Virus record (IMG/VR): IMGVR_UViG_3300002334_000164
Coordinates: 1-63,319 of that record
DNA: 63,319 nucleotides
Source: a virus
Direction: 5' to 3' (one strand)
Part shown: positions 1 to 63,319 of the stretch, piece after piece
Numbering within the stretch: the first letter of the stretch is position 1
Layout of the letters: each line of letters starts with the position of its first letter
The notes under the pieces: model-generated
Database searches by the model: none
What the model was told of the DNA's origin: nothing
What the model saw: the letters and a program-made list of their open reading frames with translations, nothing else
Program-made: the position numbers and the translations under genes

Positions 1-68
1 TTTTTTTTTTAATGATACGGCGACCACCGAGATCTACACTCTTTCCCTACACGACGCTCTTCCGATCT
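1..68. other. Sequencing adapter, left end
   Basis: Ten T residues are followed at 11-68 by the exact 58-nt Illumina P5/TruSeq read-1 adapter, ending in CTCTTCCGATCT. This is library sequence, not phage DNA. The same adapter closes the right end in reverse complement, so open frames that run into it are artefacts. Confidence 0.99.
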
Positions 69-69
69 G

Positions 70-105
70 GACCTCTCGTACGCCGCAGTTGGTAAAATAA
101 TCTAG
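70..105 (+). other. Possible C-terminal stub of a truncated upstream gene
   Basis: The first phage bases read in one frame as DLSYAAVGKII followed by a stop at 103-105. This could be the end of a gene cut off by the contig edge, but eleven codons are too few to be sure. From 106 to about 276 I see no gene; a GC-rich CGCCCC/GGGG hairpin at about 143-157 could be a weak terminator. Confidence 0.2.
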
Positions 106-276
106 AACACATGCGCAAGAATGGGGTAAATGTGCCCTGAGACGCCCCATAGGGGGCCTTAGAGAGCCGTTTATTTGGTGCGCCACCCCGACGTGGGGGA
201 CTTGGTTCCGTCGATCCTGACCAACTGGGGGCCAAGTAGCGGCCAAACAACTAATGGGTCTGGTAGGATCAAATCC

Positions 277-1059
277 ATGGATGAGATCATTGAAAATAAC
301 GGCCTGCTGACTGTGCTCCCTGTGATCCGGCCTGATACCGGTGCACGCTGTGTTTCTAGCGTCCTGAATCCCGAAATGTCAAGCGGTTTGAGTGCCGACG
401 AGCTGCTGATCGTGGACAACACCAAAGACGGCTGGGATCATGGATTCCCGGTGAAGACATACCGCGATCCGAATGGTCATAATCTGGGTGTGGCGAGGGC
501 TTGGAACGTTGGGGCGAGAGAAGTCCTGGAACGTGGCCTCGACTATCTGGTGGTCCTGTCGGCTTCTGTAGAATTCGGTCCTTTGCTGCATTGCACCTGG
601 AAGTCTCAGATGGAAGAATTTTGGGGCAGGCACGTGATTGAGGCTTTGGGTCATTCCTGGCATCTCATAGCCTTTCACCGCAGCGTGTTCGAAACGGTTG
701 GCTTGTTTGATGAGAACTTCTACCCAGCCTATTTCGAAGCTATTGACTTCGGTTACCGGATGAAGGTCTGCGGGGTTGTCCCCGACATTGAACCCGGACT
801 TGCATGGGCCGATCCGGTCTCTGGGCTAGAGCAGTACTTCGCGCGTCCATGGGTCAACGCCATGTCATGGGGTACCGCTCAGCACATAGTCGTAGATGTC
901 CCAGCAGATCCGTTGCTTGCCTATTATCGAAAGAAATGGGGCGGCGACAAAGGTCACGAAAAGTGGACGATGCCGTTCAATCGCAAAACGATCGACTGGT
1001 TCCCGACCGACACTATTCCTGTGTTGGCAGACCGGTACCATCTGAAGGACTGGTGGTAG
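277..1059 (+). CDS. Family 2-type glycosyltransferase
   Basis: A 260-residue protein with the layout of a GT-A fold, family 2 sugar transferase. A nucleotide-binding beta strand carries LLIVDNTKDG near residues 59-68. The NxGxAxAxN-type motif is at NLGVARAWNVG. A later acceptor-side segment reads FETVGLFDENFYPAYFEAIDFGYRM, shortened here in meaning to the usual E-D-D region of rhamnosyl-type enzymes. It should transfer a sugar from a nucleotide-sugar donor in the cytoplasm. The frame stays open back to a TTG at 175, but ATG 277 has an AGGA-type ribosome site at the right distance and starts where family homology begins. It stands apart from the seven glycosyltransferases at 9.6-18.2 kb and points the other way. 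Donor and acceptor cannot be read from sequence. Confidence 0.75.
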   Translation: MDEIIENNGLLTVLPVIRPDTGARCVSSVLNPEMSSGLSADELLIVDNTKDGWDHGFPVKTYRDPNGHNLGVARAWNVGAREVLERGLDYLVVLSASVEFGPLLHCTWKSQMEEFWGRHVIEALGHSWHLIAFHRSVFETVGLFDENFYPAYFEAIDFGYRMKVCGVVPDIEPGLAWADPVSGLEQYFARPWVNAMSWGTAQHIVVDVPADPLLAYYRKKWGGDKGHEKWTMPFNRKTIDWFPTDTIPVLADRYHLKDWW

Positions 1060-1062
1060 TTC

Positions 1063-1091
1063 TTGATTTGTGGCTACGAGCCTGCTACGAT
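1063..1091 (+). promoter_or_regulatory. Sigma70-type promoter, predicted leaderless start
   Basis: A -35 TTGATT (1063-1068) and a -10 TACGAT (1086-1091) are separated by 17 bp. The gene's ATG is at 1098, six bases after the -10, so transcription should begin at or next to the A of the start codon. No Shine-Dalgarno sequence precedes that ATG. Confidence 0.55.
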
Positions 1092-1097
1092 GTCCGT

Positions 1098-1355
1098 ATG
1101 ACAACAGAACCAGCCGAATCTCTAGGCGTAGCGAAATTGCGCTTCCTGCTCGAAAAAGGTAGATACATTTACGGTCTCAAGGAACTGATAGCCATCCAGA
1201 GACAATGCTGCGACAGTGACTACATGGTTGGCATGTACAACGGTCTGGAATGTGCCCGAGCGACCTTCGAGGGTACTAATCCGGAATATCTGGGTCGAGA
1301 TTACCGTACGCCAGTAACCACGTCATCGCCGTCGTCGCTACAACAGTCACCATGA
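1098..1355 (+). CDS. Small phage protein of unknown function
   Basis: An 85-residue protein beginning MTTEPAESLGVAKLRFLLEK. The middle (RYIYGLKELIAIQRQ, then MVGMYNGLECARATFEG) resembles a small conserved protein I recall from actinobacteriophage accessory regions; its function is unknown. It is first in a chain of overlapping small genes. ATG 1098 is chosen because a good promoter ends six bases upstream; the open frame further upstream overlaps the glycosyltransferase gene and is not coding. The last ten residues are Ser/Thr/Pro rich. Confidence 0.65.
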   Translation: MTTEPAESLGVAKLRFLLEKGRYIYGLKELIAIQRQCCDSDYMVGMYNGLECARATFEGTNPEYLGRDYRTPVTTSSPSSLQQSP

Positions 1356-1717
1356 ATCTCAATCTGGAAACGCACAAAGCACTGGTTAAGGTCTTGGAAG
1401 AGATGCTTCCTGATCTTGATCTATTGGAACTTTCTATGATCTCAATTCAGCTTGCAATCGCGATCGAAGATGGTGATATCCCTGGTCTTGATATCGAAGA
1501 GCCACCAGGAGATCGGACGGTGTTGCCTGTGATGTTCGATCCTTCAGCGGACGGCTGGTACCTCTATCCCAACCCCGAGGAAGGCGACGAGTTGTGGTTG
1601 TCGCGATCTCAGAAGGCTGCAACAGCTTCCACCTACTTCGGCGGGAGACCTTCGCCCGTCCCAGAAACCCCGACGTCTCCATCGGGAGACCCGCCACAGC
1701 CTGTCAATCCCCGATGA
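1352..1717 (+). CDS. Hypothetical acidic protein
   Basis: A 121-residue acidic protein starting MNLNLETHKALVKVLEEMLP. Its ATG overlaps the preceding stop (ATGA), implying translational coupling. The N-terminal half looks helical with many Leu and Glu; the C-terminal 35 residues are Pro/Ser/Thr rich and probably disordered. No domain was recognised. Confidence 0.55.
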   Translation: MNLNLETHKALVKVLEEMLPDLDLLELSMISIQLAIAIEDGDIPGLDIEEPPGDRTVLPVMFDPSADGWYLYPNPEEGDELWLSRSQKAATASTYFGGRPSPVPETPTSPSGDPPQPVNPR

Positions 1718-1929
1718 TTGAAGTAGCGCGAGGCCGAAACAGACATAGTTGGCACTGGCGGGTCACAGCGGGAGGCTTCGTAGTAGATACCAGCCTTAAC
1801 CCGTCGAAATTAGAGGATGGGATCTGTTTCACCCGACGAAGCGCTATCCGTAGAGCCAAGAAGATCGAGGATTCAGTAAGGTTCGAACTGTCCTGGGAGA
1901 AGGTAGTTCAGGAAAGACACGGCCACTGA
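1714..1929 (+). CDS. Hypothetical small basic protein
   Basis: A 71-residue protein beginning MIEVARGRNRHSWHWRVTAG. ATG 1714 overlaps the previous stop as ATGA, so this start is preferred to the longer open frame that begins inside the upstream gene. Basic and aromatic residues dominate the first 20 positions. Function unknown. Confidence 0.55.
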   Translation: MIEVARGRNRHSWHWRVTAGGFVVDTSLNPSKLEDGICFTRRSAIRRAKKIEDSVRFELSWEKVVQERHGH

Positions 1930-1930
1930 A

Positions 1931-2068
1931 GTGCTTGACTCAGCGAAAGACCGTAAACGCTGGTGGCGCAAACAACGACGCACCGACTCAGACCCACGTC
2001 ATCGGCATGATATTCGGTGGGACTGGCGCGGTGACCGACCTACAACACACAAGGATCAAAAACGATGA
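1931..2068 (+). CDS. Hypothetical 45-residue basic protein
   Basis: A short frame from GTG 1931 (VLDSAKDRKRWWRKQRRTDS) to a stop that overlaps the next gene's ATG as ATGA. It fills the gap exactly between two coupled genes, which is the main reason to accept it. Its Arg/Lys/Trp-rich composition could bind nucleic acid, but this is only inference. Confidence 0.45.
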   Translation: MLDSAKDRKRWWRKQRRTDSDPRHRHDIRWDWRGDRPTTHKDQKR

Positions 2069-2376
2069 GCGACCTAACTGAGCGACTTGAACTCTGGATC
2101 ACAAGGTCGACCGCGACGTTCCCTGTGTTGGCTACCGATCTGAGAGACGCCCTTGAGGAGATAGAGAGCCTTGAGATCAAACTTGCTTCTGTTTGTCCGG
2201 TAGGCGAATGGCAATCTGGGTGGGGAAAATCACCCCCGTCGTATTGCGTTTATCTGCGTCCCGAGTACGGCGATCACGCTGATCGACCTCCATACAGGCG
2301 TAAGGTGCTAAGCAGGGCTTCTTACGGTCCTTGGGAGAAGATCATTTACGATGAGCATGTGGCAGAGCGTGCTTGA
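2065..2376 (+). CDS. Hypothetical protein
   Basis: A 103-residue protein starting MSDLTERLELWITRSTATFP. A predicted amphipathic helix (DLRDALEEIESLEIKLASV) is followed by a Tyr/Pro-rich C-terminal half. ATG 2065 overlaps the upstream stop. No family recognised. Confidence 0.55.
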   Translation: MSDLTERLELWITRSTATFPVLATDLRDALEEIESLEIKLASVCPVGEWQSGWGKSPPSYCVYLRPEYGDHADRPPYRRKVLSRASYGPWEKIIYDEHVAERA

Positions 2377-2407
2377 TGGAGGTGAGAAGACTAGAGTAAG
2401 AGGCACT

Positions 2408-2575
2408 ATGACTGACACCAAACCAGAACAAACAATAGAGATTGATCTAGATAACGGCGAGGGTCTAACCGTAGAGGTATTCTCTGATGGTCTCATCTTG
2501 TGGCACACGTGGGACGGATACATGTGCACAAGTACAGGACATGGCCGAGCCCATAACACCGAGCTGGGATTCTGA
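2408..2575 (+). CDS. Hypothetical 55-residue protein
   Basis: Begins MTDTKPEQTIEIDLDNGEGL, an acidic beta-strand-like sequence ending WDGYMCTSTGHGRAHNTELG. ATG 2408 has AAGAGG five bases upstream. A longer version from ATG 2351 would overlap the previous gene and has no ribosome site. Function unknown. Confidence 0.5.
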   Translation: MTDTKPEQTIEIDLDNGEGLTVEVFSDGLILWHTWDGYMCTSTGHGRAHNTELGF

Positions 2576-2605
2576 TTCGGGAAGGGTGATGGCACCACAT
2601 GCGAA

Positions 2606-3064
2606 GTGAGTGGCAGCACATGCCTACGAGTGGTTGATACAGGGCCAGCACAGCATGGTGAGGGTGAGGGTTACGCACGAAATGACTTCTACCATATCGA
2701 TGAAACCGTTCGCTTCGAAATGGCGGGAAAGGCGGGGTTTTACGTGAGATTCTACAGCGACGAATTGGACAATGCAGTCCGCGAATGCACAACCCTGGAG
2801 TCTGCACGCGAATACGTCAGGATTCAACAATGGAGATTGCAGAGGATGGGCATAAGTGAAGCCCGATACATAATTACCGACAAATTAACTTGTGATCAAC
2901 ATTCACTGGATCTTGATTGGAGTTACACACCCAGGAACCTCACGTACCCAGAGAGATTCGTCAACTACAAAGACAAACCCCTCCCTGAACTAGAAATAGA
3001 CGGCATGTTGAAATATGGAGTGATTGTAGCTAAGCGTCCTGTAATCCATGCTTCTGATGTCTGA
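2606..3064 (+). CDS. Tandem paralogue family (LKYGV family), member 1
   Basis: A 152-residue protein of unknown function and the first of three adjacent paralogues. All three share GK(A/S)GF near the front, a core CTTLESAREYVRIQQWRLQR, an ID-type D-LT-D-E segment and a tail of the form LPE-EIDGMLKYGVIVAKRP. The tail matches a fourth, distant copy ending at 27439. The start is uncertain: GTG 2606 and GTG 2630 are both possible and neither has a clear ribosome site. The last codons overlap the next copy. The conserved core suggests a compact mixed alpha/beta fold, but no known domain was recognised. Confidence 0.6.
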   Translation: MSGSTCLRVVDTGPAQHGEGEGYARNDFYHIDETVRFEMAGKAGFYVRFYSDELDNAVRECTTLESAREYVRIQQWRLQRMGISEARYIITDKLTCDQHSLDLDWSYTPRNLTYPERFVNYKDKPLPELEIDGMLKYGVIVAKRPVIHASDV

Positions 3065-3452
3065 TCCACTGGACAGCATCAGAGGCAAAGCGGGATTCAT
3101 CGCTACTCTAGTTGTTTTCAAAGATCATTGGGAAGACGATCATTGGGCCACTACGGAATCTCGTGAATGCACAACCCTGGAATCAGCTCGCGAATATCTA
3201 GTAATCCGTACGTGGAGTCGACAAAGGGTTCACCAAAATGAAAGGTACGAGCATAGGATTATTGATCCGTTGACTCTAGACGAGTATCCGTTCAATCCGG
3301 ACGGCTGGACGATCACCTATCTTAATGGCCCTGATGATTTCCATTCTTTGGAACATAAGTACTTCGAAACCAGATCTCTTCCCGATCCGGGGCTCAGCGG
3401 CATGCTTAAGTACGGAGTTGTCGCAGTCCAAAGTCCAAAGCTGGTTTACTAA
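3057..3452 (+). CDS. Tandem paralogue family (LKYGV family), member 2
   Basis: A 131-residue paralogue of its neighbours. It keeps RGKAGF, CTTLESAREYLVIRTWSRQR, YEHRIIDPLTLDEYPF and LPDPGLSGMLKYGVVAVQSP in the same order. ATG 3057 overlaps the end of member 1 by eight bases. It lacks the roughly 25 N-terminal residues present in members 1 and 3. Function unknown. Confidence 0.6.
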   Translation: MSDPLDSIRGKAGFIATLVVFKDHWEDDHWATTESRECTTLESAREYLVIRTWSRQRVHQNERYEHRIIDPLTLDEYPFNPDGWTITYLNGPDDFHSLEHKYFETRSLPDPGLSGMLKYGVVAVQSPKLVY

Positions 3453-3958
3453 TGGAAGATCCAGCTAAGAAGATCAACGGAAGCGCAATGACATACTGCG
3501 TTAGTGACCCTGCACATTACGTCGTTGGTGATTCTGTACGCGACGACATGAAAGGCAAGTCGGGATTCGTCGCAAACTTCACGATCAGCACCGGAAGCGT
3601 CCAACCTCGTATATGCACGACATTGGATTCTGCTCGCGAATACATCAGAATTATGATATGGAGACTGAAGAGAGCTGAGACCGGGAACGATCAATTCCAT
3701 TACAGGATCATTGACTTGTTAACTCGTGATGAATACTCGATGTTCGACAATGATGAAATCGCCATTCATGGGGGCGACAATTTTTCATTGGAAGACATTA
3801 ATCGCAGACTCAAACCTCTTCCTGAACCGGAAATAGATGGCATGCTGAAATACGGGGTTGTCGTAGCTCAACGTCCCCCAATCCGATGCACGGGAGATGA
3901 TCCTCGTTGGGACGTATACCAGCCGTGGGACGGTTCGATCTATATCCAAAAAACTTGA
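3452..3958 (+). CDS. Tandem paralogue family (LKYGV family), member 3
   Basis: A 168-residue paralogue that starts at ATG 3452, sharing the A of the previous TAA stop (TAATG). The conserved blocks are YVVGDSVRDDMKGKSGF, CTTLDSAREYIRIMIWRLKR, YRIIDLLTRDEYS and LPEPEIDGMLKYGVVVAQRP. It has about 20 extra C-terminal residues not found in the other copies. It is the longest copy and the best reference for the family. Confidence 0.6.
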   Translation: MEDPAKKINGSAMTYCVSDPAHYVVGDSVRDDMKGKSGFVANFTISTGSVQPRICTTLDSAREYIRIMIWRLKRAETGNDQFHYRIIDLLTRDEYSMFDNDEIAIHGGDNFSLEDINRRLKPLPEPEIDGMLKYGVVVAQRPPIRCTGDDPRWDVYQPWDGSIYIQKT

Positions 3959-3984
3959 CCTTCTGTTAGCAGATCTGTTAACGT
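3955..3984 (+). promoter_or_regulatory. Candidate sigma70-type promoter
   Basis: A -35 TTGACC (3955-3960), an 18-bp spacer and a -10 TAACGT (3979-3984) lie just after the three paralogues. A start near 3991 would give a short leader with the strong ribosome site CGGAGGTG before ATG 4017. Confidence 0.4.
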
Positions 3985-4016
3985 GAGATTCACAACCAAC
4001 AGCACGGAGGTGCTAC

Positions 4017-4397
4017 ATGTTTGAAGTAACGGTTTCATATGAAGGACGAGCCCGATTCCTTGTGGATTCGGACAGCAGGTTCGATGCCAAAGACTTTGTC
4101 GAAGTCTATGCTAAAGATCTGATCGAGGAGAATAGGTACTTCGATCAACATCAATTCAACTACAAGGTGATCCATTCTGGTATCTCCCCCGCAATCAACG
4201 ACGAAGTTGTGATCGCTGTTTTTCCAGAAGATTTCGACATCGTCCTCGGTCGGGAATATCGCCACGTCGACACCAAGTTCACCGGCACCGCGCATTCGAT
4301 CGAGGGCGAGACCGTAACGTTGCTAGGCGTCGACGATCATGACGCCCTTGTAAGGCGTCGCGTCCATGCTGACAAGCTCACAGAGTTCAGGCGATGA
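4017..4397 (+). CDS. Hypothetical protein
   Basis: A 126-residue acidic protein starting MFEVTVSYEGRARFLVDSDS. It has a strong ribosome site (GGAGGTG, 6-7 bases upstream) and its own candidate promoter. The C-terminal 60 residues alternate Val/Thr/Asp and look beta-rich (REYRHVDTKFTGTAHSIEGE), perhaps an SH3-like barrel, but no family was recognised. Confidence 0.6.
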   Translation: MFEVTVSYEGRARFLVDSDSRFDAKDFVEVYAKDLIEENRYFDQHQFNYKVIHSGISPAINDEVVIAVFPEDFDIVLGREYRHVDTKFTGTAHSIEGETVTLLGVDDHDALVRRRVHADKLTEFRR

Positions 4398-4555
4398 GCG
4401 TTCTCTACACGTTCGGTTTCTACAGGAAGCACTTTCATGATGAGCCCTGCGACCTGCCCGTAAAGGCGGTCACTGGAGACAAACCCATAACGAGGGACAA
4501 GGACAGCAAGGTTGATTACGAAGGTGAACCCTCGCACCACGGAGTTTACATATGA
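4394..4555 (+). CDS. Hypothetical 53-residue protein
   Basis: Reads MSVLYTFGFYRKHFHDEPCD and ends SHHGVYI. Both its ends overlap neighbours as ATGA, which supports it despite the small size. It is rich in His, Asp and Lys. Function unknown. Confidence 0.5.
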   Translation: MSVLYTFGFYRKHFHDEPCDLPVKAVTGDKPITRDKDSKVDYEGEPSHHGVYI

Positions 4556-4806
4556 CGCACACGTGTCACGCCGAAGCTTGCACTGTTCCCGTCCCTCCGA
4601 AGATGTTCATGTGCAGAGAGCATTGGTACATGGTTCCGAAAGTGGACCGCGATCTGGTTTGGGCCTTGTATGTCCCCGGCCAGGAGATTCGTAAGGATCC
4701 GTCTCTTGACTATCTGAATCACGTGCTACGGGTGATATATGAACTGGCGATTCGTGAAGGGGTTGAGCCCGATTCGGCGCTTGACCCAGAGCTTCCTTTC
4801 GTGTAG
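4552..4806 (+). CDS. Small Cys/His protein conserved in phages
   Basis: An 84-residue protein with an N-terminal metal-site-like pattern: CHAEACTVPVPPKMFMCREHW (C-x4-C-x11-C-x2-H, written here with gaps from residues 5-25). A helical part follows, with VDRDLVWALYVPGQEIRK. I recall small phage proteins with the same N-terminal layout; none has a known role. Zn binding is inferred from spacing alone. It overlaps the upstream gene by ATGA, and its end carries the -35 of the next promoter. Confidence 0.6.
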   Translation: MTHTCHAEACTVPVPPKMFMCREHWYMVPKVDRDLVWALYVPGQEIRKDPSLDYLNHVLRVIYELAIREGVEPDSALDPELPFV

Positions 4807-4809
4807 CAT
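4781..4809 (+). promoter_or_regulatory. Sigma70-type promoter, predicted near-leaderless start
   Basis: TTGACC (4781-4786), a 17-bp spacer and TAGCAT (4804-4809) sit in the end of the upstream gene. ATG 4818 follows the -10 by eight bases and has no Shine-Dalgarno sequence, so the phosphatase mRNA probably begins at its start codon. Confidence 0.55.
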
Positions 4810-4817
4810 CAATACCT

Positions 4818-5321
4818 ATGACAGAAAATACACAAGACCCCACAAGGATCAACATCGCGTTTGATCCCATCGAGAAGAGGATGCAAGGGGTCGCCATTCA
4901 CGGCAATACTCCTTTCGACGTCTCTTTCATCTCAGAGATCGCGACCCGTCTGTGGCAAGGTGGATGTGAACGGGGACTGATTCTGCCGAAGTTCGTTCAA
5001 CATCTTGTCAGTCTGTATCCGTGGGAACAGTACGAGGTGAAGCACGATTTGAAGACTAGCATGACTGTACGAATGTACGACTCTAGGTCCCAAGGCTTCG
5101 ATCAGGTTGAAGAGATCGCTCAGTGGGTCTCTAACCGTCGCAAAACAGGTACCGTCTTAGTGCACTGTCAGGCAGGCCTTAACCGGTCCAGTCTGATCGC
5201 AGCACGTTCTCTGATGATCGACGGAATGACCGCAGACGAGGCTATCACTCAGATCCGCGACAGTCGCTCCCCGGCTTGCCTGTGCAACCCGAGTTTCGAA
5301 GATTGGCTGCGTGAGATCTAA
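4818..5321 (+). CDS. Dual-specificity/tyrosine phosphatase-like protein
   Basis: A 167-residue protein carrying the cysteine-phosphatase signature HCQAGLNRSS at residues 116-125 (H-C-x5-R-S), with C117 as nucleophile and R123 as phosphate-binding residue. An upstream D88 in RMYDSRSQ could be the general acid. A helix after the loop (SLIAARSLMIDG, then TADEAITQIRDSR) matches the usual fold. The enzyme would remove phosphate from Ser/Thr/Tyr of proteins, or act on phosphorylated RNA or small molecules. A cytoplasmic target in the host is likely but unknown. Its own promoter separates it from the upstream chain; its stop overlaps the next gene as TAATG. Confidence 0.8.
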   Translation: MTENTQDPTRINIAFDPIEKRMQGVAIHGNTPFDVSFISEIATRLWQGGCERGLILPKFVQHLVSLYPWEQYEVKHDLKTSMTVRMYDSRSQGFDQVEEIAQWVSNRRKTGTVLVHCQAGLNRSSLIAARSLMIDGMTADEAITQIRDSRSPACLCNPSFEDWLREI

Positions 5322-5524
5322 TGGATCTATTCATCCTCTTCTTGCTAACCGCATACGGAATCACAGACCAGATTCTGGACCTAATGCAGCGTCGTAAGAT
5401 TGATGTCATCGAAGATCGTCAGCGCATGTACGAGATGCACGATCGTGAATGTAGTCAGAACCCCTTTCAGCGACGACAGTACGTTTCTACTTGTACTTGT
5501 TGGTTGGAATTGAAAGATGACTGA
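5321..5524 (+). CDS. Small membrane-anchored protein, unknown
   Basis: A 67-residue protein with a hydrophobic N-terminus (MDLFILFLLTAYGITDQIL) that could form one membrane segment. A charged cytoplasmic-type tail follows, ending with the cysteine pair CTCW. It starts within the upstream stop (TAATG). Function unknown. Confidence 0.5.
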   Translation: MDLFILFLLTAYGITDQILDLMQRRKIDVIEDRQRMYEMHDRECSQNPFQRRQYVSTCTCWLELKDD

Positions 5525-5780
5525 TTACGTCATCCCAACAAACGAAGTGTGGCTATCTGTGGTGACTAGTGACTGGCCGTCACCCAACAAGCAATTCCAT
5601 CTACACTGGGATGGCTGGTCTGTAATCATGCGTCTGAAACGCAAGCACTACGGCCGACATGAAACGATCGGTGACGTGTACAAACACGTAGGTGGCAACT
5701 GGGTCCTGTACGGCACCGTGGCTGATGGAGAGTTCTTCCCAGCCTGTAGTGCGCCTGCAGACAAGTTCCTGCTCAGTTAG
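5517..5780 (+). CDS. Hypothetical protein
   Basis: An 87-residue protein starting MTDYVIPTNEVWLSVVTSDW, rich in aromatic residues and probably beta-stranded. It overlaps the previous gene by eight bases and meets the leftward genes convergently at its 3' end. No family recognised. Confidence 0.5.
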   Translation: MTDYVIPTNEVWLSVVTSDWPSPNKQFHLHWDGWSVIMRLKRKHYGRHETIGDVYKHVGGNWVLYGTVADGEFFPACSAPADKFLLS

Positions 5781-5946
5781 AGCATCGCCCAGTTCGGTGA
5801 CGTCGCTGCGTACTCAATGAGTCAAGCGGATCGTTCAGGTGATCACAGTACTCGCAGTATTCGATGGGGCCTTTGGCCGCGTTGAAGTGGTCGACTCCAT
5901 GTCCGTAGAACTTGTTGCGCAGTTTAGAGCTTACGATTAGACTCAT
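5773..5946 (-). CDS. Hypothetical 57-residue protein with CxxC
   Basis: Reads MSLIVSSKLRNKFYGHGVDH and continues through EYCEYCDH to RTGRCSN. It is the last gene of a leftward chain, overlapping its upstream neighbour by 23 bases and the convergent gene by 8. The EYCEYCDH pair plus a later Cys could bind a metal. It is accepted because it fills the interval exactly and has gene-like composition. Confidence 0.5.
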   Translation of the reverse strand: MSLIVSSKLRNKFYGHGVDHFNAAKGPIEYCEYCDHLNDPLDSLSTQRRHRTGRCSN

Positions 5947-6181
5947 CAGTCGTGCCTTTCTGTACAGTATCGAGTCGAGAGCGTGCAGGGTGTACGTTAT
6001 TCGGCAGAGAAGAACTAGCCGTGCTCCTCATCTCTTCGTGAGTTACGATCCAAGACGCGAGTTCGGTCTTTCCTGCTGGGGTCCACCACTCCCATACCAC
6101 ACCTTCCTGGTTGACGCTCACTACAAGTGAGAAGCCATCATGTGTTTCAAGTTCAAGTTCGGTCTCTGTGTGTGCTTTCAT
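5924..6181 (-). CDS. Hypothetical protein
   Basis: An 85-residue protein starting MKAHTETELELETHDGFSLV. The first 50 residues look like beta strands (VVSVNQEGVVWEWWTPAGK); the tail is polar. ATG overlaps the previous stop (ATGA) in the leftward chain. Function unknown. Confidence 0.5.
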   Translation of the reverse strand: MKAHTETELELETHDGFSLVVSVNQEGVVWEWWTPAGKTELASWIVTHEEMRSTASSSLPNNVHPARSRLDTVQKGTTDESNRKL

Positions 6182-6555
6182 AGCATTTCACCCCCGTCGA
6201 GACAAGGTCCTTCAATGTCATCTGCCGCAACAGTGGTCCCGAGCGGCTGGATGACGTTACCAAACAGGTCTTCCCGCACTTTGATGTGACGGGCCGCTTC
6301 CTTGGCCACGGTCGTAGCTTTCGCAAGAGACTCTTCGCTGGTCAAGTCAGTGAACACGAAACCTTCTGGGTCGTCTCGATAGTCTTGCACTCCACCAAGA
6401 GTGGTTATGCCATCAGTTATGTAGACGTCAAGTGCGAGGCCTAGAGGATGGAAGAACAGTCGGTTGGCCTCTTGTAGGAATCCGAAATCCCGAAATTCGG
6501 CTAGGTCCATGTAGTTGACCTCATCGCTAGGGACCCATTTGACTTCGTCGCTCAT
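6178..6555 (-). CDS. Conserved actinophage-type protein, unknown function
   Basis: A 125-residue protein opening MSDEVKWVPSDEVNYMDLAE, with FRDFGFLQEANRLFFHPLGL. This front part resembles a small protein I recall from many actinobacteriophage genomes; it has no assigned role. It has a good ribosome site (AAAGGTG) and overlaps its neighbours by ATGA at both ends. The remainder is acidic and probably helical. Confidence 0.65.
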   Translation of the reverse strand: MSDEVKWVPSDEVNYMDLAEFRDFGFLQEANRLFFHPLGLALDVYITDGITTLGGVQDYRDDPEGFVFTDLTSEESLAKATTVAKEAARHIKVREDLFGNVIQPLGTTVAADDIEGPCLDGGEML

Positions 6556-7034
6556 GTCGACACCTTTCGTTGATGGAATGCCAATTTGTCACTTTCACCT
6601 ATGTAGAACGTAACGCCTAGATAGCCGAAGTGCTTGTTGAATGCATAGATCTGTTTGGGGTGATCTTGAAGGTGGATCGAGTAGAACTTGATGTGCAGGC
6701 CAGGCCCGGCGTCCATGTAGAGCTTGTGCGGCCAGCCGTATTTCTGATCAGCCCATTCGATGGGGCTAAACGACGACTCCTTGCCGTACCAAATCTCCTT
6801 GCCGTGCAGGTCTAACAGATCATCAAGGTGGATCGAGCCACAATAGGAGCAGGTCCTAAACGGCTGACCGTGCTGGCGATGGCCGCGACGTTTATCACAT
6901 ACGTCGCAACGGGACCAATGTATCTTCCTCCGGCCGGATTGACCCATCCCACGGTAGGAATGGGTGCCGTTGGGTTTGTTCCAGTGGTCTTCACCTTTGC
7001 CCATCAGATGAAGGTTGTCGAGGTGGACCGTCAT
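6552..7034 (-). CDS. Zinc-ribbon protein, unknown function
   Basis: A 160-residue protein with two cysteine pairs, CDVCDKRRGH and CSYCGS, spaced about 20 residues apart, as in a zinc ribbon. An aromatic-rich second half contains WYGKESSFSPIEWADQKYGW. ATG 7034 is preferred; in-frame TTG/GTG codons just upstream overlap the previous gene. It belongs to a leftward chain of small Cys-pair proteins. A nucleic-acid or protein-binding role is inferred only from the Zn motif. Confidence 0.55.
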   Translation of the reverse strand: MTVHLDNLHLMGKGEDHWNKPNGTHSYRGMGQSGRRKIHWSRCDVCDKRRGHRQHGQPFRTCSYCGSIHLDDLLDLHGKEIWYGKESSFSPIEWADQKYGWPHKLYMDAGPGLHIKFYSIHLQDHPKQIYAFNKHFGYLGVTFYIGESDKLAFHQRKVST

Positions 7035-7044
7035 GGCTGGTGTC

Positions 7045-7314
7045 TTATTCACCAAGTTTCTCCCTTACTGCGTCAGCTCGTTCTTGAGCGTGGCTGTATG
7101 TGATCCATTCTTCCACAGTTATAGATGCCGCGTCAACTGGTGGGGGTTCAGGAAGTTCTATGTTGATGACTCCAGCTATCTTCGGTGGCATAGGTACGGA
7201 CAGGTTGATCTCGAACGCGATCTCGTTAGGGAGTATGTCTCGGGATGGGTTTTTCTTTACGACTCGCAGGTCTTTGCCGTTGCGCAGTACCAACCATCTT
7301 TTAAGTGTTTCCAT
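7045..7314 (-). CDS. Hypothetical protein
   Basis: An 89-residue protein starting METLKRWLVLRNGKDLRVVK. Basic strands at the front precede a Pro-rich linker (ELPEPPPVDAA) and an acidic helix (ERADAVREKLGE). It is the first gene of the leftward chain and faces the promoter gap at 7315-7439. Confidence 0.5.
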   Translation of the reverse strand: METLKRWLVLRNGKDLRVVKKNPSRDILPNEIAFEINLSVPMPPKIAGVINIELPEPPPVDAASITVEEWITYSHAQERADAVREKLGE

Positions 7315-7427
7315 AATGAGATGTTACATCATTGGCAACAGTTGTGCAGTTTTATGAAATATGAGGGAATGTATGAACATACGTCGATAGTTGTGATACA
7401 GTGACGATACGATGACAGAATTGGGCC

Positions 7428-7433
7428 TATACT
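7428..7433 (+). promoter_or_regulatory. -10 element of a predicted leaderless promoter
   Basis: TATACT at 7428-7433 lies six bases before ATG 7440, the same geometry as the promoters at 1086 and 27038. No convincing -35 is present. The 7315-7439 interval divides two divergent genes, so it should also hold a leftward promoter, which I could not pin down. Confidence 0.45.
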
Positions 7434-7439
7434 AGAGTC

Positions 7440-7943
7440 ATGCAAATCATCGCCTTTCCTGATGGAATCCTTCTGGCACGTGAATCCTCTGGTCATGATG
7501 GCCTGTTTCTCTGGTCGACCGCGTCTTACTGGGGAAGAGAAGGCAACGTAAGTCCGATCCCAGCCAGAGTGGTTCCTGGTCCTGTTTACCCTCAGGCAAT
7601 AAGATCAGTCCCTTGCCCTAATTGCGATCATCCGGAGTACTTCATCTACTTGAATAGTCAGCTGAAACATCACTGCCAGGCATGTCTTCACGTCTTTGCT
7701 GTGTTGACTATACCTAGTTTGCAGTGGTATAGGGTTAAATCGATCTTATCGGAACATAACCCGTGGGTAAACAAGTCCTATCGCGAGGTTATTCCTAGCT
7801 ACGCAGGGGGTCCCATAGTGGAAGAGTACGATAACTTAGACCCTGAAAAAACCTTCGAGAGTCATAATTGGGTCATAACTACTGCTACCAGGACCGGCAC
7901 TAACGACGCAGCCTTGACGCTACTGTCCCCACTCGGGCCATGA
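7440..7943 (+). CDS. Zinc-ribbon protein, unknown function
   Basis: A 167-residue protein. Residues 1-45 are hydrophobic and aromatic (MQIIAFPDGILLARESSG). A zinc ribbon follows with CPNCDH and HCQACLHVF about 20 residues apart. The general plan, a front strand region then a ribbon then an aromatic tail, is shared with the leftward proteins at 8541-8963 and 8957-9490, so these may be diverged relatives. It is a single rightward gene in a leftward block and has its own promoter. Confidence 0.55.
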   Translation: MQIIAFPDGILLARESSGHDGLFLWSTASYWGREGNVSPIPARVVPGPVYPQAIRSVPCPNCDHPEYFIYLNSQLKHHCQACLHVFAVLTIPSLQWYRVKSILSEHNPWVNKSYREVIPSYAGGPIVEEYDNLDPEKTFESHNWVITTATRTGTNDAALTLLSPLGP

Positions 7944-8151
7944 GATCGAACCTTTTAGGAATGACTCCGTATAGGTGGCCGGTGAGGTACCCCCATGCCG
8001 TTATGGTGACCCATCTTCGTCTGGGGTCGGAGAGAGCCCGATAGTACGAACTGGTCAGAGTTTCGTGGCCGGTCGCCATGGCGTACACGTCGTATGCGAC
8101 TACGTAGGCGAGCAGTCCGATCCAGGCTACGTCACCTTCTTTGATCTTCAT
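7900..8151 (-). CDS. Small membrane protein (DUF7427-like)
   Basis: An 83-residue protein starting MKIKEGDVAWIGLLAYVVAY with one or two membrane segments: WIGLLAYVVAYDVYAMATG and WVTITAWGYLTGHLYGV. The pattern D-V-A-W, then Y-D-V, GHETL, then a second helix and RFD matches a small membrane family common in actinophages as I remember it. ATG 8151 is chosen over an upstream in-frame start because homology begins there. It overlaps the convergent gene by 44 bases. Function unknown. Confidence 0.6.
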   Translation of the reverse strand: MKIKEGDVAWIGLLAYVVAYDVYAMATGHETLTSSYYRALSDPRRRWVTITAWGYLTGHLYGVIPKRFDLMARVGTVASRLRR

Positions 8152-8524
8152 CGTTCGGGATCCCCTTGTTAGCGCGCCACCAGTCATTGAGTACGCTATC
8201 GGGTTCGAACTTTGTTCCGTTGCGTTCTAGCACGTCGCATAGCGTATGCAGTATATGCCACTCATCGGTTTTTTGAGCAGAGAAATTGAGGTGCTCCTTC
8301 CAATCGCGCATAGTCTGACAGTGATCGTCGAATACTCGCTCTGTTATTTCAAGTTGATGTTTGTAGGCGTGTAGGTATTCTCTCACCATTGTTCGCAAAT
8401 GGTCGATCTGTTTGTGGTCGAGGTCTTGCCTTGCTTTGTAGAGCTTTTTGAATGATCTGTAGGAGATCAACGCCCCGAATGGGGGGCCTGCTATTCCTAT
8501 GGCTATAACTATCAACATTTGCAT
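8132..8524 (-). CDS. Membrane-anchored hypothetical protein
   Basis: A 130-residue protein with an N-terminal membrane segment (MLIVIAIGIAGPPFGALISY). A long charged helical region follows (YLHAYKHQLEITERVFDDHC), probably a coiled coil on the cytoplasmic side. ATG 8524 is taken as start because the open frame beyond it has only a TTG. Function unknown. Confidence 0.5.
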   Translation of the reverse strand: MQMLIVIAIGIAGPPFGALISYRSFKKLYKARQDLDHKQIDHLRTMVREYLHAYKHQLEITERVFDDHCQTMRDWKEHLNFSAQKTDEWHILHTLCDVLERNGTKFEPDSVLNDWWRANKGIPNDEDQRR

Positions 8525-8540
8525 TTTGGTCTCTTGTCTG

Positions 8541-8963
8541 TCAGGAATATACAATGCGATTGAACGGCTCGACGTTCTTTGAGAACGGTCTCATACGTGG
8601 CTCGTAAAGCTTACCAAATACGATCGCAACCCACAGAAATCGACATTTCACACAACGATGGTATGTGTCGTCGCAACTGGCAGGTTGGAAAGTCACGTTT
8701 GAAATGGTTTCAGTGTCGTCGCAATAAGGACACCGGATCTTCAGATCTCTAAACTCTGGTACGTTAATTACAAAGGTGCACGGGAAAACCCACAACTTAC
8801 TGAACGCATCCTCAATTGTCTTCAGTTCTCTAACTATGGCGCTATTGCTCATCAACTGCGAACGGATAAGGGAGTTACAAATGAACTCTCCGGGAGTTTC
8901 ACAGTCGTAGATCTTAGCAGAAGGAAACGCACCGTAACCACCGCGGCAAGGGATGATCAACAT
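8541..8963 (-). CDS. Zinc-ribbon protein, unknown function
   Basis: A 140-residue protein with CPYCDD and CVKCRFLW about 22 residues apart, a zinc-ribbon pattern. The N-terminus (MLIIPCRGGYGAFPSAKIYD) is strand-like. It starts seven bases before the end of the neighbouring Cys-pair protein. It may be distantly related to the genes at 7440 and 8957. Confidence 0.5.
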   Translation of the reverse strand: MLIIPCRGGYGAFPSAKIYDCETPGEFICNSLIRSQLMSNSAIVRELKTIEDAFSKLWVFPCTFVINVPEFRDLKIRCPYCDDTETISNVTFQPASCDDTYHRCVKCRFLWVAIVFGKLYEPRMRPFSKNVEPFNRIVYS

Positions 8964-9490
8964 ATGAGACCCGTCAAGTCAATCTTTGAGATGTCAAGGG
9001 CATTGTTCTGGAGGTATCCACGGAGTTCGTCTCTGAAATACCCATTGATTTCATTACCTTTAAACGACCACGGCCCATCTTCGTATTTGACAGAATATGA
9101 CCCTTCTTTCAAGTTGTAGAAAGAGCCCTCATAAGCGAAGGTGTACAGATGTGGGCTGAGAGGCCCCAAGTGTCTCCGTATCTCGTTCCATTGCGCAGGG
9201 TGGACCCGATGCACGACCGTGTAATACAAATGAATTGGGTCGTTAGTGTGATGAGCCCTACATGCAGACAGATGAGGAATAGAAGAAAGAGCTACTCCCC
9301 CTCCACAGTAAGCACAATGAACTTGTTGCGTCCCGTACGGAATGAACACAATCGGATACCACACAGAAAACGAATTCTGCGAATAGAAAGACGAAGCCCC
9401 CGGATAGAAATACAAACCATCAGCATGAGGGATCTGGTCATTAGGTTGGAACAGAACAAACCCATCTTCAGCAATCATCGATACAGTCAT
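8957..9490 (-). CDS. Zinc-binding hypothetical protein
   Basis: A 177-residue protein starting MTVSMIAEDGFVLFQPNDQI. A knuckle reads CAYCGGG, and a partner Cys/His set follows in HLSACRAHH. The rest is aromatic and acidic. ATG 9490 has GGAAGG upstream. The fold plan resembles the gene at 7440, suggesting an old duplication. Function unknown. Confidence 0.5.
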   Translation of the reverse strand: MTVSMIAEDGFVLFQPNDQIPHADGLYFYPGASSFYSQNSFSVWYPIVFIPYGTQQVHCAYCGGGVALSSIPHLSACRAHHTNDPIHLYYTVVHRVHPAQWNEIRRHLGPLSPHLYTFAYEGSFYNLKEGSYSVKYEDGPWSFKGNEINGYFRDELRGYLQNNALDISKIDLTGLIC

Positions 9491-9535
9491 GGTCACATCC
9501 TTCCACAGCAAGCACAGGATTGCAATGATTCGTTG

Positions 9536-9562
9536 GGATCATCTGGTCCAGGATCATCTGGT
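9536..9562. repeat. 12-bp tandem direct repeat
   Basis: GGATCATCTGGT occurs at 9536-9547 and again at 9551-9562, three bases apart. It lies in the 126-bp gap upstream of the leftward gene that starts at 9490, where an operator would be expected. No protein is known to bind it. Confidence 0.5.
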
Positions 9563-9616
9563 TAACATGCGCAATGCTGAGTGGGTGGTAGAAATTTCGG
9601 AGACGAACATACTTAC

Positions 9617-10717
9617 TTACCAGGCGAATCGTTGCTCTGGAAGGTACCCGGAACAGATAACGCGGAACACATCATCGTAGTACGGTGTCATTCTCTTCCA
9701 GGAGATCTTCTCTCCAAGGGCTGCTGTACGCTCTCTAAGGCTCGCTACTAGCTCAGGGTCTTCTGATAGCCGGTCAACAACTGCGGCTACCTCAACGGCA
9801 TCAGGCTCGTGTACGGCGATATCTGTCTTAGTGTAGACGATGCGATGCTGTGGGGCAGAGACTAATGCTTCGGCAGGGAGGAACTGGACTTGTGGTTTCA
9901 CACCAGACATGAGGCACGGCATTCCTATCGACATTGCTTCGTTCAGGGGCAAGCAGAGACCACCGAACTTGCGAGGAAACACGAACCCTTCTGCTCCTAC
10001 GTAGTTGTCTTGGGGTTCTTTAGCTAGACCGCGTGCCACATGGACCTTGTTGTTCGGGGCCATTATCTGACGGTCGGGGGTAGTGACTTTCAACCTGGCG
10101 TTAGACTTGGTGTAGTTCCATGCCTCTATACATACTTTGGTACCATTTCGGTCTTCCATCACCGGGTTCCCACCTGGATGGATCCATTGATTGATGACCG
10201 GAGAGTCCCACTTCTGCGGCTTGAAGATCTCGCGGTCCACCGGAACCGGGACAAATACCTTATGAGGGAAAGAGATATCTTCGTAACGCCACATGCTCGG
10301 AGCCATAAATACGTCTGGCTGGGGAAGACCCGTGTTGTGGACGTGATCGAGCAACTCAAAGTTGTATTGGAGAACTACCTTCACGCCCTTCTTCTGAGCT
10401 GCGTGTATCAGGTAGTAGTCGTACACCGTCTCGCAGGTAAACACAAGGTCAACCTGTTCAACCATCTGATCTATTGCGCGCTTGGTATCAGCATCTGGAT
10501 TCTTCAGAACAGGGGTCTCTGGATACGGAACGTATTTCACTACGCTGTCAGCGTCGGGGTACCAATGCCTGTTGAGTATCCGTCCGGATAGGTGACTGAG
10601 ATCCACGATCATCACGTGATCTGGTTTCATGTGTCGATAGAAATCTCGGGTCTGTATCCCCAATCCGGTAACGTCCGCACGAGCAACAAGCCCAATACGA
10701 AGTCCGTCTCTAGCCAT
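9617..10717 (-). CDS. GT-B glycosyltransferase (family 4-like)
   Basis: A 366-residue GT-B enzyme. The N-terminal Rossmann half carries GLVARADVTGLGIQTRDFYR, as in family 4 proteins that bind the acceptor. The C-terminal half has the family 4 E-x7-E-type donor motif in FVFPRKFGGLCLPLNEAMS around residues 247-265. It would transfer a sugar from a nucleotide-sugar in the cytoplasm. It is the last gene of the leftward carbohydrate cassette, with a good ribosome site (GAGGAACA). Sugar and acceptor are unknown. Confidence 0.8.
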   Translation of the reverse strand: MARDGLRIGLVARADVTGLGIQTRDFYRHMKPDHVMIVDLSHLSGRILNRHWYPDADSVVKYVPYPETPVLKNPDADTKRAIDQMVEQVDLVFTCETVYDYYLIHAAQKKGVKVVLQYNFELLDHVHNTGLPQPDVFMAPSMWRYEDISFPHKVFVPVPVDREIFKPQKWDSPVINQWIHPGGNPVMEDRNGTKVCIEAWNYTKSNARLKVTTPDRQIMAPNNKVHVARGLAKEPQDNYVGAEGFVFPRKFGGLCLPLNEAMSIGMPCLMSGVKPQVQFLPAEALVSAPQHRIVYTKTDIAVHEPDAVEVAAVVDRLSEDPELVASLRERTAALGEKISWKRMTPYYDDVFRVICSGYLPEQRFAW

Positions 10718-10862
10718 TGTTCCTCGTTTCTTCTTGTTTCATTTCCTCTTCAAGTTCACGTTTCGTTTCAAGCCATACCGGATAGTACGGCGACCATGTT
10801 CGTGAAGGTTCGACCCCAAGCCAACTGTGGTACCTTTCTTTGATAGTCCTGTCGTCAGCCAT
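10710..10862 (-). CDS. Hypothetical 50-residue protein carrying a 23-bp repeat
   Basis: Reads MADDRTIKERYHSWLGVEPS and ends EETRNNG. It overlaps its neighbours by a few bases at both ends and fills a gap in the cassette. Positions 10815-10837 within it are an exact copy of 17347-17369, but the two copies are read in different frames. It may therefore be a junction product rather than an old gene. Confidence 0.45.
   Translation of the reverse strand: MADDRTIKERYHSWLGVEPSRTWSPYYPVWLETKRELEEEMKQEETRNNG
10815..10837. repeat. 23-bp direct repeat, copy 1
   Basis: CCCAAGCCAACTGTGGTACC followed by TTT, identical to 17347-17369 in the same orientation. The two copies bracket a 6.5-kb block of sugar-transfer and methyltransferase genes. 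A chance match of this length in 63 kb is very unlikely. Confidence 0.85.
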
Positions 10863-12585
10863 CGATCACTCCTGCGAATGGCGCGTACTTAGCTGATGCT
10901 TCGTCGTCGTATGCGAAAGTCATCGTGTACTTGGACTCGCCTTCTCGTCCATCTGTGTGATATGAGCGTTTGATGTGATCAGCTATGGGCGTGTAGATCC
11001 AGAGCTTGAACTTCTCCCAACCTTCTATTCCCTTTTCCCGATAGTGGGTTTCCAAGACGGAATACATCACATCTTCGATCATCGTCCGAGATTCTCCGCC
11101 GAAGTAGGTGGAAGTCATCCAGCGATAGAATTCAGTACTAGCCAAATGAGGTCTCTGAGACCATTGCACCGTGCGGGTGATGCGAACGTTGCCACGGATC
11201 AACGGAGGTTGAATCATCAGATGTAAATGATCGGGCAAAATCATGGCTTCGTGATGGAGACGAATTATGTTCGCCGCTCCGGTACGAATCGCTTCGCCCA
11301 TGCCTTCCCATTCAATGAAATCGCAGATTGGAGTGTCTTGTTCGATGAACAAAATCAACCCAGTCTGGACCAAAGACTCCAGAGCCTTACGAGTCATCAT
11401 TCCTTGATGTAGGTGGTCTTCGTGAAGATGAACGATCACGTTCGACCAAGCATTATTGCACAACCACAACAGTCTACGTGTGTGCTCTTCGTAATCGCCT
11501 TTGCGAGTGTTCTGTTCTGGACGAACGCCGTCAAGCATGATGATGATTTCACAATGCTCCAGTTCGGGCTGAGAACGAATCGACTCAATGGTTTCTTCAA
11601 TGATGTGTGTGCTTGGGTGAGATTTGATTGGGCTAGAAGGCATGAGAACGGTGACCTGGTCACTGAAGTCGCCTTGGCCTCCGATCCCACTTAGAGAGTT
11701 TACGTCATCACGAAGTCCATAGGAAAGATCGCGTTTGTAATGCTGCCACCAGTTGAACACCTTGTTGGCTTCTGCGGGCCAGTTCTGGATAGCTTTGTTG
11801 GCTATTGTCCCGGCGCGATGCCAGTCTGTGATCTCCAGAAGTGGACGATTCTTGCCGAATATCATCTCCCAGAACTCAGGGAAATGTTCTTTGCCAGATG
11901 CTACGTCCACGATGGGAACGCAACCAGTTTCGAGAGCCTCGAAGAGACGGAACGAATCGGGGGACACTGGACCGCCTGGGGCAGGGGCTATCTTGGCTCC
12001 CGCTAGACGATCCCAGTAGTTCTTCTGATCGAGGCCCTGGATAAAGCCAGGAGTGCCTGTGACGTCTGCACCTTTGTAGTTCTGGAAGGCAGCGATGGCC
12101 TCATGTCTGCGACTATGAGTGTCCTGACCAGAGAAGAATACCGGAGTGGACTTGTCAGGTGGGTTTGAACGCAAATGCTGACGTAGGCCTGGTGGGTACA
12201 TGGTCCCAATGAAGCGCCGTACATTGCTGTAGTCACGATCTTTCTGAGGAGTCATCAACCAAATTCGCATATTCGGATGATCAAGCTGCTCTACAGGGAA
12301 TTCGCCTTCTTCGTCTCCTGTCAGAATGACAAGCGCCCATTCGATAGACTGGAGGATCTTGTTGATCTCCTTAATGTACTTGGCGTTCTGTCGGGCAGGG
12401 ATAACAACCACAGAGCCCCCGTCCGGAGGCATGGCGCCTTCGATGTGTTCAAAGACATGATGACCAGCTGGCTGCCAAAGTTCATTGGCAAACAGGTCTT
12501 CCAGCATTCCCTGGTCCCAATACCCGCGTGCCGGAGCTTTGGGGTTCAAGTTGAGCCACGTGACAGGAACAGCAGGAATTGTCAT
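10855..12585 (-). CDS. Two-domain glycosyltransferase (exostosin-like plus GT2-like)
   Basis: A 576-residue protein that looks like a fusion. Residues 1-300 resemble exostosin/GT47-type domains, with the donor-side motif APGGPVSPDSFRLFEALETG followed by CVPIV. Residues 310-576 start afresh as a family 2-like domain (SDQVTVLMPSSPIKSHPSTH, then EIIIMLDGVRPEQNTRKGDY, then LILFIEQDTPICDF, a DxD-like site). One polypeptide could thus add two sugars in turn, as exostosin co-polymerases do; that function is inference. It has a ribosome site (GGAGAG) and is coupled to the upstream methyltransferase by ATGA. Confidence 0.7.
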   Translation of the reverse strand: MTIPAVPVTWLNLNPKAPARGYWDQGMLEDLFANELWQPAGHHVFEHIEGAMPPDGGSVVVIPARQNAKYIKEINKILQSIEWALVILTGDEEGEFPVEQLDHPNMRIWLMTPQKDRDYSNVRRFIGTMYPPGLRQHLRSNPPDKSTPVFFSGQDTHSRRHEAIAAFQNYKGADVTGTPGFIQGLDQKNYWDRLAGAKIAPAPGGPVSPDSFRLFEALETGCVPIVDVASGKEHFPEFWEMIFGKNRPLLEITDWHRAGTIANKAIQNWPAEANKVFNWWQHYKRDLSYGLRDDVNSLSGIGGQGDFSDQVTVLMPSSPIKSHPSTHIIEETIESIRSQPELEHCEIIIMLDGVRPEQNTRKGDYEEHTRRLLWLCNNAWSNVIVHLHEDHLHQGMMTRKALESLVQTGLILFIEQDTPICDFIEWEGMGEAIRTGAANIIRLHHEAMILPDHLHLMIQPPLIRGNVRITRTVQWSQRPHLASTEFYRWMTSTYFGGESRTMIEDVMYSVLETHYREKGIEGWEKFKLWIYTPIADHIKRSYHTDGREGESKYTMTFAYDDEASAKYAPFAGVIDG

Positions 12586-13427
12586 AAAAGGTCTCTCCTT
12601 ACGAGAAGTCCGGTGACCTGGTCCGATAGGATCGCCGGGTTTAGAGGTAACGTATTGATGGTTGACCCTAGAGGATTGGCAGCGAACCCGACCGGATCGT
12701 AGCCTTTGTCAGGAACCTTAAACAGCTCGTACTTGTCTTTGCGAAGACTAAGTGCGTCTTGGGTTTCTTCCCACCCACCAAACATCGGTGACAGCTCAAG
12801 CATCATGTAGTCGATCATACCATGTTCGAAGAAATTCTGAAGCATATGAATGACGTGACATTCGGCCCCTTCTGTGTCTGATTTCACTAAGCGGACATGC
12901 GGAGCGGGATCCAAACCAGCTTGGATAGGGAGAGAGGGGGTGTCTTCGTCTATCCATCCGTGAACAATCATCCAATCCGTGTTGAAGCCGTTGTTCGACA
13001 TGCTGACTTCCATTGACTGAATGAAATGTGGATCCGCCTCAAAGGCTAAAACATTGCGATCAAGCCCGCGAGCAATGATCGAGTACCAGCCGACGTTAGA
13101 ACCGAAGTCCATAAAGATTCCGGGACTCTTATCCTCTAAGATCGAAATCGCCAAACCCGTGTCATATCCTTCCCAAATACCCTGACTACGAATAGAACGA
13201 GACACTTCGCCTCGGCCGGGGCAATAACCTGCCGCACTGCTCGCGACTGGCTCTACGAAACAATCAATTCGGAATTTGATATCTGGTAGTTGCGGATAGT
13301 CTGGTACATACCTATTGCTGAACGACAGGTCGATCGGGACCGCTGTGTGACGATGCGTAGCGCATCCTATTTGGCAGTTGGTATGAGTGCCTGTGACTAG
13401 ACTGTCAACATGTTCGGACCAGCTCAT
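12582..13427 (-). CDS. FkbM-family SAM-dependent methyltransferase
   Basis: A 281-residue methyltransferase. Motif I is FMDFGSNVGWYSIIARG, with an acidic residue after the second strand (VLAFEADPHF). The FkbM-type post-motif is LVKSDTEGAECHVIHML and the last strand region is YMMLELSP. FkbM enzymes O-methylate sugars or related hydroxyl groups, fitting the surrounding glycosyltransferases. ATG 13427 overlaps the upstream stop as ATGA; the frame extends to a TTG but lacks a ribosome site there. Its C-terminus is coupled to the next gene. Confidence 0.8.
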   Translation of the reverse strand: MSWSEHVDSLVTGTHTNCQIGCATHRHTAVPIDLSFSNRYVPDYPQLPDIKFRIDCFVEPVASSAAGYCPGRGEVSRSIRSQGIWEGYDTGLAISILEDKSPGIFMDFGSNVGWYSIIARGLDRNVLAFEADPHFIQSMEVSMSNNGFNTDWMIVHGWIDEDTPSLPIQAGLDPAPHVRLVKSDTEGAECHVIHMLQNFFEHGMIDYMMLELSPMFGGWEETQDALSLRKDKYELFKVPDKGYDPVGFAANPLGSTINTLPLNPAILSDQVTGLLVRRDLL

Positions 13428-14116
13428 CTTGGCGTGAACATCCAATGTTCTTCATGGTCGACTGCGAGTAGCTCCGCGTCGTACTCCATCTGTTCCATAA
13501 ACAACAAGAGGTTCTCTTTCTTATCTAGGTATTGGGGCATGAAGTCGGGATGCACTGAAACCCACACCACAGGCCTGCCATCCTGAAACGTTTCAACTCC
13601 ACCTCTGAGAGCTTGTAGTTCGGCCCCTTCTATATCCATTGAGATGGCCGTCGGGGACCCGAAATAGGCAGACAGTTCATCAATTGTGATGACTGTGGCG
13701 TCTGGGTAATCCGGCAGTCGGTGAAATCCTGGATCTTTATGGTGCTCCCCGAGCGAGTCTCCTGGCCAAGTACCGAAGGGTGAACGCGGACCCTTTGGTA
13801 AGGGACCTGCGAAGCCAATGATCATCCCTACAGGTGGGGTCGTGTTGTTCAGGTTCCAAATCTCACGAATCTCTGGCCAGAACAGTGCATTGGGTTCGAC
13901 CATGACCACCCTGGCCCCCGTAGTGGACCACAGTGCCGGGAAGTCACCTCGTTCCGAACCGATATCAAAAATGGTATGTTCGTCACCTTCGGACAGAAAG
14001 TTCATTATCGATTCGAGACGTTCGGGTTCCCAATTAGTGCCACGATCAGCCCACGTCTGCCATTGTTTAGCTCTGTCGTCGGGCAACCTGAGTTCGTGCT
14101 TGCCATTCAGAAGCAT
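13424..14116 (-). CDS. FkbM-family SAM-dependent methyltransferase (second copy)
   Basis: A 230-residue methyltransferase with motif I IFDIGSERGDFPALWS and VVMVEPNALFWPEI. The FkbM signature is AISMDIEGAELQALRGG, preceded by ITIDEL. It is shorter than, and clearly diverged from, the neighbouring FkbM enzyme, so the two probably methylate different positions. It starts within the upstream stop (TGATG). Confidence 0.8.
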   Translation of the reverse strand: MLLNGKHELRLPDDRAKQWQTWADRGTNWEPERLESIMNFLSEGDEHTIFDIGSERGDFPALWSTTGARVVMVEPNALFWPEIREIWNLNNTTPPVGMIIGFAGPLPKGPRSPFGTWPGDSLGEHHKDPGFHRLPDYPDATVITIDELSAYFGSPTAISMDIEGAELQALRGGVETFQDGRPVVWVSVHPDFMPQYLDKKENLLLFMEQMEYDAELLAVDHEEHWMFTPR

Positions 14117-15081
14117 CAGATCATCTTTCGTTTCGTGAGCAAGTCCATGAGTTGACCCATCCTCACTTCGTAGGTGTGATTCATCAACACGTGAGCCTGT
14201 CCCTGTTGGGCGATGTTCAAGCGTTTCTCATCATCGTTCACGTATTCTTCTATGATGGCTTGGAGTTGTTTCCAATTGCCAAGCTCGTAAGTCACAAGAT
14301 GCTTGCCAGACGTAAAGTGATCTGACAGACCTTCGACTTCAGGGTGAATGAGAAAACCGGCTCGACCTAAGGTTTCCGGAATCCGATCAGACCAATAATG
14401 AGTGATTCCACCATTGAGACAAGAATCACCAACCATGACTTTGGAGCTGTGATACAGGTCCACCAGACCCTGGCCTCGTAACGCGTGTTGACCCGGAATC
14501 GGGTACAGGCCTAGACGAGGACCAAAGGTTTTCTTGAGGAAATGGACCAGGGACATCCTGTACTTCCATTCCTTGTGATAATCCAAATGAGATCCTGCAA
14601 AGACCACGTCGTGTGAGCGTTCGTTTACGAATCGCGGTGTACGAAGGCACTCATGCTGAGAGACTCCCGGTGGCATCCAATAATGATTGACGAGAGCCGC
14701 TTCGAATTTCTCCTGATGATTCGGATCGCCGTCTGCAGTTATCAAGAGAGAAACCTTGAAGAACGGTTCAGACAGCACCTCTCCTGATCGGTTGAGACCC
14801 CACCATCTGTCGAGGTGGTAGCCGACCGTAGGGACGTCCACTTCTTCTGCAGCGTCCAGCATGTTTATTTGTAGTTGATGCGACGGTCCCGCCGCGCCCC
14901 AACCCGTACGAGTCCACAGCACCATGTCGAACTCGGACATCGAAACAATCAGTTGGTTCCATCGTTCCAGATTGTTTTCTTGGAACTGCATGACTTCATG
15001 ATCGAGATACGCAAGAGCCCTGTATACGTGGTTTTCTGTGCTGTGTTCTGGCTCGAAGTTCCCCAGATAAGCGATCTTCAT
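14116..15081 (-). CDS. GT-B glycosyltransferase (CgeB/glyco_trans_1_2-like)
   Basis: A 321-residue protein starting MKIAYLGNFEPEHSTENHVY. It contains TVGYHLDRWWGLNR, a HDVVFAGSHLDYHKEW strand and the C-terminal donor-site region VMVGDSCLNGGITHYWSDRI continuing to PETLGRAGFLIHPEVEGL. This pattern is typical of CgeB-like transferases seen in phages and in spore or flagellar glycosylation loci. TAATG coupling joins it to the upstream GT2 gene. Confidence 0.75.
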   Translation of the reverse strand: MKIAYLGNFEPEHSTENHVYRALAYLDHEVMQFQENNLERWNQLIVSMSEFDMVLWTRTGWGAAGPSHQLQINMLDAAEEVDVPTVGYHLDRWWGLNRSGEVLSEPFFKVSLLITADGDPNHQEKFEAALVNHYWMPPGVSQHECLRTPRFVNERSHDVVFAGSHLDYHKEWKYRMSLVHFLKKTFGPRLGLYPIPGQHALRGQGLVDLYHSSKVMVGDSCLNGGITHYWSDRIPETLGRAGFLIHPEVEGLSDHFTSGKHLVTYELGNWKQLQAIIEEYVNDDEKRLNIAQQGQAHVLMNHTYEVRMGQLMDLLTKRKMI

Positions 15082-15683
15082 TAGTTTCTCCTGATCTGAT
15101 TGTAGACTCTGTTGTGTAGGTCTCTGTTTGTGTTTCGTGAGTCTGGGTTAACGTGTATTCGATATACGGCGTCAGGAACTTCCACTACCTTCGCTCCCGC
15201 CTTAACCATTCTTCTCCAGAGATCCCAATCCTCTAATACCGGATAGTCACGGAATCCCCCGACCTCCTGAAAGAGTTCAGCTCTACACATGGCTCCGATC
15301 ACGATGTGATTGGATGTGTTGATATCCCTCTCAGGAATCATCGTAGGGGCGTCATCTTCGTGACCGTCGGGATAGATACCAATAGTTGAAGGTTTTCTGA
15401 TATCTCCTTCTCCCGCAAGCATGGCGTCTACGTAGTTAGGACTAAGCTCGTCGTCCGCGTCGAGGAAGATGAACCACTCGACTCCTAGCTCGAATAATTC
15501 GTCAGCACCCCTATTGCGTGCATGTTGCAGAGTGTCCTCATGCTTCCAGACGAGCCTGTCGGCACCTGTATCCTCAGCAGAATACATCGCTCTAAGAGCT
15601 AGTGGTCCCCATTCCGGGTCGTCCCCAAATGTACCAATGACTACGCCTACCGTGTCAGGGATCACGGTCGACCGCCCTCCCAT
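15081..15683 (-). CDS. Family 2 glycosyltransferase
   Basis: A 200-residue GT-A enzyme. VGVVIGTFGDDPEWGPLALR starts the first strand. LQHARNRGADELFELGVEWF leads into the metal-binding DxD site FLDADDEL (residues 73-80), and VGGFRDYPVLEDWDLWRRM is the usual ED acceptor helix. It overlaps the upstream gene by 22 bases. It is compact relative to most family 2 proteins but keeps all catalytic motifs. Confidence 0.85.
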   Translation of the reverse strand: MGGRSTVIPDTVGVVIGTFGDDPEWGPLALRAMYSAEDTGADRLVWKHEDTLQHARNRGADELFELGVEWFIFLDADDELSPNYVDAMLAGEGDIRKPSTIGIYPDGHEDDAPTMIPERDINTSNHIVIGAMCRAELFQEVGGFRDYPVLEDWDLWRRMVKAGAKVVEVPDAVYRIHVNPDSRNTNRDLHNRVYNQIRRN

Positions 15684-16381
15684 TCAACAAGTGTTGGCGT
15701 AGTGATAATTGATTGGATGTGCCGTCTGCTGTGACTTCCTATCAATGCTGAATACCGCTTATGCTTGGCGATGCGATCTTCGGCATTGACGTAACCGAAG
15801 TGCAAGATTCTCAAATCGTAAGAGATGATTGACGAATCCTTGGTCACGTAGCTTGGCCAGGACCCTCCACCCAGTTGTTTGTTGTTCCATTCGCCATGTG
15901 GCTTGAATCGGAATAGGCGTGGATGTTGGTTCTTGTTCCACCAGCCGTCGACTCTGTAAACCATCGGATCTAGACCCCAGATTTCCTGGAACTTGATAAC
16001 GATAGCGTCAATATCCACCATTTCGGCGCCCTGACATGCGCTGTGAACTGCCCTCCTGGGCGACTCGCCGTCTTCTCTGACTAGAAATTCATCGGCGTCC
16101 AGGGCTAATACCCAGTCCTCTTCTCCTACTCCGGTAGATGCACTGAATACGTCCCACGCATCCTGTCGAAACAACCCCTCATTAAATGCGAAGGACGGGT
16201 CTTCCGGTGCACGAACGACAACTGAGGCCCCGTAATCGGCACATATCTTGGCGGTATCGTCAGTGGATCTGTCGTCGTACACAAACATGTGATCGACTAT
16301 TGTCTTGGCATGAATCAACATGTTTTCTAAATGACGATTCTCTTCATTCTTGGTTACCATCATTCCGTAAATCAATCGCAT
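15662..16381 (-). CDS. Family 2 glycosyltransferase
   Basis: A 239-residue GT-A enzyme starting MRLIYGMMVTKNEENRHLEN. The motif VYDDRSTDDTAKIC holds the first Asp pair, and VLALDADEFLV is the metal-binding site. W-rich acceptor segments follow (GWWNKNQHPRLFRFKPHGEW). The layout matches family 2 enzymes annotated as SPS or LPS core transferases. The ribosome site is AGGAAATC. Confidence 0.85.
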   Translation of the reverse strand: MRLIYGMMVTKNEENRHLENMLIHAKTIVDHMFVYDDRSTDDTAKICADYGASVVVRAPEDPSFAFNEGLFRQDAWDVFSASTGVGEEDWVLALDADEFLVREDGESPRRAVHSACQGAEMVDIDAIVIKFQEIWGLDPMVYRVDGWWNKNQHPRLFRFKPHGEWNNKQLGGGSWPSYVTKDSSIISYDLRILHFGYVNAEDRIAKHKRYSALIGSHSRRHIQSIITTPTLVEWEGGRP

Positions 16382-16387
16382 GATTTC

Positions 16388-17176
16388 CTAATCGTGTTGT
16401 ATCCCGTGGTGGTCGCACATTTCACGAAACATCTTTCGCGAGATGGGCATCTGTTGTTCGGCCCAGCCTCCTACAGGTGAGGCCTTGTGCCATTCGTGAA
16501 TCATCTTAGCCTTGCCATTGTACATGACCTTGTAGCCGTGAGCCCGTGCGTGGTAGGAGAACCAGGTTTCTTCATAGTAATGGGTCGTGGGAAGAAACGG
16601 TCCTTCGACGTTTGGATAGAGATCTCTGTACAGAGGACACACATCCAACCATTGAAACACTTCTTGTTTGACAAAGTATGCCGAACCTGAGACAGTCACC
16701 GCTTCGCGGACGTCTTCGTATTCTTCACGCCAACGATCTTTCCAACCACGATGCTTAGGAGCTTTGGGAGTACCGAAGATTCCTGCATGAGTCACCCGAC
16801 CCCCGCTGTTGACCTGCCCTGGACCCACGACTCCGATGGTGCTGTCAGACTGAAGCAGGTCGTAGCAGGAGTCGACCACCCCTGGAGTAAGCAAGGTATC
16901 TGCATTGAAGAACGCTACTACGCCATCAAGGTCCGGGATGCTGTAGCCCGCAAGATTAAGGGCGCCCGAATAGTACAGGTTTCCCTGTGCGAGTTGATGA
17001 ATGCAGGTTCCTTTGTCTATGAAATACTGAGCGACTTTGAGGTCTGCCTTCTCGGGCTCGTTGTTGACGATAACGAGTTGACTAAGAACCTTCGGGATGT
17101 TCTCTTCGTAACTGGTACAGAAATTGAACAGATCGTCAGGAGTCTTGTAGTTGACAACTACCAACGTGATGCTCAT
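16388..17176 (-). CDS. Family 2 glycosyltransferase, rhamnos-type
   Basis: A 262-residue GT-A protein starting MSITLVVVNYKTPDDLFNFC. It has LVIVNNEPEK, the N-x-G-type segment LYYSGALNLAG, the metal site VAFFNADTLLTPGVV and the domain-closing VSGSAYFVKQEVFQWL plus an acceptor stretch HYYEETWFSYHARAHG. This resembles rhamnosyltransferase-like family 2 proteins. ATG 17176 lies just after the previous stop and has an AGGGAA site; the frame is open a little further upstream. Confidence 0.8.
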   Translation of the reverse strand: MSITLVVVNYKTPDDLFNFCTSYEENIPKVLSQLVIVNNEPEKADLKVAQYFIDKGTCIHQLAQGNLYYSGALNLAGYSIPDLDGVVAFFNADTLLTPGVVDSCYDLLQSDSTIGVVGPGQVNSGGRVTHAGIFGTPKAPKHRGWKDRWREEYEDVREAVTVSGSAYFVKQEVFQWLDVCPLYRDLYPNVEGPFLPTTHYYEETWFSYHARAHGYKVMYNGKAKMIHEWHKASPVGGWAEQQMPISRKMFREMCDHHGIQHD

Positions 17177-17177
17177 T

Positions 17178-17432
17178 CTAATTCCCTGTGGGGGTGAGTC
17201 CCTGTGCACTTAATGCATAAGCGACGTGGGGCGGTCCTTTATCTGCGACAGCGTTTATCACAACAGTGGTCCCTCGTGGACAGGGAGTCCAAACAGAATT
17301 GAAACTAGTCCCCCAAACAAGGAATAGCACTCCACCTAAATCTTGACCCAAGCCAACTGTGGTACCTTTGAAGATCCACCATCCGGCATTCGGAAGTATC
17401 GCAAATGTTTGTCCGTCTTCTAGTTCTCTCAC
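17178..17432 (-). CDS. Hypothetical 84-residue protein carrying a 23-bp repeat
   Basis: Starts at GTG 17432, which overlaps the upstream stop (GTGA). It reads VRELEDGQTFAILPNAGWWI, followed by hydrophobic, Gly-rich segments. Positions 17347-17369 duplicate a piece of the 50-residue gene at 10710-10862 but in another reading frame. No family recognised. Confidence 0.45.
   Translation of the reverse strand: MRELEDGQTFAILPNAGWWIFKGTTVGLGQDLGGVLFLVWGTSFNSVWTPCPRGTTVVINAVADKGPPHVAYALSAQGLTPTGN
17347..17369. repeat. 23-bp direct repeat, copy 2
   Basis: Exact copy of 10815-10837, same orientation, at the far edge of the 6.5-kb carbohydrate gene block. Reading frames differ at the two copies, so protein-level selection does not explain the identity. 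Confidence 0.85.
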
Positions 17433-18178
17433 CAGCCGACCCGATCGTCTACTTGATGCAAATCTTCCACACTCATGCAGTGCTTGCTGACCATTCGACC
17501 ATCCCACCCTAGTTTTAGACCTTTCGCCCGAACTGCCTTGGACCAGCCAATGTCTTCACCTTGTCGATGGGCCTCATAGTCCACGTTGTAGGCTTGAGGA
17601 GACATTAGCTTGATAGCCATGAGCACGTCAACAGGAAAGAACCCTTCCTGATCCTTTCGAAGAAGGTTTCCGTTGCTGTTGAGCTTTGCATAGTTAACTA
17701 CATGGCAGATTGGCTTACGTCCGTCCTTGCCGGTACTGCGCGGACCTTTGGCCAAATAGCATTTAGAACCCACTGCGTCGAAATCACTGTTGTCGAGATC
17801 GTCAATCATCTTCGGAAGAACTCCTGGTCCGATCAAGATGTCGCTATCAATCGACAGAAAATAGTCAGGCTGCATGAGACGGATAGTTTCTAGCATCTTG
17901 TTTCGTAGCTGAGTCATCACCTCATAGCGAGGAAGGTCCCAGACGCGTGTGTCCTCCCGAATCTCTTCTTCTTGAGTGACGAGTATCGGGCAGACCTCAT
18001 GGGTCTCACATGCCTCAGTGAACGCGGTGTTTAACTCGATTGCTTTATCAGGGGCCAGGAGGTACAGAGATAGATTCACGTCTGCTTCGCGCCCAGCCAT
18101 AGCCAGATACTGGACCCATTGCTTGATGATCCATTCTCGTCCGTTAGCTGGACATCCCGCTATCATTGATGGTCTCAT
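17429..18178 (-). CDS. Glycosyltransferase-like protein (GT-A, Anp1/GT2-like)
   Basis: A 249-residue protein with YFLSIDSDILIGPGVLPKMI as a DxD metal site and a following strand-helix. LRNKMLETIRLMQPD precedes it, as in Anp1/GT62-like or family 2 enzymes. A late EDIGWSKAVRAKGLKLGWDG fits the acceptor-side acidic helix. ATG 18178 is taken; it overlaps the HNH gene upstream by 35 bases. It is the most upstream sugar-transfer gene of the leftward cassette. Confidence 0.7.
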   Translation of the reverse strand: MRPSMIAGCPANGREWIIKQWVQYLAMAGREADVNLSLYLLAPDKAIELNTAFTEACETHEVCPILVTQEEEIREDTRVWDLPRYEVMTQLRNKMLETIRLMQPDYFLSIDSDILIGPGVLPKMIDDLDNSDFDAVGSKCYLAKGPRSTGKDGRKPICHVVNYAKLNSNGNLLRKDQEGFFPVDVLMAIKLMSPQAYNVDYEAHRQGEDIGWSKAVRAKGLKLGWDGRMVSKHCMSVEDLHQVDDRVGW

Positions 18179-18566
18179 CCCACACGCTCTCAAGTCGTTC
18201 GAGTTCTTCTGTCCAGTTTATCTTCTTGCCCTTGCCAAACTGGGCCTTCATGAACAGATTGTCATACCATGCTTCACCAACCGCGGCAAATACGAACCGA
18301 GCGAACTCTACAGGCCACTTACCGAAGTACCAATGGCAGGATGCACAGAAACAGAAAGCATTTAGCTCATCTGTTCTGGTAGCTGCCATGTGCCGGGAGA
18401 TTATGTGAGCACAGTTCATCATCTTCACAGGTTTACCTGTGGCAGGGTTGATATCACCTGGTGCTCGTGCGCAGTGTTCACATCGATTACCTGCACGTTC
18501 TCTAACGATCTTGCTGTGCAGTCTCGTTGCCTTCCCTCTGTCGCCCTTGCCGTATGCAGCTCCCAT
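18144..18566 (-). CDS. HNH endonuclease-like protein
   Basis: A 140-residue protein with a zinc-bound HNH core: CEHC at about residues 29-32, NCAHIISRHMAATRTDELNA for the first His, then FCFCASCHWYFG with the second Cys pair. The layout is similar to NinG/Rap-type recombination HNH proteins. It could nick or cut recombination or packaging intermediates, or be a mobile nuclease. A basic N-terminal stretch (KGDRGKATRLHSKIVRER) may bind DNA. It precedes the sugar-transfer cassette and overlaps its first gene. Confidence 0.75.
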   Translation of the reverse strand: MGAAYGKGDRGKATRLHSKIVRERAGNRCEHCARAPGDINPATGKPVKMMNCAHIISRHMAATRTDELNAFCFCASCHWYFGKWPVEFARFVFAAVGEAWYDNLFMKAQFGKGKKINWTEELERLESVWDETINDSGMSS

Positions 18567-18603
18567 ACAGAACTTTCGGCATGGTACGTCAATCTTTCAA
18601 GGG

Positions 18604-19077
18604 TTAGACCATTTCCCTGAGACGCTTCACTTCGTCGTTGTTTAGACGTGAACCATGGGAGATGCAGCCATCTATGTATTCCATGAACTCCTCGTCAGTG
18701 CGCTTAGCGCGGGCATTCCTCACTTTGGACTGAATCTTCTCCCACATGCGAGCCTCTTCAAACGCTGTGGTCTCATCCATCAAGCTGACCTGAGAATGCA
18801 CGTCGGTGAACAGGATCTCACTGGTTATTGTGATCTTGTCGCCAGGAGCGTTCTCTATCAGGCTGTGTGGCAACCAGTACTCGACTGAACTGTGTAGAAG
18901 TTCGAGAGAGACCGACGCGATACGTCGATATGCATCGCGTGTTTCGTCGGACAGTTTCGCCCAGTATTTCGCTGAAACAGAGGCCTCCTTCTCTTTGTCT
19001 ACACGGTATTGCTGTGAGTCCGCATTAGCCTCGAATGCCACGCCGTTGATGGTGTGGTGAATTGTCATATCAAGCAT
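18604..19077 (-). CDS. Hypothetical protein
   Basis: A 157-residue protein starting MLDMTIHHTINGVAFEANAD, mostly charged helix (VDKEKEASVSAKYWAKLSDE). ATG 19077 has AAGGA six bases upstream. The open frame continues much further upstream but that part overlaps another gene and is not expected to be translated. No domain recognised. Confidence 0.5.
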   Translation of the reverse strand: MLDMTIHHTINGVAFEANADSQQYRVDKEKEASVSAKYWAKLSDETRDAYRRIASVSLELLHSSVEYWLPHSLIENAPGDKITITSEILFTDVHSQVSLMDETTAFEEARMWEKIQSKVRNARAKRTDEEFMEYIDGCISHGSRLNNDEVKRLREMV

Positions 19078-19552
19078 ATCCATTCCTTTTCTTGAAGCCG
19101 AAAGGGTCTCCATCTGTAATGGCGATCTGTTCGGCAATTCTGTCGTGGGTGATACCAGAGGGAGTAAGTTTTGCAAGCTCTTGGAGACATTCGTAATGGA
19201 AGGCGAGAGTGCCGACATGTGTTGACCTAGTCGCGACAGCAGGTTCTGAAACTCGGATAGCTTTTCCGCAACTGAGGCACTTTGTGCTTGTTCCGTTAGG
19301 CCACCGTTTGGTTTCATGCTCATACAGGTCCCACTTCATGTCTCTCCCATCGTCAGGATCTACAATCTCAATTAGTGTTCCGTTGTCGAATGGATTTCCT
19401 GGATATTGGTTGTATTTTTCACGGTCTACATCAGTAAGAGTGGCCGTTAATCCAGGTAAAATCAACATCGACAAAGTTGTTCTAGTCGCCCAGTTAACTC
19501 TTGTGACGTGACATAGCATGCCGCTGACATTTTCCCAAACCTCCTCATTCAT
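19070..19552 (-). CDS. Hypothetical protein with Cys/His cluster
   Basis: A 160-residue protein with CLSCGK and, about 30 residues later, HYECL, a possible zinc site. The first 60 residues look beta-rich (LPGLTATLTDVDREKYNQYP). It starts in the upstream stop (TGATG). Function unknown. Confidence 0.5.
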   Translation of the reverse strand: MNEEVWENVSGMLCHVTRVNWATRTTLSMLILPGLTATLTDVDREKYNQYPGNPFDNGTLIEIVDPDDGRDMKWDLYEHETKRWPNGTSTKCLSCGKAIRVSEPAVATRSTHVGTLAFHYECLQELAKLTPSGITHDRIAEQIAITDGDPFGFKKRNGYA

Positions 19553-19968
19553 CAGTCACCTTCAAGGAGTTCAGGAGGAATCCTGATCTCGGATTTAGGA
19601 ACGCCATTCTCAAGCTCGCTGGCAATATACGCAGCGATAGCGTCGTCGTCATCACCCAACAGAATCTCTGCCTGAGTGTCCATCTCATGCTGCTCCGGAT
19701 GCAAGATCCTGTCAGTCCACGCCATCTGGTTGACAGAGCAAACAACGTCAAGGCCATAAATGACATCACCGCTCTTTACTCCATCAACCAAAGCGCCCTC
19801 TGCGTCATCGGCAGCATTGAGATCGACGCGAGGGACTGGGTTTCCCTCGTCGTCGGGTTCGTCTTCAGCCCTGAGGCCAATCCGAGGTTCTAACTGTTTT
19901 ACGTGGAGACCTATATGACCCAGCTCTTCCACAAGTTTTTGGTTTAGTTCGTTAAGTCGATCAGACAT
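19552..19968 (-). CDS. Hypothetical acidic protein
   Basis: A 138-residue strongly acidic protein starting MSDRLNELNQKLVEELGHIG, a likely coiled-coil front. A run of D/E-rich segments follows (EDEPDDEGNPVPRVDLNAAD). Such acidic small proteins can mimic DNA or bind basic partners, but nothing specific supports this here. Confidence 0.5.
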   Translation of the reverse strand: MSDRLNELNQKLVEELGHIGLHVKQLEPRIGLRAEDEPDDEGNPVPRVDLNAADDAEGALVDGVKSGDVIYGLDVVCSVNQMAWTDRILHPEQHEMDTQAEILLGDDDDAIAAYIASELENGVPKSEIRIPPELLEGD

Positions 19969-20025
19969 ACTCTCACCTTAGCTCATACATAGGCTGCTAG
20001 TCAAACGCAACGAACAGAAACAGGC

Positions 20026-20346
20026 CTAACGACCCAGATCGAGCCCAAAGTCGAGCCCAAAACCAGCTGTCCTGTCAGAAACTCTCTTGACAAGAGCACC
20101 AGTGACCATCAGCCACGAAACAATGTGGATACTGACAATACCCGTTGCCTGATTGATCGTGTCGTTCAAATCGAAGCCTGCGTCATGACCGGCAGAAATA
20201 ACGATACCTGCCACGACTGCTGCTAGAATTGAAACGGCTCCTTTGATCCAATCGTGATCTTTCGCCCTGATGACAATAGCTGTCAAAAAGGGAGTGAAGA
20301 GACCGATGATTACGGTCACGTCATTGATAACTGGGGATACATCCAT
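20026..20346 (-). CDS. Holin-like small membrane protein
   Basis: A 106-residue protein with three hydrophobic segments: VIIGLFTPFLTAIVI, WIKGAVSILAAVVAGIVISA and IVSIHIVSWLMVTGALV. It has a short outside front (MDVSPVINDV) and a charged Gly-rich tail. Size and topology fit phage holins, which form the membrane hole during lysis. No endolysin gene is adjacent or elsewhere in the window, so the holin call rests on topology alone. ATG 20346 is chosen with GAGG upstream. Confidence 0.5.
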   Translation of the reverse strand: MDVSPVINDVTVIIGLFTPFLTAIVIRAKDHDWIKGAVSILAAVVAGIVISAGHDAGFDLNDTINQATGIVSIHIVSWLMVTGALVKRVSDRTAGFGLDFGLDLGR

Positions 20347-20354
20347 TCTGAACC

Positions 20355-20585
20355 TCAATTCAGTATTGGGGTGTCAACAGGGTCTATCACTCGGAAGCGC
20401 TTACCCTGCTTCACCAATTTACCGGCTGCTATTAACTCACCAAACAAACGACTTACTGTTGGCGCAGTGCAGCTCAGTGTTGCAGCAATCTGCTGCTGGG
20501 AACCAGAGACGAAACCTCTTCCGTCTTTGTGAACCCACAACCACGAGTGGAGTAGTTCTCGATCTATCGCGGCGGAATGAGTCAT
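20355..20585 (-). CDS. Winged-helix DNA-binding protein
   Basis: A 76-residue protein starting MTHSAAIDRELLHSWLWVHK. It has a helix-turn-helix QQQIAATLSCTAPTVSRLFG, then a wing-like GKLVKQGKRFRVIDP, as in Crp- or MarR-type winged helices. It probably binds phage DNA as a regulator. ATG 20585 overlaps the preceding short frame (ATGA). The open frame further upstream is low-complexity and not expected to be translated. Confidence 0.65.
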   Translation of the reverse strand: MTHSAAIDRELLHSWLWVHKDGRGFVSGSQQQIAATLSCTAPTVSRLFGELIAAGKLVKQGKRFRVIDPVDTPILN

Positions 20586-20794
20586 GTTTCGTGCTCCTCC
20601 ACCTCTATCGGATCTTCCTCGCACTCGTTTAACCCTTTCAAACTTTTCGAACTTTCGAACTTTCTCCAGTCGCTGGGCGCTTCGCTCCATCCCAGCTCCC
20701 TTTGATACGCCTGCGGCGGGCATGATGTCTCAGCTTCGCTTCGAAATTCCTCACTGTGTTCGGTGAAGAGTGTTTCAGAGATAAGAGAGATCAA
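20582..20794 (-). CDS. Doubtful 70-residue ORF upstream of winged-helix gene
   Basis: Starts at a TTG (ISLISETLFTEHSEEFRSEA) and ends ECEEDPIEVEEHET, overlapping the next gene by ATGA. The coupling supports it. The TTG start, missing ribosome site and an overlapping second open frame argue against it. Confidence 0.3.
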   Translation of the reverse strand: MISLISETLFTEHSEEFRSEAETSCPPQAYQRELGWSEAPSDWRKFESSKSLKGLNECEEDPIEVEEHET

Positions 20795-21042
20795 CGCTTT
20801 GGTACTTTCAACTTTGTAGGGTGTTCCGGCTTTGCCGGGGGTCCACTGAGGTAGACATCCAAGGCTTTTCGAAAATTTGGAAAAGCTCTATTTCCTAAGT
20901 AACTTACAGGAACTCCGCTCATTAAACGGCTTTGTTCTCTCACTCAAGCGGCTTCGTCCGGGAGTCATTCCGGCTTGGCATCGAGGTCTATGACCTACCA
21001 GATCCTTGCGTTCTGGCCCTAATCCTGAGCTTTCAGTGAATC
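20795..21042. other. Intergenic region with small hairpins
   Basis: I see no convincing gene in these 248 bases; one 64-residue open frame has atypical composition. A hairpin GCTTTTC (20864-20870) / GAAAAGC (20880-20886), and short CCGGC/GCCGG inverted repeats nearby, could be transcription ends or regulatory sites for the leftward genes. Confidence 0.4.
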
Positions 21043-21531
21043 TTAGGTTGTCTTCTTGGGGCAGCCGGTCGCATGGACCCACTGTTCGTTCTTGTTCTTC
21101 TTTTCTCGATGTTTTCTTAAAATCTCACGCTTACAAGTAACACACATTCGACGAGAAGATACCTTGGCAGCGGTCTTGGCAGGTTTGTTGGTTTTCTTGG
21201 CAGGTTTGTTGGTTTTCTTGGCTCGCGCTTTGGCGGCGGTCTTCGTGATCCATAGTTTCTGTTCTTGCTTCTGTTTTTGCGTTTGAAGTGAAGTTCCGAA
21301 AATGGAATGAAGTTCATCGTGATGTTTTTCACATAGAGTGACTAGATCACCAGGCTTCTCCTTTTCTCCTCGTTTTTCGTAACCTCTATAGATTAGATGA
21401 TGGATGTGCAAGTGTTTACTCGTAATGGGGATCTGCAAGTGTTCGTTTGCAGTGCAAGCTCGGCACCGAGGTTCTAACTCCAGATGTTCGGACCTCATTA
21501 ATTTCCAATGAGGTCCATTTGCCAAACTCAT
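21043..21531 (-). CDS. HNH endonuclease with Lys-rich repeat tail
   Basis: A 162-residue protein. The first half is an HNH nuclease: CRAC, then HLHIHHLIYRGYEKR, PGDLVTLCEKHHDELH. The middle is a Lys/Ala tail with a perfect tandem repeat KKTNKPA, encoded by two 21-bp units at 21178-21219, likely a flexible DNA-binding arm. The end has a second CVTC...C pair. The histone-like tail joined to an HNH domain is unusual. It starts at ATG 21531, divergent from a rightward zinc-ribbon gene. Confidence 0.75.
   Translation of the reverse strand: MSLANGPHWKLMRSEHLELEPRCRACTANEHLQIPITSKHLHIHHLIYRGYEKRGEKEKPGDLVTLCEKHHDELHSIFGTSLQTQKQKQEQKLWITKTAAKARAKKTNKPAKKTNKPAKTAAKVSSRRMCVTCKREILRKHREKKNKNEQWVHATGCPKKTT
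21178..21219. repeat. Two 21-bp tandem repeats inside HNH gene
   Basis: GGCAGGTTTGTTGGTTTTCT plus T is repeated exactly at 21178-21198 and 21199-21219. It encodes the KKTNKPA repeat of the HNH protein in frame, so copy number could vary without a frameshift. Confidence 0.9.
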
Positions 21532-21545
21532 CGCCGGATGCTAAC

Positions 21546-21758
21546 ATGTTCGTGATGAGTCTGTCAAGTCACAAAATCCACTGCAGTCATTTCAACCAGA
21601 TGCTCTTCACTAACAAGTATGCTTACTGCAAGCATTGTGAGATGCACTGGATTCGTGGTGAACGTGGTTGGATTCCAGACGATGACAGTCGAACCTACAG
21701 GGGTCCGAAGCAAAAACACACCTATAAGAGCAAAAAGAATTGGAAGAGGAAAACATGA
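21546..21758 (+). CDS. Small zinc-ribbon-like protein
   Basis: A 70-residue protein from ATG 21546, reading MFVMSLSSHKIHCSHFNQML, with CKHCEMHW as a Cys pair and a Lys-rich tail (KQKHTYKSKKNWKRKT). Alternative ATG 21555 is possible. It starts a three-gene rightward island that ends with the GGQ protein. Binding to RNA or the ribosome is plausible from the basic tail but not shown. Confidence 0.5.
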   Translation: MFVMSLSSHKIHCSHFNQMLFTNKYAYCKHCEMHWIRGERGWIPDDDSRTYRGPKQKHTYKSKKNWKRKT

Positions 21759-22105
21759 AAACGAAGCGAAGGGTGTTGCTAGTGGAGCTAGATGCGCCAT
21801 TGAACCATCCCACTAGACAGACCTGGTCGGCACGAGAGGTCGAGAAGGACCTTCAGGAGAAACTTGGGTCAGAGTATGGCGAGATCAAATTGTGGGGGTC
21901 TGTGGGTGGTATCGATGGGGCATATCGAAAACTCCGACAGTTGAGTGCCGAGACCGAAAAAGACAGAAGTAAGAATGATCGCGTTCATTCGGCTCACAAG
22001 GCGCTGTCGTTCTTCCGAGATATGTTTCCTCAGAGATTCTGGGAAGAGAAGAGGATTGGTGGATCTCACCCTACTCGGGAAGAAAGACCAATAGCGGGGA
22101 GATAA
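21755..22105 (+). CDS. Hypothetical protein in GGQ island
   Basis: A 116-residue charged helical protein starting MKTKRRVLLVELDAPLNHPT. ATG 21755 has GGAAGAGG upstream and overlaps the previous stop (ATGA). It lies between a zinc-ribbon protein and the release-factor-like protein, so it may act with them. No domain recognised. Confidence 0.55.
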   Translation: MKTKRRVLLVELDAPLNHPTRQTWSAREVEKDLQEKLGSEYGEIKLWGSVGGIDGAYRKLRQLSAETEKDRSKNDRVHSAHKALSFFRDMFPQRFWEEKRIGGSHPTREERPIAGR

Positions 22106-22107
22106 TT

Positions 22108-22464
22108 GTGGAAGAACGTGAACTGATCGTCTCTGTGACCAGGAAGGATTGCGACCGTCAGACCTTTAGGGGGTCGGGTCCTGGTGGTCAGCACAGGAAC
22201 AAGCGCGATACGGGGGTTCGTTGGATCCATCGTGAATCAGGTGCCAGAGGCGAGGCTAGCGAGAAGAAGTCGCAACATCAGAACGAACGGGTCGCGTGGC
22301 GCCGTATGGCAGAGTCACCCAAGTTTCAGCTGTGGCTAAAGATGCAGGGAGGGATGGCAGCCGTAATTGACGCGAACGTAAAGACGGCTATGAGGCCCCG
22401 TAATCTTCTGGTTGAAGGGAAAGACGAAGATGGTCGCTGGTCAAGCGAGGCCGTGGATCGATAG
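22108..22464 (+). CDS. Release-factor-like GGQ protein (RF-1/ArfB domain)
   Basis: A 118-residue protein with the peptidyl-tRNA hydrolysis motif of class I release factors: RGSGPGGQHRNKRDTGVRW (GGQ at residues 26-28). A conserved second part follows with SEKKSQHQNERVAWRRM. It lacks codon-recognition domains and the long basic tail of bacterial ArfB, so it is a minimal hydrolase domain. It should enter the ribosome A site and release the peptide, either to rescue stalled host or phage ribosomes or as a modified terminator. It starts at GTG 22108 with GGGGAG upstream. The phage also carries a tmRNA, so there are two rescue tools. Confidence 0.85.
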   Translation: MEERELIVSVTRKDCDRQTFRGSGPGGQHRNKRDTGVRWIHRESGARGEASEKKSQHQNERVAWRRMAESPKFQLWLKMQGGMAAVIDANVKTAMRPRNLLVEGKDEDGRWSSEAVDR

Positions 22465-22827
22465 GTTGCCTTCTAACTTTAGATCTGCGTGCGTTTCTAG
22501 AACGTAGCGATACGAGACGGAAGGCTTGACTATCGTCGTTTGGGTGTCGGCATGGACGAGGGAGCCAGCCGAGTCGTAGAACCAGATTGTGATCGGGAAC
22601 CGCATGTCTGTACGGTGATACGCTTTGTCGACGTCTGTGTCGTAGAGGAACAACATACCGTCTTGTGGCATTTCACTTCTTTCCGCAAGCCCAGCCATTC
22701 GTGTAGTCATACTAGAGGCCGCTTCGACTTCCAGTTCTGTGTCCCCGACAGAGATGTCCAGGATCCTTTCGTCTACGGAAGCAAGAACTAGGTCCTGCAT
22801 TGCCTTTTCCCATGCTGCTGTTTCCAT
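22441..22827 (-). CDS. DUF192-family protein
   Basis: A 128-residue protein matching DUF192: MAGLAERSEMPQDGMLFLYD, then DMRFPITIWFYDSAG, followed by a VSYRYVLETHADL segment with the family's E/G positions. DUF192 proteins are small beta-rich folds of unknown role found in bacteria and phages. ATG 22827 overlaps the upstream stop (TAATG). Its end overlaps the convergent GGQ gene by 24 bases. Confidence 0.75.
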   Translation of the reverse strand: METAAWEKAMQDLVLASVDERILDISVGDTELEVEAASSMTTRMAGLAERSEMPQDGMLFLYDTDVDKAYHRTDMRFPITIWFYDSAGSLVHADTQTTIVKPSVSYRYVLETHADLKLEGNLSIHGLA

Positions 22828-23138
22828 TATGAACCTTTTAGGATGTTGTGAATGCTGTCTTCGGATCCGCGCTCGTCGATACCCATAGCGTAACCCCAAT
22901 CTTCTTCTGCTTCTTCTATCGCATCGTGCAGTATGTACTCGAAGAGGATCTTCAGAACAGCGCGCAGTGCGATTTCGGCTTCTACGTCGAGGCTTCCGAG
23001 AATTCGGTATTCATCGTCAAGCGACTTGCACTCGGCGTGTAGCATCTGACCGCCCTTGTGCCGTTTGGTTCGGTCCTCTATCGCTGCGATAGCGACTGCC
23101 TTTTGCTGTAGGCTCTCTAGTTCTGAATGCTTTCCCAT
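22827..23138 (-). CDS. Hypothetical helical protein
   Basis: A 103-residue acidic helical protein starting MGKHSELESLQQKAVAIAAI. It has a strong ribosome site (AAGGAGACATC). It heads a two-gene leftward unit with the DUF192 gene and faces the 23.3-kb rightward operon. Function unknown. Confidence 0.55.
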   Translation of the reverse strand: MGKHSELESLQQKAVAIAAIEDRTKRHKGGQMLHAECKSLDDEYRILGSLDVEAEIALRAVLKILFEYILHDAIEEAEEDWGYAMGIDERGSEDSIHNILKGS

Positions 23139-23283
23139 GATGTCTCCTTCGGTATGCCTGAGGGTAGGATACAGTTAAACTGACCTCCGGGTATGTCGAT
23201 AGACAAACATCGGATGTCCACCGGATTTCCCACCGCCCACCTCCGGTTGAGGTTATCATTCAATTGAGCCACCGAGGAGGGCT
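23139..23283. promoter_or_regulatory. Divergent promoter interval
   Basis: These 145 bases separate leftward and rightward genes and must hold promoters for both. On the leftward strand TATCCT (complement of AGGATA near 23167) is a possible -10. The sequence has several CCTCCGG/CCACCGG-type repeats. No clear -35/-10 pair stands out rightward. Confidence 0.3.
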
Positions 23284-23535
23284 ATGGAATTACTTGAGGA
23301 GTTCGAGGAAGCTACCATGGGGAAAGGGTCAAGGATCGATCAGATCGTTAACGGATTCGCTTTGCCATCTGAGGGATCTGAAGGGCTTTCCGAATCGGAA
23401 CGCAAAGAGCTTCATGCTCACGTTACGAATACCAAGTTTGGTACAGCGGCGATCGCGAAGGTACTTCGGAGGCGTGGCTACGAGATCGGCGAGAGCAGTG
23501 TTCGTCGCTATCGTCAGAAACATGACACCAGATAA
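23284..23535 (+). CDS. Small putative helix-turn-helix protein
   Basis: An 83-residue protein starting MELLEEFEEATMGKGSRIDQ. The C-terminal 35 residues (TAAIAKVLRRRGYEIGESSV, then RRYRQKHDTR) resemble a helix-turn-helix. The ribosome site GAGGAGGGCT is strong. It could regulate the operon it begins. The HTH call is by eye. Confidence 0.5.
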   Translation: MELLEEFEEATMGKGSRIDQIVNGFALPSEGSEGLSESERKELHAHVTNTKFGTAAIAKVLRRRGYEIGESSVRRYRQKHDTR

Positions 23536-23557
23536 CAACTACAAAGAGGTTTAACGT

Positions 23558-24808
23558 ATGACATTGTCTGATGAGATTGAAGAGCTACAGGTTGTCCAGG
23601 ACGAAACCAAAGTGGTCGAACAGAAAAAGCGTGACACGAAAGAGCATGCGAAAGGCTGGGAGCGGGGAGTTGAGATTACAGATGGCGCGGGCTACATCTA
23701 TAGTGGCCCTGTGGACACTCCTCCCGGTGAGGGTGAGTGGGATGGAATTCTTGGCGAATTAGGTCTAGACCAAGAGAAGTACGAGATCAACCCCGACGCG
23801 GTTCTTGACATGCGTGTCTGGGATATGGCTGTGGGTTCGGGGATTGTGCAGCGAATGCATTATTACCGTGCGCCCGTTCATTTACGTGGTCGATACAAGT
23901 GGATGCCTGAGAAAGAGTTCACCGAGGGGTTGAAAGCGGTTAGACCCCCAACGAAGAAGATCATGGAGGCCAAGTATGCCGACCCCAATGGATTTGTGGT
24001 TTGCCTTGCAGACTGGCAGATTGGTAAAGCCGAATCTGATGGCACTGTGGGGATTCGTAACCGAATCATGGCGAGCGCTCACGCATCTCTTCACCGCCTG
24101 AAACAACTTCGCAGGATGGGCATCCAGATTGAGACTGTCTACATCGTTGGTATGGGTGACATGGTTGAGGCCTGTGATGGGCATTACGCCATGCAGACGT
24201 TCAAGACTGATCTAAATGAGCGCCAGCAATTCAGACTTGCGGCGCGTCTGTTTAGAAACATCATTGTGATGTTCGCTGCTGAATCCACCAGATTGGTGGT
24301 TGTTTCGGTGGGTGGTAATCATGGTGAGAATCGCAAGAACGGCAAGGCTTACACTGATACGGGAGACAACAAAGACACCCAGTTGTTGGAAGTGACTGCT
24401 GATCGTCTTGGTGAGAACGAAGAAGCTTTCGGCCATGTTCATTTTGTTCCACTGGAGAACAAGCTCTGGTGTACTCTTGACATCTACGGGACTTCTGTGG
24501 GATTTTCTCATGGTCATTTGCCTGGTGGCGGAGCGGCTGGCCAGCCCGAAGCCAAGCAGAAGAAGTGGATCTCAAGCCAGGCTTTGGCTAAGTCCGACAT
24601 AGGCGACGTCGACCTCTTTGTCACTGGTCATTATCACAGTTTCCAGGTATCCGATTGGGGACCGCGAATGTGGATGCAGTGCCCTACGCAGGACGGTGGT
24701 AGTGAATGGTTTGAAAACATGACGGGGTCTAATTCCACAACAGGGACTCTTACGTTTGTGTGTGGTCCAGCATCGAAGACTCAAGCTGATTTCATAAGAG
24801 TTGTGTGA
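23558..24808 (+). CDS. Calcineurin-like metallophosphoesterase
   Basis: A 416-residue phosphoesterase. Residues 1-140 are a variable lead region. Metal-ligand motifs follow in order: CLADWQIGK (in place of the usual D-x-H), GMGDMVEACDG (G-D), SVGGNHGENR (G-N-H), GFSHGHLPGG (GH) and VTGHYHSF (G-H-x-H). The order fits SbcD/Mre11- or MPPED-like enzymes. It may be a DNA nuclease for phage DNA processing. W-Q replacing x-H at the first ligand is a notable change; related phage proteins have the same from memory. It is followed by the reductase gene after a 143-bp gap. Confidence 0.8.
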   Translation: MTLSDEIEELQVVQDETKVVEQKKRDTKEHAKGWERGVEITDGAGYIYSGPVDTPPGEGEWDGILGELGLDQEKYEINPDAVLDMRVWDMAVGSGIVQRMHYYRAPVHLRGRYKWMPEKEFTEGLKAVRPPTKKIMEAKYADPNGFVVCLADWQIGKAESDGTVGIRNRIMASAHASLHRLKQLRRMGIQIETVYIVGMGDMVEACDGHYAMQTFKTDLNERQQFRLAARLFRNIIVMFAAESTRLVVVSVGGNHGENRKNGKAYTDTGDNKDTQLLEVTADRLGENEEAFGHVHFVPLENKLWCTLDIYGTSVGFSHGHLPGGGAAGQPEAKQKKWISSQALAKSDIGDVDLFVTGHYHSFQVSDWGPRMWMQCPTQDGGSEWFENMTGSNSTTGTLTFVCGPASKTQADFIRVV

Positions 24809-24951
24809 CAATCTCTTCTCTGTCTGTGCGATGTAGACAAGACCAGTAGATATATGGGCCAGAAGGCATTTTGACTGGTGTAGTTATTGCATCACATGGA
24901 TCTCTCTACCGATGTATTATTAGAACTACAAATACACCGAGGAGAACCCCC

Positions 24952-26961
24952 GTGTCAGACTTTCTGAGCTTCCGCCTTCCGGATGAATTCCTGGAGGAGT
25001 TCAAGAGTCAAACACCAGAGTGGGGATTCCCGATAGGTGGAGGAAACTCTCTAGCCGAACTAACTTTCATCACCAAGTATTCTCGTCTTAAAGACGATGG
25101 ATCTAAAGAGCGGTGGTGGGAAGTTTGTCGTCGTTGCGTCGAGGGTTATTACTCCATTTTGAAGGATCACTGTCTGGCAAACCGAACCCCATGGAACGAC
25201 CACAAGGCACAGCGTTCAGCGCGTGACGCCTATGAGCGAATGTTTGTTTTCAAGTGGATGCCCCCAGGTCGCGGTCTTTGGATGATGGGCACAAGTTTTG
25301 TGAACGAGCAAGGCAATTCAGCCTCTCTGCAGAACTGCAGTTTCATCAGCACAGAGAAGCTCAGCACTCATAGTTTTGAGGCAGCCACTCTTCCGTTCAC
25401 TCGTCTGATGGAAATGTCTATGCTTGGTGTAGGTGTGGGCTTCGACACTAGAGGTGTGGGCAAATTGACGTTCCATCAGCCTGAAGGTGACGCTGACACA
25501 TTTGTCATTCCGGATAGTCGCGAGGGTTGGTGTGATTCAGTTGGGGCTTTGTTGGCTTCATGGTTTTTCAAGGGTCGCAGACCAGTGGAGTTTGATTACA
25601 GTGAGGTTCGACCTGCGGGTGAGCCGATCAAGGGTTTCGGTGGCATAGCTGCTGGTCCTGATCCGTTAGAAGACTGTCACATCAAGCTGAACGAGATCTT
25701 CACGGAGAGGACAGGAGATTCAATATCGTCTACTGACATCACAGATATTTGCAACCTTATTGCCAAGTGTGTGGTTAGCGGTAACGTACGACGCTCTGCT
25801 TTGATAGCTCTCGGTGATTCAGAGGATGAGGACTATCTGAACCTCAAGAATTCCGAAGTAAATCCAGAACGGATGGGTCCTGATGGATGGGGCTGGACTT
25901 CCAACAACACAGTGTTTGCTAATGTTGACGGTGACTACGAACATCTCGTGAAACTGATTAGTGACAATGGTGAGCCTGGTTTGTTCTACATTGATCTGGC
26001 GCGCACTCACGGCCGTCTTGCGGATGTAGCGGACAATAAAGACACACGAATCAAAGGTTGCAATCCGTGCGGTGAGCAACCTTTGGAGCACATGGAATGT
26101 TGCACTCTCGTTGAGACTTTCCCTCATCACCACGAAAACGCGGAAGACTTCAGACAGACTCTGAAACATGCCTATCTGTACGGCAAAGCCGTCACTTTGT
26201 TGCCTACGCATTGGCCAGAAACTAATGAGGTAATGCAACGCAATCGTCGTATTGGTTGTTCTGTTTCGGGTCTCGCCCAGTTTGTCGAGGATCGTGGCTG
26301 GACTGAGCTTCGCAAGTGGCTCGACGAAGGGTACAAGGCAATCAAGTCACGCGACATCCAGTACAGTGAGTGGCTGGGAGTGCGAGAATCAATCAAAATG
26401 ACGACGGTTAAGCCGTCAGGCACTGTCTCGCTTGTTGCAGGTGCCACTCCTGGCGTACATTGGCCTATAGCTTCAGAAACCTACATTCGTAGGATGCGTT
26501 TCTCTAACGTAGACCCATTACTCGTCGCGATTGTAAAGGCTGGATACTTCACTGAACCCGACGTCATGAATCCGAAGACCACTACGGTTGTGGAATTTCC
26601 AACCACAGGGCCAAACGTTCGGACTCAGGAAGATGTCAGTGTTTGGGAGAAAGCTGAACTTTCGGTACTGCTTCAGCGCTGGTGGTCCGACAATATGGTC
26701 TCCTGTACTCTTAGTTTCGCGGAGAGTGAGATAGGTCAACTTCCTGCGTTGGTAGCAGCCAAGGCTGGTCAGCTGAAGACAATGTCAATGCTTCCTATCG
26801 ACACTGGTGCATATGCCCAAATGCCGTATGAACGCATCGACGAGAAGGCGGCGGCTAAGCTTCAGAATGAGGTAAAGCCTTTGGATTGGGAGCTAATTTA
26901 CAACTCCGCTCTTGAAGCTGAAGGAGAAAGGTATTGCACAACAGATACTTGTGAGGTATAG
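24952..26961 (+). CDS. nrdJ: Class II (adenosylcobalamin) ribonucleoside-triphosphate reductase, monomeric
   Basis: A 669-residue enzyme reducing ribonucleoside triphosphates to deoxy forms with a B12-generated thiyl radical. Catalytic residues match the Lactobacillus leichmannii enzyme. C129 (NCSFIST) and C384 (MECCTLV) are the redox pair, C373 (NPCGEQPLE) is the radical site with E375, and C662/C667 form the C-terminal shuttle pair (CTTDTC). Spacings 373-384 and 662-667 equal those of the reference. The start is GTG 24952 with GGAGAA upstream; the frame extends upstream without a ribosome site. It supplies dNTPs and works without oxygen, but needs host B12. A strong hairpin follows. Confidence 0.93.
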   Translation: MSDFLSFRLPDEFLEEFKSQTPEWGFPIGGGNSLAELTFITKYSRLKDDGSKERWWEVCRRCVEGYYSILKDHCLANRTPWNDHKAQRSARDAYERMFVFKWMPPGRGLWMMGTSFVNEQGNSASLQNCSFISTEKLSTHSFEAATLPFTRLMEMSMLGVGVGFDTRGVGKLTFHQPEGDADTFVIPDSREGWCDSVGALLASWFFKGRRPVEFDYSEVRPAGEPIKGFGGIAAGPDPLEDCHIKLNEIFTERTGDSISSTDITDICNLIAKCVVSGNVRRSALIALGDSEDEDYLNLKNSEVNPERMGPDGWGWTSNNTVFANVDGDYEHLVKLISDNGEPGLFYIDLARTHGRLADVADNKDTRIKGCNPCGEQPLEHMECCTLVETFPHHHENAEDFRQTLKHAYLYGKAVTLLPTHWPETNEVMQRNRRIGCSVSGLAQFVEDRGWTELRKWLDEGYKAIKSRDIQYSEWLGVRESIKMTTVKPSGTVSLVAGATPGVHWPIASETYIRRMRFSNVDPLLVAIVKAGYFTEPDVMNPKTTTVVEFPTTGPNVRTQEDVSVWEKAELSVLLQRWWSDNMVSCTLSFAESEIGQLPALVAAKAGQLKTMSMLPIDTGAYAQMPYERIDEKAAAKLQNEVKPLDWELIYNSALEAEGERYCTTDTCEV

Positions 26962-26982
26962 TCTCACTGCGACACCTCTGTC

Positions 26983-27029
26983 CCGGCCGGGATCCGTGCA
27001 GCCCCCCTTCTGTCACGGATCCCGGCCGG
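26983..27029. terminator. Long perfect hairpin after the reductase gene
   Basis: CCGGCCGGGATCCGTG (26983-26998) is perfectly complementary to 27014-27029, giving a 16-bp GC-rich stem with a 15-nt loop. No U-run follows, so it may end transcription by a factor-assisted route, protect an mRNA end, or act as an operator. It sits directly before the next gene's promoter. Confidence 0.6.
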
Positions 27030-27037
27030 TGCCGTGT

Positions 27038-27043
27038 TACACT
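27038..27043 (+). promoter_or_regulatory. -10 element of a predicted leaderless promoter
   Basis: TACACT lies six bases before GTG 27050, the same spacing as at 1086 and 7428. There is no Shine-Dalgarno and no clear -35; the upstream DNA is the hairpin arm. Confidence 0.4.
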
Positions 27044-27049
27044 GCAATT

Positions 27050-27439
27050 GTGTTTGAGACTCAGATTGCACGCATCTCGGATTGGGTTGTCGGGAGATTC
27101 CCGACGTCGCCAGGCAATGGGATGATCTGGGGGTTCGTGGATAAGCACGGTAGAGTCGGCAAGCTCAAGATGGTCGAAGGGGGCAGAGCTTTAACTGTTA
27201 CTACTGCCTCTGATAGGGAATTGACCAGAATCCCTATCGGTAAGGTTCTGATTGCTCTTCCTTTCATTGGAGCAGAGCTGTTTGCCCGTTACGTGCTAAG
27301 TCGCATATGGCATGTGTTTGCAGCTAACAGTATGCGTCGTTATGACGACCGCCAGCCGATTGAACCTTTGAGTGGGCTGTGGAAGTACGGAGTCATTGTG
27401 ACTGGAAGACCCTATGTGAGAAAGGAAGAAGATGAGTGA
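27050..27439 (+). CDS. LKYGV-family paralogue, distant copy
   Basis: A 129-residue protein from GTG 27050 (VFETQIARISDWVVGRFPTS). It ends with LSGLWKYGVIVTGRP, matching the C-terminal signature of the three genes at 2.6-4.0 kb. The core shows weaker similarity to their EYVRI-type helix. This links two distant accessory regions by an old duplication. Function unknown. Confidence 0.55.
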   Translation: MFETQIARISDWVVGRFPTSPGNGMIWGFVDKHGRVGKLKMVEGGRALTVTTASDRELTRIPIGKVLIALPFIGAELFARYVLSRIWHVFAANSMRRYDDRQPIEPLSGLWKYGVIVTGRPYVRKEEDE

Positions 27440-27917
27440 CGGAAACGAGAGCCATACGACTTGGACGAGTGTCCCTAGACAATCTAGTCCTGTAGATTTG
27501 GATAAATCCGACCAACGGGTGGCGCTAAGGTTTAATGACGACAAGTTACCTTTGCATTACTGGGATTTGTATCCGACATGCGCCAAGATGATCGCGTGGG
27601 TGCAGGCCCGTGGTGAGGACAAGTATGGCTACGGGAACTGGATGCTCGGTGGGAAGCCAGACCGCGAATATCGGGACTCAGCTAAACGACATCAGACGGA
27701 ATTCAACGAGGGGGTTGATTACGACGAAGATACCGGTTCTTTTCATCCAGCTCAGGAGCTGTGGAATCTGATGAATCTGATCGAACGTAATTACAGTGAC
27801 ATTCCGCTCCGTGATCCAGATTTCGACCTGGACGCTTACGTCGAGAAGTGGAGAGACTCTCCGAAGAACGAAATAGACCCTCGTGAGATTCGCAAAAGTC
27901 AACGAGGTCTCAGTTAG
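27432..27917 (+). CDS. dATP/dGTP diphosphohydrolase-like protein (dGTP_diPhyd_N type)
   Basis: A 161-residue protein whose core fits the N-terminal domain of dATP/dGTP diphosphohydrolases. The pieces are RFNDDKLPLHYWDLYP, GEDKYGYGNWMLGG (KYG..NW), YRDSAKRHQTEFNEGVDYDE and a histidine/glutamate segment HPAQELWNLMNLIE. Such enzymes cut dNTPs to dNMP and pyrophosphate, altering nucleotide pools or feeding base-modification pathways. No PurZ or DNA-modification gene is present here, so pool control beside the reductase is the simpler idea. It overlaps the previous gene by 8 bases. Confidence 0.65.
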   Translation: MSDGNESHTTWTSVPRQSSPVDLDKSDQRVALRFNDDKLPLHYWDLYPTCAKMIAWVQARGEDKYGYGNWMLGGKPDREYRDSAKRHQTEFNEGVDYDEDTGSFHPAQELWNLMNLIERNYSDIPLRDPDFDLDAYVEKWRDSPKNEIDPREIRKSQRGLS

Positions 27918-27959
27918 AGAGTCCTTTGCGCCGATGTTCTTAGAGAACAGGAGGGCGTT

Positions 27960-28214
27960 ATGTTGCTCTGTAAAGTTTGTGATGACTCTAAGTGGGGGGT
28001 TTCGCAAGAAGCTGACGGAGTTCATCTCACATGTTGTTCGATGAGATTGATGAAATACCGGATTGGTGAGGGTTTCGCAGCCGAATTGGACGATACTGAA
28101 GTGGTCATGAAGTTAAGGCAGTCGGCTGAGGAGCAGTTTGCTTTGGTTCGTTGTCGCTATACGATCGTTCTCCCCCACTGCACAGCGGTCGTCCCAACAC
28201 AGGTGCTGAAATGA
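27960..28214 (+). CDS. Hypothetical protein
   Basis: An 84-residue protein starting MLLCKVCDDSKWGVSQEADG. It has an N-terminal CKVC pair and a CC at residues 25-26, possibly zinc binding. The ribosome site CAGGAGGG is strong. Function unknown. Confidence 0.55.
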   Translation: MLLCKVCDDSKWGVSQEADGVHLTCCSMRLMKYRIGEGFAAELDDTEVVMKLRQSAEEQFALVRCRYTIVLPHCTAVVPTQVLK

Positions 28215-28522
28215 ACATTCAAGAACATGAAGGTAAGTTCCACGTGATGGAAGAGGACGACGTCCTTGGTGTGTTTCTTACTCGCCGTGGAGCGCTGGCC
28301 TTTGTAGCGACAGAGGAACAAGAGCCTGGTGTGGGTCCGTGGGCCGACGCCGCTAGACGTCAACAGGCTGCGCGAGAGGTACACGTCCACAATCCTATTG
28401 AGGAAGGTCTGAAGCAGCTAACCCACATTCACGAATTCGATAAAGTGAGTCACACACATCCTGGCTACGGTCCAGGTAGATTCCCAGACAATGACAATAC
28501 AACTAGTACTAGCGGGAAATAG
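28211..28522 (+). CDS. Hypothetical protein
   Basis: A 103-residue protein from ATG 28211 (ATGA overlap), reading MNIQEHEGKFHVMEEDDVLG. A beta-alpha-beta-like front precedes a His-rich tail (HIHEFDKVSHTHPGYG). Function unknown. Confidence 0.5.
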   Translation: MNIQEHEGKFHVMEEDDVLGVFLTRRGALAFVATEEQEPGVGPWADAARRQQAAREVHVHNPIEEGLKQLTHIHEFDKVSHTHPGYGPGRFPDNDNTTSTSGK

Positions 28523-28874
28523 ACGAGAATACGAATCGTTCATCGTTTGGCAACGGCGAGCCAATCCTCTTGTGCATCCTGTATCCGCTAATATTGGGTA
28601 TTGTTTTGTGAGCAAGTCATCCGACCTCGACGGGCGCTCTGAGACCGTGCTTCATTTGTACGGATCGGCTCGCTGGCGTCGTGACTACGACAACATACTT
28701 TCAGAAGCGAAGCTTCGTGGTATTCGTATCGTGGATTATTGGCACCCTCGTAGTACCATTACTATGCCCGCTATGGAGATCGCACATGATTACGCAGACA
28801 GATTGGGAATTAGCCCAGAATGGAGATTTGGAGGTTCGAAATCGAATCGTCTTGGAATTCCAGAATCTAGTTGA
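28491..28874 (+). CDS. Hypothetical protein, Rossmann-like front
   Basis: A 127-residue protein starting MTIQLVLAGNRREYESFIVW. The short strand-loop-helix front and later LRGIRIVDYWHP look like a small alpha/beta fold. It overlaps the previous gene by 32 bases and the sigma factor gene by 89, unusually long overlaps. Function unknown. Confidence 0.5.
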   Translation: MTIQLVLAGNRREYESFIVWQRRANPLVHPVSANIGYCFVSKSSDLDGRSETVLHLYGSARWRRDYDNILSEAKLRGIRIVDYWHPRSTITMPAMEIAHDYADRLGISPEWRFGGSKSNRLGIPESS

Positions 28875-29514
28875 GTTCTGCGCCAACGCGATGAGCAAGG
28901 GAATGCCCTCTCACATCGACAAGAATGATCTCATTTCTTCAGGCCAGTTTGGCTTGATCGATGCGGTGTCTCGCTTTGATTATTCCAGGGGTTTGCGATT
29001 CGAGACCTTCGCTGTACGACGAATTAAGGGTGCGATCCTAGATGAGTTACGCTCTCAGGATTGGGTGCCTCGTTCTGTTCGTAGTCGTGAGCGTAGGCTG
29101 GCACAGGCTATAGAGTCGGATTCGAAATCGCCTTCTATGGCCGAGTTGATAGAGATGACAGATATGACCGAAGAAGAAATACTGAAGACTCGGTCGGGTT
29201 CTGAATTGTCTCAGATCCATACGCTCGACATGCAATTGGAGTCTCGTCGTCCAAACGACTCTGGTTCTGTTTCGCTCGCCGATACCGTCACTCGTGATAT
29301 TGGTGGATTGTCAGAGATGTTTGAGAATCTTGACCCGGAGGCAGTAGTAACGGCGATCGACGATCTTGGCAACCGCGAGGTGATGGTCATAACGATGCAT
29401 TACTATCTAGGGAAATCTTTGAAAGAGATCGGCCGTGAGTTTGGAGTCACAGAGAGCAGGGTCTGTCAGATTCACACCAAAGCCCTGAAGAAGATTCGTG
29501 AGGGATTGAAGTGA
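28786..29514 (+). CDS. Phage sigma factor, WhiG/FliA (sigma-28) family
   Basis: A 242-residue sigma-70-type factor. Region 2 holds LISSGQFGLIDAVSRFDYSR, then GLRFETFAVRRIKGAILDEL, the FliA/WhiG hallmark. Region 3 follows with RSVRSRERRLAQAIES. Region 4 has the helix-turn-helix LKEIGREFGVTESRVCQIHT. It would direct host RNA polymerase to phage promoters, probably middle or late ones; candidate GCCGATAA-like boxes lie at 31931, 58070 and elsewhere. ATG 28786 has GGAG seven bases upstream. It is coupled to the next gene by GTGA. Confidence 0.88.
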   Translation: MITQTDWELAQNGDLEVRNRIVLEFQNLVEFCANAMSKGMPSHIDKNDLISSGQFGLIDAVSRFDYSRGLRFETFAVRRIKGAILDELRSQDWVPRSVRSRERRLAQAIESDSKSPSMAELIEMTDMTEEEILKTRSGSELSQIHTLDMQLESRRPNDSGSVSLADTVTRDIGGLSEMFENLDPEAVVTAIDDLGNREVMVITMHYYLGKSLKEIGREFGVTESRVCQIHTKALKKIREGLK

Positions 29515-30071
29515 ATTACTGGGATACTCAAGCATCGGATTTTGGGGTTTTGTCGCTCGGAGCTGACAATTGGGAGAGGGTCCACGACTATCAGGTACGG
29601 CTTCTACAAGAGAGATTGCCCGACAAGCATGGTAGGGTGCTCGAAATTGGTGGCGGCGTGGGTCGACTGGGCATTCCTCTTGCTAAGGAAAATCCTGATC
29701 TCTTCTTCACGAATTACGATACGTCTGAGGAGATGCTCAAGGAGTTCACTAAACGCAGTAAGGATGTTGAGAACATCGTGGGCTGTGACACTTTGACGAC
29801 CGGGCTAAGGTTTGATCTGGTTTTTTGTGTCCTAGTGATTCAGCACAACGACCTTGACAGTGTCAACAAGTTGATGTCTTTGATCGTTCTGGCATCCAGA
29901 CCGTATGCACGGATCCTTGTGCAGTTTGTCCGAGGCGACAAGTACACAGCTCATGGTCCGCGCTCATTCGATTATTCGATGGAGCAGATTGAGACCTTTT
30001 TGCCAGGGGCCAAGTTCTTCAAGGATGAGTCAGGTTATGCAGATTCTTGGTGGTGGGCAGAAATTCAATAG
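29511..30071 (+). CDS. Class I SAM-dependent methyltransferase
   Basis: A 186-residue protein starting at GTG 29511, with motif I VLEIGGGVGRLGIPLA and the acidic end of strand 2 (FTNYDTSEEML). FDLVFCVLVIQHND is motif IV/post-motif and VQFVRGDKY follows. It is a small-molecule or macromolecule methyltransferase; the W-rich tail ends SWWWAEIQ. The target is unknown. It directly precedes the tRNA region. Confidence 0.75.
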   Translation: MNYWDTQASDFGVLSLGADNWERVHDYQVRLLQERLPDKHGRVLEIGGGVGRLGIPLAKENPDLFFTNYDTSEEMLKEFTKRSKDVENIVGCDTLTTGLRFDLVFCVLVIQHNDLDSVNKLMSLIVLASRPYARILVQFVRGDKYTAHGPRSFDYSMEQIETFLPGAKFFKDESGYADSWWWAEIQ

Positions 30072-30078
30072 GTTTGAC

Positions 30079-30107
30079 TTGCATTGTTGTTAGACGTGGT
30101 GTAGTGT
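30079..30107 (+). promoter_or_regulatory. Candidate promoter of the tRNA island
   Basis: TTGCAT (30079-30084), a 17-bp spacer and TAGTGT (30102-30107) lie right after the methyltransferase stop. A start near 30114 would transcribe the first tRNAs and the 42-residue gene. Confidence 0.4.
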
Positions 30108-30288
30108 TCATCTCGTAGCTCGGAGCGCGACTTTCGGTCAGGGTGGTCGCTGCATACGAGCCGCAGAGGACTGGGTGTGGAAATTAGCAGCCCACCCAGT
30201 TCTCAGTTCTCAAGGAAGGAAAAGCTACAAGAGGTGGTTATACTGCCGAAGAAGCATGTAGCAGTCAAGTCGAGAGGAGGCTCCCGCA
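30108..30288. other. Leader region of the tRNA island
   Basis: About 180 bases with no tRNA or convincing gene. A hairpin with an 8-bp stem, ACTGGGTG (30170-30177) / CACCCAGT (30193-30200), is present. The end holds the strong ribosome site GAGAGGAGG for the next small gene. Confidence 0.4.
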
Positions 30289-30417
30289 ATGTATGTGAAA
30301 GATTTTACAGAACAGAATCGGTTGAAGTCGACGACCAGTGTGGTCGATCCTCGGCATTCCCAGCGACCGGGTCGCGGGATCTGCGGTGGCACCACAGTCT
30401 GGGGCTGGCAAGCGTAA
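30289..30417 (+). CDS. Hypothetical 42-residue protein before the tRNAs
   Basis: Reads MYVKDFTEQNRLKSTTSVVD and ends GGTTVWGWQA. It is supported mainly by a very good ribosome site (GAGAGGAGG, eight bases from ATG) and by sitting between the promoter and the first tRNA. Function unknown. Confidence 0.5.
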   Translation: MYVKDFTEQNRLKSTTSVVDPRHSQRPGRGICGGTTVWGWQA

Positions 30418-30440
30418 CACCTTCGGGTGGCCTCTATCTT

Positions 30441-30511
30441 AGGGGTGCTGATTGGTCAGACTGAGGTCTCCAAAACCTCAAGGCGGGGTTCGATCCCCCG
30501 TACCCCTGCCA
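30441..30511 (+). tRNA. tRNA-Trp (CCA)
   Basis: Acceptor AGGGGTG/TACCCCT, anticodon loop CTCCAAA with anticodon CCA, T arm CGGGG-TTCGATC-CCCCG, discriminator G and encoded CCA. Reads TGG. Confidence 0.92.
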
Positions 30512-30516
30512 AATAT

Positions 30517-30592
30517 GCCGGTCACGCAGGTGTGGACTTGCACTTCTCTTGTAAAGAAGACTGACGGGGTTCGACTCCCCGGTCCGGCTCCA
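30517..30592 (+). tRNA. tRNA-Thr (TGT)
   Basis: Acceptor GCCGGTC/GTCCGGC (one T-T mismatch), anticodon stem-loop CTTCT-CTTGTAA-AGAAG with anticodon TGT, encoded CCA. Reads ACA/ACG. Confidence 0.9.
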
Positions 30593-30605
30593 AGTAAGTA
30601 AGTAT

Positions 30606-30680
30606 GCGACTATAGTGTAGTTGGTAACATCTCTGCCTTCCAAGCAGATGTCGTCGGTTCGAGTCCGTCTAGTCGCTCCA
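30606..30680 (+). tRNA. tRNA-Gly (TCC)
   Basis: Acceptor GCGACTA/TAGTCGC, anticodon stem TCTGC/GCAGA with loop CTTCCAA, anticodon TCC, discriminator T, encoded CCA. Reads GGA/GGG. Confidence 0.92.
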
Positions 30681-30690
30681 ACTGAATATT

Positions 30691-30760
30691 GCTCCCTAGC
30701 ATAACGGTAGTGCTACTGGTTCTGATCCAGTCAAGTCCGAGTTCGACTCTCGGGGGAGCA
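30691..30760 (+). tRNA. tRNA-Gln (CTG)
   Basis: Acceptor GCTCCCT/GGGGAGC, anticodon stem ACTGG/CCAGT with loop TTCTGAT, anticodon CTG. CCA is not encoded. Reads CAG. Confidence 0.9.
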
Positions 30761-30820
30761 TCGAAAGGTCTACTAGCTGGTAGACAATTGAACATTGAGA
30801 ACTGAATAGATCTGCCATAA

Positions 30821-30880
30821 TTAGTCAGTAGATCCCTACTTGCGCCCTGTATGGGTCTCAAGTGGTACTCTACTGACTAA
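30821..30880 (+). ncRNA. Inter-tRNA structured RNA (60 nt)
   Basis: A perfect 12-bp stem TTAGTCAGTAGA (30821-30832) / TCTACTGACTAA (30869-30880) encloses a second 7-bp stem CTACTTG/CAAGTGG and a CCC/GGG tip. It is not a tRNA. It stands between tRNA-Gln and tRNA-Asp, with a smaller GTCTAC/GTAGAC hairpin at 30768-30785 before it. Confidence 0.5.
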
Positions 30881-30884
30881 ATAA

Positions 30885-30955
30885 GGTCCTGTGGTGTAAC
30901 GGTAACACGCCAGCTTGTCAAGCTGTAGTCGGGGGTTCAACTCCCCTCAGGACCG
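30885..30955 (+). tRNA. tRNA-Asp (GTC)
   Basis: Acceptor GGTCCTG/CAGGACC, anticodon loop TTGTCAA with anticodon GTC, T arm GGGGG-TTCAACT-CCCCT, discriminator G. CCA not encoded. Reads GAC/GAT. Confidence 0.9.
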
Positions 30956-30959
30956 CTAA

Positions 30960-30995
30960 CGGGAAGTACTGGGTTCGATTCCCAGCACGCGAGCC
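30960..30995 (+). pseudogene. tRNA 3' fragment
   Basis: A perfect T arm CTGGG-TTCGATT-CCCAG (30969-30985) is followed by an acceptor-like CACGCGAGCC, but no D arm, anticodon arm or matching 5' acceptor lies upstream because tRNA-Asp ends at 30955. At about 31032-31069 a D-arm-like piece (GAGGTGTAATGGC) looks like the 5' part of another broken tRNA. Confidence 0.5.
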
Positions 30996-31069
30996 TCATA
31001 GTCTGCAGACTTTGGGGTGGTATCTATAGGTGCCTGCTGCGAGGTGTAATGGCTGCACGCCCGTGTTCT

Positions 31070-31142
31070 GCCCTGACCTGTGGATTCAGGCACCGAGATT
31101 ACGAATCTTGGCTGCGGGGTTCAATTCCCCGTCGGGGCACCA
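31070..31142 (+). tRNA. tRNA-Arg (ACG)
   Basis: Acceptor GCCCTGA/TCGGGGC, anticodon stem CGAGA/TCTTG with loop TTACGAA, anticodon ACG, encoded CCA. Reads CGT, and CGC/CGA if A34 is deaminated. Confidence 0.88.
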
Positions 31143-31149
31143 TACTACT

Positions 31150-31223
31150 GGGGCAGCATGTACCAAGGCTGGCGAGTCTCTCTTGCAAAGAGACTGTGAA
31201 GGGTTCGATTCCCTTCTGCTCCA
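31150..31223 (+). tRNA. tRNA-Ala (TGC)
   Basis: Acceptor GGGGCAG/CTGCTCC with the alanine identity pair G3-U70, anticodon loop CTTGCAA, anticodon TGC, discriminator A. CCA not encoded. Reads GCA/GCG. Confidence 0.92.
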
Positions 31224-31247
31224 CAACTTCTGTGTTACTATTCGGAT

Positions 31248-31634
31248 GTGATTTTCAGTCCGTATGACAAACATGGTTACACGCAGGGATCAGTGCAGGC
31301 AATCCTTGATCGGAAGCACGAAATGATGAGGGGTGGGCGCTCGAACAACATGAGCTACAAGATGGCTTACTGTGAGTGGCGAGACGGGTCGTTCTGCTAC
31401 TGGTGCAATCGTGAATTAGACATGTTGGATAAGAAGTCATTGATCCGCCCTACTCTCGACCATTTCCTCCCTGCCTGCCATGGCGGTCATAAGGTAGTCG
31501 AAAATCTTGTGCTCGCTTGCTACTACTGTAATCTCTACAGGGGTTCGACGCCTGCTTCGGCGACCTGCCTCTACTTGAAACATCGACAGGTGATCATGTG
31601 GATCATCCGAAGAATGCGAAGACAGTTCAGATAA
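31248..31634 (+). CDS. HNH endonuclease inside the tRNA island
   Basis: A 128-residue HNH nuclease: CYWCNRELDM, then TLDHFLPACHGG with the catalytic His, then ENLVLACYYCNLYRG with the second Cys pair and Asn. It starts at GTG 31248, 24 bases after tRNA-Ala. Free-standing HNH genes inside tRNA arrays are commonly homing endonucleases that spread by cutting unoccupied sites, so it may have inserted here. Its own mobility is inference. Confidence 0.8.
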   Translation: MIFSPYDKHGYTQGSVQAILDRKHEMMRGGRSNNMSYKMAYCEWRDGSFCYWCNRELDMLDKKSLIRPTLDHFLPACHGGHKVVENLVLACYYCNLYRGSTPASATCLYLKHRQVIMWIIRRMRRQFR

Positions 31635-31644
31635 ATGTCCTTGC

Positions 31645-31748
31645 GCCAGGCAAGGTGAGCGTCCTGAGGTTCATGGCCTACAGGAAACTAAACGAGAGCA
31701 CCGCATCGAGCCACCCTTCGGGGCATGGGGACAAGGGACTCACCTGGC
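31645..31748 (+). ncRNA. Inter-tRNA structured RNA (about 104 nt)
   Basis: Closing stems GCCAG (31645-31649) / CTGGC (31744-31748) and GTGAG (31655-31659) / CTCAC (31739-31743) enclose TCCTG/CAGGA and CCC/GGG hairpins. It lies between the HNH gene and tRNA-Glu in a stretch with no open frame. Confidence 0.35.
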
Positions 31749-31753
31749 AGTAA

Positions 31754-31825
31754 GCCCCCATGGTCTAATGGCGAAGACGTCAGATTCTCAGTCTGAAGAT
31801 CCGGGTTCAACTCCCGGTGGGGGTA
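31754..31825 (+). tRNA. tRNA-Glu (CTC)
   Basis: Acceptor GCCCCCA/TGGGGGT, anticodon stem TCAGA/TCTGA with loop TTCTCAG, anticodon CTC, discriminator A. CCA not encoded. Reads GAG. Confidence 0.9.
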
Positions 31826-31865
31826 CGCATATTAGCTAACGCTGGGGTTCCGCCCTAGTGCCACG

Positions 31866-31903
31866 GGATAACTTAATTTGCTGGCCTCGGCCCGCTGTTA
31901 TCC
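31866..31903 (+). ncRNA. Inter-tRNA hairpin with T-arm-like sequence after it
   Basis: GGATAAC (31866-31872) pairs with GTTATCC (31897-31903), and the loop holds a GGCC/GGCC self-complement. A weak T-arm-like GCAGTTCGACTCTGT follows at about 31910, so the segment could be a decayed tRNA. Confidence 0.35.
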
Positions 31904-31930
31904 GCGGCGGCAGTTCGACTCTGTGTGTGG

Positions 31931-31938
31931 ATGCCGAT
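31931..31938 (+). promoter_or_regulatory. WhiG/FliA-type -10 box candidate
   Basis: GCCGATAG differs by one base from the WhiG/FliA -10 consensus GCCGATAA and lies nine bases before ATG 31947. There is no clear TAAA-type -35 at the usual distance. Confidence 0.25.
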
Positions 31939-31946
31939 AGATAGAT

Positions 31947-32465
31947 ATGGCACGACCACTTTCCAGTAACGATGGACACATAGTCCGGTTGGCTCCTTCG
32001 TTGGTCCCGATCGGAGACGTAAAGGCTGCCCTCGGTGAAGAACCGACATGGGCCGACTATAAGACCTGGATTCTTACCGGTCCAGCTATCTGGTACGACA
32101 AGGACGTCGGCTACGTCACGGTACCTTCGGGGTTCATGACAGACTTCGCTTCGATACCGTTCTTCTTCAGGTGGTGGCAAACAGGCGGAACTGGTCCTCA
32201 AAGGATCGCTTCCTACTTCCATGACTACATGTATTCGGAGCAGCTTTTCTCCAAGAAGGATGCTGACCGGATATTTCGTGAGGTCATGCAGGCCGCTAGA
32301 CCTAAGGGCGGCAGGATACGTCATTTCCGTTCGATGTTGCGCCGCAATGTTATGTGGTTGGCGCTGAGAGTCGGAGGTATCTTTGCTTGGCGTTCTAACG
32401 GCAAGAAGCTGGCTAGTCTAGGTACTGGTTGGCGAGTAGCTTCGGAGTGTGGCGCAGCTTGGTAG
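31947..32465 (+). CDS. DUF1353-family protein, 3' end inside a tRNA gene
   Basis: A 172-residue DUF1353 protein. The core VTVPSGFMTDFASIPFFFRW and YFHDYMYSEQLFSKKDADRI hold the family's invariant Asp/Ser and His-Asp-Tyr residues. DUF1353 is a small family of unknown function seen mostly in phages. Its last eight codons (SECGAAW) and stop run 23 bases into tRNA-Pro, so the transcript cannot give both full mRNA and mature tRNA from one copy. Confidence 0.78.
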   Translation: MARPLSSNDGHIVRLAPSLVPIGDVKAALGEEPTWADYKTWILTGPAIWYDKDVGYVTVPSGFMTDFASIPFFFRWWQTGGTGPQRIASYFHDYMYSEQLFSKKDADRIFREVMQAARPKGGRIRHFRSMLRRNVMWLALRVGGIFAWRSNGKKLASLGTGWRVASECGAAW

Positions 32466-32519
32466 CGCACTTGATTTGGGATCAAGGGGCCGAGAGTTCG
32501 AATCTCTCCACTCCGACCA
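32443..32519 (+). tRNA. tRNA-Pro (TGG), copy 1
   Basis: Acceptor CGGAGTG/CACTCCG, anticodon stem CTTGA/TCAAG with loop TTTGGGA, anticodon TGG and G37 as usual for proline, encoded CCA. Its first 23 bases overlap the DUF1353 gene. Confidence 0.9.
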
Positions 32520-32660
32520 TTTAAGACCTACGGTTATTCAGAGGACCCACCATGAGTCTCCACCTAGGTGAGACAAGGAAATGTGGAAAAGGCTTTGAAC
32601 GTTCCAGGACTATCTACATGAACGCATAAACTGTGGTGGTGCAGTGGGAACTCTCGTGAG

Positions 32661-32674
32661 GTCACCGCGGTGAC
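32661..32674. repeat. 14-bp perfect palindrome
   Basis: GTCACCGCGGTGAC is identical to its reverse complement. It lies in the 197-bp gap between the two tRNA-Pro genes, where a 10-bp palindrome CACCTAGGTG also occurs at 32561-32570. No gene larger than 25 codons is visible there. Confidence 0.5.
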
Positions 32675-32716
32675 AACTCCTTCTCGGCAGTGAGGCTTGA
32701 GGTAGCTGCTGAACAA

Positions 32717-32794
32717 CTGGATGAGGACCATGAGGAAGGTCACCTGGTTTGGAGCCAGGATATCGTGTGGGTTCGAATCCCACCATCCAGACCA
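32717..32794 (+). tRNA. tRNA-Pro (TGG), copy 2
   Basis: Acceptor CTGGATG/CATCCAG, anticodon stem CCTGG/CCAGG with loop TTTGGAG, anticodon TGG, encoded CCA. It has A37 where proline tRNAs usually have G37, and its sequence is unlike copy 1. Confidence 0.82.
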
Positions 32795-32810
32795 AACACA
32801 AAGGAGAAAT

Positions 32811-32960
32811 ATGTTAGGTCGGCTAATCAAGACCATCACAAAGACTGCGACGAAAACAATAACGGAGCTTCCAACTACCGTGATCGGAGTCGTTGAAGGA
32901 ACTATCGAAGGAGTCGAAGAGGGTTTGAAGACTCTCGGCGACAAGATCGAAGGTAAGTAG
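32811..32960 (+). CDS. Small amphipathic protein
   Basis: A 49-residue protein, MLGRLIKTITKTATKTITEL, then PTTVIGVVEGTIEGVEEGLK. Start ATG 32811 has AAAGGAGAAAT upstream. It resembles an amphipathic, toxin- or membrane-active-like helix, but nothing assigns a role. It lies between tRNA-Pro and tRNA-Asn. Confidence 0.55.
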   Translation: MLGRLIKTITKTATKTITELPTTVIGVVEGTIEGVEEGLKTLGDKIEGK

Positions 32961-33047
32961 AGTCTCCCGCCAGGGGGAGGGTTTGAACCAAATCCTGGCA
33001 GCATGCAAAACTCACGTCGGAGTAACTGCCCGACATCATGTGAGACT
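32961..33047 (+). ncRNA. Inter-tRNA structured RNA, cloverleaf-like (87 nt)
   Basis: A closing stem AGTCTC (32961-32966) / GAGACT (33042-33047) encloses hairpins GCCAGG (32969-32974) / CCTGGC (32994-32999) and GTCGG (33016-33020) / CCGAC (33030-33034). On neither strand does it give a normal anticodon or T arm. It starts right after the previous stop codon. Confidence 0.4.
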
Positions 33048-33094
33048 CTTCCCATTCTTTGCCGATTAGTAACCGTCGAATGAATGGGCTATAC

Positions 33095-33141
33095 GCACCC
33101 GTGCCTCGCTGGGGTCCTTTGGCTCCTGAGGTTGCGGGTGC
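33095..33141 (+). ncRNA. Inter-tRNA hairpin (47 nt)
   Basis: GCACCCG (33095-33101) pairs with CGGGTGC (33135-33141), with further pairing possible inside. It ends five bases before tRNA-Asn. Confidence 0.4.
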
Positions 33142-33145
33142 ACTT

Positions 33146-33219
33146 TGTAACCGGGCCCTCTGGGCGGGGGCGCGTGACTGTTAATCACGATGCGCTGGGT
33201 TCGAATCCCAGGGTTACAG
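33146..33219 (+). tRNA. tRNA-Asn (GTT)
   Basis: Acceptor TGTAACC/GGTTACA, anticodon stem CGTGA/TCACG with loop CTGTTAA, anticodon GTT, T arm CTGGG-TTCGAAT-CCCAG, discriminator G. CCA not encoded. Reads AAC/AAT. Confidence 0.9.
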
Positions 33220-33221
33220 CT

Positions 33222-33271
33222 TTGGTAGTCGGTGGACTTGGACAACAGTATGTCATTCTGTCGATTACCAA
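33222..33271 (+). ncRNA. Inter-tRNA hairpin (50 nt)
   Basis: TTGGTA (33222-33227) pairs with TACCAA (33266-33271), extended by TCG/CGA after one mismatch. It fills the gap between tRNA-Asn and tRNA-His. Confidence 0.4.
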
Positions 33272-33275
33272 TCAT

Positions 33276-33352
33276 GGGGCGAAAGGCAAAGTCGGTGCGC
33301 CGCCAGGATGTGGCCCTGGTGCAAGCGGGTTCAACCCCCGCTCGTCCCTCCA
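33276..33352 (+). tRNA. tRNA-His (GTG)
   Basis: Acceptor GGGGCGA/TCGTCCC, anticodon stem CCAGG/CCTGG with loop ATGTGGC, anticodon GTG, T arm GCGGG-TTCAACC-CCCGC, discriminator T, encoded CCA. The bacterial His hallmark G-1:C73 is not obvious. Confidence 0.82.
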
Positions 33353-33356
33353 ATTT

Positions 33357-33432
33357 GCCCCGGTGCTGTGCTGGTTCGGCAATCAGGTTTTCAACCTGGT
33401 GAACGCGGGTTCGATTCCCGTCCGGGGTTCCA
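33357..33432 (+). tRNA. tRNA-Glu (TTC)
   Basis: Acceptor GCCCCGG/CCGGGGT, anticodon stem TCAGG/CCTGG with loop TTTTCAA, anticodon TTC, T arm GCGGG-TTCGATT-CCCGT, encoded CCA. Reads GAA/GAG. Confidence 0.85.
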
Positions 33433-33662
33433 AACGAATAGCTGAGACTATGCGAATAGGCCTAGCTTGGATAGGCATTCCTTACCAAAGGTGCTATATT
33501 CACAGCTGTTGTAAATAACGGTGTTCTGGTAAATCTAGCGCAGTCTGGAATATGGCTGTCTCTCTTCCCTTCGGGAGAGCTTATATCATAGGGCCGGGGT
33601 GGTTACCCGTGTGCCCAACGTTTGAGGCTGTATGCGTTTCACCAACGAACACGAAGGGACAT
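33433..33662. other. 230-bp gap with hairpins, no gene seen
   Basis: No tRNA or plausible ORF. GCCTA/TAGGC and GAAT/ATTC pair near 33454-33480. A CTCTtCCC-TTC-GGGAGAG stem lies at about 33569-33589, and GGGT/ACCC pair near 33597-33609. Possibly a transcription or processing boundary in the island. Confidence 0.35.
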
Positions 33663-33739
33663 GATCGTATAGCTCAGATGGCTAGAGCGCTTCCTTGACG
33701 TGGAAGAGGCCGCAGGTTCAAGTCCTGCTATGATCACCA
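33663..33739 (+). tRNA. tRNA-Val (GAC)
   Basis: Acceptor GATCGTA/TATGATC, anticodon stem CTTCC/GGAAG with loop TTGACGT, anticodon GAC, T arm GCAGG-TTCAAGT-CCTGC, discriminator A, encoded CCA. Reads GTC/GTT. Confidence 0.9.
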
Positions 33740-33744
33740 AATAT

Positions 33745-33821
33745 GGGCGTGTAGTTTAGTTGGCTAAAATACCTCTTTTACAAGGAGAAGATCGTGGGTT
33801 CGAGTCCCACTTCGCCCACCA
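33745..33821 (+). tRNA. tRNA-Val (TAC)
   Basis: Acceptor GGGCGTG/TTCGCCC with one T-T mismatch, anticodon loop TTTACAA with anticodon TAC on an imperfect stem CCTCT/GGAGA, T arm GTGGG-TTCGAGT-CCCAC, encoded CCA. Reads GTA/GTG. Confidence 0.8.
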
Positions 33822-33833
33822 ATTTAAGTTCGA

Positions 33834-33907
33834 TGCGCGGTAGTCTAACGGTACGACGGGGGACTCATAATCCTCAGATCCGGGTTCAATTCCCGGCTGC
33901 GCCACCA
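33834..33907 (+). tRNA. tRNA-Met (CAT), copy 1
   Basis: Acceptor TGCGCGG/CTGCGCC has a mismatched first pair (T1-C72), anticodon stem GGGGA/TCCTC with loop CTCATAA, anticodon CAT, encoded CCA. An unpaired 1-72 position is an initiator-tRNA trait, but the three G:C pairs next to the anticodon loop are absent. It could be elongator, initiator-like or a lysidine-type Ile tRNA. Confidence 0.8.
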
Positions 33908-33908
33908 T

Positions 33909-33948
33909 CTAGTAGCGGTGTTTTCCTAGTGACACGCACCGCTACTAG
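33909..33948 (+). ncRNA. Inter-tRNA perfect hairpin (40 nt)
   Basis: CTAGTAGCGGTG (33909-33920) and CACCGCTACTAG (33937-33948) form a perfect 12-bp stem with a 16-nt loop, two bases after the CCA of tRNA-Met and five before the next tRNA. Confidence 0.5.
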
Positions 33949-33953
33949 AACTT

Positions 33954-34026
33954 TGTGCCATCGTCCAATTGGCTAGGACGCTTCATTCATACCGAAGAAA
34001 TTCGGGTTCAATTCCCGGTGGCACGA
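33954..34026 (+). tRNA. tRNA-Met (CAT), copy 2
   Basis: Acceptor TGTGCCA/TGGCACG, anticodon stem CTTCA/CGAAG (last pair mismatched) with loop TTCATAC, anticodon CAT, T arm TCGGG-TTCAATT-CCCGG, discriminator A. CCA not encoded. It differs strongly from copy 1, so one of the two may be the lysidine-modified tRNA-Ile. Confidence 0.82.
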
Positions 34027-34036
34027 CAACAAATCT

Positions 34037-34083
34037 GGGGCTGGTCACAGCATCGTCCACGTCAATGTGGCTCGGCCAGCTCC
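34037..34083 (+). ncRNA. Inter-tRNA hairpin (47 nt)
   Basis: GGGGCTGG (34037-34044) pairs with CCAGCTCC (34076-34083), with an inner CCAC/GTGG stem. It ends five bases before tRNA-Gly. Confidence 0.45.
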
Positions 34084-34087
34084 TCTT

Positions 34088-34163
34088 GTGCGTATAGTGT
34101 TAGCGGCAAGCACATGACCTTGCCAAGGTCAAAGGATGGGTTCAAATCCCATTACGCGCTCCA
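34088..34163 (+). tRNA. tRNA-Gly (GCC)
   Basis: Acceptor GTGCGTA/TACGCGC, anticodon stem TGACC/GGTCA with loop TTGCCAA, anticodon GCC, discriminator T, encoded CCA. Reads GGC/GGT. Confidence 0.9.
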
Positions 34164-34164
34164 C

Positions 34165-34247
34165 GGGTCGACTGGGCATTGGAGAGCCCACCTGGCTGTA
34201 AACCAGACGTTTCGACTGTGGCGGTTCAACTCCGTCTCGACCCACCA
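34165..34247 (+). tRNA. tRNA-Tyr (GTA)
   Basis: Acceptor GGGTCGA/TCGACCC, anticodon loop CTGTAAA with anticodon GTA, a long class II variable arm as in bacterial Tyr, discriminator A, encoded CCA. Reads TAC/TAT. Confidence 0.92.
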
Positions 34248-34312
34248 GAAGTCAATCAGGGAGACGCGGTTCGTTGCTCCGCTCCTTGCAACGAGAGGCC
34301 CTGGTTGACTTC
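34248..34312 (+). ncRNA. Inter-tRNA structured RNA (65 nt)
   Basis: GAAGTCAA (34248-34255) pairs with TTGACTTC (34305-34312), then CAGGG/CCCTG, then an inner CGTTGC/GCAACG stem, giving about 19 bp in all. It begins at the base after the CCA of tRNA-Tyr and ends eight bases before the next tRNA. Confidence 0.55.
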
Positions 34313-34320
34313 GTTCACGA

Positions 34321-34395
34321 TCCTCTATAGTGTAATGGCCAGCACCCGAGTTTTTGGCGCTCGTAGTTTGGGTTCGAATCCCAATGGAGGTACCA
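34321..34395 (+). tRNA. tRNA-Gln (TTG)
   Basis: Acceptor TCCTCTA/TGGAGGT with an unpaired first position, anticodon stem CGAGT/GCTCG with loop TTTTGGC, anticodon TTG, T arm TTGGG-TTCGAAT-CCCAA, encoded CCA. Its 3' strand GGAGGT also forms the ribosome site of the gene that starts at the next base. Confidence 0.82.
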
Positions 34396-34557
34396 ATGGC
34401 ACCACAAGATAGAATTCTCATCTGCAAAGAATGTCTGCCCATGTTCGATCTTCGCCCTATGGAGCGTGTCGATCTGGGCATATGTGTCGAATGCGACTTG
34501 AAAGAAGTCGGCTACATGTACGAATCGGCCCTCGTCAAGAAAAGGGGAACCGAGTGA
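34396..34557 (+). CDS. Small zinc-ribbon protein using a tRNA as ribosome site
   Basis: A 53-residue protein starting MAPQDRILICKECLPMFDLR, with CKEC and CVEC about 20 residues apart, a minimal zinc ribbon. Its ATG (34396) directly follows the CCA of tRNA-Gln, and the only Shine-Dalgarno sequence, GGAGGT at 34386-34391, lies in the tRNA acceptor stem. RNase P or 3' processing of the tRNA would therefore remove its ribosome site. Confidence 0.65.
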   Translation: MAPQDRILICKECLPMFDLRPMERVDLGICVECDLKEVGYMYESALVKKRGTE

Positions 34558-34658
34558 TAGTTCTACCTAACGCCATTATCGGGATCATCATTGGAATAGT
34601 GGCTGCCTTTTCTCTCTCTAGGATTATCCGATCTCGTTCATCTGATAGTGAAGACTAG
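34554..34658 (+). CDS. 34-residue single-span membrane peptide
   Basis: Starts at GTG 34554 (GTGA overlap), reads VIVLPNAIIGIIIGIVAAFS, then LSRIIRSRSSDSED. One hydrophobic helix with a basic then acidic tail, typical of small membrane peptides. AGGGGA lies upstream. The stop's last base is the first base of the next tRNA. Confidence 0.55.
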   Translation: MIVLPNAIIGIIIGIVAAFSLSRIIRSRSSDSED

Positions 34659-34734
34659 CCTGCGTAGCCTAACTGGTAAAGGCGATGGATTTAAGATCCA
34701 TTATTTGTGGGTTCGATCCCCACCGTGGGCTCCA
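34658..34734 (+). tRNA. tRNA-Leu (TAA), class I body
   Basis: Acceptor GCCTGCG/CGTGGGC, anticodon stem ATGGA/TCCAT with loop TTTAAGA, anticodon TAA, T arm GTGGG-TTCGATC-CCCAC, discriminator T, encoded CCA. The variable region is only five bases, whereas bacterial Leu tRNAs have a long arm and A73, so its charging is uncertain. Confidence 0.8.
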
Positions 34735-34751
34735 ATCAACAAAAGGAAATC

Positions 34752-35033
34752 ATGAAAACAGTAGATCAATTTAAGTCACTAATACTGACGAATCACCCGG
34801 ACTGTCCTTACACCAGAGTACGCAATCATGTGTTTTGCGACCCGAAGGGTGAGAGGATTCTGCGACAGTATCTTTTGGACCTTAATGACGAGGGTGAGTA
34901 TCCAGACTTGGAGTTCTCCAACGCAGATGACGAGCTGTACGTTGTCACTCGGCATGGTGGCGAGATTCATTTCTTCGATGTTGTGGCTGGCGTTGAAGTA
35001 GATCGCAATTCAAGACAGAAGAATCAAGATTAG
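34752..35033 (+). CDS. Hypothetical protein inside the tRNA island
   Basis: A 93-residue protein from ATG 34752 (AAAAGGAAATC upstream), MKTVDQFKSLILTNHPDCPY. It is mixed alpha/beta with a C-terminal beta part (DELYVVTRHGGEIHFFDVVA). Its TAG stop is directly followed by tRNA-Leu (TAG). Function unknown. Confidence 0.6.
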   Translation: MKTVDQFKSLILTNHPDCPYTRVRNHVFCDPKGERILRQYLLDLNDEGEYPDLEFSNADDELYVVTRHGGEIHFFDVVAGVEVDRNSRQKNQD

Positions 35034-35109
35034 GCCTCCGTATCCCAACGGTAGAGGAAACTGGCTTAGACCCAGTTCAGTGTGAGTTCGACTCTCACCG
35101 GGGGCTCCA
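35034..35109 (+). tRNA. tRNA-Leu (TAG), class I body
   Basis: Acceptor GCCTCCG/CGGGGGC, anticodon stem ACTGG/CCAGT with loop CTTAGAC, anticodon TAG, discriminator T, encoded CCA, short variable region. The acceptor and discriminator equal those of tRNA-Arg (CCG) at 37704, suggesting a shared ancestor or a changed identity. Confidence 0.8.
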
Positions 35110-35113
35110 AAAT

Positions 35114-35199
35114 GGTAGGTTGACAGAGCCAGGTAATGTCCCTGGTTGCTAACCAGAGCGAGCCGAAAGGTTGCGGGGGTTCGAATCCCTCACCTACCG
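35114..35199 (+). tRNA. tRNA-Ser (GCT)
   Basis: Acceptor GGTAGGT/ACCTACC, anticodon stem CTGG/CCAG with loop TTGCTAA, anticodon GCT, long class II arm (GCGAGCCGAAAGGTTGC), discriminator G. CCA not encoded. Reads AGC/AGT. Confidence 0.9.
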
Positions 35200-35266
35200 C
35201 GGATGGTGCTGCGAAACCCGCACCTCAGGCTGTTCGACAGGGCCGATGTAAATTGACTGTCGACAA

Positions 35267-35351
35267 GGTGGGTGGACTGGCGACGGGCCAGCCCTGTTTT
35301 GAACGCAGGTACTGTGAAAGCAGACGAGTTCGATTCTTGCACCCACCGCCA
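35267..35351 (+). tRNA. tRNA-Ser (TGA)
   Basis: Acceptor GGTGGGT/ACCCACC, anticodon stem CCTGT/GCAGG with loop TTTGAAC, anticodon TGA, class II variable arm, discriminator G, encoded CCA. The T stem has one mismatch. Reads TCA/TCG. Confidence 0.85.
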
Positions 35352-35378
35352 ATCTAGGTTGTCCACGTCCTAGCAGCT

Positions 35379-35409
35379 GCGCCTAACGCGGGATTAAACC
35401 GTTAGGCGC
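35379..35409 (+). ncRNA. Inter-tRNA hairpin (31 nt)
   Basis: GCGCCTAAC (35379-35387) pairs perfectly with GTTAGGCGC (35401-35409) around a 13-nt loop. It lies in a 180-bp gap with further pairing such as GTTCCC/GGGAAC and GTCCTC/GAGGAC, but no gene. Confidence 0.45.
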
Positions 35410-35531
35410 CAGGTACCAAAATCGTGGAAGAGCGTTGGTTCCCCAGGATGATTGACATGGGAACATCTGGCCCGGTATTGCGTGGAGTCCTCCCTAGCCG
35501 GGGAATAAATGAGGACCTAGATCATCCACTT

Positions 35532-35617
35532 GCGTCTTGCACGTCGTAGTGCTATTAGTCTGAGGGCCATGGCTACCAAAGATGAAAAGCAGGGTTAGAG
35601 TCCCTGAGGGCGCTCCA
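35532..35617 (+). pseudogene. Degenerate tRNA-like element
   Basis: A possible acceptor GCGTCTT/AGGGCGC, T arm CAGGG-TTAGAGT-CCCTG (the T loop lacks the usual C), discriminator T and encoded CCA frame 86 bases. No proper D or anticodon arm can be drawn. It is most likely a decayed or highly altered tRNA. Confidence 0.4.
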
Positions 35618-35618
35618 T

Positions 35619-35694
35619 GCTGACGAACCGAATTGGCTAGGAACCGGATTGCAACTCCGGTATTATGGGGGTTCGAGTCCCTCCGTCAGCTCCA
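35619..35694 (+). tRNA. tRNA-Cys (GCA)
   Basis: Acceptor GCTGACG/CGTCAGC, anticodon stem CCGGA/TCCGG with loop TTGCAAC, anticodon GCA, discriminator T as expected for Cys, encoded CCA. Reads TGC/TGT. Confidence 0.92.
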
Positions 35695-35695
35695 T

Positions 35696-35773
35696 GGGTG
35701 TGTAGCAAAAGTTGGTTTTTGCAGCGGCCTTTTAAGCCGACAAACGCGGGTTCGATTCCTGTCACGCCCACCA
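35696..35773 (+). tRNA. tRNA-Lys (TTT)
   Basis: Acceptor GGGTGTG/CACGCCC, anticodon loop CTTTTAA with anticodon TTT, T arm GCGGG-TTCGATT-CCTGT, discriminator A, encoded CCA. Reads AAA/AAG. Confidence 0.88.
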
Positions 35774-35774
35774 T

Positions 35775-35846
35775 GGGTCACTATGTTAAATGGAAAACGG
35801 CAAGACTCTTAATCTTGAATTCGGGGTTCGATCCCCCGGTGACCTA
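35775..35846 (+). tRNA. tRNA-Lys (CTT)
   Basis: Acceptor GGGTCAC/GTGACCT, anticodon stem CAAGA/TCTTG with loop CTCTTAA, anticodon CTT, T arm CGGGG-TTCGATC-CCCCG, discriminator A. CCA not encoded. Reads AAG. Confidence 0.9.
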
Positions 35847-35859
35847 CGAAATACAACTA

Positions 35860-36247
35860 GGGGCTGAATAGGCTTTCGACGTTGGTGAATAGATTGTTGA
35901 CCGCAATCGGAGTTGCTCAGACTCTTGAAACAGGGCACCAAAATACACGGCGAACCAACATTCACCGTTGCTACCAGCGAGGACATCTGGTCTGCTTTCG
36001 AGCAGACTGAGCTTGTCTCTGTCTAGTAGCAGAGGGCTCAGCTGGCCCTTAGAACCCAACAGCTTGACTTCTAGCAAAGACTAGGTGGAGCACTGGACAT
36101 ACCATTGCAAGACTGTCAGGAGAGACTGACTGGTGGACGGCATAGACGGGTAACCGACTAGCCCCATAGTGGCCACTCACAGTGGCATGATTGTATCGGT
36201 CATCATGATGCATGCAACGGACGGGGGTTCGACTCCCCCCAGCTCCA
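35860..36247 (+). ncRNA. ssrA: tmRNA (transfer-messenger RNA)
   Basis: The 5' end GGGGCTGAATAGGCTTTCGA matches the tmRNA consensus. The 3' end GGGGGTTCGACTCCCCCCAG plus CTCCA supplies the T arm and acceptor. Acceptor GGGGCTG/CAGCTCC contains the G3-U70 pair read by alanyl-tRNA synthetase. An internal frame at 35949-36023 encodes a 25-residue tag, GEPTFTVATSEDIWSAFEQT then ELVSV, ending in tandem TAG TAG. An AGGGC/GCCCT pseudoknot stem follows. The tag is long, acidic and ends LVSV rather than ALAA, recalling the atypical tag of mycobacteriophage Bxz1. The tag's first codon is inferred. It rescues stalled ribosomes. CCA not encoded. Confidence 0.9.
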
Positions 36248-36257
36248 CAATTTATTT

Positions 36258-36343
36258 ACTCCCGTGGCGGAATGGTAGACGCGCTAGGTTGAGGGCCTAG
36301 TGACCGCAAGGTCGTGTGGGTTCGACTCTCACCGGGAGTACCA
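36258..36343 (+). tRNA. tRNA-Leu (GAG), class II
   Basis: Acceptor ACTCCCG/CGGGAGT, anticodon stem CTAGG/CCTAG with loop TTGAGGG, anticodon GAG, long variable arm (TGACCGCAAGGTCGT), discriminator A, encoded CCA. This is a normal bacterial-type Leu tRNA, unlike the other three Leu anticodons here. Confidence 0.93.
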
Positions 36344-36346
36344 CGT

Positions 36347-36423
36347 GGGCGTGTAGCATAACGGGTAAATGCACCCAGCTTATATCTGGGAGACAATGGG
36401 TTCAAGCCCCATTTCGCCTACCA
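36347..36423 (+). tRNA. tRNA-Ile (TAT)
   Basis: Acceptor GGGCGTG/TTCGCCT (one mismatch), anticodon stem CCCAG/CTGGG with loop CTTATAT, anticodon TAT, T arm ATGGG-TTCAAGC-CCCAT, encoded CCA. A TAT anticodon is rare in bacteria, which normally read ATA with a modified CAT tRNA. Confidence 0.85.
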
Positions 36424-36424
36424 A

Positions 36425-36497
36425 CGGCATAGACGGGCTGGTTGCCCTGGTGATTCTGATAAGATTACTGCGCTCGGTTCGATTCCTAGTATGCCGA
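36425..36497 (+). tRNA. tRNA-Ile (GAT)
   Basis: Acceptor CGGCATA/TATGCCG, anticodon stem TGATT/GATTA with loop CTGATAA, anticodon GAT, T stem with one mismatch, discriminator A. CCA not encoded. Reads ATC/ATT. Confidence 0.82.
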
Positions 36498-36503
36498 CAA
36501 CAT

Positions 36504-36579
36504 GGGTCTTTGGTGTAGTTGGATGTCACATGAGTTTGAAAAGCTTAAGGCCGGGGTTCGAGTCCCCGAGGACCCACCA
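36504..36579 (+). tRNA. tRNA-Phe (GAA)
   Basis: Acceptor GGGTCTT/AGGACCC, anticodon stem TGAGT/GCTTA with loop TTGAAAA, anticodon GAA, T arm CGGGG-TTCGAGT-CCCCG, discriminator A, encoded CCA. Reads TTC/TTT. Confidence 0.88.
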
Positions 36580-36594
36580 ATCGAAAGGGAAGAC

Positions 36595-37698
36595 ATGACA
36601 GAAGATATTGATATCGGCAAGTTGCTGGTTGAGGCCAACGAATGTGAGGATGATTTCCGTAGATGTTTTTCCCTCGACACTGACTACGCCTTTTCTCTGA
36701 TTTCCCAGAACCAGACGTATTTCTGGGAGTACGGTCTGAAACATCGCATCAAGTCTTCGTTCAAGGGTGTCCCTAGTTTCAATCTCGATTCCTTCATGAA
36801 GCTTCACGATCTGGAACTAACTTGTTCCTACATGTTGAAGACCGCGTCGGACTATCTAGTTCTTGCAAAAGATCGAACATGGTGTGCTAACGTCGATGTT
36901 CGTGGTGATGAGATACAGGTTACTCTTGATGCTGTAACAGCAGAGCGTGCTGTCGACCTTATGGTGGCCTGCGATTTCAGTTCCTATATTTCCCCCGTTA
37001 AAGACAATCACACCTCCATGCGGTTCTGGATGATGGGGCAACACGGCATGGAGCTTCACTCTAGAGATCTAGACTTTCCCATTTTCGAGGACATCGTCAA
37101 AAGTTACCCGACTGGAGTACGCAATGCCCTCAATGAGTTGGTCAACACTCCTTTCGGAGAGTCTGGCAACATCATTCTCTTTCACGGTCCTCCAGGCACA
37201 GGCAAGACTACGGCTATTCGCGCTCTTGCTAGACACTGGAGTAAAAACATGGTCTTCAATGTGATCATCGAACCTGATGTCGTCTTCGGTTCCTATTCCA
37301 ACATCTACCAAATGAAGAATGGTGACTCTGATGACGAGGACAAGAAACTGATGTTCGTAATTGAGGACAGCGACGAACTAATCAGCGAGGACAGCAAGGC
37401 GCGTACTGGTCAAGCTTTAGCGAAATTGCTCAACATGACTGATGGCTTGATTGGACAGGGAGTGAGTTTCAATGTTATCATCACCACCAATGAACCGATC
37501 GACAAGCTACACCCTGCGCTTATCCGTCCAGGTCGTTGTTTGGCTGATATCCATTTCCCTCCTCTCACAAGAGAAGAGGCTGAGGAGCGATTCCCGGATA
37601 AGGAATTCAAAACCAAGGAAGTAACCTTGGCCGAAGCCTTTGCTCCACCACCAATTCGTTCAGAGAAGAAGGACCACCGTACTGGAACCTACCTCTAG
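36595..37698 (+). CDS. AAA+ ATPase inside the tRNA island
   Basis: A 367-residue ATPase. Residues 1-190 are a variable lead domain without recognised motifs. The AAA+ core follows: Walker A GPPGTGKT (198-205), Walker B LMFVIEDSDE (252-261), sensor 1 IITTNEP (296-302) and an arginine-finger-type IRPGR (310-314). The core resembles Bcs1/FtsH-type AAA proteins that remodel proteins as hexamers. ATG 36595 has AAAGGGAAG upstream; the frame continues upstream into tRNA-Phe but is not used. Its role in the phage is unknown. Confidence 0.82.
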   Translation: MTEDIDIGKLLVEANECEDDFRRCFSLDTDYAFSLISQNQTYFWEYGLKHRIKSSFKGVPSFNLDSFMKLHDLELTCSYMLKTASDYLVLAKDRTWCANVDVRGDEIQVTLDAVTAERAVDLMVACDFSSYISPVKDNHTSMRFWMMGQHGMELHSRDLDFPIFEDIVKSYPTGVRNALNELVNTPFGESGNIILFHGPPGTGKTTAIRALARHWSKNMVFNVIIEPDVVFGSYSNIYQMKNGDSDDEDKKLMFVIEDSDELISEDSKARTGQALAKLLNMTDGLIGQGVSFNVIITTNEPIDKLHPALIRPGRCLADIHFPPLTREEAEERFPDKEFKTKEVTLAEAFAPPPIRSEKKDHRTGTYL

Positions 37699-37703
37699 GA
37701 CAG

Positions 37704-37775
37704 GCCTCCGCTAGCGGATCTAGACTCGACCTTCCGAAGGTTGATGAAGGAGTTCAATTCTCCTCGGGGGCTCCA
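37704..37775 (+). tRNA. tRNA-Arg (CCG)
   Basis: Acceptor GCCTCCG/CGGGGGC, anticodon stem CGACC/GGTTG with loop TTCCGAA, anticodon CCG, T arm AGGAG-TTCAATT-CTCCT, discriminator T, encoded CCA. Starts five bases after the AAA+ stop codon. Reads CGG. Confidence 0.88.
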
Positions 37776-37781
37776 AGATTT

Positions 37782-37855
37782 GCCCTCGCCAGTGGATTCT
37801 GGCCGCGAGATTCCTAATTTTGCTGGTTCGGGTTCGATTCCCGACGAGGGTACCA
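37782..37855 (+). tRNA. tRNA-Arg (CCT)
   Basis: Acceptor GCCCTCG/CGAGGGT, anticodon stem CGAGA/TTTTG with loop TTCCTAA, anticodon CCT, T arm TCGGG-TTCGATT-CCCGA, discriminator A, encoded CCA. Reads AGG. Confidence 0.85.
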
Positions 37856-37856
37856 G

Positions 37857-37929
37857 GCCCTGCGCACTGGATGTGCAGTCGATGCTTCTAACTTCGACGT
37901 GTCAGGTTCGATTCCTGGGTGGGGCACCA
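37857..37929 (+). tRNA. tRNA-Arg (TCT)
   Basis: Acceptor GCCCTGC/GTGGGGC, anticodon stem CGATG/CTTCG (one mismatch) with loop CTTCTAA, anticodon TCT, discriminator A, encoded CCA. Reads AGA/AGG. Confidence 0.85.
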
Positions 37930-37977
37930 CAAGGCAGATCTATTCAGTATGCTCACTCACAGAAAAGGGAGGGAACC

Positions 37978-38487
37978 ATGATGACTACCGGAGTTCTGGT
38001 CCTCAACGCCACATTTGAACCGATCAACGTCATTCACCTTCATCGCGCTGTATGTCTCGTCGTACAGGAAAAGGCTGACGTGATTGAGTCTGTGGACGGT
38101 AAGACTTTCCGTTCGGCTAACACCGAGATTCCTTGCCCTTCTGTTGTGAAGCTTCGTTACTTTGTGAAGATTCCGTGGAAGCGAAGGCGTCCTGCAGTCA
38201 CGAATCGTAACGTTCTTGGTCGTGACAATGATACGTGTGGCTACTGCGGTGGTGAGGCGTCTACCATTGACCACATTCACCCTCGCGCCCATGGTGGTAC
38301 GAACGACTGGATGAACGTGATTGCTGCTTGTTCGCCCTGCAATAGCACGAAGAGCGACCTAACCCTTGAACAGCTTGGTTGGGAACTACTCTTCAAGCCG
38401 ACTATCCCAGCTGATAAGACATGGCTGGTGGTGGGTTGGGCTGAGCGCGAACAACAGGCTAAGTATTTGCAGCACGCGACCATATAG
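37978..38487 (+). CDS. HNH endonuclease, actinobacterial type
   Basis: A 169-residue HNH protein of a type I recall as common in actinobacterial chromosomes. The front VLVLNATFEPINVIHLHRAV is highly characteristic. The core is RDNDTCGYCGGEASTIDHIH, with PRAHGGTNDWMNVIAACSPC then NSTKSD completing the Cys4/HNH site. A start at ATG 37978 has GGGAGGGAACC upstream. It is the second HNH gene in the tRNA island and may have been taken from a host. It could act in homing or DNA processing. Confidence 0.85.
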   Translation: MMTTGVLVLNATFEPINVIHLHRAVCLVVQEKADVIESVDGKTFRSANTEIPCPSVVKLRYFVKIPWKRRRPAVTNRNVLGRDNDTCGYCGGEASTIDHIHPRAHGGTNDWMNVIAACSPCNSTKSDLTLEQLGWELLFKPTIPADKTWLVVGWAEREQQAKYLQHATI

Positions 38488-38493
38488 AGGCCT

Positions 38494-38568
38494 GCTCCTG
38501 TACCCCAATTGGTAGAGGGACCGCATTCAAAACGCGGCAACGTGAGGGTTCGACTCCCTCCAGGGGCA
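38494..38568 (+). tRNA. tRNA-Leu (CAA), class I body
   Basis: Acceptor GCTCCTG/CAGGGGC, anticodon loop TTCAAAA with anticodon CAA, stem CCGCA/CGCGG (last pair mismatched), T arm GAGGG-TTCGACT-CCCTC, discriminator A. CCA not encoded. The variable region is about six bases, too short for a normal Leu tRNA. Confidence 0.8.
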
Positions 38569-38573
38569 CTGCT

Positions 38574-38646
38574 GCCTGTGTAACTCAGTTGGTAGAGTAC
38601 TTCCATGGTAAGGAAGAAGTCCGGGGTTCGACTCCCCGCCCAGGCC
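38574..38646 (+). tRNA. tRNA-Thr (GGT)
   Basis: Acceptor GCCTGTG/CCCAGGC with one mismatch, anticodon stem CTTCC/GGAAG with loop ATGGTAA, anticodon GGT, T arm CGGGG-TTCGACT-CCCCG. CCA not encoded. It is the last tRNA of the island. Reads ACC/ACT. Confidence 0.88.
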
Positions 38647-38670
38647 CTCAGAAAAACAAATGACAATTAG

Positions 38671-38699
38671 TTGAATAAAACGTATATCCATCCGATACT
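38671..38699 (+). promoter_or_regulatory. Candidate promoter of the virion operon
   Basis: TTGAAT (38671-38676), a 17-bp spacer and GATACT (38694-38699) lie between the last tRNA and the first virion-side gene. TCCGATAC here also partly matches the WhiG/FliA -10 consensus. The ribosome site GGATGGAGGT follows. Confidence 0.5.
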
Positions 38700-38719
38700 G
38701 TTCTGGATGGAGGTACGTT

Positions 38720-40270
38720 GTGGCTGTTCCAACTGATGAGATTACGGTAATAGGTCCTGCTGGTGGCGTGTTTGTCGTGCTGACGACAGACGAGCAGGAG
38801 TATTTCGAGAATCTTTGCGATCGATACACTAGAGACTATGCGTTCCAGAACGTTTCAGATCTTGCTGACTTAGAGCGTGTGATTCAGAACGAAGTTCTTT
38901 CACAGCGGTTTAACCGTTTTCTGGGTACGGGCTTTGATTACTGGGGTGATCCGGTCTCGACTAAAGAGTTTACGGATGCAGTCAAAGGCCTGTCTCTCGA
39001 ATTGCGCGGACTCAAGAAGGCTCTTGGAATTGATCGCATATCTCGCAAGCATGATTCGTCAGAATCCGTGTCGGATTATGTAACCAAGCTATTAGAGCGT
39101 GCTCGTGAATTTTCCGTAATGCGAAACGAGCAGACCACTAAAGTGTTAACGGTCTTCATGGAGTTACGCGCATTGGTTACCTTGCATGATAACTGCTTGA
39201 GTGGAGATACAGAAGTTTTGACTAGCAATGGTGTGGTTCCTATTGCTACGTTGGCCGACCTCAAGGCTACCGTTCTGAGTAAATCTGGATCCGGTAGGTG
39301 GGTTGAAGCCGAATTCAAAAGCTTTGGAATGCAGCCTCTTATGGAAATTGTCTTAAAGAGAAATGGTGCAACGAAATTAGTGCGAGCCACGCCTGGGCAT
39401 CGTTGGTATGTTAACGGTCGAATCGTACGCACTGATGAACTGGATCCGGGCATGCGTTTAGATTCTTGTTGGGGTTCGCGTAAATCTGTGAGACCTTCAC
39501 CACAGGGCGTGCAGGCGGGGATCGTGTATGGGGATGGGAGTTTAGACAAAAGACAAAAGTCAGGTTCGTTTGTAGTTCTCTGTGGTCTCAAGAATGAAGA
39601 ACTTCTGAAGTGGTTCCCCAACAATGAAGTCAAACAAACTAAGGTGGGATTGAAGATCTGTGATCTTCCGCGTTCGTTTAAGTCTCGACCCTCTCTTGAT
39701 GAATCGAGATCGTATCTGTATGGGTGGCTCGCTGGATATTTTGCAGCTGACGGAACTGTGGACCGTAATGGATCACCTTCACTGTCTTCGACATCCTTTG
39801 AGTCATTGAAGATTGCCAGAAATGTTTGCTATCTGCTTTCGATCCCAACTTTGGGTATCTCGTCTGTTGATCGGATTAGCAACCTCACTGGCGAATCTTC
39901 AATACTTCACAGGCTTTCATTCCCAAAAGGTGCACTCGATCGAGAGTTCTTCTTGATTGAAGAACACAGGAATCGGTGGTCAGCCAGGACTCGGCTGGTC
40001 AAATCCTATGTTCCCGATTATGAAGTCGTCACGGTGCTTCCAACTGGTGAGGTGGAAGAGGTTTTCTGTGCCGTTGTTCCTGAATTCCAGAACTTCACTT
40101 TGGCTGACAATCTGCTTTCTGGTAACTGCACGGAGGAAGAACGTCGTACCCAAGGGGCCGAGATAGACGACATCTTGCAATGGCTTCGTGATTACGCATT
40201 TCCAGAGTTTGACACCATAGACGCTGAGTTCATTAACTCCAGTCAGCGTTATTGGGTCCAGGAAATGTAA
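38720..40270 (+). CDS. Pre-terminase gene interrupted by an intein with LAGLIDADG endonuclease
   Basis: A 516-residue precursor starting at GTG 38720 with GGAGG upstream. Residues 1-158 and 470-516 are the host protein (205 residues after splicing), probably a DNA-binding or small-terminase-like protein by its place before the terminase; no known domain was recognised. Residues 159-469 are the intein. It opens CLSGDTEVLT (C159 nucleophile) and has block B TPGHRWYV. A LAGLIDADG-like core WLAGYFAADG follows, and it ends NFTLADNLLSGN before C470. The penultimate residue is G, not the usual H. Splicing should leave HDN-CTEEER. Confidence 0.85.
   Translation: MAVPTDEITVIGPAGGVFVVLTTDEQEYFENLCDRYTRDYAFQNVSDLADLERVIQNEVLSQRFNRFLGTGFDYWGDPVSTKEFTDAVKGLSLELRGLKKALGIDRISRKHDSSESVSDYVTKLLERAREFSVMRNEQTTKVLTVFMELRALVTLHDNCLSGDTEVLTSNGVVPIATLADLKATVLSKSGSGRWVEAEFKSFGMQPLMEIVLKRNGATKLVRATPGHRWYVNGRIVRTDELDPGMRLDSCWGSRKSVRPSPQGVQAGIVYGDGSLDKRQKSGSFVVLCGLKNEELLKWFPNNEVKQTKVGLKICDLPRSFKSRPSLDESRSYLYGWLAGYFAADGTVDRNGSPSLSSTSFESLKIARNVCYLLSIPTLGISSVDRISNLTGESSILHRLSFPKGALDREFFLIEEHRNRWSARTRLVKSYVPDYEVVTVLPTGEVEEVFCAVVPEFQNFTLADNLLSGNCTEEERRTQGAEIDDILQWLRDYAFPEFDTIDAEFINSSQRYWVQEM
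39194..40126 (+). mobile_element. Intein coding segment (311 codons)
   Basis: The segment is flanked by TGC codons at both splice junctions (39194 and 40127). It encodes self-splicing blocks A, B, F and G plus one recognisable LAGLIDADG motif (LAGYFAADG). The DNA is the mobile unit; a second LAGLIDADG motif is not obvious, so endonuclease activity may be lost. Base use is similar to its neighbours. Confidence 0.85.
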
Positions 40271-40801
40271 ATGAGTCGTCGAACGAAAGAATGGCAGGAC
40301 ACTCTTGATCGAATTGAACGAGACGTTCCTGGAACCAAAGAAGTTGATTGGGCTGCCTTGTTTAGTGCCGATCGTTGGATTCTTGGTGATCTAATCAATG
40401 ACGTTATCAAGATCAACATCTCTGAGAAGGGCAGGCCTGGTAAGCGTTCAGCTCAAAATGTCGGTGATATCGAAGCTGATCTAAAGAAACTGACCGGTGA
40501 AGACTACGCAGTGAGACCGTTCCCTGATGCCCTCCGAGAGGCCATGGGTGGTAGGTCTATTAGACGCGTGGCGTCTCAGTCCTACCTGGACAAGATGACT
40601 GTACATAGGCTCTTAAACGGCAAGGGCGCCCCCGCTACGGCAGAACAGATGGAATGGTTGGCGATAGCAGTACGAAAAGACCCAAGCTTCTTCATGGAGT
40701 ATCGGGTTCTTTACGTGTGCTCTGTGATCTATCAGATGATGATGTCGTCTTCTGAGGCTGCCACCATACAGTTCAACAAACTAAGGAAGGTAACGAAATG
40801 A
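40271..40801 (+). CDS. Helix-turn-helix protein, possible small terminase
   Basis: A 176-residue protein. Residues 94-140 read SIRRVASQSYLDKMTVHRLL, then NGKGAPATAEQMEWLAIAVR, the shape of a Cro/C1-like helix-turn-helix. It lies between the intein gene and the large terminase with no gap after the previous stop. Small terminase subunits bind packaging sites and often have such domains, so this is a candidate. A regulator is the alternative. Confidence 0.55.
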   Translation: MSRRTKEWQDTLDRIERDVPGTKEVDWAALFSADRWILGDLINDVIKINISEKGRPGKRSAQNVGDIEADLKKLTGEDYAVRPFPDALREAMGGRSIRRVASQSYLDKMTVHRLLNGKGAPATAEQMEWLAIAVRKDPSFFMEYRVLYVCSVIYQMMMSSSEAATIQFNKLRKVTK

Positions 40802-41046
40802 TGAAGTGGTTCAAGAAACAACAGATGATTCGGAAGTCTCGCATCATCTCTGCGATCCGTCCAAAAGTGACCGAGGCTATAAGTATTACTAAAGACGAAA
40901 TTGGAATAAGCCGGAAAGACAGAGCTGGGATTTCGGCGTCGGATGACGATAGCTCCATTTTTCGTTTCGGCTCACTCGATCAACGTCAAAAGGCACGCCA
41001 AAGGATTACGTCGCAAGGTTCAACTCAAGAAGGAGAAGGTAAATGA
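40798..41046 (+). CDS. Hypothetical basic protein
   Basis: An 82-residue protein, MMKWFKKQQMIRKSRIISAI, rich in Lys/Arg with a polar tail. ATGA overlaps join it to both neighbours. Position before the terminase suggests a packaging or head role; no domain recognised. Confidence 0.5.
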   Translation: MMKWFKKQQMIRKSRIISAIRPKVTEAISITKDEIGISRKDRAGISASDDDSSIFRFGSLDQRQKARQRITSQGSTQEGEGK

Positions 41047-41309
41047 TTATCCTCAAGAAGCGTCGCACTCGTAAGTTGATAGCAGCCAAGAAAGAGCTTG
41101 GCTTACTTCCAAAAGTGTCTGAGATCGGACTTGCTTGTCGTGATGTCGATTTAGTTGAACTTCTCGAACGGATTCCGGGGGCTGAGGATTATTTAGAGTC
41201 TACAAAAACGCCGGGTATTTGGCAGGAGGAATTCAAGAAGGGGTGGGGGCCGTGGTCGTCCGGATCATGGGAAGAAATGAATAAGATCTCACACTCACAG
41301 GTTGGATAG
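41043..41309 (+). CDS. Hypothetical protein before large terminase
   Basis: An 88-residue protein, MIILKKRRTRKLIAAKKELG, with a basic front and a Trp-rich end (EEFKKGWGPWSSGSWEEMNK). Overlaps the previous stop (ATGA) and the terminase start. Function unknown. Confidence 0.5.
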   Translation: MIILKKRRTRKLIAAKKELGLLPKVSEIGLACRDVDLVELLERIPGAEDYLESTKTPGIWQEEFKKGWGPWSSGSWEEMNKISHSQVG

Positions 41310-42937
41310 TGGCGGTACTTGAGAAGCTCTCCGAGGAAGAGATGGCCCTTGTTGCCATCCTTACCGACGAGAGCGGCCTAGATCAGGCAGAGTTTTTGTG
41401 GTACGAGCCCGACCATGAGGAGACCTTTGGGTGTTTTCGTGCATGGCCGTTTCAGCATGCGTGGTGGAGGTGCAGCGACAAACAGCAAATCGATCAAGCT
41501 GCTAGGTCGGTTGGTAAGACTTTATCTCTGCAGATCAGGGCCTGTGCTTTCCCTACCCTGTTCCCGGCTCAGGAAATGCTTCTGACTGCTCCCGAAGAAA
41601 AGCACCTCAAGGTCTTCACTGACAAGATTGTTGGACGTCTTAAGAGTGTCCGGTTTTACCGAGAGATGCTTGTCAGTGGCACCAGTCGAGGGGTGACGCA
41701 GCGCCCATTTTCGATCAAGTTCCGTAATCGTGCTGAAATTCTTGGGCGCATTCCTAAACGTGATGGCTCGGGCGTGAAGGGCATGCACCCTCTTTGGTTG
41801 GAGATGGACGAAGCTCAGGACTACCCATCTCCAGGTTGGACTGAACTGTTTGAAACTCTCAAGAGCGGCAAGAGAGGCGCCTGTTGGCGAAGCCATGGGG
41901 TAACTCGTGGTGTACGCGACGAGTTCTATCGTTTCACTCAGGATGAATCTGACTGGACAGTGCATCGCATCACGGCAATGCATCGTCCTACCTGGACCCC
42001 GCAACAACGTGTTGAAGCGGTCAATAAATACACCAGCGCTAATCATCCCGACTATCGACGTAACATTCTTGGTCAGCATGGTGACATGACGAATCCCTTG
42101 TTCGTGCTGCACCGTCTGCTTCGTTGTGTTGATATGGAATCGGAGAGCAATTACAACGTCAATGAGTACTACCGCATAGATATCACCGATGAGTGGATTC
42201 AGGATATCGGTGGCAATGTTTTGAATCTGCTTGATCCTCCGACGGCACACAAGAAGTACAAGACTGTATGGATAGGAATGGATGTTGGTCTCACTAATCA
42301 TCCTTCAGAGATACTGGTGTTCGCTGAAGAGAAGGTCAAAGGTGAGGAGGACACGTGTCTTAAACTGTTAGCTCGATATCACCTGGATCGAGTGTCTGCT
42401 CCTGATCAAACGAAGATCGTATTGTGGCTGATCGACTTTTACAACACCAGGGCTTTCGCCATGGACAAGACGGGTCTCGGACTGCCTATCTTTCAGGAAC
42501 TCCAGGCTCAGGCTGCTGAACTAGGTATCAAGAACGTTCTCGATAAGATCAAGGGTTACAACTTCGGCGAAAAGCTGCTTGTTGATTTCGACGAGACAAT
42601 CGACGTGGAGGAGTTCGGTGGTGACGAGATAGAGGATCGTGCCATCTACAAGAAGGCTCTGGAGTACTCCTCAGACAAGCTTCGTGAATTGGTTGACGAT
42701 CATCGTCTGTTGCTTCCTGACGACGACATAGTGAAAGAATTTCAGGGGCAGACGTGGACGATCGACAAGAGTGGTATGAACATGTACGGGAAGAAAACCT
42801 ATTCTCGCGGTTCGTTTCACGCCTTGGATGCCGCACGTATGGCTGCTTGTGCTTGGGCACAGTACAAGATAGAAGCCCTCTTGCGCGAGCATCGTAAGGT
42901 AGATAAGCAAGAGCCTGTGTACGACGTGTTCTTTTAA
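41309..42937 (+). CDS. terL: Large terminase subunit
   Basis: A 542-residue packaging motor. The ATPase has Walker A AARSVGKT (64-71), Walker B LWLEMDEAQDY with D167/E168, and a coupling region with HGVTRG. The RNase H-like nuclease has IGMDVGLTNHPSEI (first Asp D325), a second acidic centre in FAMDKTGLGLP and a last acidic/His segment SFHALDAARMA. It cuts concatemeric DNA and pumps it into the procapsid through the portal. It starts at GTG 41309, one base into the previous stop. Confidence 0.92.
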   Translation: MAVLEKLSEEEMALVAILTDESGLDQAEFLWYEPDHEETFGCFRAWPFQHAWWRCSDKQQIDQAARSVGKTLSLQIRACAFPTLFPAQEMLLTAPEEKHLKVFTDKIVGRLKSVRFYREMLVSGTSRGVTQRPFSIKFRNRAEILGRIPKRDGSGVKGMHPLWLEMDEAQDYPSPGWTELFETLKSGKRGACWRSHGVTRGVRDEFYRFTQDESDWTVHRITAMHRPTWTPQQRVEAVNKYTSANHPDYRRNILGQHGDMTNPLFVLHRLLRCVDMESESNYNVNEYYRIDITDEWIQDIGGNVLNLLDPPTAHKKYKTVWIGMDVGLTNHPSEILVFAEEKVKGEEDTCLKLLARYHLDRVSAPDQTKIVLWLIDFYNTRAFAMDKTGLGLPIFQELQAQAAELGIKNVLDKIKGYNFGEKLLVDFDETIDVEEFGGDEIEDRAIYKKALEYSSDKLRELVDDHRLLLPDDDIVKEFQGQTWTIDKSGMNMYGKKTYSRGSFHALDAARMAACAWAQYKIEALLREHRKVDKQEPVYDVFF

Positions 42938-42986
42938 TAGGTCAAATTAGCCTTGGCGTAGCTCGAATTAGGTCTTGGAGATGCCG

Positions 42987-43334
42987 ATGAAGATAACAAC
43001 CATACCGGAGACTCCGGTGCGTTCAGCCCCTCAACCAACAACCGTGAGGACTAAGTTGACTGAGTTTGAAGATGAGATCGACAATTATTACGATGTCATG
43101 GTCGAATTCAAGAACATGGACAGCTCTGAGATCCTTGAGTCCCTGTCGGCGTTCACTGCCAGGGCAAGTCAAATCAGAGCAAATCTGATTCGTCAAGACA
43201 ACAGGTCTGTCCAGGCTTTCAGAACCAAACAGCTTGATCCTTTCATAGCCGAATGTGAGCGTCAATTCAAAGTTTGGTCCAGAGTCATTTCAGTTCGTCA
43301 GTTCGAGTGGGAATCTAGCAGAGGTCAGAGATAA
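42987..43334 (+). CDS. Hypothetical coiled-coil protein
   Basis: A 115-residue protein from ATG 42987 (TTGGAG six bases upstream), starting MKITTIPETPVRSAPQPTTV. A charged helical centre (EDEIDNYYDVMVEFKNMDSS) follows. It lies between terminase and portal, where small connector or chaperone genes are common. Function unknown. Confidence 0.5.
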   Translation: MKITTIPETPVRSAPQPTTVRTKLTEFEDEIDNYYDVMVEFKNMDSSEILESLSAFTARASQIRANLIRQDNRSVQAFRTKQLDPFIAECERQFKVWSRVISVRQFEWESSRGQR

Positions 43335-45014
43335 ATGTCAAGCGAAGAGTGGCACAATACAGACGGGTATAGCGTAACGGTTGTTAAAGATCGAGATGTC
43401 GAAGTCTCCGATGAAGATCTTCATGCAGCTTTTGCAGGTTCGGCCGAACTTCAAACTATGACTGACTGGATCAAAAGCATCCGCCCAGACACAGCAGCGA
43501 TGGACCCTGAACGTCGGAATCGTGCGGGTCGTTCTGGTGGGATCTTCGAACGTGATCGCTACGCAACGCCTACGGGGATATTTTCTCAATTCAAAGTGGC
43601 GAAAGACGCATCCGAGAACGACGACATAGTGTCAAATGTTCTCGAAACGACCGAGGCGTTGGTCTTCAATAAGGTGCGTGTTGAGTGTGGTGATGATGAC
43701 GAAGAGAATATTTGGGACCAAATCCTTTCAGATATGGAACTGGATCTTCGTTTGCGCGAGATGTGGCGTGACCTGTTTGTGTTCAGCCAGTACTATGTGA
43801 CCTCATTTTGGGAACGGCAAACATACCAGATAGAAGGTAAACGCAGGTCTCGTCGTGCTCGCAAGAAGTTTGATCTCATTGTGCCAACTTCGTTGTCCAT
43901 GTTGGACCCTATGAAGATCCTTCCCGTCGGAGACTTTCTTTTCGATAAAGAGAAACTGGTTCTTATTGCTAACGCTGGGACCGAAGCCCAAACAATTGAT
44001 GATGTGGTTGCTGGCAAGAACACCACTGATTTAGTAATTCGCGAAATGGTTGTTGGTGCTTACGAACCGACCCCTACTGAAGAGTCTTTGCTTAGCGATC
44101 TAACTGGTGGTCGCGGCGTTGGTCGTAACAATCTGTTCGAGTTAGAGCCTAAACGTGTTTGGCGTCATACGTCGACGCGTCCTACGTATGAACGTTTTGC
44201 TCCTGTTCGAATGAAGTCGATCTTTGAATTGTTAGATCTCAAACATCAGTTACGTCAGATGGATCGCGCTCATCTTTTAGGCGCAACTAACTTCATAGTC
44301 TTGGTTCGAAAGGGGTCGGACAAAAAGCCTGCAACTACGGGTGAACTGGCCAGCCTTTCTGCTTCTGTTCGAACAGTAGCACGTACTCCGCTGATCGTTG
44401 GTGATCATCGTTTGACCGTCGATATCGTTACTCCGAAGATGGATGCCGTGTTGGATCCCAAGCGTTACAACAACATCGACAGTCGAATTACTGCTCGTCT
44501 GTATCAGATCTTTCACTTGGGTGGATTTTCAGCAGGCGCCAGTGGTGACGACAGTCTCAAATTAGCCAGGGTGATCGCTCGGGGTCTAGAGTCACGTCGT
44601 ACGGCCATAGCTCGTAACCTTGAGAAGAATCTCATCTTGCCTATATGGCGTGAGAACAAGTCGTTGACTCGTCGACCTAAGTTGGTCTTCACCCCTCGTC
44701 AAGTGGCTCTCGATTTCGATCCCAACTTTGTGAATCTGATGCGCGACCTCTTCTTGCATGGAGATATCAGCCGAGAGACCATGTTGGGGGTTGTGGACAT
44801 AGAACAAGAAGATGAAGCTCATCGCCGAGAAGTTGAGAAGGATGTGTACGACAAGTTGTTTCCTGAACGTGAAACGAACAAGGGTCAGAAGGGTCGCGTC
44901 CAGGGAGGTAATCGTGGTGGGGGTGGAGAAAATCCTGATTCTAGAGTTCCGAATCCTGGGGATCGACGTCCTGATTCCGACATTCCGGAGGACGAGCTTA
45001 GGGACCGCACCTGA
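43335..45014 (+). CDS. Portal protein
   Basis: A 559-residue protein placed directly after the terminase region, with portal-like features. ENDDIVSNVLETTEALVFNK starts the stem. A mixed middle gives PTSLSMLDPMKILPVGDFLF. A crown-like helical part contains AHLLGATNFIVLVRKGSDKK and SRITARLYQIFHLGGFSAG, followed by a charged tail. Twelve copies should form the DNA channel at one capsid vertex. The last 60 residues are Arg/Gly/Asp rich and disordered. Confidence 0.85.
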   Translation: MSSEEWHNTDGYSVTVVKDRDVEVSDEDLHAAFAGSAELQTMTDWIKSIRPDTAAMDPERRNRAGRSGGIFERDRYATPTGIFSQFKVAKDASENDDIVSNVLETTEALVFNKVRVECGDDDEENIWDQILSDMELDLRLREMWRDLFVFSQYYVTSFWERQTYQIEGKRRSRRARKKFDLIVPTSLSMLDPMKILPVGDFLFDKEKLVLIANAGTEAQTIDDVVAGKNTTDLVIREMVVGAYEPTPTEESLLSDLTGGRGVGRNNLFELEPKRVWRHTSTRPTYERFAPVRMKSIFELLDLKHQLRQMDRAHLLGATNFIVLVRKGSDKKPATTGELASLSASVRTVARTPLIVGDHRLTVDIVTPKMDAVLDPKRYNNIDSRITARLYQIFHLGGFSAGASGDDSLKLARVIARGLESRRTAIARNLEKNLILPIWRENKSLTRRPKLVFTPRQVALDFDPNFVNLMRDLFLHGDISRETMLGVVDIEQEDEAHRREVEKDVYDKLFPERETNKGQKGRVQGGNRGGGGENPDSRVPNPGDRRPDSDIPEDELRDRT

Positions 45015-45045
45015 ATAAGAGCTGCGCTTTGACCGAAAGAACATC

Positions 45046-45825
45046 ATGACCGCGATAACCTCAACTCCAACGCACATCATGATGACTGATGCTTGCACTT
45101 TGCTTCCACAAGACCGTGACATTGCCGGGCATTGGGCGCAGGATTTGGTATCTGGCAATCCTGCGTTTCGGTATATTGTTGGGAAGTACATTGAAGCAGA
45201 CAATCCGAACCGCAACATGCAGCAGTGGGTGTTGGCCGATCTTCCGGAAGCTCAGGGAAGCATCAAGAACTCCCCATTGAATGTGCTCCATCGTCAACAG
45301 CACATAGTTGGTTCTTTCTTGGGAAGTGAGTTGCTCTATCCCAAGGGTGGCGATTCCGCGGACGAAATCAATCCTTTCATTGAGGCTCTATCTGCATTCT
45401 GGGCTGCCTGTTTTCCTGATGAGATGAAAGTCGTCGAGAAGGCTCACAATCAGGGCAGTCTTTTCTACTCGATGGAGTGCATCGGTGAGAGCATGACTTT
45501 CATCCGCCCTGATGGCACCCGCTCAAAAGAGATGCCCTACGTTGGCGCGCATAGCGACAAGTACGGCGAAGACGGAGCAAACCCGGAGAACATTCGGCAG
45601 ATCAACAAGCCTCTGTTTCTTGGTGGTGCCCTCATATTCCCACCTAAACGACCTGGGTGGAAAGATGCCAAGATCTACCAGGTGGCGGACCTAGTTGAAG
45701 CTAATCAACAGGAAGCAGAAGACCTGTACATCACGTTCGAAGCGGGTTCCCCACACCTTGATTCGGACGTTTGGGAGTCGATGATGCTTGAGGTGTTGAC
45801 TTCAGCTAAGGGCATTGAAGGTTAA
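45046..45825 (+). CDS. Capsid maturation protease-like protein
   Basis: A 259-residue protein in the slot between portal and scaffold/capsid. SPLNVLHRQQHIVGSFLGSE has the paired His of prohead proteases, and GSLFYSMECIGESMTFIRPD carries a Ser that could be the nucleophile. The N-terminal RNMQQWVLADLPEAQGSIKN matches the substrate-side region of such enzymes as I remember them. It would trim the scaffold and capsid precursors. A non-catalytic head protein is the alternative. Confidence 0.6.
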   Translation: MTAITSTPTHIMMTDACTLLPQDRDIAGHWAQDLVSGNPAFRYIVGKYIEADNPNRNMQQWVLADLPEAQGSIKNSPLNVLHRQQHIVGSFLGSELLYPKGGDSADEINPFIEALSAFWAACFPDEMKVVEKAHNQGSLFYSMECIGESMTFIRPDGTRSKEMPYVGAHSDKYGEDGANPENIRQINKPLFLGGALIFPPKRPGWKDAKIYQVADLVEANQQEAEDLYITFEAGSPHLDSDVWESMMLEVLTSAKGIEG

Positions 45826-45864
45826 ATACTACAATACATCGAAACACTGCCGAAGATTACAAGC

Positions 45865-46617
45865 ATGAGTTCCATTACAGCAGATGTTAAGAAGAAGCAC
45901 GACCTTCTTCTGGAACACAAGCCGTCCGATGCGTCACATGATGCTTCGACTTGTCCAGTGTGTGAGTTGGGAGACGGACCCCTTTCTCTTGCACACGATG
46001 ACTCTCCACAAGGAGGTGCAGTACAAATGAGCGAATATACAGAAGAGCAGGTTCAGGCCCGTGTAGCCGAAGCGATCGCACCAATTCAAGCAAAGTTGGA
46101 TGAAGTCGTTGCGTCTCAGGACCAAGCCTCAAACGACGCTCGTATCGCAGAGCTGGTCGAAGCCCATGAAGCGGCAGTAGCCGAACTTCAGGCCGAGGTC
46201 GATGCTGCTACCGCTGCTGCTGGATCTGCATCGAAGGCGTACGAGGATCTCGTTGCCTACCTTACAGAAGAGCAGGAGAAGGCAGACGCAAGCGCTGCGT
46301 TCGAAGTTCGGAAGACTGAGGTTGCTGAGGTTATCGGCGATCGATTCTCTGATGAATACGTCGAAGCAAATGTTAGTCGCTGGGCTTCTCTTGAAGCCGA
46401 AGCGTTCGAAGCCCTTATTGCCGACTGGGAAGCAGCATCAGTTGCATCCAAGGCAGCAGCAAAGGCAAAGTCAGCCACTTCAGCGTCCGCCCCAGTTACT
46501 GCCATGACGGCAGGAGCTGCGTCGAACGATGACGAGGCTCAAGATGTTGCTTCAATCCGCAAGGGATTGCAACTTAACCGCCAGGCAGTACGTGCTGTCG
46601 GCGCTCGCACATACTAG
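45865..46617 (+). CDS. Scaffold-like coiled-coil protein with a strong internal start
   Basis: A 250-residue Ala/Glu-rich protein. Residues 1-54 include CPVCELGDG, a possible metal or interaction knuckle. From M55 (SEYTEEQVQARVAEAIAPIQ) a long coiled coil runs to about residue 200, ending with a basic helix (NRQAVRAVGART) that may bind the shell. This is the typical scaffold shape and the position fits. ATG 46027 has the strong site AAGGAGG 10 bases upstream, while ATG 45865 has none, so a shorter 196-residue form may be made. Confidence 0.7.
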   Translation: MSSITADVKKKHDLLLEHKPSDASHDASTCPVCELGDGPLSLAHDDSPQGGAVQMSEYTEEQVQARVAEAIAPIQAKLDEVVASQDQASNDARIAELVEAHEAAVAELQAEVDAATAAAGSASKAYEDLVAYLTEEQEKADASAAFEVRKTEVAEVIGDRFSDEYVEANVSRWASLEAEAFEALIADWEAASVASKAAAKAKSATSASAPVTAMTAGAASNDDEAQDVASIRKGLQLNRQAVRAVGARTY

Positions 46618-46629
46618 GAGGTATGACAC

Positions 46630-47205
46630 GTGAGTAACTATGGACGCAATTTCGTCCTCACTGTGCCACCTCATGGTCGCGATCGGAAGGGCCGTTTCTA
46701 TAACGCACAAGGCGCAGCGATTCCGATCGGTGTTCCAGTTGTAGCAACTGACGGAACGCCAAACGCGTTGGGCCTAGAGCCTGTCACGTTGGCGACTCTG
46801 CCTCAGGCTCCTCCTCTCGCAGGTCGTGGTGGTATCGCAGTCTACGAGTACGGTCCCAACGCATTCGAGGGTACCGATCCGGCCTTAACGGTCGGTAGTG
46901 ATTTGGACACTGTTCCAGATACTAACGCAGTTCAGGTTGTTAGTGGGGCCTATATCAAGGTTCTTCTCATCAACACTGCAGCATCATCTCTCTTCCTCAA
47001 CACACGGACTTACACAGGCCGCGTGATGGTAGCAGGGTTGAATGGTGCAACTAGCTCGATTGCAGTAGGGGATTACCTTACTCCGGGCTCAGGAAACGAC
47101 ACCGACGGATACTGGAATGAAACCACAACTGCTTCTGAAGCATGGATGGTTGTCACGAAGGTAGACGCTGATCGAGATGAGCTTGAAGCTCAGCTCACTT
47201 TCTAA
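46630..47205 (+). CDS. Capsid decoration-like protein
   Basis: A 191-residue beta-rich, Gly/Thr-rich protein starting at GTG 46630 (AGGAGGTATGACAC upstream), reading VSNYGRNFVLTVPPHGRDRK. It lies immediately before the capsid gene, the usual site for decoration or head-stabilising proteins. No domain is recognised by eye, so the role is from position and composition. Confidence 0.55.
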   Translation: MSNYGRNFVLTVPPHGRDRKGRFYNAQGAAIPIGVPVVATDGTPNALGLEPVTLATLPQAPPLAGRGGIAVYEYGPNAFEGTDPALTVGSDLDTVPDTNAVQVVSGAYIKVLLINTAASSLFLNTRTYTGRVMVAGLNGATSSIAVGDYLTPGSGNDTDGYWNETTTASEAWMVVTKVDADRDELEAQLTF

Positions 47206-47221
47206 GGAGGAGGTGAACAAA

Positions 47222-48178
47222 ATGGGAACATCCACATACATCGATAACCTCGGTCGCAACAGCGAAGAGCGTGCAAAGATTCAGGCAGAGATCGCAATGG
47301 TCAACGCCGATGCAGAAGAGAACTGGGACGATCCTGCATGGCGTAAGACCATGGCTCAGGAAATGTCAGAGACAATTCTGCAAGGATTCGAGCACGAAAA
47401 CCTCCTCCAGATTATGAGCCAGGTTGAGAATGCACCGTTCAACGGTCGGATTCTGATTAAGGAAGTCCGTGGTCTCCGCGCTCATTGGGTTGCGCGTGGC
47501 GGTTACATCGAAGTTAGCACGTTGCGTTCAAACGTAATGGAGCTTCCTCGGGACACCATCGGATTCCACGTGATGGACTTCGAAGACAAGATTCGGACTA
47601 ACTTCGCTGAGACTCAGAGTGACTTGATTACTCTTGGTCAGGAGCGAATGGATGCTGAGGTAAACCTCCGGGTTCTAGCTCTCTTCCAGTCTGCAATCGG
47701 TACTGGTTCTGACTTCTACGTCAGCGGCGCAGGTCTTAGCCTGTCTGCATTGAACACAGCACTTCGTGAGGTTCGTGACGAAAGCAAGGTCAACGAAGTT
47801 GTCATTGTTGGTCGGTCGACTATGACCGATCAGATTATGGACAACCTCCTCGGCGGCTCTTTCAATGGTTCTGGCTTCCTGCCAGAAACTAACGAACAGC
47901 TTGTCAAGCGTGGTGTCTTGGGCGTTTATCGTAACGCTAGGATCCTCACTCTTGTCAACCACAAGGATGACGCTGACATCAGCTTCTTCCCTGCAAACGA
48001 ACTTTATGTCGTCGCTCGCGATGCCAGCAAGTTTGCTTTCTGGGGCGGTCTGATGTTCAAGGAGTACAGCGAACTCGACGCTTGGTACTGGCACTACATT
48101 GCCCGCCGTGATTTCGGTGGCGTAGTTCATCGTCCTGAGCGTATGCGCCGGATGGTCGACACTAGCATCTCAGCTTAG
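47222..48178 (+). CDS. Major capsid protein (HK97-like fold)
   Basis: A 318-residue protein with the HK97 order. A helical N-arm (NAEENW-type EEERAKIQAEIAM region) is followed by the E-loop area LIKEVRGLRAHWVARGGYIE. The spine helix FAETQSDLITLGQERMDAEV comes next, then the P-domain strand VIVGRSTMTDQIMDNLLGGS. The A-domain VLGVYRNARILTLVNHKDDA and the closing ASKFAFWGGLMFKEYSELDA complete it. ATG 47222 has AAGGAGGAGG upstream. A TTCG-loop terminator follows, so it probably ends a high-level transcript. Confidence 0.85.
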   Translation: MGTSTYIDNLGRNSEERAKIQAEIAMVNADAEENWDDPAWRKTMAQEMSETILQGFEHENLLQIMSQVENAPFNGRILIKEVRGLRAHWVARGGYIEVSTLRSNVMELPRDTIGFHVMDFEDKIRTNFAETQSDLITLGQERMDAEVNLRVLALFQSAIGTGSDFYVSGAGLSLSALNTALREVRDESKVNEVVIVGRSTMTDQIMDNLLGGSFNGSGFLPETNEQLVKRGVLGVYRNARILTLVNHKDDADISFFPANELYVVARDASKFAFWGGLMFKEYSELDAWYWHYIARRDFGGVVHRPERMRRMVDTSISA

Positions 48179-48210
48179 TCGATTGATCTAGCGAAATAGC
48201 GCTAAAAGGG

Positions 48211-48236
48211 CCCTCGGTTTCGACCGGGGGTTCTTT
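48211..48236 (+). terminator. Intrinsic terminator after the capsid gene
   Basis: CCCTCGGT (48211-48218), the stable loop TTCG and ACCGGGGG (48223-48230) form an 8-bp stem followed by TTCTTT. This is a canonical Rho-independent terminator 33 bases after the capsid stop. Confidence 0.85.
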
Positions 48237-48271
48237 CGTCGTGCCCCGAACTTTATTCGAATTGCCATGTA

Positions 48272-48300
48272 TTGTCTGGTTAAGCAAGCTACAGTACTGT
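48272..48300 (+). promoter_or_regulatory. Candidate promoter after the capsid terminator
   Basis: TTGTCT (48272-48277), a 17-bp spacer and TACTGT (48295-48300) give a promoter for the gene at 48336, reached after the terminator. A ribosome site AGGAGAG follows. Confidence 0.45.
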
Positions 48301-48335
48301 TTGCATGCAATCTACGTAGATCAGGAGAGAGCAGT

Positions 48336-48896
48336 ATGGCAAGCCAATCGAAAGAACAGTGGAAGAATGTGAGCCGTGGCATCGCATTGGTTAACGTGTA
48401 CGACTCCACCGGGAATCGCGTCGACCAGGAAATAGTCCGCTCCGGTCGCACTGTTGTCTTGTCACCCGAAGAGCGACGTCTTCTCAACCAGGATCGCACA
48501 GCTAGTGATTCTTTGGATATTTTCTCTAATGGGGTTTTGAGGCCTCTGTCTTTGGCAGACGACAGCGAAGACCTTTCTGAGAATCCAAATCACATGACCG
48601 AGGGTGACATGCGAGACATTTTCAGCCTCCGTAACCATCTCAAATTTAAGTCTGCTCTGTCTGAAATAGAGTCGGTACCCGTCCTGCAGCGGCTTTTGTT
48701 TCTTGTGGATAACGACGACGACGAGGGTGATGAGAGTCTAAACCCGACAGTGAAGCAACGTGAGAGCATCGTCACTCGTCTTGACAAACTTCAGGTTCGT
48801 GCTGTGGATGTAGTCGAGGTCACCAATGTTGGCCATGTGAGTGGGAGCTTCGGCGAAGACGAACGCAGTCAGGTGCAACCTTTCCGCTCCGAATAG
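48336..48896 (+). CDS. Hypothetical virion-region protein
   Basis: A 186-residue acidic protein from ATG 48336 (CAGGAGAGAGCAGT upstream), beginning MASQSKEQWKNVSRGIALVN. A beta-like front, RGIALVNVYDSTGNRV, precedes a charged helical half. It stands alone between two terminators, next to the capsid gene, so it may be a head or fibre accessory. Function unknown. Confidence 0.55.
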   Translation: MASQSKEQWKNVSRGIALVNVYDSTGNRVDQEIVRSGRTVVLSPEERRLLNQDRTASDSLDIFSNGVLRPLSLADDSEDLSENPNHMTEGDMRDIFSLRNHLKFKSALSEIESVPVLQRLLFLVDNDDDEGDESLNPTVKQRESIVTRLDKLQVRAVDVVEVTNVGHVSGSFGEDERSQVQPFRSE

Positions 48897-48945
48897 GACG
48901 CTGACAGTAATAGATCAAATACCTGTGCGGTAGTTGACGAAGGAC

Positions 48946-48967
48946 GCCCCTCAAAGAGGGGCTCTTT
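48946..48967 (+). terminator. Intrinsic terminator before the fibre gene
   Basis: GCCCCTC (48946-48952), loop AAA and GAGGGGC (48956-48962) form a 7-bp GC stem followed by TCTTT. It ends the transcript of the upstream gene. Confidence 0.8.
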
Positions 48968-48985
48968 CGCGTCGATAAGAGGTAG

Positions 48986-51900
48986 ATGAATACTGATATT
49001 CCACCAGTACTTAAAGAGATCACTATCTACGAAGCGGCCACTTACTTTAAGGAGTTTGCTGTCGTTGACGTCGACGGCGCCGTCGTAGACATTTCAGGCT
49101 GGACAGGTGAAGCTCTTGCCGTCACTGCTATAGGTGGAGTCCTTCAGGGTACTTTCGAAGTCCACATCGTTGATGGATCAGCTGGCACCTTCTCTTTGTA
49201 CATGAGCGAGTCACAGACAGCTAACATGTCTGTGGGTGTTTACGACGTCATCTTGACCAGCGATGAAGCTACACCTGGTTTGTACGCTGTCAGGCACGGT
49301 CCTCTTGATTTCGTGAGAGAGGCATCCTATAGCAGCGTTGTTGAGGGTGTCCCTCTCCCCGACGTGGAGAGCCTCAACGATCTCACAGACGTAGTACTCG
49401 TCACTCCTCTTAGCGGGCAGGTGTTGTCGTACAATGGCACCACGTGGGTCAATTCTGCAGCCTCAGGCTTGGGTGACATGCTGGCGTCCACTTACGACCC
49501 AGCGACAATTGCGGAGCAACTGGTTGGTCTCACGGCGACTCAGACGTTAACCAACAAGACGCTGACTGCGCCTGTCATCTCCGGGAACCTGACTACTGAC
49601 GGTCTGATTGACGGCGTCGATGTCGCTACAGATGTGGCAGCCAACACCGCGAAGGTGACTTACCCTTCAGCTGATAGCACCAAGCTAGCTGGCATCGAAA
49701 CAGCCGCCGACGTGACGGACGAAACTAATGTGGCAGCGACGGCATCAGTCATAGCTAATACCGCGAAAGTCACGAATGCCAATCACACAGGTGAAGTTAC
49801 TGGTAGTACCGCTCTGACGGTTGACAAGACGGTTATCTCGGGACAGACTTTGGTCACGGCTGTAGGAGCTGACCATGTACTCATCGGCGACGCATCTAAT
49901 GCAGACAATCTGAAGAGGGCACTTGTTTCTGATTTGACTGGTGGTGGTATCGCCAACATTGTCGAGGACGCAACGCCTCAGCTTGGCGGCAACTTGGATG
50001 TCAACGGCTTCACTGTGGACGGCCGCGATCCATCAGTCGACGGAACCAAGCTCGACGCCATTGAAGACAACGCAACAATAGACCAGACGAATGCTGAGAT
50101 TCGTACCGCCGTAGAGGCGGCTACAGACAGCAATGTTTTCACCGATAACGACCACACGAAACTGAACGCGATTGAAGCGCTAGCTGATGTAACTGATGTC
50201 GCAAACGTCGGAACAGCTGGTGCGCCGATAATTTCAGCTGGCGCTGGTGCGCCCTCGTCCACACCCACTAAAGTCGGCGACGTATACGTTGATACGACTG
50301 GTGACAACGTATATGCGGCAGCTGGTACTGCGTCCTCAGCCGATTGGAAGCAAGCCACTGGAGCGGGCGGTGGAGACTTGCTCGCTGCAAACAACCTGTC
50401 CGACGTTGCTAGCGCTCCGACGTCACGGACCAACCTAGGTTTGGCAATCGGATCTGACGTACAAGCTCACGACGCCGTGCTTGACGCTACGACAGCGTCG
50501 TTCCTTATCGCTGACGAGACCAAGCTAGATGCCATCGAAGCTCTGGCGGACGTCACGGATACAACCAACGTCACTGCTGCTGGCGCACTGATGGATTCAG
50601 AAGTTGATGCTGACATAAAGACTCTGGCATTGCCAGCCAACACAACAATTACCGCTGCTGCTGCCACCGTTCTGGACGATGCCACTACGGGGGCCATGCT
50701 GACTACCTTGGGTGGTGCCACAGCAGCTCAGGGCACTACGGCCGATTCGGCGATGCAGGACCTGGTTGATGACGTCACTCCGCAATTGGGTGGCGCTCTA
50801 GATGTCAGCGGACAGTCCATTGTGTCTGTGTCGGCTGGTGACATACCACTAACGCCCGACACTACTGGCAATGTAATCATCGACGGAGTCAAGCATCCAC
50901 AAGCGGACGGATCAGCAAATCAGTTGATGAAGACTGATGGCGCAGCACAGCTTGCGTTTGCTGACGTCAACAGTCTTCCGGTTTCCCGTATCTCCGGTAG
51001 CACATACAGCACGATTCAGCACCTCCAAGACATTTTCCATTCTGTAGGTCTTACTTCAGGTGGTGTGATCACCGACGACGGCGACGGGACCATTACTGTA
51101 GCTACTGGTACTGGAGTAATCAGGGCGACTAACTCAGCTGTAGCGGAAATCCTCTTCTTTGACTGGGCAGCCGAGTCGGGTGTGGCTGTCGCTGTAACTG
51201 ATAATGCGATGAACTACGTTTACGCCGAGTACAACTCGGGGTCTCCACAGGCTGTAGCTACGATCTCAAAGCGCACCGATTTGATGACCAACGTTCTTCT
51301 CGGTACTGTTTACCGAGAGGGCACCGACCTTCATATCACTCTGTCTACAGCTCCTGGGGTAGGCAACCATGCCGCTCAGATGGTACAGAGAATGCACGAG
51401 ACGTTGCCATTCGCTCGGGCCTCTGGTGGTGTGCTATCTGAAATTGGCACCCGCAACATTGCGATTTCTGCCGGGTCTTGGTGGGATGGATTAACGAACT
51501 TTGCAACCAGCGCTCTAGACACGAGTGTTGCCGGAACATTCAGATATTTCTACTCTGATGGCTCTGGCGGGTTCACTGAGATCACTGCTCAAACGCAGAT
51601 CAACAACACTCAGTATGATGATGGCTCAGGCAGCTTGGCTACGCTTTCAAATAACAGGTATGGGGCTCACTGGGTCTACGTTTCACAGAATGATGCCTAT
51701 CTGGTAGTGTTCGGAACCGTTGATGGGACGCTGTCTGTTGCCGAAGATGCCCCTGAACCTTCGTCATTGCCTCCATTCTTTGCAGAAACACATGCTCGTC
51801 TCATTGGCAAGATTATCATCCTGAAATCAGCGTCAACGTTCCACTCTACACAGTCGGCGTTTGACCTAACATTCAGCCTACAGACAGCCTCAGATCATGG

Positions 51901-53962
51901 GGGCCTTGTCGGGCTCGGTGATGATGATCATTCACAATACATTCTGGTTGATGGTACTCGTGCACTAACAGGCGACCTCGCTACGTCGGGGACGTTCGAT
52001 GGTCGCGATGTGGCGGCTGACGGATCAAAGCTAGACGGCATCGAGACCTCTGCGACTGCCGATCAGACAAATGCTGAGATTCGTACGGCGGTGGAAGCCG
52101 CTACTGACAGCAACATCTTCACCGATGCTGAGAATACGAAACTCGGTGCCATCGAAGCTAGCGCTGATGTAACGGATGCTACTAATGTAGCGGCAGCTGG
52201 TGCTCCGATTATCACAGCCCAGGCAGGAGCGCCTTCGTCGACCCCAGCTACTGAGGGTGATATCAACATAGACACCACAGGTGACCGGGTATACATCGCG
52301 ACTGGCACCGTGTCATCTGCAGATTGGGACCTAGTCCCTATCACTGGTGCGCAGATAAAGGCTCTGTACGAAGCTGAATCTAACGCATTTACGGATACTA
52401 AGAACACCAAGCTGGCAGGTATCGAGACGGCTGCAGACGTAACCGACGAAACCAACGTTGCGGCCACTGCATCGGTAATAGCTAACTCGGCAAAGGTGAC
52501 CAACGCCAATCATACGGGTGACGTCACGGGTTCCACAGCTTTGACTGTTGACAAGACTGCCATTTCTGGGCAGGTTCTTGTTACTGCAGTTGGCACAGAC
52601 CACGTACTGATTGGAGATGCGTCTGATACAGATAATCTGAAGAAAGCCTTGGTGTCTGATCTAACGGGTAGTGGTATCGCTAACGTCGTAGAAGACACTT
52701 CACCTCAGCTTGGTGGTCATCTTGACGTTAACGGTCAGGTGATTGGTGACGGTACCCGCGAACTTCTGACTTTCGTCGAAGATGGTTCCGCCGTCAATCA
52801 CGTGGAGATTGAGAATCAAGCAACGGGTAGCGGTCCTATCGTCAGAGCTACGGGTGACGATGCCAATGTCGATCTTCATTTGGACACAAAGGGTACAGGC
52901 AACATCAAAGCCGACGACGACCTTGATGTCACTGGCAACGTTACGGTCACCGGCACCGTCGATGCACGTGATATCGCGACCGACGGATCAAAGCTAGATG
53001 GCATCGAGACTTCGGCAACGGCCGATCAAACTGACGCCGAAATTCGTACCGCGGTTGAAGCAGCAACTGATAGCAACGTCTTCACAGACAACGACCATAC
53101 GAAACTGAACGCCGTAGAAGCGTTAGCGGACGTCACTGACACAACTAACGTGACCTCTGCAGGCGCTCTGATGGATTCTGAAGTCGACGTCGACATCAAG
53201 ACCCTTGTGCTGCCAGCGAGTACAACAATTACGGCTGCAGCGGCTACCGTCCTAGACGACGCAACAGTAGCGGCAATGGTTGACACCCTTGGCGGGGCGA
53301 GCAGCGGAGGCACAGGAGGCCTCGCACGTCTTGTGTCTCCGAGCTTCACCACACCGGCCTTGGGGACCCCCAGTGCTGCTGTGTTGACGAACGCAACTGG
53401 CACAGCCGCTAGTCTAACAGTAGGAGCCACTACAGGGGTCGAAGCCGGTGCGGATGTAACAGATACAACCAATGTGACTGCAGCAGGCGCTCTGATGGAT
53501 TCAGAGGTTGATGCTGATATCAAGACTTTGGCACTTCCGGCTAATACGACCATCTCGACATTTGGCGCGACGGTAATTGATGACGCCAGTGCCGCAGCAG
53601 CTCGCGTGACGCTAGGTACTGATATCACCTCGGCTAGCGATGTTGATGATCTAACCAAGATCGCTGCTGTCAACTACACCGGCACTACCGACACTCTGGC
53701 GCTCACTGACGCTTTTGCGCTGCTGTACTACAGCAACGCTTCGCAGGTGACGGTCACGATACCAACCAATGCTTCGGTAGCGTTCGCTGTGGGTACCAGG
53801 ATTTGCTTGATGTCCACAGGAGCGGGTGGAATCACGCTAACAACTACATCTTTGACTCTGTTGGGATCTTCTCCGAACAAGACAGTCGTTCAGAATGAAG
53901 CGTTCTACATTGAGAAGGTCGCTACGGATACCTGGGCGATCATCGGAGGCACAGCAGCATGA
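48986..53962 (+). CDS. Very large repeat-built fibre or appendage protein
   Basis: A 1,658-residue virion protein. Residues 1-130 form an Ig-like lead region. Tandem blocks follow: KLAGIETAADVTDETNVAAT-type, DQTNAEIRTAVEAATDSN-type, SEVDADIKTLALPANTTITA-type, and a receptor-like middle (about 670-1000). The blocks occur two to four times each and resemble beta-helical shaft modules of phage fibres. The end has a compact beta domain (NYTGTTDTLALTDAF). Repeats that encode almost the same protein use very different codons. The gene lies between capsid and connector genes, an unusual place for a tail fibre, so it could be a head fibre. Start ATG 48986 has AGAGGTAG. Confidence 0.75.
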   Translation: MNTDIPPVLKEITIYEAATYFKEFAVVDVDGAVVDISGWTGEALAVTAIGGVLQGTFEVHIVDGSAGTFSLYMSESQTANMSVGVYDVILTSDEATPGLYAVRHGPLDFVREASYSSVVEGVPLPDVESLNDLTDVVLVTPLSGQVLSYNGTTWVNSAASGLGDMLASTYDPATIAEQLVGLTATQTLTNKTLTAPVISGNLTTDGLIDGVDVATDVAANTAKVTYPSADSTKLAGIETAADVTDETNVAATASVIANTAKVTNANHTGEVTGSTALTVDKTVISGQTLVTAVGADHVLIGDASNADNLKRALVSDLTGGGIANIVEDATPQLGGNLDVNGFTVDGRDPSVDGTKLDAIEDNATIDQTNAEIRTAVEAATDSNVFTDNDHTKLNAIEALADVTDVANVGTAGAPIISAGAGAPSSTPTKVGDVYVDTTGDNVYAAAGTASSADWKQATGAGGGDLLAANNLSDVASAPTSRTNLGLAIGSDVQAHDAVLDATTASFLIADETKLDAIEALADVTDTTNVTAAGALMDSEVDADIKTLALPANTTITAAAATVLDDATTGAMLTTLGGATAAQGTTADSAMQDLVDDVTPQLGGALDVSGQSIVSVSAGDIPLTPDTTGNVIIDGVKHPQADGSANQLMKTDGAAQLAFADVNSLPVSRISGSTYSTIQHLQDIFHSVGLTSGGVITDDGDGTITVATGTGVIRATNSAVAEILFFDWAAESGVAVAVTDNAMNYVYAEYNSGSPQAVATISKRTDLMTNVLLGTVYREGTDLHITLSTAPGVGNHAAQMVQRMHETLPFARASGGVLSEIGTRNIAISAGSWWDGLTNFATSALDTSVAGTFRYFYSDGSGGFTEITAQTQINNTQYDDGSGSLATLSNNRYGAHWVYVSQNDAYLVVFGTVDGTLSVAEDAPEPSSLPPFFAETHARLIGKIIILKSASTFHSTQSAFDLTFSLQTASDHGGLVGLGDDDHSQYILVDGTRALTGDLATSGTFDGRDVAADGSKLDGIETSATADQTNAEIRTAVEAATDSNIFTDAENTKLGAIEASADVTDATNVAAAGAPIITAQAGAPSSTPATEGDINIDTTGDRVYIATGTVSSADWDLVPITGAQIKALYEAESNAFTDTKNTKLAGIETAADVTDETNVAATASVIANSAKVTNANHTGDVTGSTALTVDKTAISGQVLVTAVGTDHVLIGDASDTDNLKKALVSDLTGSGIANVVEDTSPQLGGHLDVNGQVIGDGTRELLTFVEDGSAVNHVEIENQATGSGPIVRATGDDANVDLHLDTKGTGNIKADDDLDVTGNVTVTGTVDARDIATDGSKLDGIETSATADQTDAEIRTAVEAATDSNVFTDNDHTKLNAVEALADVTDTTNVTSAGALMDSEVDVDIKTLVLPASTTITAAAATVLDDATVAAMVDTLGGASSGGTGGLARLVSPSFTTPALGTPSAAVLTNATGTAASLTVGATTGVEAGADVTDTTNVTAAGALMDSEVDADIKTLALPANTTISTFGATVIDDASAAAARVTLGTDITSASDVDDLTKIAAVNYTGTTDTLALTDAFALLYYSNASQVTVTIPTNASVAFAVGTRICLMSTGAGGITLTTTSLTLLGSSPNKTVVQNEAFYIEKVATDTWAIIGGTAA

Positions 53963-54636
53963 CTCTACTGATCCCTCTTGGAGGGATACTCCAACAGCAG
54001 GGCGCCGCTGAGGCGGACCCACCTGACTTTCGATCTGTTGCAACAGCACAGATTGACAACTCGGAGACCATTACGATCGGGAAACCCGCAGGCACAGTTC
54101 AGAATGACGTTATGATTTGCCTCATTGGGACTTCATCTGTTACAGCGACACAGCCGACCCTGGCAGGCTGGACTGAAGTGGGCTCGGGTCTATCGGGTTC
54201 TAGTATGTCAGGAGCTTCTTGGTGCTACTATAGAGTAGCGGGTGCGTCTGAGGGCTCTGATTACACATTTGACGGTTTGAGGTCCACCGACGATTCGTCA
54301 GGGTTTATCGCTTCTCTCACGGGTATAGATACCAGTACTCCGTTTGACGCATTTGGCGCCAGTCAGGGGGGTTCCCCAAACACCACCTCTGTCACTACTG
54401 TTGTGAATAACGCCTATATTGTTGGTCTTACGCATTCAGATAGTTCGGGTGCCCAGTCGTATTCTTCTAGTAGTTTCGATGCCGAACGCCTAGATTTTCG
54501 CTTCACGAACAAGGATCACATAATGGCTATGTACACGGAAGACGATGCAGGAGCGGCCGGGCTAAAGAACCGGACTGTTGCCTTTACAGGGGGTGGGGCC
54601 GGACTTTGGGTGGTTAGTTTCCAGCCAGCATCATGA
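53959..54636 (+). CDS. Minor structural protein
   Basis: A 225-residue Ser/Thr/Gly-rich beta protein that starts within the fibre stop (ATGA). MTLLIPLGGILQQQGAAEAD is followed by a repeated Gly/Ser-Asp pattern and FGASQGGSPNTTSVTTVVNN. Composition suggests an extracellular, beta-sandwich or lectin-like part that may sit with the fibre. Confidence 0.5.
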   Translation: MTLLIPLGGILQQQGAAEADPPDFRSVATAQIDNSETITIGKPAGTVQNDVMICLIGTSSVTATQPTLAGWTEVGSGLSGSSMSGASWCYYRVAGASEGSDYTFDGLRSTDDSSGFIASLTGIDTSTPFDAFGASQGGSPNTTSVTTVVNNAYIVGLTHSDSSGAQSYSSSSFDAERLDFRFTNKDHIMAMYTEDDAGAAGLKNRTVAFTGGGAGLWVVSFQPAS

Positions 54637-55022
54637 GTTACGCATTTAGTCTCGATGGAACTACGATCGACAAGGTCTCTGACTCTTTGCCTAGAGAGAC
54701 CTGGGTGGATACCACTACTCCTGGCGGGGTTTCCAAAGGAACCTTTGTTGATCTCACGGAAGCGAACAAGAACAGTTACAACTGGTACTTCTTTGACGAT
54801 ACCGTTGTTCAACCATCTCTAGATCATGTGTCCAGAGGTGCGGAACGCGTGGGCAATGAGTTCTCTATTGTTTGGGTGTTTGACCAAGGACTGCAAGACA
54901 ATCGTTTAGCGAATGAGGCGAGGAATACTAAACGACTGTCTGACATATCAGACCTTAGAGCGGGAAGGACAAGTGCTGCCGATTTGAGAGATCTAATGGC
55001 GGAGATTCTAGAGGAACTATGA
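54633..55022 (+). CDS. Hypothetical structural-region protein
   Basis: A 129-residue protein (ATGA overlap), MSYAFSLDGTTIDKVSDSLP. The first 90 residues look beta-rich; the end is a charged helix (NEARNTKRLSDISDLRAGRT) perhaps for assembly. Possible fibre-associated chaperone or base part. Confidence 0.5.
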   Translation: MSYAFSLDGTTIDKVSDSLPRETWVDTTTPGGVSKGTFVDLTEANKNSYNWYFFDDTVVQPSLDHVSRGAERVGNEFSIVWVFDQGLQDNRLANEARNTKRLSDISDLRAGRTSAADLRDLMAEILEEL

Positions 55023-55077
55023 GCTACCTCTGTTTGATTTATGCTTCCTGATTGCCGATCTAATAACAGGAGGAATA

Positions 55078-55590
55078 ATGACTGTCTTTCTTTCGGATCT
55101 GGTGTCGTCTCTAAAACGTGAAGTTCAATCGCCGGGAACAAACACGTATCCGTTAGCCACGGTTGAGGATTGGCAGGGCTATCTGGCCGATGCATTTTGG
55201 GAAGTAGCCCTCCTGGGAATAATCAACATTACCGTCTTCACTGAAGCTGATTACGAGGTCTCCCCTGTTACTAGTGGTGGCGCAGATTTGGGTCGTGACT
55301 ATCAACAGCTTCTCGTTCTTTGGGCGGGCGCTAGAGTGGTGTCTGCGAAGATCCTGGAGTACAACTCGACTTTCCGTGCCGTAGCTGGCCCAGTGGAGTT
55401 TGAACAGCAGAAGGCCGCGTCGGTCATGACGGCCGTCCTTGAAGGCATCCAAAAGCGTCTTGCTGCTGTTCTAGAACATCTACCCAACAGCGTGAACACT
55501 AATACGATCCAGTATTTTGATGTAATCACAGAGCGCACGCTCTACAACCATTCTCCGGCTGACTTTTATAACGGCTTTGTGGGGTACTAG
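55078..55590 (+). CDS. Head-tail connector-type protein
   Basis: A 170-residue protein starting MTVFLSDLVSSLKREVQSPG. The front helix pattern, a central WAGARVVSAKILEYNSTF and a long C-terminal helix fit the adaptor that plugs into the portal (gp15/HK97 gp6-like). It is the first of a row of neck genes. The call is by position and helix pattern. Confidence 0.5.
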   Translation: MTVFLSDLVSSLKREVQSPGTNTYPLATVEDWQGYLADAFWEVALLGIINITVFTEADYEVSPVTSGGADLGRDYQQLLVLWAGARVVSAKILEYNSTFRAVAGPVEFEQQKAASVMTAVLEGIQKRLAAVLEHLPNSVNTNTIQYFDVITERTLYNHSPADFYNGFVGY

Positions 55591-55593
55591 GTC

Positions 55594-56076
55594 ATGGAGA
55601 CTGGCAACCCCCTACAAGATGGCTTCGATCCTACCGAGTTTCGCACCGCGATCGAATTTGCCATGGCTATGGGTCTTCCTGGAACTCAGAGTGAACGGAT
55701 CACTTTTCAGTGGGATGATGAGAAAACTTTCGCTGACGCTGATGAACGTGGTAGTCCGTATACCTGGACAGATTCCCCAACATCTACTGTTTCGGCGGTT
55801 GATATTCCGTCATCTTTGACTGTGCCTTGTGCTGTCGAGTTCTCGGCTCGTCGCTCGTCTTCGGGTGATACGATCATAGGTTCTTTTGACGCTTCGGCTA
55901 TCACCCTCACCCTTCTGGATACTCAGTATGCGTTGATACGGGACGTTAATCTGCAGCTTCCTAACAAGGTCATTGTGGATGGCAATACTTACGACATCAG
56001 TTTCTGGGGTCCTCCTGTTGGTCTCTTCACTGTGACTGTATATCAGGCTCACGCGCAGGCGCGCGACGAGTCTTAG
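55594..56076 (+). CDS. Head-tail stopper-like protein
   Basis: A 160-residue beta-rich protein, METGNPLQDGFDPTEFRTAI, with many Thr/Ser/Val strands, suited to the stopper that closes the portal. It follows the connector candidate and precedes the terminator candidate. No specific motif was recognised. Confidence 0.45.
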   Translation: METGNPLQDGFDPTEFRTAIEFAMAMGLPGTQSERITFQWDDEKTFADADERGSPYTWTDSPTSTVSAVDIPSSLTVPCAVEFSARRSSSGDTIIGSFDASAITLTLLDTQYALIRDVNLQLPNKVIVDGNTYDISFWGPPVGLFTVTVYQAHAQARDES

Positions 56077-56084
56077 GAGTAAGG

Positions 56085-56612
56085 ATGACTATTGTAGGCG
56101 GTCTTAGGACCAGACTTCTTTTCGACTCGTTGTACAACGAGATAGAGAGAGCGTTGACAGCCCTCGGATGGTTCGACTCTGGTCGTCAGCATCTTCCAAT
56201 CAATTTCATCAACGAACCGGTGGATGAGAAAGAAGAAGTTGCTTTTAACACGCTTGTTCTTTATGCGGAAGATGGAGACACCCGCCAGGAAGAGATGGGT
56301 AGCGACCTGTCCGAGCACAGACGTACGTTCTACTTAGACTTCTACGCCGAGAACATCTCGGTGGGGGAGCATTTGATCTTTGATTGTCAGGCGATTCTCG
56401 AAGGTCGTATGAGTTCGGTCGGTCGTTCCTCTCATTTCTTTGACATCTTCGATTATCAGCAGGCTACACCTCCTGTAATCGCTAGTGCAGAGATTGGCGA
56501 GGACGTAATCATCGATCGAGCCATCACGTACAGTTTTCCGTGGCAGAAGCATTGGTATAGCTGCCAGTTCACTGTTTCGGATTTCTATGGAACGGAAGAC
56601 GATGACGCATAG
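56085..56612 (+). CDS. Tail terminator or neck-type protein
   Basis: A 175-residue protein, MTIVGGLRTRLLFDSLYNEI, with alternating helix and strand, and acidic patches (DGDTRQEEMGSDLSEHRRTF). Size and position fit tail-completion proteins that cap the tail tube. No clear motif. Confidence 0.45.
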   Translation: MTIVGGLRTRLLFDSLYNEIERALTALGWFDSGRQHLPINFINEPVDEKEEVAFNTLVLYAEDGDTRQEEMGSDLSEHRRTFYLDFYAENISVGEHLIFDCQAILEGRMSSVGRSSHFFDIFDYQQATPPVIASAEIGEDVIIDRAITYSFPWQKHWYSCQFTVSDFYGTEDDDA

Positions 56613-56623
56613 GAGCGTGGGTA

Positions 56624-56911
56624 ATGCAGGATGCTGTGAGGGACTTAATCCAGAGCAGATGTAAGAGGACTTGTCGGATCATTTTGGATGCCAAGGAGGA
56701 GTTATGTGATGTACACATGAGTCCCGAAGCCTCTGATCGGTTCAGGGAAGTGGTGTTGGATCAGATCAACGACTTCAAGAGTCTGTTTCTGACTTTGCTG
56801 GAATCGCTTGACGGGAGCGACATTCAGCTCAACCAGTTGTGGTTGGATCGTCTTGAGGAAATGTATGAGGTGATTCAATCCATTGCCCCGGATGACGACA
56901 TTACTGTATGA
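56624..56911 (+). CDS. Hypothetical helical protein
   Basis: A 95-residue acidic helical protein, MQDAVRDLIQSRCKRTCRII, with a Cys-rich front (C13, C17). It starts 12 bases after the previous stop and overlaps the next start. Function unknown. Confidence 0.45.
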   Translation: MQDAVRDLIQSRCKRTCRIILDAKEELCDVHMSPEASDRFREVVLDQINDFKSLFLTLLESLDGSDIQLNQLWLDRLEEMYEVIQSIAPDDDITV

Positions 56912-58005
56912 GCAGTCTTGACGCCATAGCTAGGGGCCATGTCACCCGTCGTGCTGGTTTCGCGCATACGAATCGCGTTATGGCGAAGCTGTATGAGGAT
57001 GCCGTTGAGGGTTTGGGTTTCTCTAGCACGTTGTTTGCTAGGGACATCATCAACCAGGCAACTGAAAAGATTACCAGCGAACTAGCTGAAGAGATGCAGC
57101 TGTTTGCTATTGCCATGTCAGATAGGTCAGCTCGTAACCGTGATGGTCGCGTTACTAGGATCCATCAATTAGCTGGTGAGCGAGCAGTAGAGGCGACCGT
57201 ACGGTCATACAATCGCACTAGGGCCAAGAGACGTAAGACTGCTGCCTCGTTCGAGGTTGGATTCATTCGTGATGATGGAGAGGTCGGGGTTCGCAAGGCT
57301 AGAGAGTCTATTGGTGCTTCGGTTAGACGCAAGGATCGTTTTGCCAATGGAAAATTACTTCGTGCTTTAGCCAGTCCTCAGATGTTTGATGCTCGTTGGG
57401 ACGGCGTGAGCTTCATCAACAAGGCATGGTTGGATCGTAATGCGGCCCAATGGTATCGGTTGGCTTTCGGAGCTGGGCCGCGTGGTGCTGGCACTCCTTT
57501 ACACAAGAATCACAGTATCCAGTTCTTTGGTCAGACCGCATTCTCGATGAGTTTGCAAGGCTTCGGTCCGTCAGCTGGTTTCTCTATGCCTGCCGGTCTT
57601 TGGTTTGGATTTGGTGGCTCTAATCTTTCTCCTGCCGACAATGACGGACAGTCAGTCAATTACGCACGCGGTGGTGCCCCCAATCCGGCACGTCGTGGTC
57701 TTGACCAGTTCATCCCAGGAGCCGGATCCTTTGCAGGGAGATCATTTCGTGGCCGTCGCACTAAAGGTATCAAGGGTACGGCGTATCTTGATGCTGGTGT
57801 ATTTGCCCTTACTCGTGAGTTGGGGCGTGGTTGGTCTGTGATTATGACGGAATGGTTCGAAGAGGCGGCTACTCAGGATACGGGTCCGATTGCTACGATC
57901 GGTGTTTCGCCTGAAGCAGCTGCCACCTCATCGGCGAAACTCAAGAGTGAGCTAGCTTCGATGAAAATTGTCGCGGCTCGATACAGGTCTTCGTTAGCTC
58001 TGTAA
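56908..58005 (+). CDS. Hypothetical neck/tail-region protein
   Basis: A 365-residue basic protein, MSSLDAIARGHVTRRAGFAH, with helical N and C parts. A Gly/Phe-rich middle reads GPSAGFSMPAGLWFGFGGSN. Starts within the previous stop (ATGA). It is long for a neck protein; the Gly-rich middle suggests an assembly surface. No family recognised. Confidence 0.5.
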   Translation: MSSLDAIARGHVTRRAGFAHTNRVMAKLYEDAVEGLGFSSTLFARDIINQATEKITSELAEEMQLFAIAMSDRSARNRDGRVTRIHQLAGERAVEATVRSYNRTRAKRRKTAASFEVGFIRDDGEVGVRKARESIGASVRRKDRFANGKLLRALASPQMFDARWDGVSFINKAWLDRNAAQWYRLAFGAGPRGAGTPLHKNHSIQFFGQTAFSMSLQGFGPSAGFSMPAGLWFGFGGSNLSPADNDGQSVNYARGGAPNPARRGLDQFIPGAGSFAGRSFRGRRTKGIKGTAYLDAGVFALTRELGRGWSVIMTEWFEEAATQDTGPIATIGVSPEAAATSSAKLKSELASMKIVAARYRSSLAL

Positions 58006-58052
58006 CGCTAAAAGAACCAGGCGTGTTGACCGATAGTCCTGATACGTAGATC

Positions 58053-58080
58053 TTGAAGTTTGTGACGTACCCGATAATAC
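58053..58080 (+). promoter_or_regulatory. Candidate promoter of the major tail gene
   Basis: TTGAAG (58053-58058), a 16-bp spacer and TAATAC (58075-58080). The overlapping TGAAGTTT and CCCGATAA resemble WhiG/FliA -35 and -10 boxes, with a spacer three bases short of typical. It lies 53 bases before ATG 58133. Confidence 0.5.
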
Positions 58081-58132
58081 ACGTTCGGGCAGAAACGGGC
58101 TTTATTTGAAGTATTCCTAACAGGAGGCAATA

Positions 58133-59341
58133 ATGGCCATTAAGGCAGGGCAAATCCTTCACGACGTGAATGGTTATGTCATCAACCGTATCCAGTCTGC
58201 TGGTCCGGGCAACGTCAACGTCCCCGAAGAGAAGGTATTCGAGCTTGGTAACTTCGAGTCTGTATGTACGATTCGTGACATCCCCGACCTGAGTTTCGAC
58301 ATGGAGTCTCTCTCTACCTCAACCGAGGTGGAAGCTCTGCTAACTAACTTGGATCCGGAATTGACTCTCGACGGTCAGGAGTTCGATCTTTCGGATTCTC
58401 AGCCCATCGATGTTCTCTCGCCGTTCAAGTCTGCGACCAATCAGTTCGACATTGTTAACGGCATCATCGTTCCGCACCTCACTCTTGAGCGTGCGAGCTA
58501 CAGGTTCGGCCTGCGTCAGAACGCTACGCAGCAATTCACGTTGCGCGGCGATTCGATCTACTACGTTCCGGGAACTCCGTATAAGGAAACTCACGCCCAC
58601 ATCGGCGCGACGACTTACACGTTCTCGACTCTACCTACGATCACCTACAGCGAGGCTGGCGATACGTTCTTCGCTTACAACATTACGTTGAAGAGCGGTG
58701 CTACGAACCTATTCAAGCGTCTCTTCCTTGGTACCGACTACACCAACACTTCCACAGGTTTCACTCTGTTGGCTGACGAGTCGGGCACCTACGATCAGAT
58801 CCACGTGGTTTACGGTTCGACTACCCCTACGACATATCCTTCTTCAGTCCACAAGGATGCCACTGTGCAGCCTTGTGCCATTCGTGGTAAGGACATTGAC
58901 GTGTATGTCGGCGACGGTGCCGCTACTCAGCTCTTGGTTCGCTGGACAGGCGTTCAGAGTTTCGAGACCACATGGTCAGTGACTTTGGAAAACGATGAGG
59001 AATTCGGCAACAGCAAGCTTGTGTCTACCGACTTCGATGTCCCTGAAGTAACGGGCTCTCTTGGTCTTAAGCCACTTGATGCTGCTGAGCTGTTCACACG
59101 TATCGCAAACATCGCTGGTGTTGCCACCAACGTAACTGCGGGCGCTCTAACCACAGACCCTCTCCCAGTAGAGGTTCGCTTGAGCGATCCGGATACCGGT
59201 TCCGTTGTGAAGACCTTCTACATCTCGGATGCCCGTTTCACCGTTCCTTCAATCTCAGGTCGGATCCAGACGAAGTTGGAGACAACATTCAACTTCACTT
59301 CGGATTCGGGCTCTCTGAAGATTTACCAGGGTAGCCGATAG
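58133..59341 (+). CDS. Major tail tube protein
   Basis: A 402-residue beta-rich protein with a strong site (CAGGAGGC) and its own promoter and terminator-like hairpin, typical of an abundant tail subunit. MAIKAGQILHDVNGYVINRI begins it. Strands such as TTWSVTLENDEEFGNSKLVS and FDVPEVTGSLGLKPL sit in the tube part; the larger middle may be an inserted Ig-like domain. It precedes the chaperone pair as usual for siphoviruses. Confidence 0.7.
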   Translation: MAIKAGQILHDVNGYVINRIQSAGPGNVNVPEEKVFELGNFESVCTIRDIPDLSFDMESLSTSTEVEALLTNLDPELTLDGQEFDLSDSQPIDVLSPFKSATNQFDIVNGIIVPHLTLERASYRFGLRQNATQQFTLRGDSIYYVPGTPYKETHAHIGATTYTFSTLPTITYSEAGDTFFAYNITLKSGATNLFKRLFLGTDYTNTSTGFTLLADESGTYDQIHVVYGSTTPTTYPSSVHKDATVQPCAIRGKDIDVYVGDGAATQLLVRWTGVQSFETTWSVTLENDEEFGNSKLVSTDFDVPEVTGSLGLKPLDAAELFTRIANIAGVATNVTAGALTTDPLPVEVRLSDPDTGSVVKTFYISDARFTVPSISGRIQTKLETTFNFTSDSGSLKIYQGSR

Positions 59342-59353
59342 TAAGTTCTGATA

Positions 59354-59379
59354 GGAGAGGGGCCTTTGGGTCCCTCTCT
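59354..59379 (+). terminator. Hairpin after the major tail gene
   Basis: GGAGAGGG (59354-59361) and CCCTCTCT (59372-59379) form an 8-bp stem. No clear U-run follows, so it may be a weak terminator or a transcript-stabilising end. Confidence 0.45.
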
Positions 59380-59457
59380 GGATCGCCCTCTAAGGCATGA
59401 GGCGATATGGTAAGGTAGTGTCATACAAAGCAGTACAGGCAAAGAGGAGAAAGAAGA

Positions 59458-60267
59458 ATGAGTTTCGCACGTGCTCTATTGCAGGATCTCTACATCAAGG
59501 AAGCCCTTGTTGAGATCCCTAGACCCGCAGAACCCGAACTGGACGAAGAGGGTAGTCCGGTTTTGGATGACGACGGTAATGCCGTCATGGTCGACCAGGA
59601 CCCGATTGTCTTCTATGCACGGAAGATGAACCCTCTCCAGCAGGAGTCTGCTGCACGTAGGGCGTCAGCGGCTCAGATTCATATGCGTCGTCTTGTTTTT
59701 CGTCCTGATGATCCCGATTATTCAATCATGGAATCGGCCGTCGACGAAATCGAAGATCTGTCAATGTTTGTTGCCAGAGTCGAAAGCAATAACGACACCG
59801 ACAAGATGCAACAAGAGCTCTCGGAAGAAGACGAATGGGCGAAAGACAACTACTACCAGTCGTTGATTGATGCGTGGACTCCCAAGATGAAGAGGGACTG
59901 GACCGAAAATACCGAAGAGGAACGTGATCCAGAGTCGAAAAGGATCTGGGCCGAGCTGAAGCGTTTCGATGACATTCTAGAAGACAAGATGAAGTCGCGT
60001 CGTACGAATCGTGCAGCTGAAGTTGAAGCTAAGCCCGAAGAAGAGCAACGAAAATTGGTCTTCAAGATCCTCTTGGAACAGCAATGCAACGGGGAGTGGA
60101 TGCGTGTATTCAATCTGTGGCGTCAGATTTATGGCATCGTGGACAAGAACAAGGATCGGGTCTTCGAGGATGAAGACGATGCTATGTCGTCACCAATTGA
60201 AGCTCAACGGATCTTCCGCCAGGCCCTTGACCGCATCACCCTTAGCGTCACAGATGTAAAATCCTAG
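59458..60267 (+). CDS. Tail assembly chaperone, upstream frame
   Basis: A 269-residue acidic, helical protein between tail tube and tape measure, the standard position of the G-type chaperone. It starts MSFARALLQDLYIKEALVEI with AGAGGAGAAAG upstream. The -1 frame opens at 60246, before this frame's stop at 60265-60267, and the shared window includes GTA-AAA-TCC. A slip back one base at AAAA would fuse it to the next frame (joining about 60261 to 60596), as in lambda G/GT. Confidence 0.75.
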   Translation: MSFARALLQDLYIKEALVEIPRPAEPELDEEGSPVLDDDGNAVMVDQDPIVFYARKMNPLQQESAARRASAAQIHMRRLVFRPDDPDYSIMESAVDEIEDLSMFVARVESNNDTDKMQQELSEEDEWAKDNYYQSLIDAWTPKMKRDWTENTEEERDPESKRIWAELKRFDDILEDKMKSRRTNRAAEVEAKPEEEQRKLVFKILLEQQCNGEWMRVFNLWRQIYGIVDKNKDRVFEDEDDAMSSPIEAQRIFRQALDRITLSVTDVKS

Positions 60268-60290
60268 CGGGTAGCGCCTCTTTCCTTAGC

Positions 60291-60596
60291 ATGGCTAGGG
60301 CTGCTCGCGACACTGGCCATGGGGCCATGCTTTTCCCTGCTGGAATAGATTCAGTGGAAGATATCCATTGGGATCTTGCCTTTGCGATTGAACACGCTAA
60401 CACGGTAATCAGTTGGCAACGGAACCTGTCTAAGAAAGAGATGCCTCCACGTTGGATGTGGCCTTTCCCCGACGAGCTAGAGATCTGGTTTGAAGAAGTT
60501 GAGATGATCCGCGACAAGGAGAGTGGCGGAAGCTCAGATGACGAGTCTATGGATTCGAATGTTTTGGCTAAAGAGGGAGTGAGACAGCAGCTCTAG
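60291..60596 (+). CDS. Tail assembly chaperone, downstream (-1) frame
   Basis: A 101-residue frame from the first ATG, MARAARDTGHGAMLFPAGID, with LAFAIEHANTVISWQRNLSK. It is in the -1 frame relative to the upstream chaperone and has no ribosome site (CTTTCCTTAGC precedes ATG). It is therefore probably made only as a fusion by programmed frameshift near 60259-60261. It matches the T domain position. Confidence 0.7.
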   Translation: MARAARDTGHGAMLFPAGIDSVEDIHWDLAFAIEHANTVISWQRNLSKKEMPPRWMWPFPDELEIWFEEVEMIRDKESGGSSDDESMDSNVLAKEGVRQQL

Positions 60597-60652
60597 CTTG
60601 AACAAATGGTCATAGATCCCGATGATTTAGAGAGGATGAGGAGGGAAAAGAA

Positions 60653-63251
60653 ATGGTAGCAGGCACACAACAGTTTGTACTTCAGTTCACAGCTGATACT
60701 ACGGGAATGCAAACTTCTCTGCGCGGGTTTGCAGGCACGGCCAAGACTTTGCTTGCCGAGATCCAGACTATTGCCTCTCGTCCTATTAAGCCTGGCGGTA
60801 TTTCTCCTGCTGCCAGTGCTGGCCTGGGAGACATTGGTCCTTTGGCGGGGGTCTCAGCTCCTCTGCTCGGTGGTTTCCAACAGGACATCACTAGTCAGGC
60901 CAGGGCTGGTGGCGCATCTTCGATTGGGGCACGTAGGGCTGGTCAGGAAGCACTTCGTCAAGCTGAAATAGCATTGGCACAGCAGTACAATCTGACTAAA
61001 TCTGAACAGATCCTCCTGTCTCGTTCTATTGAGAGGCACATCGGCGCCGAAAACAATGCTGTACGAGCAACCGAGACTCGCGCGCTTCGTGAATTTCAGG
61101 CTGCGGAATCTCTTCGTGGAGATACAGCTCGTGAGCGTGTTGCTTCAGAGAGCGCACTACGCGCCAAGGCTCAGCGTATCGTTGCCGAGCAGCAGGAAGC
61201 TGAGGTTCTTCGACGTCTGACTCGACAAGAGGCTCGTCTTGCTGGCCTCCGTGGAGCAGAGGCTCGTGCTGCCATATCTCGTGCTTCGCAGTCGGGTGCT
61301 GCTGGTGCTGTTGGTCAACGTCCAGGCGAGTTCTTGGGAGGCGGCTTCAGACAAACGCTTCGTTTTGCTATCCCTTCTGCTTTGTTGTTCGGTGCTGCTG
61401 CTGGCATTCGGTCGATCGTCCAGGAAGCCGAAGAACTGGAACAGATCAATGTTCGTCTCACTTCACAATTTGAGAACCTTGGTAGTCTAAATGTCTTCGA
61501 TGACCTGATCAAATCTTTCGGCCAGATCCCGGATGAAGCAAATCGTGCTGCTGTCGCCACTGAAGAGCTTAACTCTTTCCGCGAAGCCACTGCTGGAATT
61601 GCTCTTGATACGGGCGTTGCCGCTGATCAGGTGCTGGCTCTCGGTAGTTCATTTGTCGGTTTGTTCGCTTCGTTCGATGGTTCTGACGACAACTTCCGTC
61701 GACTGGCTCAAGAGGCCACAAAGATAACTTCAGAGTTCAGCGTCATTACTGGTCTGAATCCTGAAGAAGCCTTCAATGATCTGGTAGGTGCTGTTCGTAC
61801 CTTTGCAAATGAAGCTCCAGATGTCAACGTATTGCTGAAGAATCTGTCTGACGACTTGGTGTCGGTGGCAGACGTTTCTGGTGTTGCTGCTGAAGAGCTT
61901 GCTGATTTCGTTGGCCGTATAGCACCTGTTTCCGAGACAGCTGGGTTCCTCATTGAGGAAGTCGCGGCTATCGGTGGTGCTTTGCTCCAGGCTTCTGGTC
62001 TCGGTGGTGCTGTACTTGCCGAGCAGTTTGGTCGTATTGTTTCTACCTTCGGTGACGGACTTGACGAAGAGCTTGCCGACCTGGCCATTAACGTCCCTGA
62101 AATTGGTCTGAACCTTGAAGACATCTTCTCGGGCAACACTAAAGATGTCCTCTTTCAGCTGATTGAGGGCTTTGAAGGACTATCCGAGGCACAACAGCGT
62201 CAGATCATTTCCAGTGTAGGTAGTCGTCGTGAAGGTAACACCCTTGCTACTTTGCTTCAGAACAACACTGCGGTCTTCACGGCTTTAGCAGCCCAGCAAG
62301 ACAATGCGGGCGCAGCTACGGAACGTTTTGGAAAGATATCCGAAACTCTGACTGTTAGCTTCAATCAGCTCAAGGTCGAACTCGAACTGCTTGGTCAGGA
62401 ATTGTTGCAAGGTGGACTTGGCGACATCCTTCAAGATCTCATCGCTGTTGCTAGTACTTTCGCCGACATCCTTGACAAAGGTCTCGGCCCCGCGATTGCC
62501 GGGATTTCCAGTATTGTTGGAGTCTTCCCTCCTGAACTTCTGGCTCTCAGTGTCGCCATGGCTCTTGGCTCTCGTTCGGCTATAGCTTTGGGTAAGGGCC
62601 TCCTTTCTGCACGTAGTGCAACTACCGGTATCACTACTGAGTTCAGCAAACTTGGAGGATCTGCAGCGGGAGCCTCAACCGCGACAAGTGGTCTAAGAAC
62701 TGCTGCCCGTGGGCTCACAGGTGCCCTTGCGGCGGCAATTATCGTTTCTGCCGCATGGAGTGCGGGTTCTGCTCTGTACTCCGCCAATACCGAGAGGGCA
62801 AAACGTCAGACAGAAGAGTTCACGTCTGTTCTTCGTGATTCTGGTTCAGAATTTGTGGCTATCGCTGATCGTGCCCGTGAATTGAATGTAGAACTGGAAG
62901 AGACTATTCGTCTCGAAGGGGCCGCTTCGGCAGGAAGAGGAGGAGGAGGCTCTGTTGATCCAACTGGGTTTGGAGCAGGTCTTGTTAGTTTGGCTCGTGG
63001 ACGTGATGATCTCGAAGATATCAACAAGCTTCTTGATTTTGCTGGATTAAACGCTAGTCAATTAGTTGCTGAGTTGATCAAAGTTGAACAAGAGACAGGT
63101 CGCCTAAATTCACCACAGGTTGCGTCTGTACTCACTAGCGAGAGCGGAAGTTTTGAGCAACTTCTCGGGGACGAACCGTCAAAGAGCCGCGTTGCATTAG
63201 TGAATGCTCTTGATCGTCTGGCTAAAGATGAAGGTCTGTCACAGGGTCAGA
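60653..63251 (+). CDS. Tape measure protein (3' truncated)
   Basis: At least 866 residues of a tail-length ruler. MVAGTQQFVLQFTADTTGMQ starts the helical lead. A TP901-type core follows with ADQVLALGSSFVGLFASFDG, VSVADVSGVAAEELADFVGR and IAPVSETAGFLIEEVAAIGG. Hydrophobic helices (about 600-700) then precede a Gly-rich loop. The frame runs into adapter after 63251, so the C-terminus is missing. The ribosome site GAGGAGGGAAAAGAA is good. Confidence 0.88.
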
Positions 63252-63319
63252 AGATCGGAAGAGCGTCGTGTAGGGAAAGAGTGTAGATCTCGGTGGTCGC
63301 CGTATCATTAAAAAAAAAA
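63252..63319. other. Sequencing adapter, right end
   Basis: The reverse complement of the same 58-nt P5 adapter, starting AGATCGGAAGAGCGTCGTGT, lies at 63252-63309 and is followed by ten A residues. It mirrors the left end, forming an artificial 68-bp terminal inverted repeat. Confidence 0.99.

Follow-up and report, generated by a model that had tools for sequence, protein, structure and literature searches.

We identified a carbohydrate cassette in an uncultured phage genome, and its most likely product is a coat of methylated sugar on the phage particle. The window, which is the whole 63,319-nucleotide stretch of DNA that was analyzed, corresponded to positions 1-63,319 of the linear virus record IMGVR_UViG_3300002334_000164 in IMG/VR. 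Between positions 9,617 and 18,178, its leftward (-) strand encoded seven glycosyltransferase (GT) proteins and two FkbM-type methyltransferases, and every open reading frame (ORF) was found at the coordinates given in Table 1. Our analysis indicated that the cassette is probably a set for glycosylation and O-methylation of virion proteins that uses host sugar donors. Virion proteins were placed first among the possible targets because we found no nucleotide-sugar or base-hydroxylation genes in the window ORFs scanned or in 43 kb of adjoining sequence, and no membrane segments in the cassette proteins.

To our knowledge, virion glycosylation in tailed phages has been reported only for a few mycobacteriophages; Freeman et al. 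reportedly described it in Che8, Corndog, and Myrna in 2023. The cassette suggests a much wider, conserved glycosylation system among uncultured phages, and it supplies new soluble glycosyltransferases for study, including a GT47/GT-A fusion that represents an enzyme family absent from the named phages searched.

Gene content and layout of the cassette

The gene order on the minus strand was GT2d, GT2c, GT2b, GT2a, CgeB-like, MT2, MT1, GT47/GT-A fusion, and GT4-like. Because the fusion contained two GT domains, eight GT domains were distributed across the seven GT proteins. The initial annotation had listed seven glycosyltransferases and two FkbM methyltransferases, and this count was right for proteins, as judged from Pfam matches, homologues, motifs, and the structural model of the fusion. 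It had also described the genes as mostly translationally coupled, which agreed with our finding that six of the eight junctions overlapped or nearly so (the eight comprised overlaps of 22, 1, 1, 22, and 4 nt and gaps of 6, 137, and 219 nt, with the 219-nt gap measured to the GTG-start ORF of GT2c). The GT2c ORF opened at 17209, and homologues suggested an ATG near 17176. ORF 17178-17507, located between GT2d and GT2c, was probably not a cassette gene, as it was absent in locus L163, where GT2d and GT2c abutted. A promoter and terminator scan yielded nothing above shuffled sequences.

Table 1. Cassette genes, related genes, and candidate target genes in the window
Feature	Coordinates	Strand	Supporting observations
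GT-A-like protein	277..1059	+	phrog_29879 (galactosyl transferase) 6e-12
GT4-like GT-B glycosyltransferase	9617..10717	-	Sub-threshold PF13692/PF00534; conserved homologues
Two-domain GT: N-half GT47/GT114-like GT-B, C-half GT-A (predicted)	10855..12585	-	pLDDT 95.7 model; fold matches
MT1, FkbM-type methyltransferase	12582..13445	-	Family-level PF05050; profile alignment with MT2
MT2, FkbM-type methyltransferase	13424..14116	-	PF05050 1e-8
CgeB-like GT-B glycosyltransferase	14116..15081	-	PF13524 3.6e-17; model with GT-B fold
GT2a, GT2, DADD motif	15081..15683	-	PF13632 1e-7; DxDD residues conserved 15/15
GT2b, GT2, DAD motif	15662..16381	-	PF13704 4e-13; relatives in GX15bay, L163, L031
GT2c, GT-A glycosyltransferase, NAD motif	16388..17176	-	50% identity with GX15bay GT2; motif conserved 4/4
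GT2d, GT-A glycosyltransferase, DSD motif	17429..18178	-	Weak Pfam GT2/Anp1; 40% end-to-end identity with L163
Small SAM methyltransferase	29511..30071	+	PF08242 6e-9; cluster F3
Probable major capsid protein, candidate target	47177..48178	+	53% identity to GX15bay; follows terminase and portal-like genes
Ser/Thr-rich (24%) protein, ends ...QPAS	53959..54636	+	Structural-region protein checked, with [GA]S C-terminus

Profile searches for each domain gave strong Pfam or PHROG matches for the CgeB-like protein, MT2, GT2a, and GT2b and weak matches for the others. The CgeB-like protein (63.1 bits against PF13524; curated cut-off, 25) and MT2 (35.9 bits against PF05050; curated cut-off, 22.7) passed their thresholds, and the DxEG core of the MT2 motif was almost invariant across 80 homologues. 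MT1 itself had no Pfam match; PF05050 was matched by 9 of the 16 members of its family, and hhalign gave a probability of 94.5% for MT1 against the MT2 profile. The GT4 protein, the GT47 half of the fusion, and two GT-A ORFs (GT2c and GT2d) were below the Pfam cut-offs. These sub-threshold assignments were backed by conserved homologues, the fusion model, and the GT-A motifs DAD(D), DAD, NAD, DSD, and ExD; in the GT4-like protein, E260 of the PRxxGGxxxxxxE motif was invariant in 80 homologues.

An eighth transferase had been proposed at position 277. It corresponded to ORF 175-1059 (probable start, 277), which we refer to as GT175 in gene orders. The family lacked a DxD motif and had a conserved S-A-[AS]-x-[RE]-F in its place (also in L020, L034, L041, and L122), and its relatives were located within the cassettes of other phages. 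Relatives of the small methyltransferase gene at 29511..30071 also sat within the cassette in six loci (L004, L007, L009, L011, L013, and L014).

The gene content was consistent with the earlier reading of a multi-sugar, O-methylated glycan. The accompanying proposal that the donors come from the host also held up, as Pfam matches to nucleotide-sugar synthesis genes were absent from the window ORFs scanned and from 43 kb of additional sequence on a sister contig. None of the cassette proteins had a transmembrane segment (the maximum 19-residue hydropathy was ≤1.24 in all).

Predicted structures of the fusion enzyme and the CgeB-like protein

The fusion was modeled from 66 sequences with a pLDDT of 95.7 and a pTM of 0.94. 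The N-terminal half of the model matched A075L (Z 15.3, 3.7 Å, 228 residues; E 1.2e-4 in an HMM comparison), and the C-terminal half matched B4GALNT1 (Z 17.3) as well as polypeptide GalNAc-transferases (about Z 15). The N-terminal half thus has, in the predicted model, the GT-B fold of the GT47/GT114 group (A075L, exostosin), together with the sequence signature. In the profile alignment, the invariant Arg213 of the fusion aligned with the donor-site Arg208 of A075L once an offset of two residues from the tag was taken into account; the same offset placed Asn202 correctly. The catalytic Asp73 of A075L fell outside the aligned stretch. A075L adds xylose to the capsid glycan of chlorovirus PBCV-1 (PMC11571054), and PBCV-1 uses several GTs for this glycan and completes it with two O-methyltransferases (PMC9614988).

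The CgeB-like protein was modeled with a pLDDT of 95.8 and had a GT-B fold. As an indicator of target type this fold was uninformative, since PimA, BshA, and the T4 DNA alpha-glucosyltransferase (AGT) were tied at about Z 21.

The initial annotation had named virion proteins, phage DNA, and host receptors as possible targets. If the target were phage DNA, the enzymes would glycosylate hypermodified bases as a defense against restriction; GTs of other phages do glycosylate DNA, the CgeB-like fold matched T4 AGT (although tied with other GT-B enzymes), and the sister contig contained a downstream Pfam match to an N6/N4 DNA methylase. We regard this reading as improbable. There was no Pfam match to thymidylate synthase/hydroxymethylase or TET/JBP-like proteins in the window and the 43 kb beyond it, and no base-hydroxylating or hypermodification precursor gene was found in about 106 kb of an incomplete genome. 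Moreover, seven GT proteins plus FkbM methyltransferases are more than known base glycosylation needs, and in relatives it was structural genes, not replication genes, that surrounded the cassette.

Recurrence of the cassette in viral genomes

A core consisting of the CgeB-like gene, one or two FkbM genes, the GT47/GT-A fusion gene, and the GT4 gene was colinear on one strand in ~125 fetched loci, almost all of which were viral. The fusion gene was followed by the GT4 gene in 70 maps, and the CgeB gene was followed by the FkbM gene in 53. The most widespread member of the cassette was the CgeB-like gene (151 of 166 loci); single-sequence searching recovered relatives from 13 viral contigs, and profile searching from 82. 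Relatives of the fusion were present in 375 viral contigs, of which 80 were kept, and numbered 5 among 84,980 species genomes, which were searched with a slightly different pattern set. No relative of the fusion was found in 50,697 named phages, and tblastn searches of named phages with the fusion, MT2, and GT4 gave no match. A literature search on phage CgeB/FkbM cassettes returned nothing relevant.

Two of the five genome relatives were informative as to their context. One (L161) lay in a Nocardia prophage, directly downstream of genes for the capsid and the major tail protein. The other (L163) was a contig in a Saccharibacteria metagenome-assembled genome; another contig in this bin carried a gene related to the probable capsid gene of the window, which suggests that the bin contains phage fragments. 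Its gene order, GT2d-GT2c-GT2b-GT2a-CgeB-FkbM-GT47-GT4, was that of the window minus MT1, and the order in L031 was GT2c-GT2b-GT2a-CgeB-FkbM-FkbM-GT47-GT4. The N- and C-terminal halves of the fusion mapped apart from each other in L129, L134, L140, L142, and other loci. A GT2a-GT4-CgeB-FkbM set on a Streptomyces plasmid represented a cassette relic, and an epimerase/dehydratase gene was located within or beside the cassette in 10 loci.

Linkage of the cassette to head and tail genes

In relatives, the cassette was usually located among head and tail genes (those for the major head protein, tail protein, portal, and the large terminase subunit, TerL). It came right after, or one to two genes from, the gene for the major head protein (phrog_777) in L004, L007, L012, and L013, and it came after the gene for the major tail protein (phrog_792) in the Nocardia prophage. 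The L005 cassette started 10 bases past a capsid gene of the phrog_10 type, and the corresponding distance was within 0.7 kb in L041, L115, and L123. Among 29 records in which a capsid gene was scored, the CgeB gene was on the same strand in 28 and downstream in 23, with a median distance of 7.5 kb; the combined Fisher p for proximity was 0.01 across these mutually related records. Because of this relatedness, and because one strand dominates in many phages, we consider the linkage evidence to be moderate.

Linkage extended to packaging genes in the window's own terminase lineage: TerL, GT2a, CgeB, GT175, FkbM, and GT47 genes followed in a row in L214, and GT2 genes adjoined TerL in L181 and in phage GX15bay. 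In the L066 group, the gene directly after the cassette was terminase-like and had a LAGLIDADG domain. The window was an exception, as its cassette was in the leftward arm, ~29 kb from the probable capsid gene and on the opposite strand; the cassette was likewise unlinked in L031 and L034. The capsid assignment in the window was based on the position of the gene after terminase and portal-like genes.

The location of the cassette also bears on the proposal that its role is to change the glycan of the host envelope, during infection or in the lysogenic state, as in superinfection exclusion or serotype conversion. Temperate phages commonly carry GT genes for host surface conversion, one relative was a Nocardia prophage, and the relic was on a Streptomyces plasmid. 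Nevertheless, a role of this type seems quite unlikely. The cassette encoded no membrane-spanning protein, flippase, or polyprenyl-phosphate transferase, and thus differed from serotype-converting gtr loci with their membrane flippase and polytopic transferase. In addition, the cassettes of relatives were among late head and tail genes, and the presence of the cassette covaried with serine-terminal capsid and tail proteins, as described below. Of the three targets proposed earlier, then, virion proteins gained support, and phage DNA and the host surface became less likely.

C-terminal serine on capsid and tail-tube proteins

In phages with the cassette, 26 of 27 phrog_777 capsid proteins and 27 of 28 phrog_792 tail (tube) proteins ended in serine, with 22 in each group ending in Gly/Ala-Ser. 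Among relatives in which no cassette was detected, a terminal serine was found in 2 of 12 phrog_777 proteins (none with Gly/Ala-Ser) and 0 of 6 phrog_792 proteins. The association gave Fisher values of 1e-6 for the capsid and 5e-6 for the tail tube, which overstate independence in that the loci are interrelated; in addition, short flanks made up several of the cassette-minus controls. We noticed the serine rule in these protein families, and most of its testing drew on them as well. As a background, 9.6% of neighboring ORFs ended in serine and 2.0% ended in Gly/Ala-Ser. A third capsid type ended in PASS or IQTS in phages with the cassette and in VK, GA, or TP in the named phages Bbif-1, Eleri, and Curiosium. 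The capsid of Streptomyces phage Yara, which has a CgeB-like gene, ended in ...GLNS.

Similar ends were found in mycobacteriophage Che8 (capsid, ...NKTGS; tube, ...SDGS). Two papers describe glycans at the C termini of mycobacteriophage capsid and tube proteins and include Che8 among the phages in which phage GTs glycosylate these proteins (PMC12619734, PMC12363180).

It is possible, although we hold this only tentatively, that the virus-restricted operon glycosylates both capsid and tail-tube subunits at one C-terminal tag that they share and that ends in serine (usually as Gly/Ala-Ser-COOH). The acquisition of the same tag by unrelated capsid and tail proteins would then make it a portable acceptor signal for phage GTs. 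Under the same tentative reading, the operon may be widespread and essentially unknown in cultured phages. Such C termini would provide a simple acceptor-site rule that could be used to predict sugar-coated phages from sequence, and the rule would bear on adsorption and particle stability.

The serine rule failed in the window's lineage, in which capsids ended in SISA, NQAA, and SITP; the capsid of the window itself ended in ...DTSISA, with alanine in the last position. A terminal serine was also absent from the capsid of GX15bay (...LAP) and from the capsids of L111-type phages that carry CgeB and GT4 alone (...VK). The lack of a terminal serine on the window capsid fits an overlapping version of the virion reading in which the target is a tail fiber or minor virion protein only, instead of the capsid and tube. 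The window's fiber (48986-53962; 21% Ser plus Thr), which the initial annotation had given as an example of a virion target, and the adjacent protein at 53959..54636 were Ser/Thr rich, and in Yara the CgeB-like and methyltransferase genes were directly 3' of a large gene in the late structural region. We view this restricted target as somewhat unlikely, given that the cassette was near capsid and tail-tube genes in most scored relatives and that the C termini of these proteins covaried with it.

Returning to virion proteins in general, we propose that the late cassette would assemble a short oligosaccharide, bearing O-methyl groups, on proteins that make up the particle. The soluble, phage-encoded transferases would draw nucleotide sugars from the host cytosol. 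One of them would start the glycan on a protein side chain, and candidates for this step are the CgeB-like protein, the GT4-like protein, and the GT-A domain of the fusion. The remaining transferases would extend the glycan, one sugar per step, and the FkbM enzymes would add O-methyl groups to it, probably as caps. The acceptors in relatives are likely to be the major capsid protein and the tail-tube protein, with attachment at the C-terminal serine or beside it, and the benefit may be a glycan shield or altered particle adhesion.

Comparison with known systems

The virion glycosylation system of mycobacteriophages Che8, Corndog, and Myrna resembles the cassette in its use of a phage-encoded GT set, according to published accounts (PMC12363180, PMC11256854, PMC12619734). 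In Che8, gp108 looks like a fusion of a GT and a methyltransferase, and the capsid and tube proteins end in -GS, as in cassette relatives. Unlike the cassette, Che8 has three GT genes and no relative of CgeB, GT47, or FkbM, and the profile similarity was weak (24 bits for GT2a and gp108; 12 bits for GT175 and gp109).

Chlorovirus PBCV-1 (A064R, A061L, A075L, and A111/114R) also uses soluble viral GTs and O-methyltransferases, and A075L resembles the modeled N-terminal half of the fusion in fold, with its donor arginine aligned to an invariant arginine there. However, PBCV-1 is an algal virus with an N-linked glycan on its capsid protein VP54, and A075L is a single-domain enzyme, whereas its cassette counterpart is joined to a GT-A domain in one protein. 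A CgeB-like GT gene lies downstream of tail genes in Streptomyces phages Yara, Dryad, and others, with a methyltransferase gene two genes later (Yara gp30 had a weak profile match to MT2). This type differs in its low identity (about 30%) and in its short three-gene set, which lacks the fusion enzyme.

The closest named phage was GX15bay (MK557849), from mangrove soil. Identities to the window were 46% for TerL, 53% for the probable capsid protein, 50% for GT2c, 36% for GT2b, and 42% for GT2a, and GX15bay carried GT and methyltransferase genes just upstream of TerL. No match to the window's CgeB, FkbM, GT47/GT-A, or GT4 was found in GX15bay, and a DNA-level search of named phages gave no match.

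The source virus and additional observations

The sister contig (L169; 84,764 bases) was identical to the window across the overlapping stretches compared and extended ~43 kb past it, which puts the viral genome at >106 kb. The final 68 bases of the window (63252-63319) differed from the otherwise identical sister contig and cut off the tape-measure ORF (60653-63286), which ended in ...GRASCRERV; we presume that this end reflects Illumina adapter read-through. Past the window, sister contig G047 (L220-L222) encoded a sulfotransferase-domain protein, possibly for further carbohydrate modification in the same virus, as well as DnaE, DnaB, dCMP deaminase, and the N6/N4 DNA methylase.

Several other features of the window were noted. 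Three small paralogues (cluster F11) were arranged in tandem at 2606-3958, and a dual-specificity phosphatase-like protein (PF00782, 3e-13) was encoded at 4818-5321. A LAGLIDADG-domain ORF was located at 38720-40270, close to TerL, and the TerL and portal-like genes of L214 and GX15bay appeared to be interrupted, perhaps by inteins. Finally, the region at 30441-38647 contained 33 tRNA genes and a tmRNA gene (tag GEPTFTVATSEDIWSAFEQTELVSV), with ORFs between them, which is an unusually large translation set.

Follow-up and report, generated by a model that had tools for sequence, protein, structure and literature searches.

Self-closing hairpins between tRNA genes in a phage tRNA array and their possible role as insulating spacers

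RNAs other than tRNAs are already known from the tRNA clusters of phages. The cluster of T5 holds GenBank-annotated stable RNAs (RNAI, RNAIII, and others), and in the T5 and DT57C records RNAI and RNAIII are labeled "stable RNA with unknown functions." GenBank likewise annotates rnaC and rnaD (species 1 and 2 RNA) in the tRNA cluster of T4, where these small stable RNAs adjoin tRNA-Arg. Theta (HDV-like) ribozymes are described as phage RNA elements that lie directly 3′ of tRNAs and are proposed to aid tRNA maturation (PMC10879173). In cells, the tRNA operons lysT, argV, and metT of Escherichia coli contain untranslated spacers between co-transcribed tRNAs. An earlier note on the DNA analyzed here held that its inter-tRNA hairpins match no described class, which overlooks the T5 and T4 RNAs.

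We analyzed a 63,319-nucleotide stretch (the window) of record IMGVR_UViG_3300002334_000164, which belongs to a virus of bacteria. Its tRNA genes are densely packed at positions 30441 to 38647, with hairpins in several of the gaps between them. ARAGORN called 33 tRNA genes and a tmRNA in this array and Rfam added one tRNA at 35619 to 35691, all on the + strand, as are the hairpins discussed below. Like the stable RNAs of T5 and T4, these hairpins lie inside a tRNA cluster and are not tRNAs. Some of the wide gaps also contain T-arm-like motifs and unannotated pieces of tRNA. Promoter-like sites between 30000 and 38800 were at chance level (6 versus 6.2 expected). One other record overlaps the window hairpins, and it is identical in sequence.

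The earlier note had listed ten long hairpins, and each of these spans was folded and compared with 500 dinucleotide shuffles. Seven exceeded chance (z from −2.9 to −7.3). The remaining three showed no or barely any excess: 31645 to 31748 was at chance level (z = −0.9, P = 0.17), 31866 to 31903 was not convincingly above it (z = −2.0, P = 0.03, with an equal helix in 43% of gap shuffles), and 32961 to 33047 was marginal (z = −1.7, P = 0.06). When 16 segments were folded as wholes, excess was seen in 30763 to 30884 (z = −4.5), 32961 to 33145 (z = −3.3, although this segment includes the hairpin at 33095 to 33141 too), 33221 to 33275 (z = −3.7), 33908 to 33953 (z = −6.1), 34028 to 34087 (z = −3.1), and 34248 to 34320 (z = −3.8), while the other 10 had z values between −2.1 and +0.2. 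The claim that one dominant hairpin occupies most wide gaps is therefore too strong, because 31635 to 31753, 31827 to 31946, 32520 to 32716, 33433 to 33662, and 35352 to 35618 are unremarkable as wholes. Counting helices of 10 bp or more that contain no more than one G-U pair gave 4 in 1,671 gap bases and 13 in the remaining 61,648; shuffled gaps contained 0.19 on average.

Three of the seven hairpins close their gap. Between tRNA-Asn and tRNA-His, the hairpin at 33222 to 33271 (z = −3.9) has 15 pairs, four of them G-U, begins at +1 from tRNA-Asn, and stops 4 nt before tRNA-His; the ends of this gap are complementary beyond expectation (P = 0.001). The hairpin between two tRNA-Met(cat) genes was placed by the earlier note at 33909 to 33948, with a perfect 12-bp stem. 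It is real (z = −5.2 for that span), but it runs from 33908 to 33949 with 14 pairs including one G-U, starts directly 3′ of one tRNA, and leaves 4 nt before the next (end complementarity, P = 0.0005). At 34248 to 34312, between tRNA-Tyr and tRNA-Gln(ttg), the supposed stem of about 19 bp resolves into an outer helix of 14 bp (one G-U) and a separate inner helix; this hairpin (z = −3.7) starts directly 3′ of tRNA-Tyr and ends 8 nt from tRNA-Gln (end complementarity, P = 0.0005). A start close to the preceding tRNA 3′ end therefore describes these three, but not the hairpin at 34037 to 34083, between tRNA-Met and tRNA-Gly(gcc), which starts at +9, has 10 pairs (two G-U), and leaves 4 nt before tRNA-Gly (z = −2.9, P = 0.006; end complementarity of the gap, P = 0.005). 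The strongest fold (30821 to 30880, z = −7.3) has the perfect 12-bp stem reported for it; the apical 36 nt include an inner stem, and 4 nt separate the hairpin from tRNA-Asp(gtc), which starts at 30885. At 33095 to 33141 (z = −4.7), an interrupted stem with a 7-bp outer helix ends 4 nt from tRNA-Asn at 33146. The end-pairing tests covered gaps of up to 260 nt, a length that the gap of this hairpin exceeds. The seventh hairpin, at 35379 to 35409 (z = −4.5), has a perfect 10-bp stem and an 11-nt loop within a 267-nt segment. It is a real local helix (P = 0.027 for an equal helix in whole-segment shuffles) that closes no gap and adjoins no called tRNA. Two of the listed hairpins are indeed exactly 47 nt long, a coincidence of little meaning because the spans vary.

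A regularity stronger than the hairpin itself is that the bases immediately 3′ of one tRNA pair with those immediately 5′ of the next. The constant, overlooked in the earlier note, is the distance to the following tRNA: for five of the seven hairpins that exceed chance, the stem ends exactly 4 nt upstream of it. We compared end complementarity, in gaps of up to 260 nt, with relatives chosen by terminase. It reached P < 0.01 in 4 of 9 window gaps and in 13 of 50 gaps in six relatives (17 of 59 together), against 2 of 52 gaps in six other tRNA-rich phages that served as controls and 0 of 10 gaps in E. coli tRNA operons (lysT, argV, metT). Two further relatives with few tRNAs contributed one of three gaps, giving 14 of 53 for all relatives without the window; of the relatives, L006 (1/1 gaps) was included once its hairpin had already been noticed. 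The pattern is uneven, with 0 of 13 gaps in L068 and 1 of 5 in L067, and some control gaps show it too: at P < 0.05 the count is 6 of 52 (Jay2Jay, 3/16; XacN1, 2/7; phiCbK, 1/5) versus 22 of 59 in the window and the six relatives. Among 49 helices of at least 8 bp in the 28- to 260-nt gaps of seven arrays, 21 end 2 to 5 nt upstream of the next tRNA, 10 of them at 3 nt and 7 at 4 nt (200 shuffled sets: mean 2.5, maximum 7). Across 57 gaps, pairing probability was 0.73 to 0.86 at positions −5 to −11 relative to the next tRNA (shuffles, 0.55 to 0.59) and dropped to 0.05 to 0.32 at −1 to −3. In 46 control gaps it was 0.42 to 0.61 at −5 to −11, and the profile rose elsewhere, to 0.65 to 0.73 at +14 to +18 counted from the preceding tRNA. 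The spacers thus combine helices in excess of chance with a fixed distance to the next tRNA.

Compensatory change, which the earlier note had named as a check, was found in two of the gaps compared among relatives, with stems held in fixed register and mismatches counted. The 12 closing pairs of the Pro-Asp gap in L119 and L069 comprise 7 unchanged, none changed on one side, 4 changed on both sides, and 1 unpaired in one phage; the 11 pairs of the Glu-Gln gap in L119 and L066 comprise 6, 0, 4, and 1, respectively. The Gly-Gln gap of L119 and L069 lacked two-sided changes (9 pairs: 6 the same, 1 one-sided, 2 unpaired). As judged by these two-sided base changes, the closing stems of the Pro-Asp and Glu-Gln gaps appear to be under selection in these relatives, while the spacer interior appears largely free to change. 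L006 carries hairpins at places where the window has just 4 to 6 nt, so a hairpin is dispensable at a given place.

The slot of RNAIII in T5-like phages shares the end-paired geometry of these spacers. It precedes tRNA-His and starts 1 nt 3′ of the CCA that ends RNAI, and its 15-bp closing stem is retained across relatives as the interior varies. Slots of 68, 111, 126, and 148 nt, all with a closing stem of 15 to 16 bp, occurred in 12 of 13 records examined. Between T5 and S113, 8 of 15 closing pairs are unchanged, 3 changed on one side, 4 changed on both, and none is broken, yet the interiors do not align above shuffles. The S113-type interior (68-nt slot) does not align with any of the other three. 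Those of cott162 and CRW-SP5 are related (z = 6.0), so interiors are not wholly free. The T5 slot differs in its larger size (68 to 148 nt) and in a stem that reaches the base before tRNA-His rather than leaving 2 to 5 nt free. The annotated 5′ end of RNAIII lies 3 nt into the stem, with 12 bp left within the RNA, and so does not simply coincide with the border drawn here. In T5 the RNAIII slot is the one studied; three plain T5 gaps do not stand out (0/3). The T4 RNAs are less similar: rnaD has no closing stem or excess folding (z = −0.8), and rnaC folds strongly (z = −4.9) but is T-arm-like in its 3′ part.

We then calculated how gaps affect their neighbors. In this model, the adjoining tRNAs stay folded far better beside real gaps than beside shuffled ones: for 31 gaps of 35 to 110 nt, acceptor-stem probability was 0.69 versus 0.40 for the upstream tRNA and 0.68 versus 0.38 for the downstream tRNA, with 6.4 versus 17.0 spacer-tRNA pairs. 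Control phages insulate too (0.60 versus 0.46 and 0.63 versus 0.46, with 6.9 versus 12.9 pairs; n = 17), and the effect is therefore partly general. Some gaps do worse than their shuffles, namely Ser-Ser in the window (upstream, 0.36 versus 0.50), Lys-Met in L066 (downstream, 0.07 versus 0.45), and Trp-Gly in L069 (downstream, 0.00 versus 0.54). A self-folding spacer reduces cross-pairing almost by definition, so the calculation is no proof of what is selected.

We propose that the hairpins are self-contained spacers that insulate adjoining tRNAs within one long transcript, a reading that we judge about equally likely to hold or to fail. The + strand array would be transcribed as a single RNA. 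The ends of each spacer would pair together and the spacer would fold on itself, and a spacer closed in this way would be unable to invade the tRNAs beside it. Typically 2 to 5 unpaired bases would stay 5′ of the next tRNA, host RNase P could cut after this short leader, and a tRNA 3′-end nuclease could cut 5′ of the hairpin. The hairpin would then be freed as a small RNA, as the stable RNAs of T5 in such places suggest, and the benefit would most likely be that many closely packed tRNAs fold and mature correctly. As a counterpoint, the folding of several wide segments of the window does not exceed chance, and not every gap has a hairpin. Of the roles that the earlier note had floated, insulator or processing signal is the best backed by calculation, and related phages have hairpins with this geometry; a role as decoys of an anti-tRNA nuclease is unsupported, with no tRNA likeness found.

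Alternatively, the hairpins could be trans-acting small RNAs (acting, for example, as sponges or regulators in the manner of the 3′ external transcribed spacer found in an E. coli tRNA operon) that the closing stem merely stabilizes. There are published papers that mention tRNA operons, external transcribed spacers, and sponges together. RNAI and RNAIII of T5 and DT57C and rnaC and rnaD of T4 (annotated "small, stable RNA") indicate that such spacer RNAs can persist, and the interiors, as the related ones of cott162 and CRW-SP5 show, are not wholly free. We nevertheless consider this unlikely: the S113-type slot retained its stem around an interior unlike the others, few matches linked one slot to another at E ≤ 0.05, and Rfam matches were limited to tRNA-like and weak subthreshold families. 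If the stems were sites at which RNase III or another double-strand nuclease cuts the tRNA precursors apart, their place at the junctions and their retention through two-sided changes would be explained. However, the closing helices span about 8 to 15 bp, or about one helical turn, which is short for an RNase III substrate, and eight array-adjacent proteins that were scanned contained no RNase domain, only HNH and LAGLIDADG domains of the DNA type. We regard this reading as quite improbable.

Still less probable is that the palindromes act as DNA, for instance, at places where tRNA cassettes recombine or are exchanged. Hairpins are gained and lost between close relatives (L006 versus the window), and wobble pairs do not settle the strand (19 G-U versus 11 A-C stem positions); however, no core sequence common to the stems was seen, and the usual 2 to 5 nt before the tRNA 5′ end suits processing better than recombination. 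The chances are slimmer again for self-cleaving ribozymes that trim tRNA 3′ ends, even though the place directly 3′ of tRNA ends agrees with that reported for theta ribozymes of gut phages (PMC10879173). No ribozyme family matched the window array (E ≤ 5) or the arrays of five relatives (E ≤ 0.5), in searches with Rfam 15, which may contain no theta model, and no conserved core was seen between slots. HDV-like ribozymes fold as a double pseudoknot whose first helix needs a free 5′ strand, and here that strand is taken up by pairing between the first and last bases. Intrinsic terminators or attenuators, suggested by stem-loops between genes, are hardly credible: in the window, the 4 or 8 nt that lie between such a stem and the tRNA after it contain no T run, downstream tRNAs would be silenced, and a scan of 30000 to 38800 found 9 sites versus 7.3 expected, none a real hairpin, although the scan was blind to all seven because it considered only loops of 3 to 8 nt. 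Decayed tRNA genes, which the tRNA pieces and T-arm-like motifs of some wide gaps might suggest, are no more credible: none of the seven real hairpins matches a tRNA covariance model at E ≤ 5, in keeping with the earlier note, the T-loop motif is absent from the five in gaps of 28 to 260 nt, and most stems exceed the 7-bp acceptor length.

Returning to self-closing spacers, we tentatively suggest, with somewhat more doubt than belief, that they follow a general and undescribed rule of the polycistronic tRNA arrays of some phages (any interior, paired ends, a short RNase P leader) and that the long-known T5 RNAIII is no regulator but a spacer of this kind, a remnant of tRNA maturation. The arrays of some phages hold tens of crowded tRNAs, all of which have to fold and be excised correctly. 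If the suggestion is true, a rule as simple as spacer self-closure would cover both the array hairpins and the T5 stable RNA, and it would offer a design principle for artificial tRNA arrays.

The window, a 63,319-base fragment of a virus genome, carries a tRNA array at positions 30441-38647, in which ARAGORN called 33 tRNA genes and a tmRNA; Rfam placed an additional tRNA at 35619-35691. A second record, IMGVR_UViG_3300002334_000124, is 100% identical to the window over positions 21383-52934, the part compared, and its first 68 bases have no match to the window. The sequence is therefore not an artifact of assembly in a single record, and the near copy, being identical, provides no covariation or comparative information. 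The tmRNA (35860-36248) has a long tag peptide (GEPTFTVATSEDIWSAFEQTELVSV). ARAGORN missed two tRNA-like genes at 37781-37931; in the sister contig L006, the corresponding stretch (646-790) contains a gene identified as tRNA-Arg(tct). At 30957-31064 there is a T-arm motif but no complete tRNA, and wide gaps of four relatives (L066, L068, L069, and L119) have similar motifs. A LAGLIDADG-domain insertion at 39196-40124, probably an intein, interrupts the gene at 38720-40270 and is missing from L006. The final open reading frame (63250-63319) terminates in ...GRASCRERV, which we take to resemble Illumina adapter read-through at a contig end.

The earlier note had named ten hairpins in the gaps between tRNA genes. 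Folded individually and compared with 500 dinucleotide shuffles each, seven stood out (z = -2.9 to -7.3), and the other three (31645-31748, 31866-31903, and 32961-33047) were at most barely above shuffles. Six of 16 segments reached z ≤ -3.08, with the remaining ten at -2.1 to +0.2. Helices of at least 10 bp with no more than one G-U pair occurred four times in 1,671 gap bases versus 13 times in 61,648 bases elsewhere, so that clean long helices were about 11-fold denser in gaps than outside; shuffled gaps averaged 0.19. Long helices were also found outside the array. The longest in the helix list is a 16-bp perfect hairpin with a 15-nt loop (26983-27029), directly after a ribonucleotide reductase gene. 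A 12-bp hairpin with one G-U pair (30166-30204), about 240 nt ahead of the first tRNA, is perhaps part of the array leader.

The placement of the hairpins follows a rule. Exactly 4 nt separate the stem from the next tRNA in five hairpins (30821, 33095, 33222, 33908, and 34037), and 8 nt do so in hairpin 34248; the seventh real hairpin, 35379, has no called tRNA beside it. Three of the window hairpins begin 0 to 1 nt downstream of the preceding tRNA. To avoid bias from the window, relatives were picked by terminase and then searched for tRNAs, which were present in 15 of 46 records, near copy included. We compared the first 18 with the last 22 bases of each gap against 2,000 shuffles in the window and six relatives with tRNA arrays (L006, L066, L067, L068, L069, and L119), of which L006 was included because its single hairpin gap had already been noticed and was retained despite that. 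The test covered gaps of 28 to 260 nt; hairpins 33095-33141 and 35379-35409 lie in longer gaps of the window. The ends paired at P < 0.01 in 17 of 59 gaps across the seven arrays (4/9 in the window, 4/15 in L119, 5/11 in L066, 2/5 in L069, 1/5 in L067, 0/13 in L068, and 1/1 in L006). Two relatives with few tRNAs, L009 and L072, were run afterwards and had one such gap in three; for the relatives without the window, the count was 14 of 53. The corresponding figure was 2 of 52 in six tRNA-rich control phages (Jay2Jay, two stretches of XacN1, Atu_ph07, phiCbK, T5, and Tunturi_5), none of which surfaced as a terminase relative, and 0 of 10 in three Escherichia coli tRNA operons. At P < 0.05, there were 22 of 59 gaps in the seven arrays versus 6 of 52 in the controls, so individual gaps of Jay2Jay, XacN1, and phiCbK may also be closed by a stem. 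One of 16 Jay2Jay gaps, Gly-Arg (gaps are named by their flanking tRNAs), is closed in this way at P = 0.002; the tRNA array of this Streptomyces phage also includes a gene for a Ro-like RNA-binding protein. As L067 and L068 demonstrate, the gap-closing rule does not hold throughout, even for the relatives.

The same geometry emerged from the distance between helix and tRNA. In the seven arrays, 21 of 49 helices of at least 8 bp stop 2 to 5 nt short of the downstream tRNA (10 at 3 nt and 7 at 4 nt), compared to a mean of 2.5 and a maximum of 7 in 200 shuffled sets. One of the 21, the helix that spans L068 Ile-Glu (81 nt), is probably an unannotated tRNA, given its T-loop motif; without it, the count is 20 of 48. 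Averaged across 57 gaps, pairing probability was 0.73 to 0.86 for bases -5 to -11, counted back from the downstream tRNA, and 0.74 to 0.85 for bases +4 to +8, counted from the upstream tRNA. Shuffles gave 0.55 to 0.59, and real gaps were mostly open at -1 to -3. In 46 control gaps, the values were 0.42 to 0.61 and 0.35 to 0.63, respectively, with a peak elsewhere (0.65 to 0.73 at +14 to +18).

Further arrays were sought by several routes. Megablast with the array DNA returned no database neighbors, and the 60 of 372 blastn records listed had only short, tRNA-sized matches (≤2% of the query). Four weak sigma-factor hits and a weak HNH hit aside, anchors based on AAA, DUF1353, sigma-factor, and HNH genes led to no arrays other than L006 and the near copy. 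A search with an L119 array protein matched only that protein itself. A Pro-Asp pattern scan recovered the three known arrays and one other record, which was dropped because the Rfam model gave it just two tRNAs.

Window gaps have no diverged orthologue, so covariation pertains to the relatives and not to the window itself. Whole-gap alignment with MAFFT did not bring the 3' stem strands into line; pairs were therefore compared helix against helix, with the register fixed and mismatches included. The compensatory changes that the earlier note had proposed as a check in related phages were present in two gaps and absent from a third. For Pro-Asp (L119/L069), 12 closing pairs comprised 7 unchanged, 0 with one base changed (one-sided), 4 with both bases changed and pairing kept (two-sided), and 1 unpaired in one sequence. 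The 11 pairs of Glu-Gln (L119/L066) comprised 6 unchanged, 0 one-sided, 4 two-sided, and 1 unpaired. There was no two-sided change in Gly-Gln (L119/L069), where 6 of 9 pairs were the same, 1 was one-sided, and 2 were unpaired; rows with L066 were out of register and were left out. Pro-Asp of L066 had 3 of 12 positions unpaired in one sequence against either relative. An initial count used uninterrupted helices at their best offset, making it blind to broken pairs and favoring agreement. Its results (same/one-sided/two-sided) were 7/0/3 for 10 pairs (L119/L069), 5/0/1 for 6 (L119/L066), and 4/0/2 for 6 (L069/L066) in Pro-Asp; 6/1/2 for 9 pairs in Glu-Gln; and 6/1/0 for 7, 6/0/0 for 6, and 6/1/1 for 8 pairs in Gly-Gln. 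The Gly(tcc)-Gln(ctg) gaps (L069 1675-1882, a reverse-complemented locus; L119 2033-2228; L066 1093-1314) are about 200 nt long, with a stem at the very ends and a T-arm-like motif inside.

Hairpins are also gained and lost, as judged from L006: its tRNA-Leu and tRNA-Thr are separated by an 11-bp hairpin, those of the window by only 4 nt, and a second hairpin, read from the sequence, precedes tRNA-Leu at a junction that measures 6 nt in the window. Different slots have little sequence in common. Matches at E ≤ 0.05 were limited to one between the orthologous Glu-Pro gaps of L069 and L119, a longer one ahead of tRNA-Thr between L066 Ser-Thr and L119 Thr-Thr (74% over 89 nt), and four short matches of 13 to 24 nt.

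Stable RNAs in phage tRNA clusters are already known from T4 and T5. In the records of T5 and DT57C, tRNA gaps carry features labeled "stable RNA with unknown functions," and RNAIII lies between RNAI and tRNA-His. We examined this slot in 13 T5-like records, chosen among the best 40 of 485 matches listed. In 12 of them, it starts 1 nt downstream of the RNAI CCA end, extends right up to tRNA-His, and has a closing stem of 15 to 16 bp; in TrudiRoth, the 13th, the RNAI end and tRNA-His are missing there. Slot lengths were 111, 126, 68, and 148 nt, and each closing stem had P = 0.002, the minimum possible with 500 shuffles (the cott162 stem with one mismatch). The interiors fall into at least two types: that of S113 (68-nt slot) did not align to others above shuffles, those of cott162 and CRW-SP5 are related (z = 6.0), and that of T5 has at best a weak likeness to cott162 (P = 0.04). 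Between T5 and S113, the 15 closing pairs comprised 8 unchanged, 3 one-sided, 4 two-sided, and 0 broken. Annotated RNAIII starts 3 nt inside the closing stem and retains 12 bp of it. T4 rnaC and rnaD are likewise stable RNAs borne in a tRNA cluster, but rnaD lacks such a closing stem. Rfam scans of the arrays and of these regions returned only tRNA-like or sub-threshold families.

We calculated how gaps affect the neighboring tRNAs in 31 tRNA-gap-tRNA units from the seven arrays (gaps of 35 to 110 nt). Acceptor-stem probability was 0.69 with the real gap versus 0.40 with a shuffled gap for the upstream tRNA and 0.68 versus 0.38 for the downstream one, and spacer-tRNA pairs numbered 6.4 versus 17.0. 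The effect was weaker in controls (n = 17; 0.60 versus 0.46 and 0.63 versus 0.46, with pairs falling from 12.9 shuffled to 6.9 real). Acceptor probability in L069 Pro-Asp was near 0 with either gap, so its register is probably wrong; the row was retained. Because real gaps keep acceptor stems and form fewer spacer-tRNA pairs, we read the hairpins, with moderate confidence from these predicted folds, as insulating spacers between tRNAs.

Other roles appear less probable. It is rather doubtful that the released RNA acts in trans, and we consider it unlikely that the hairpins are RNase III cleavage signals. Intrinsic terminators are also unlikely because the stems reach a tRNA within 4 to 8 nt with no T run between; the consensus terminator scan covers only short loops and thus cannot judge these hairpins. 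A role of the palindromes in DNA, for example in tRNA cassettes, seems quite improbable. Wobble positions numbered 19 G-U versus 11 A-C in stems preselected by RNA energies, a count compatible with either strand. Theta ribozymes of gut phages occupy a similar place, according to PMC10879173, but Rfam scans of the arrays found no known ribozyme, and self-cleavage is very improbable. That the hairpins are decayed tRNA genes is hardly credible, and the suggestion in the earlier note that they are decoys for an anti-tRNA nuclease was not supported.

Closed hairpin spacers in phage tRNA arrays were not described among the literature matches listed, a scope that very likely excludes older T4/T5 work. 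Within the literature searched, what seems undescribed is the shared end-closing geometry, its two-sided upkeep while interiors change, and its recurrence along one array. As an insulating spacer, each hairpin would fold by itself during transcription, leaving an open leader of 2 to 5 nt before the next tRNA for RNase P. RNase P can use such short leaders. The hairpin would then be released when the tRNA ends are formed, and, once freed, it may persist as a stable small RNA.
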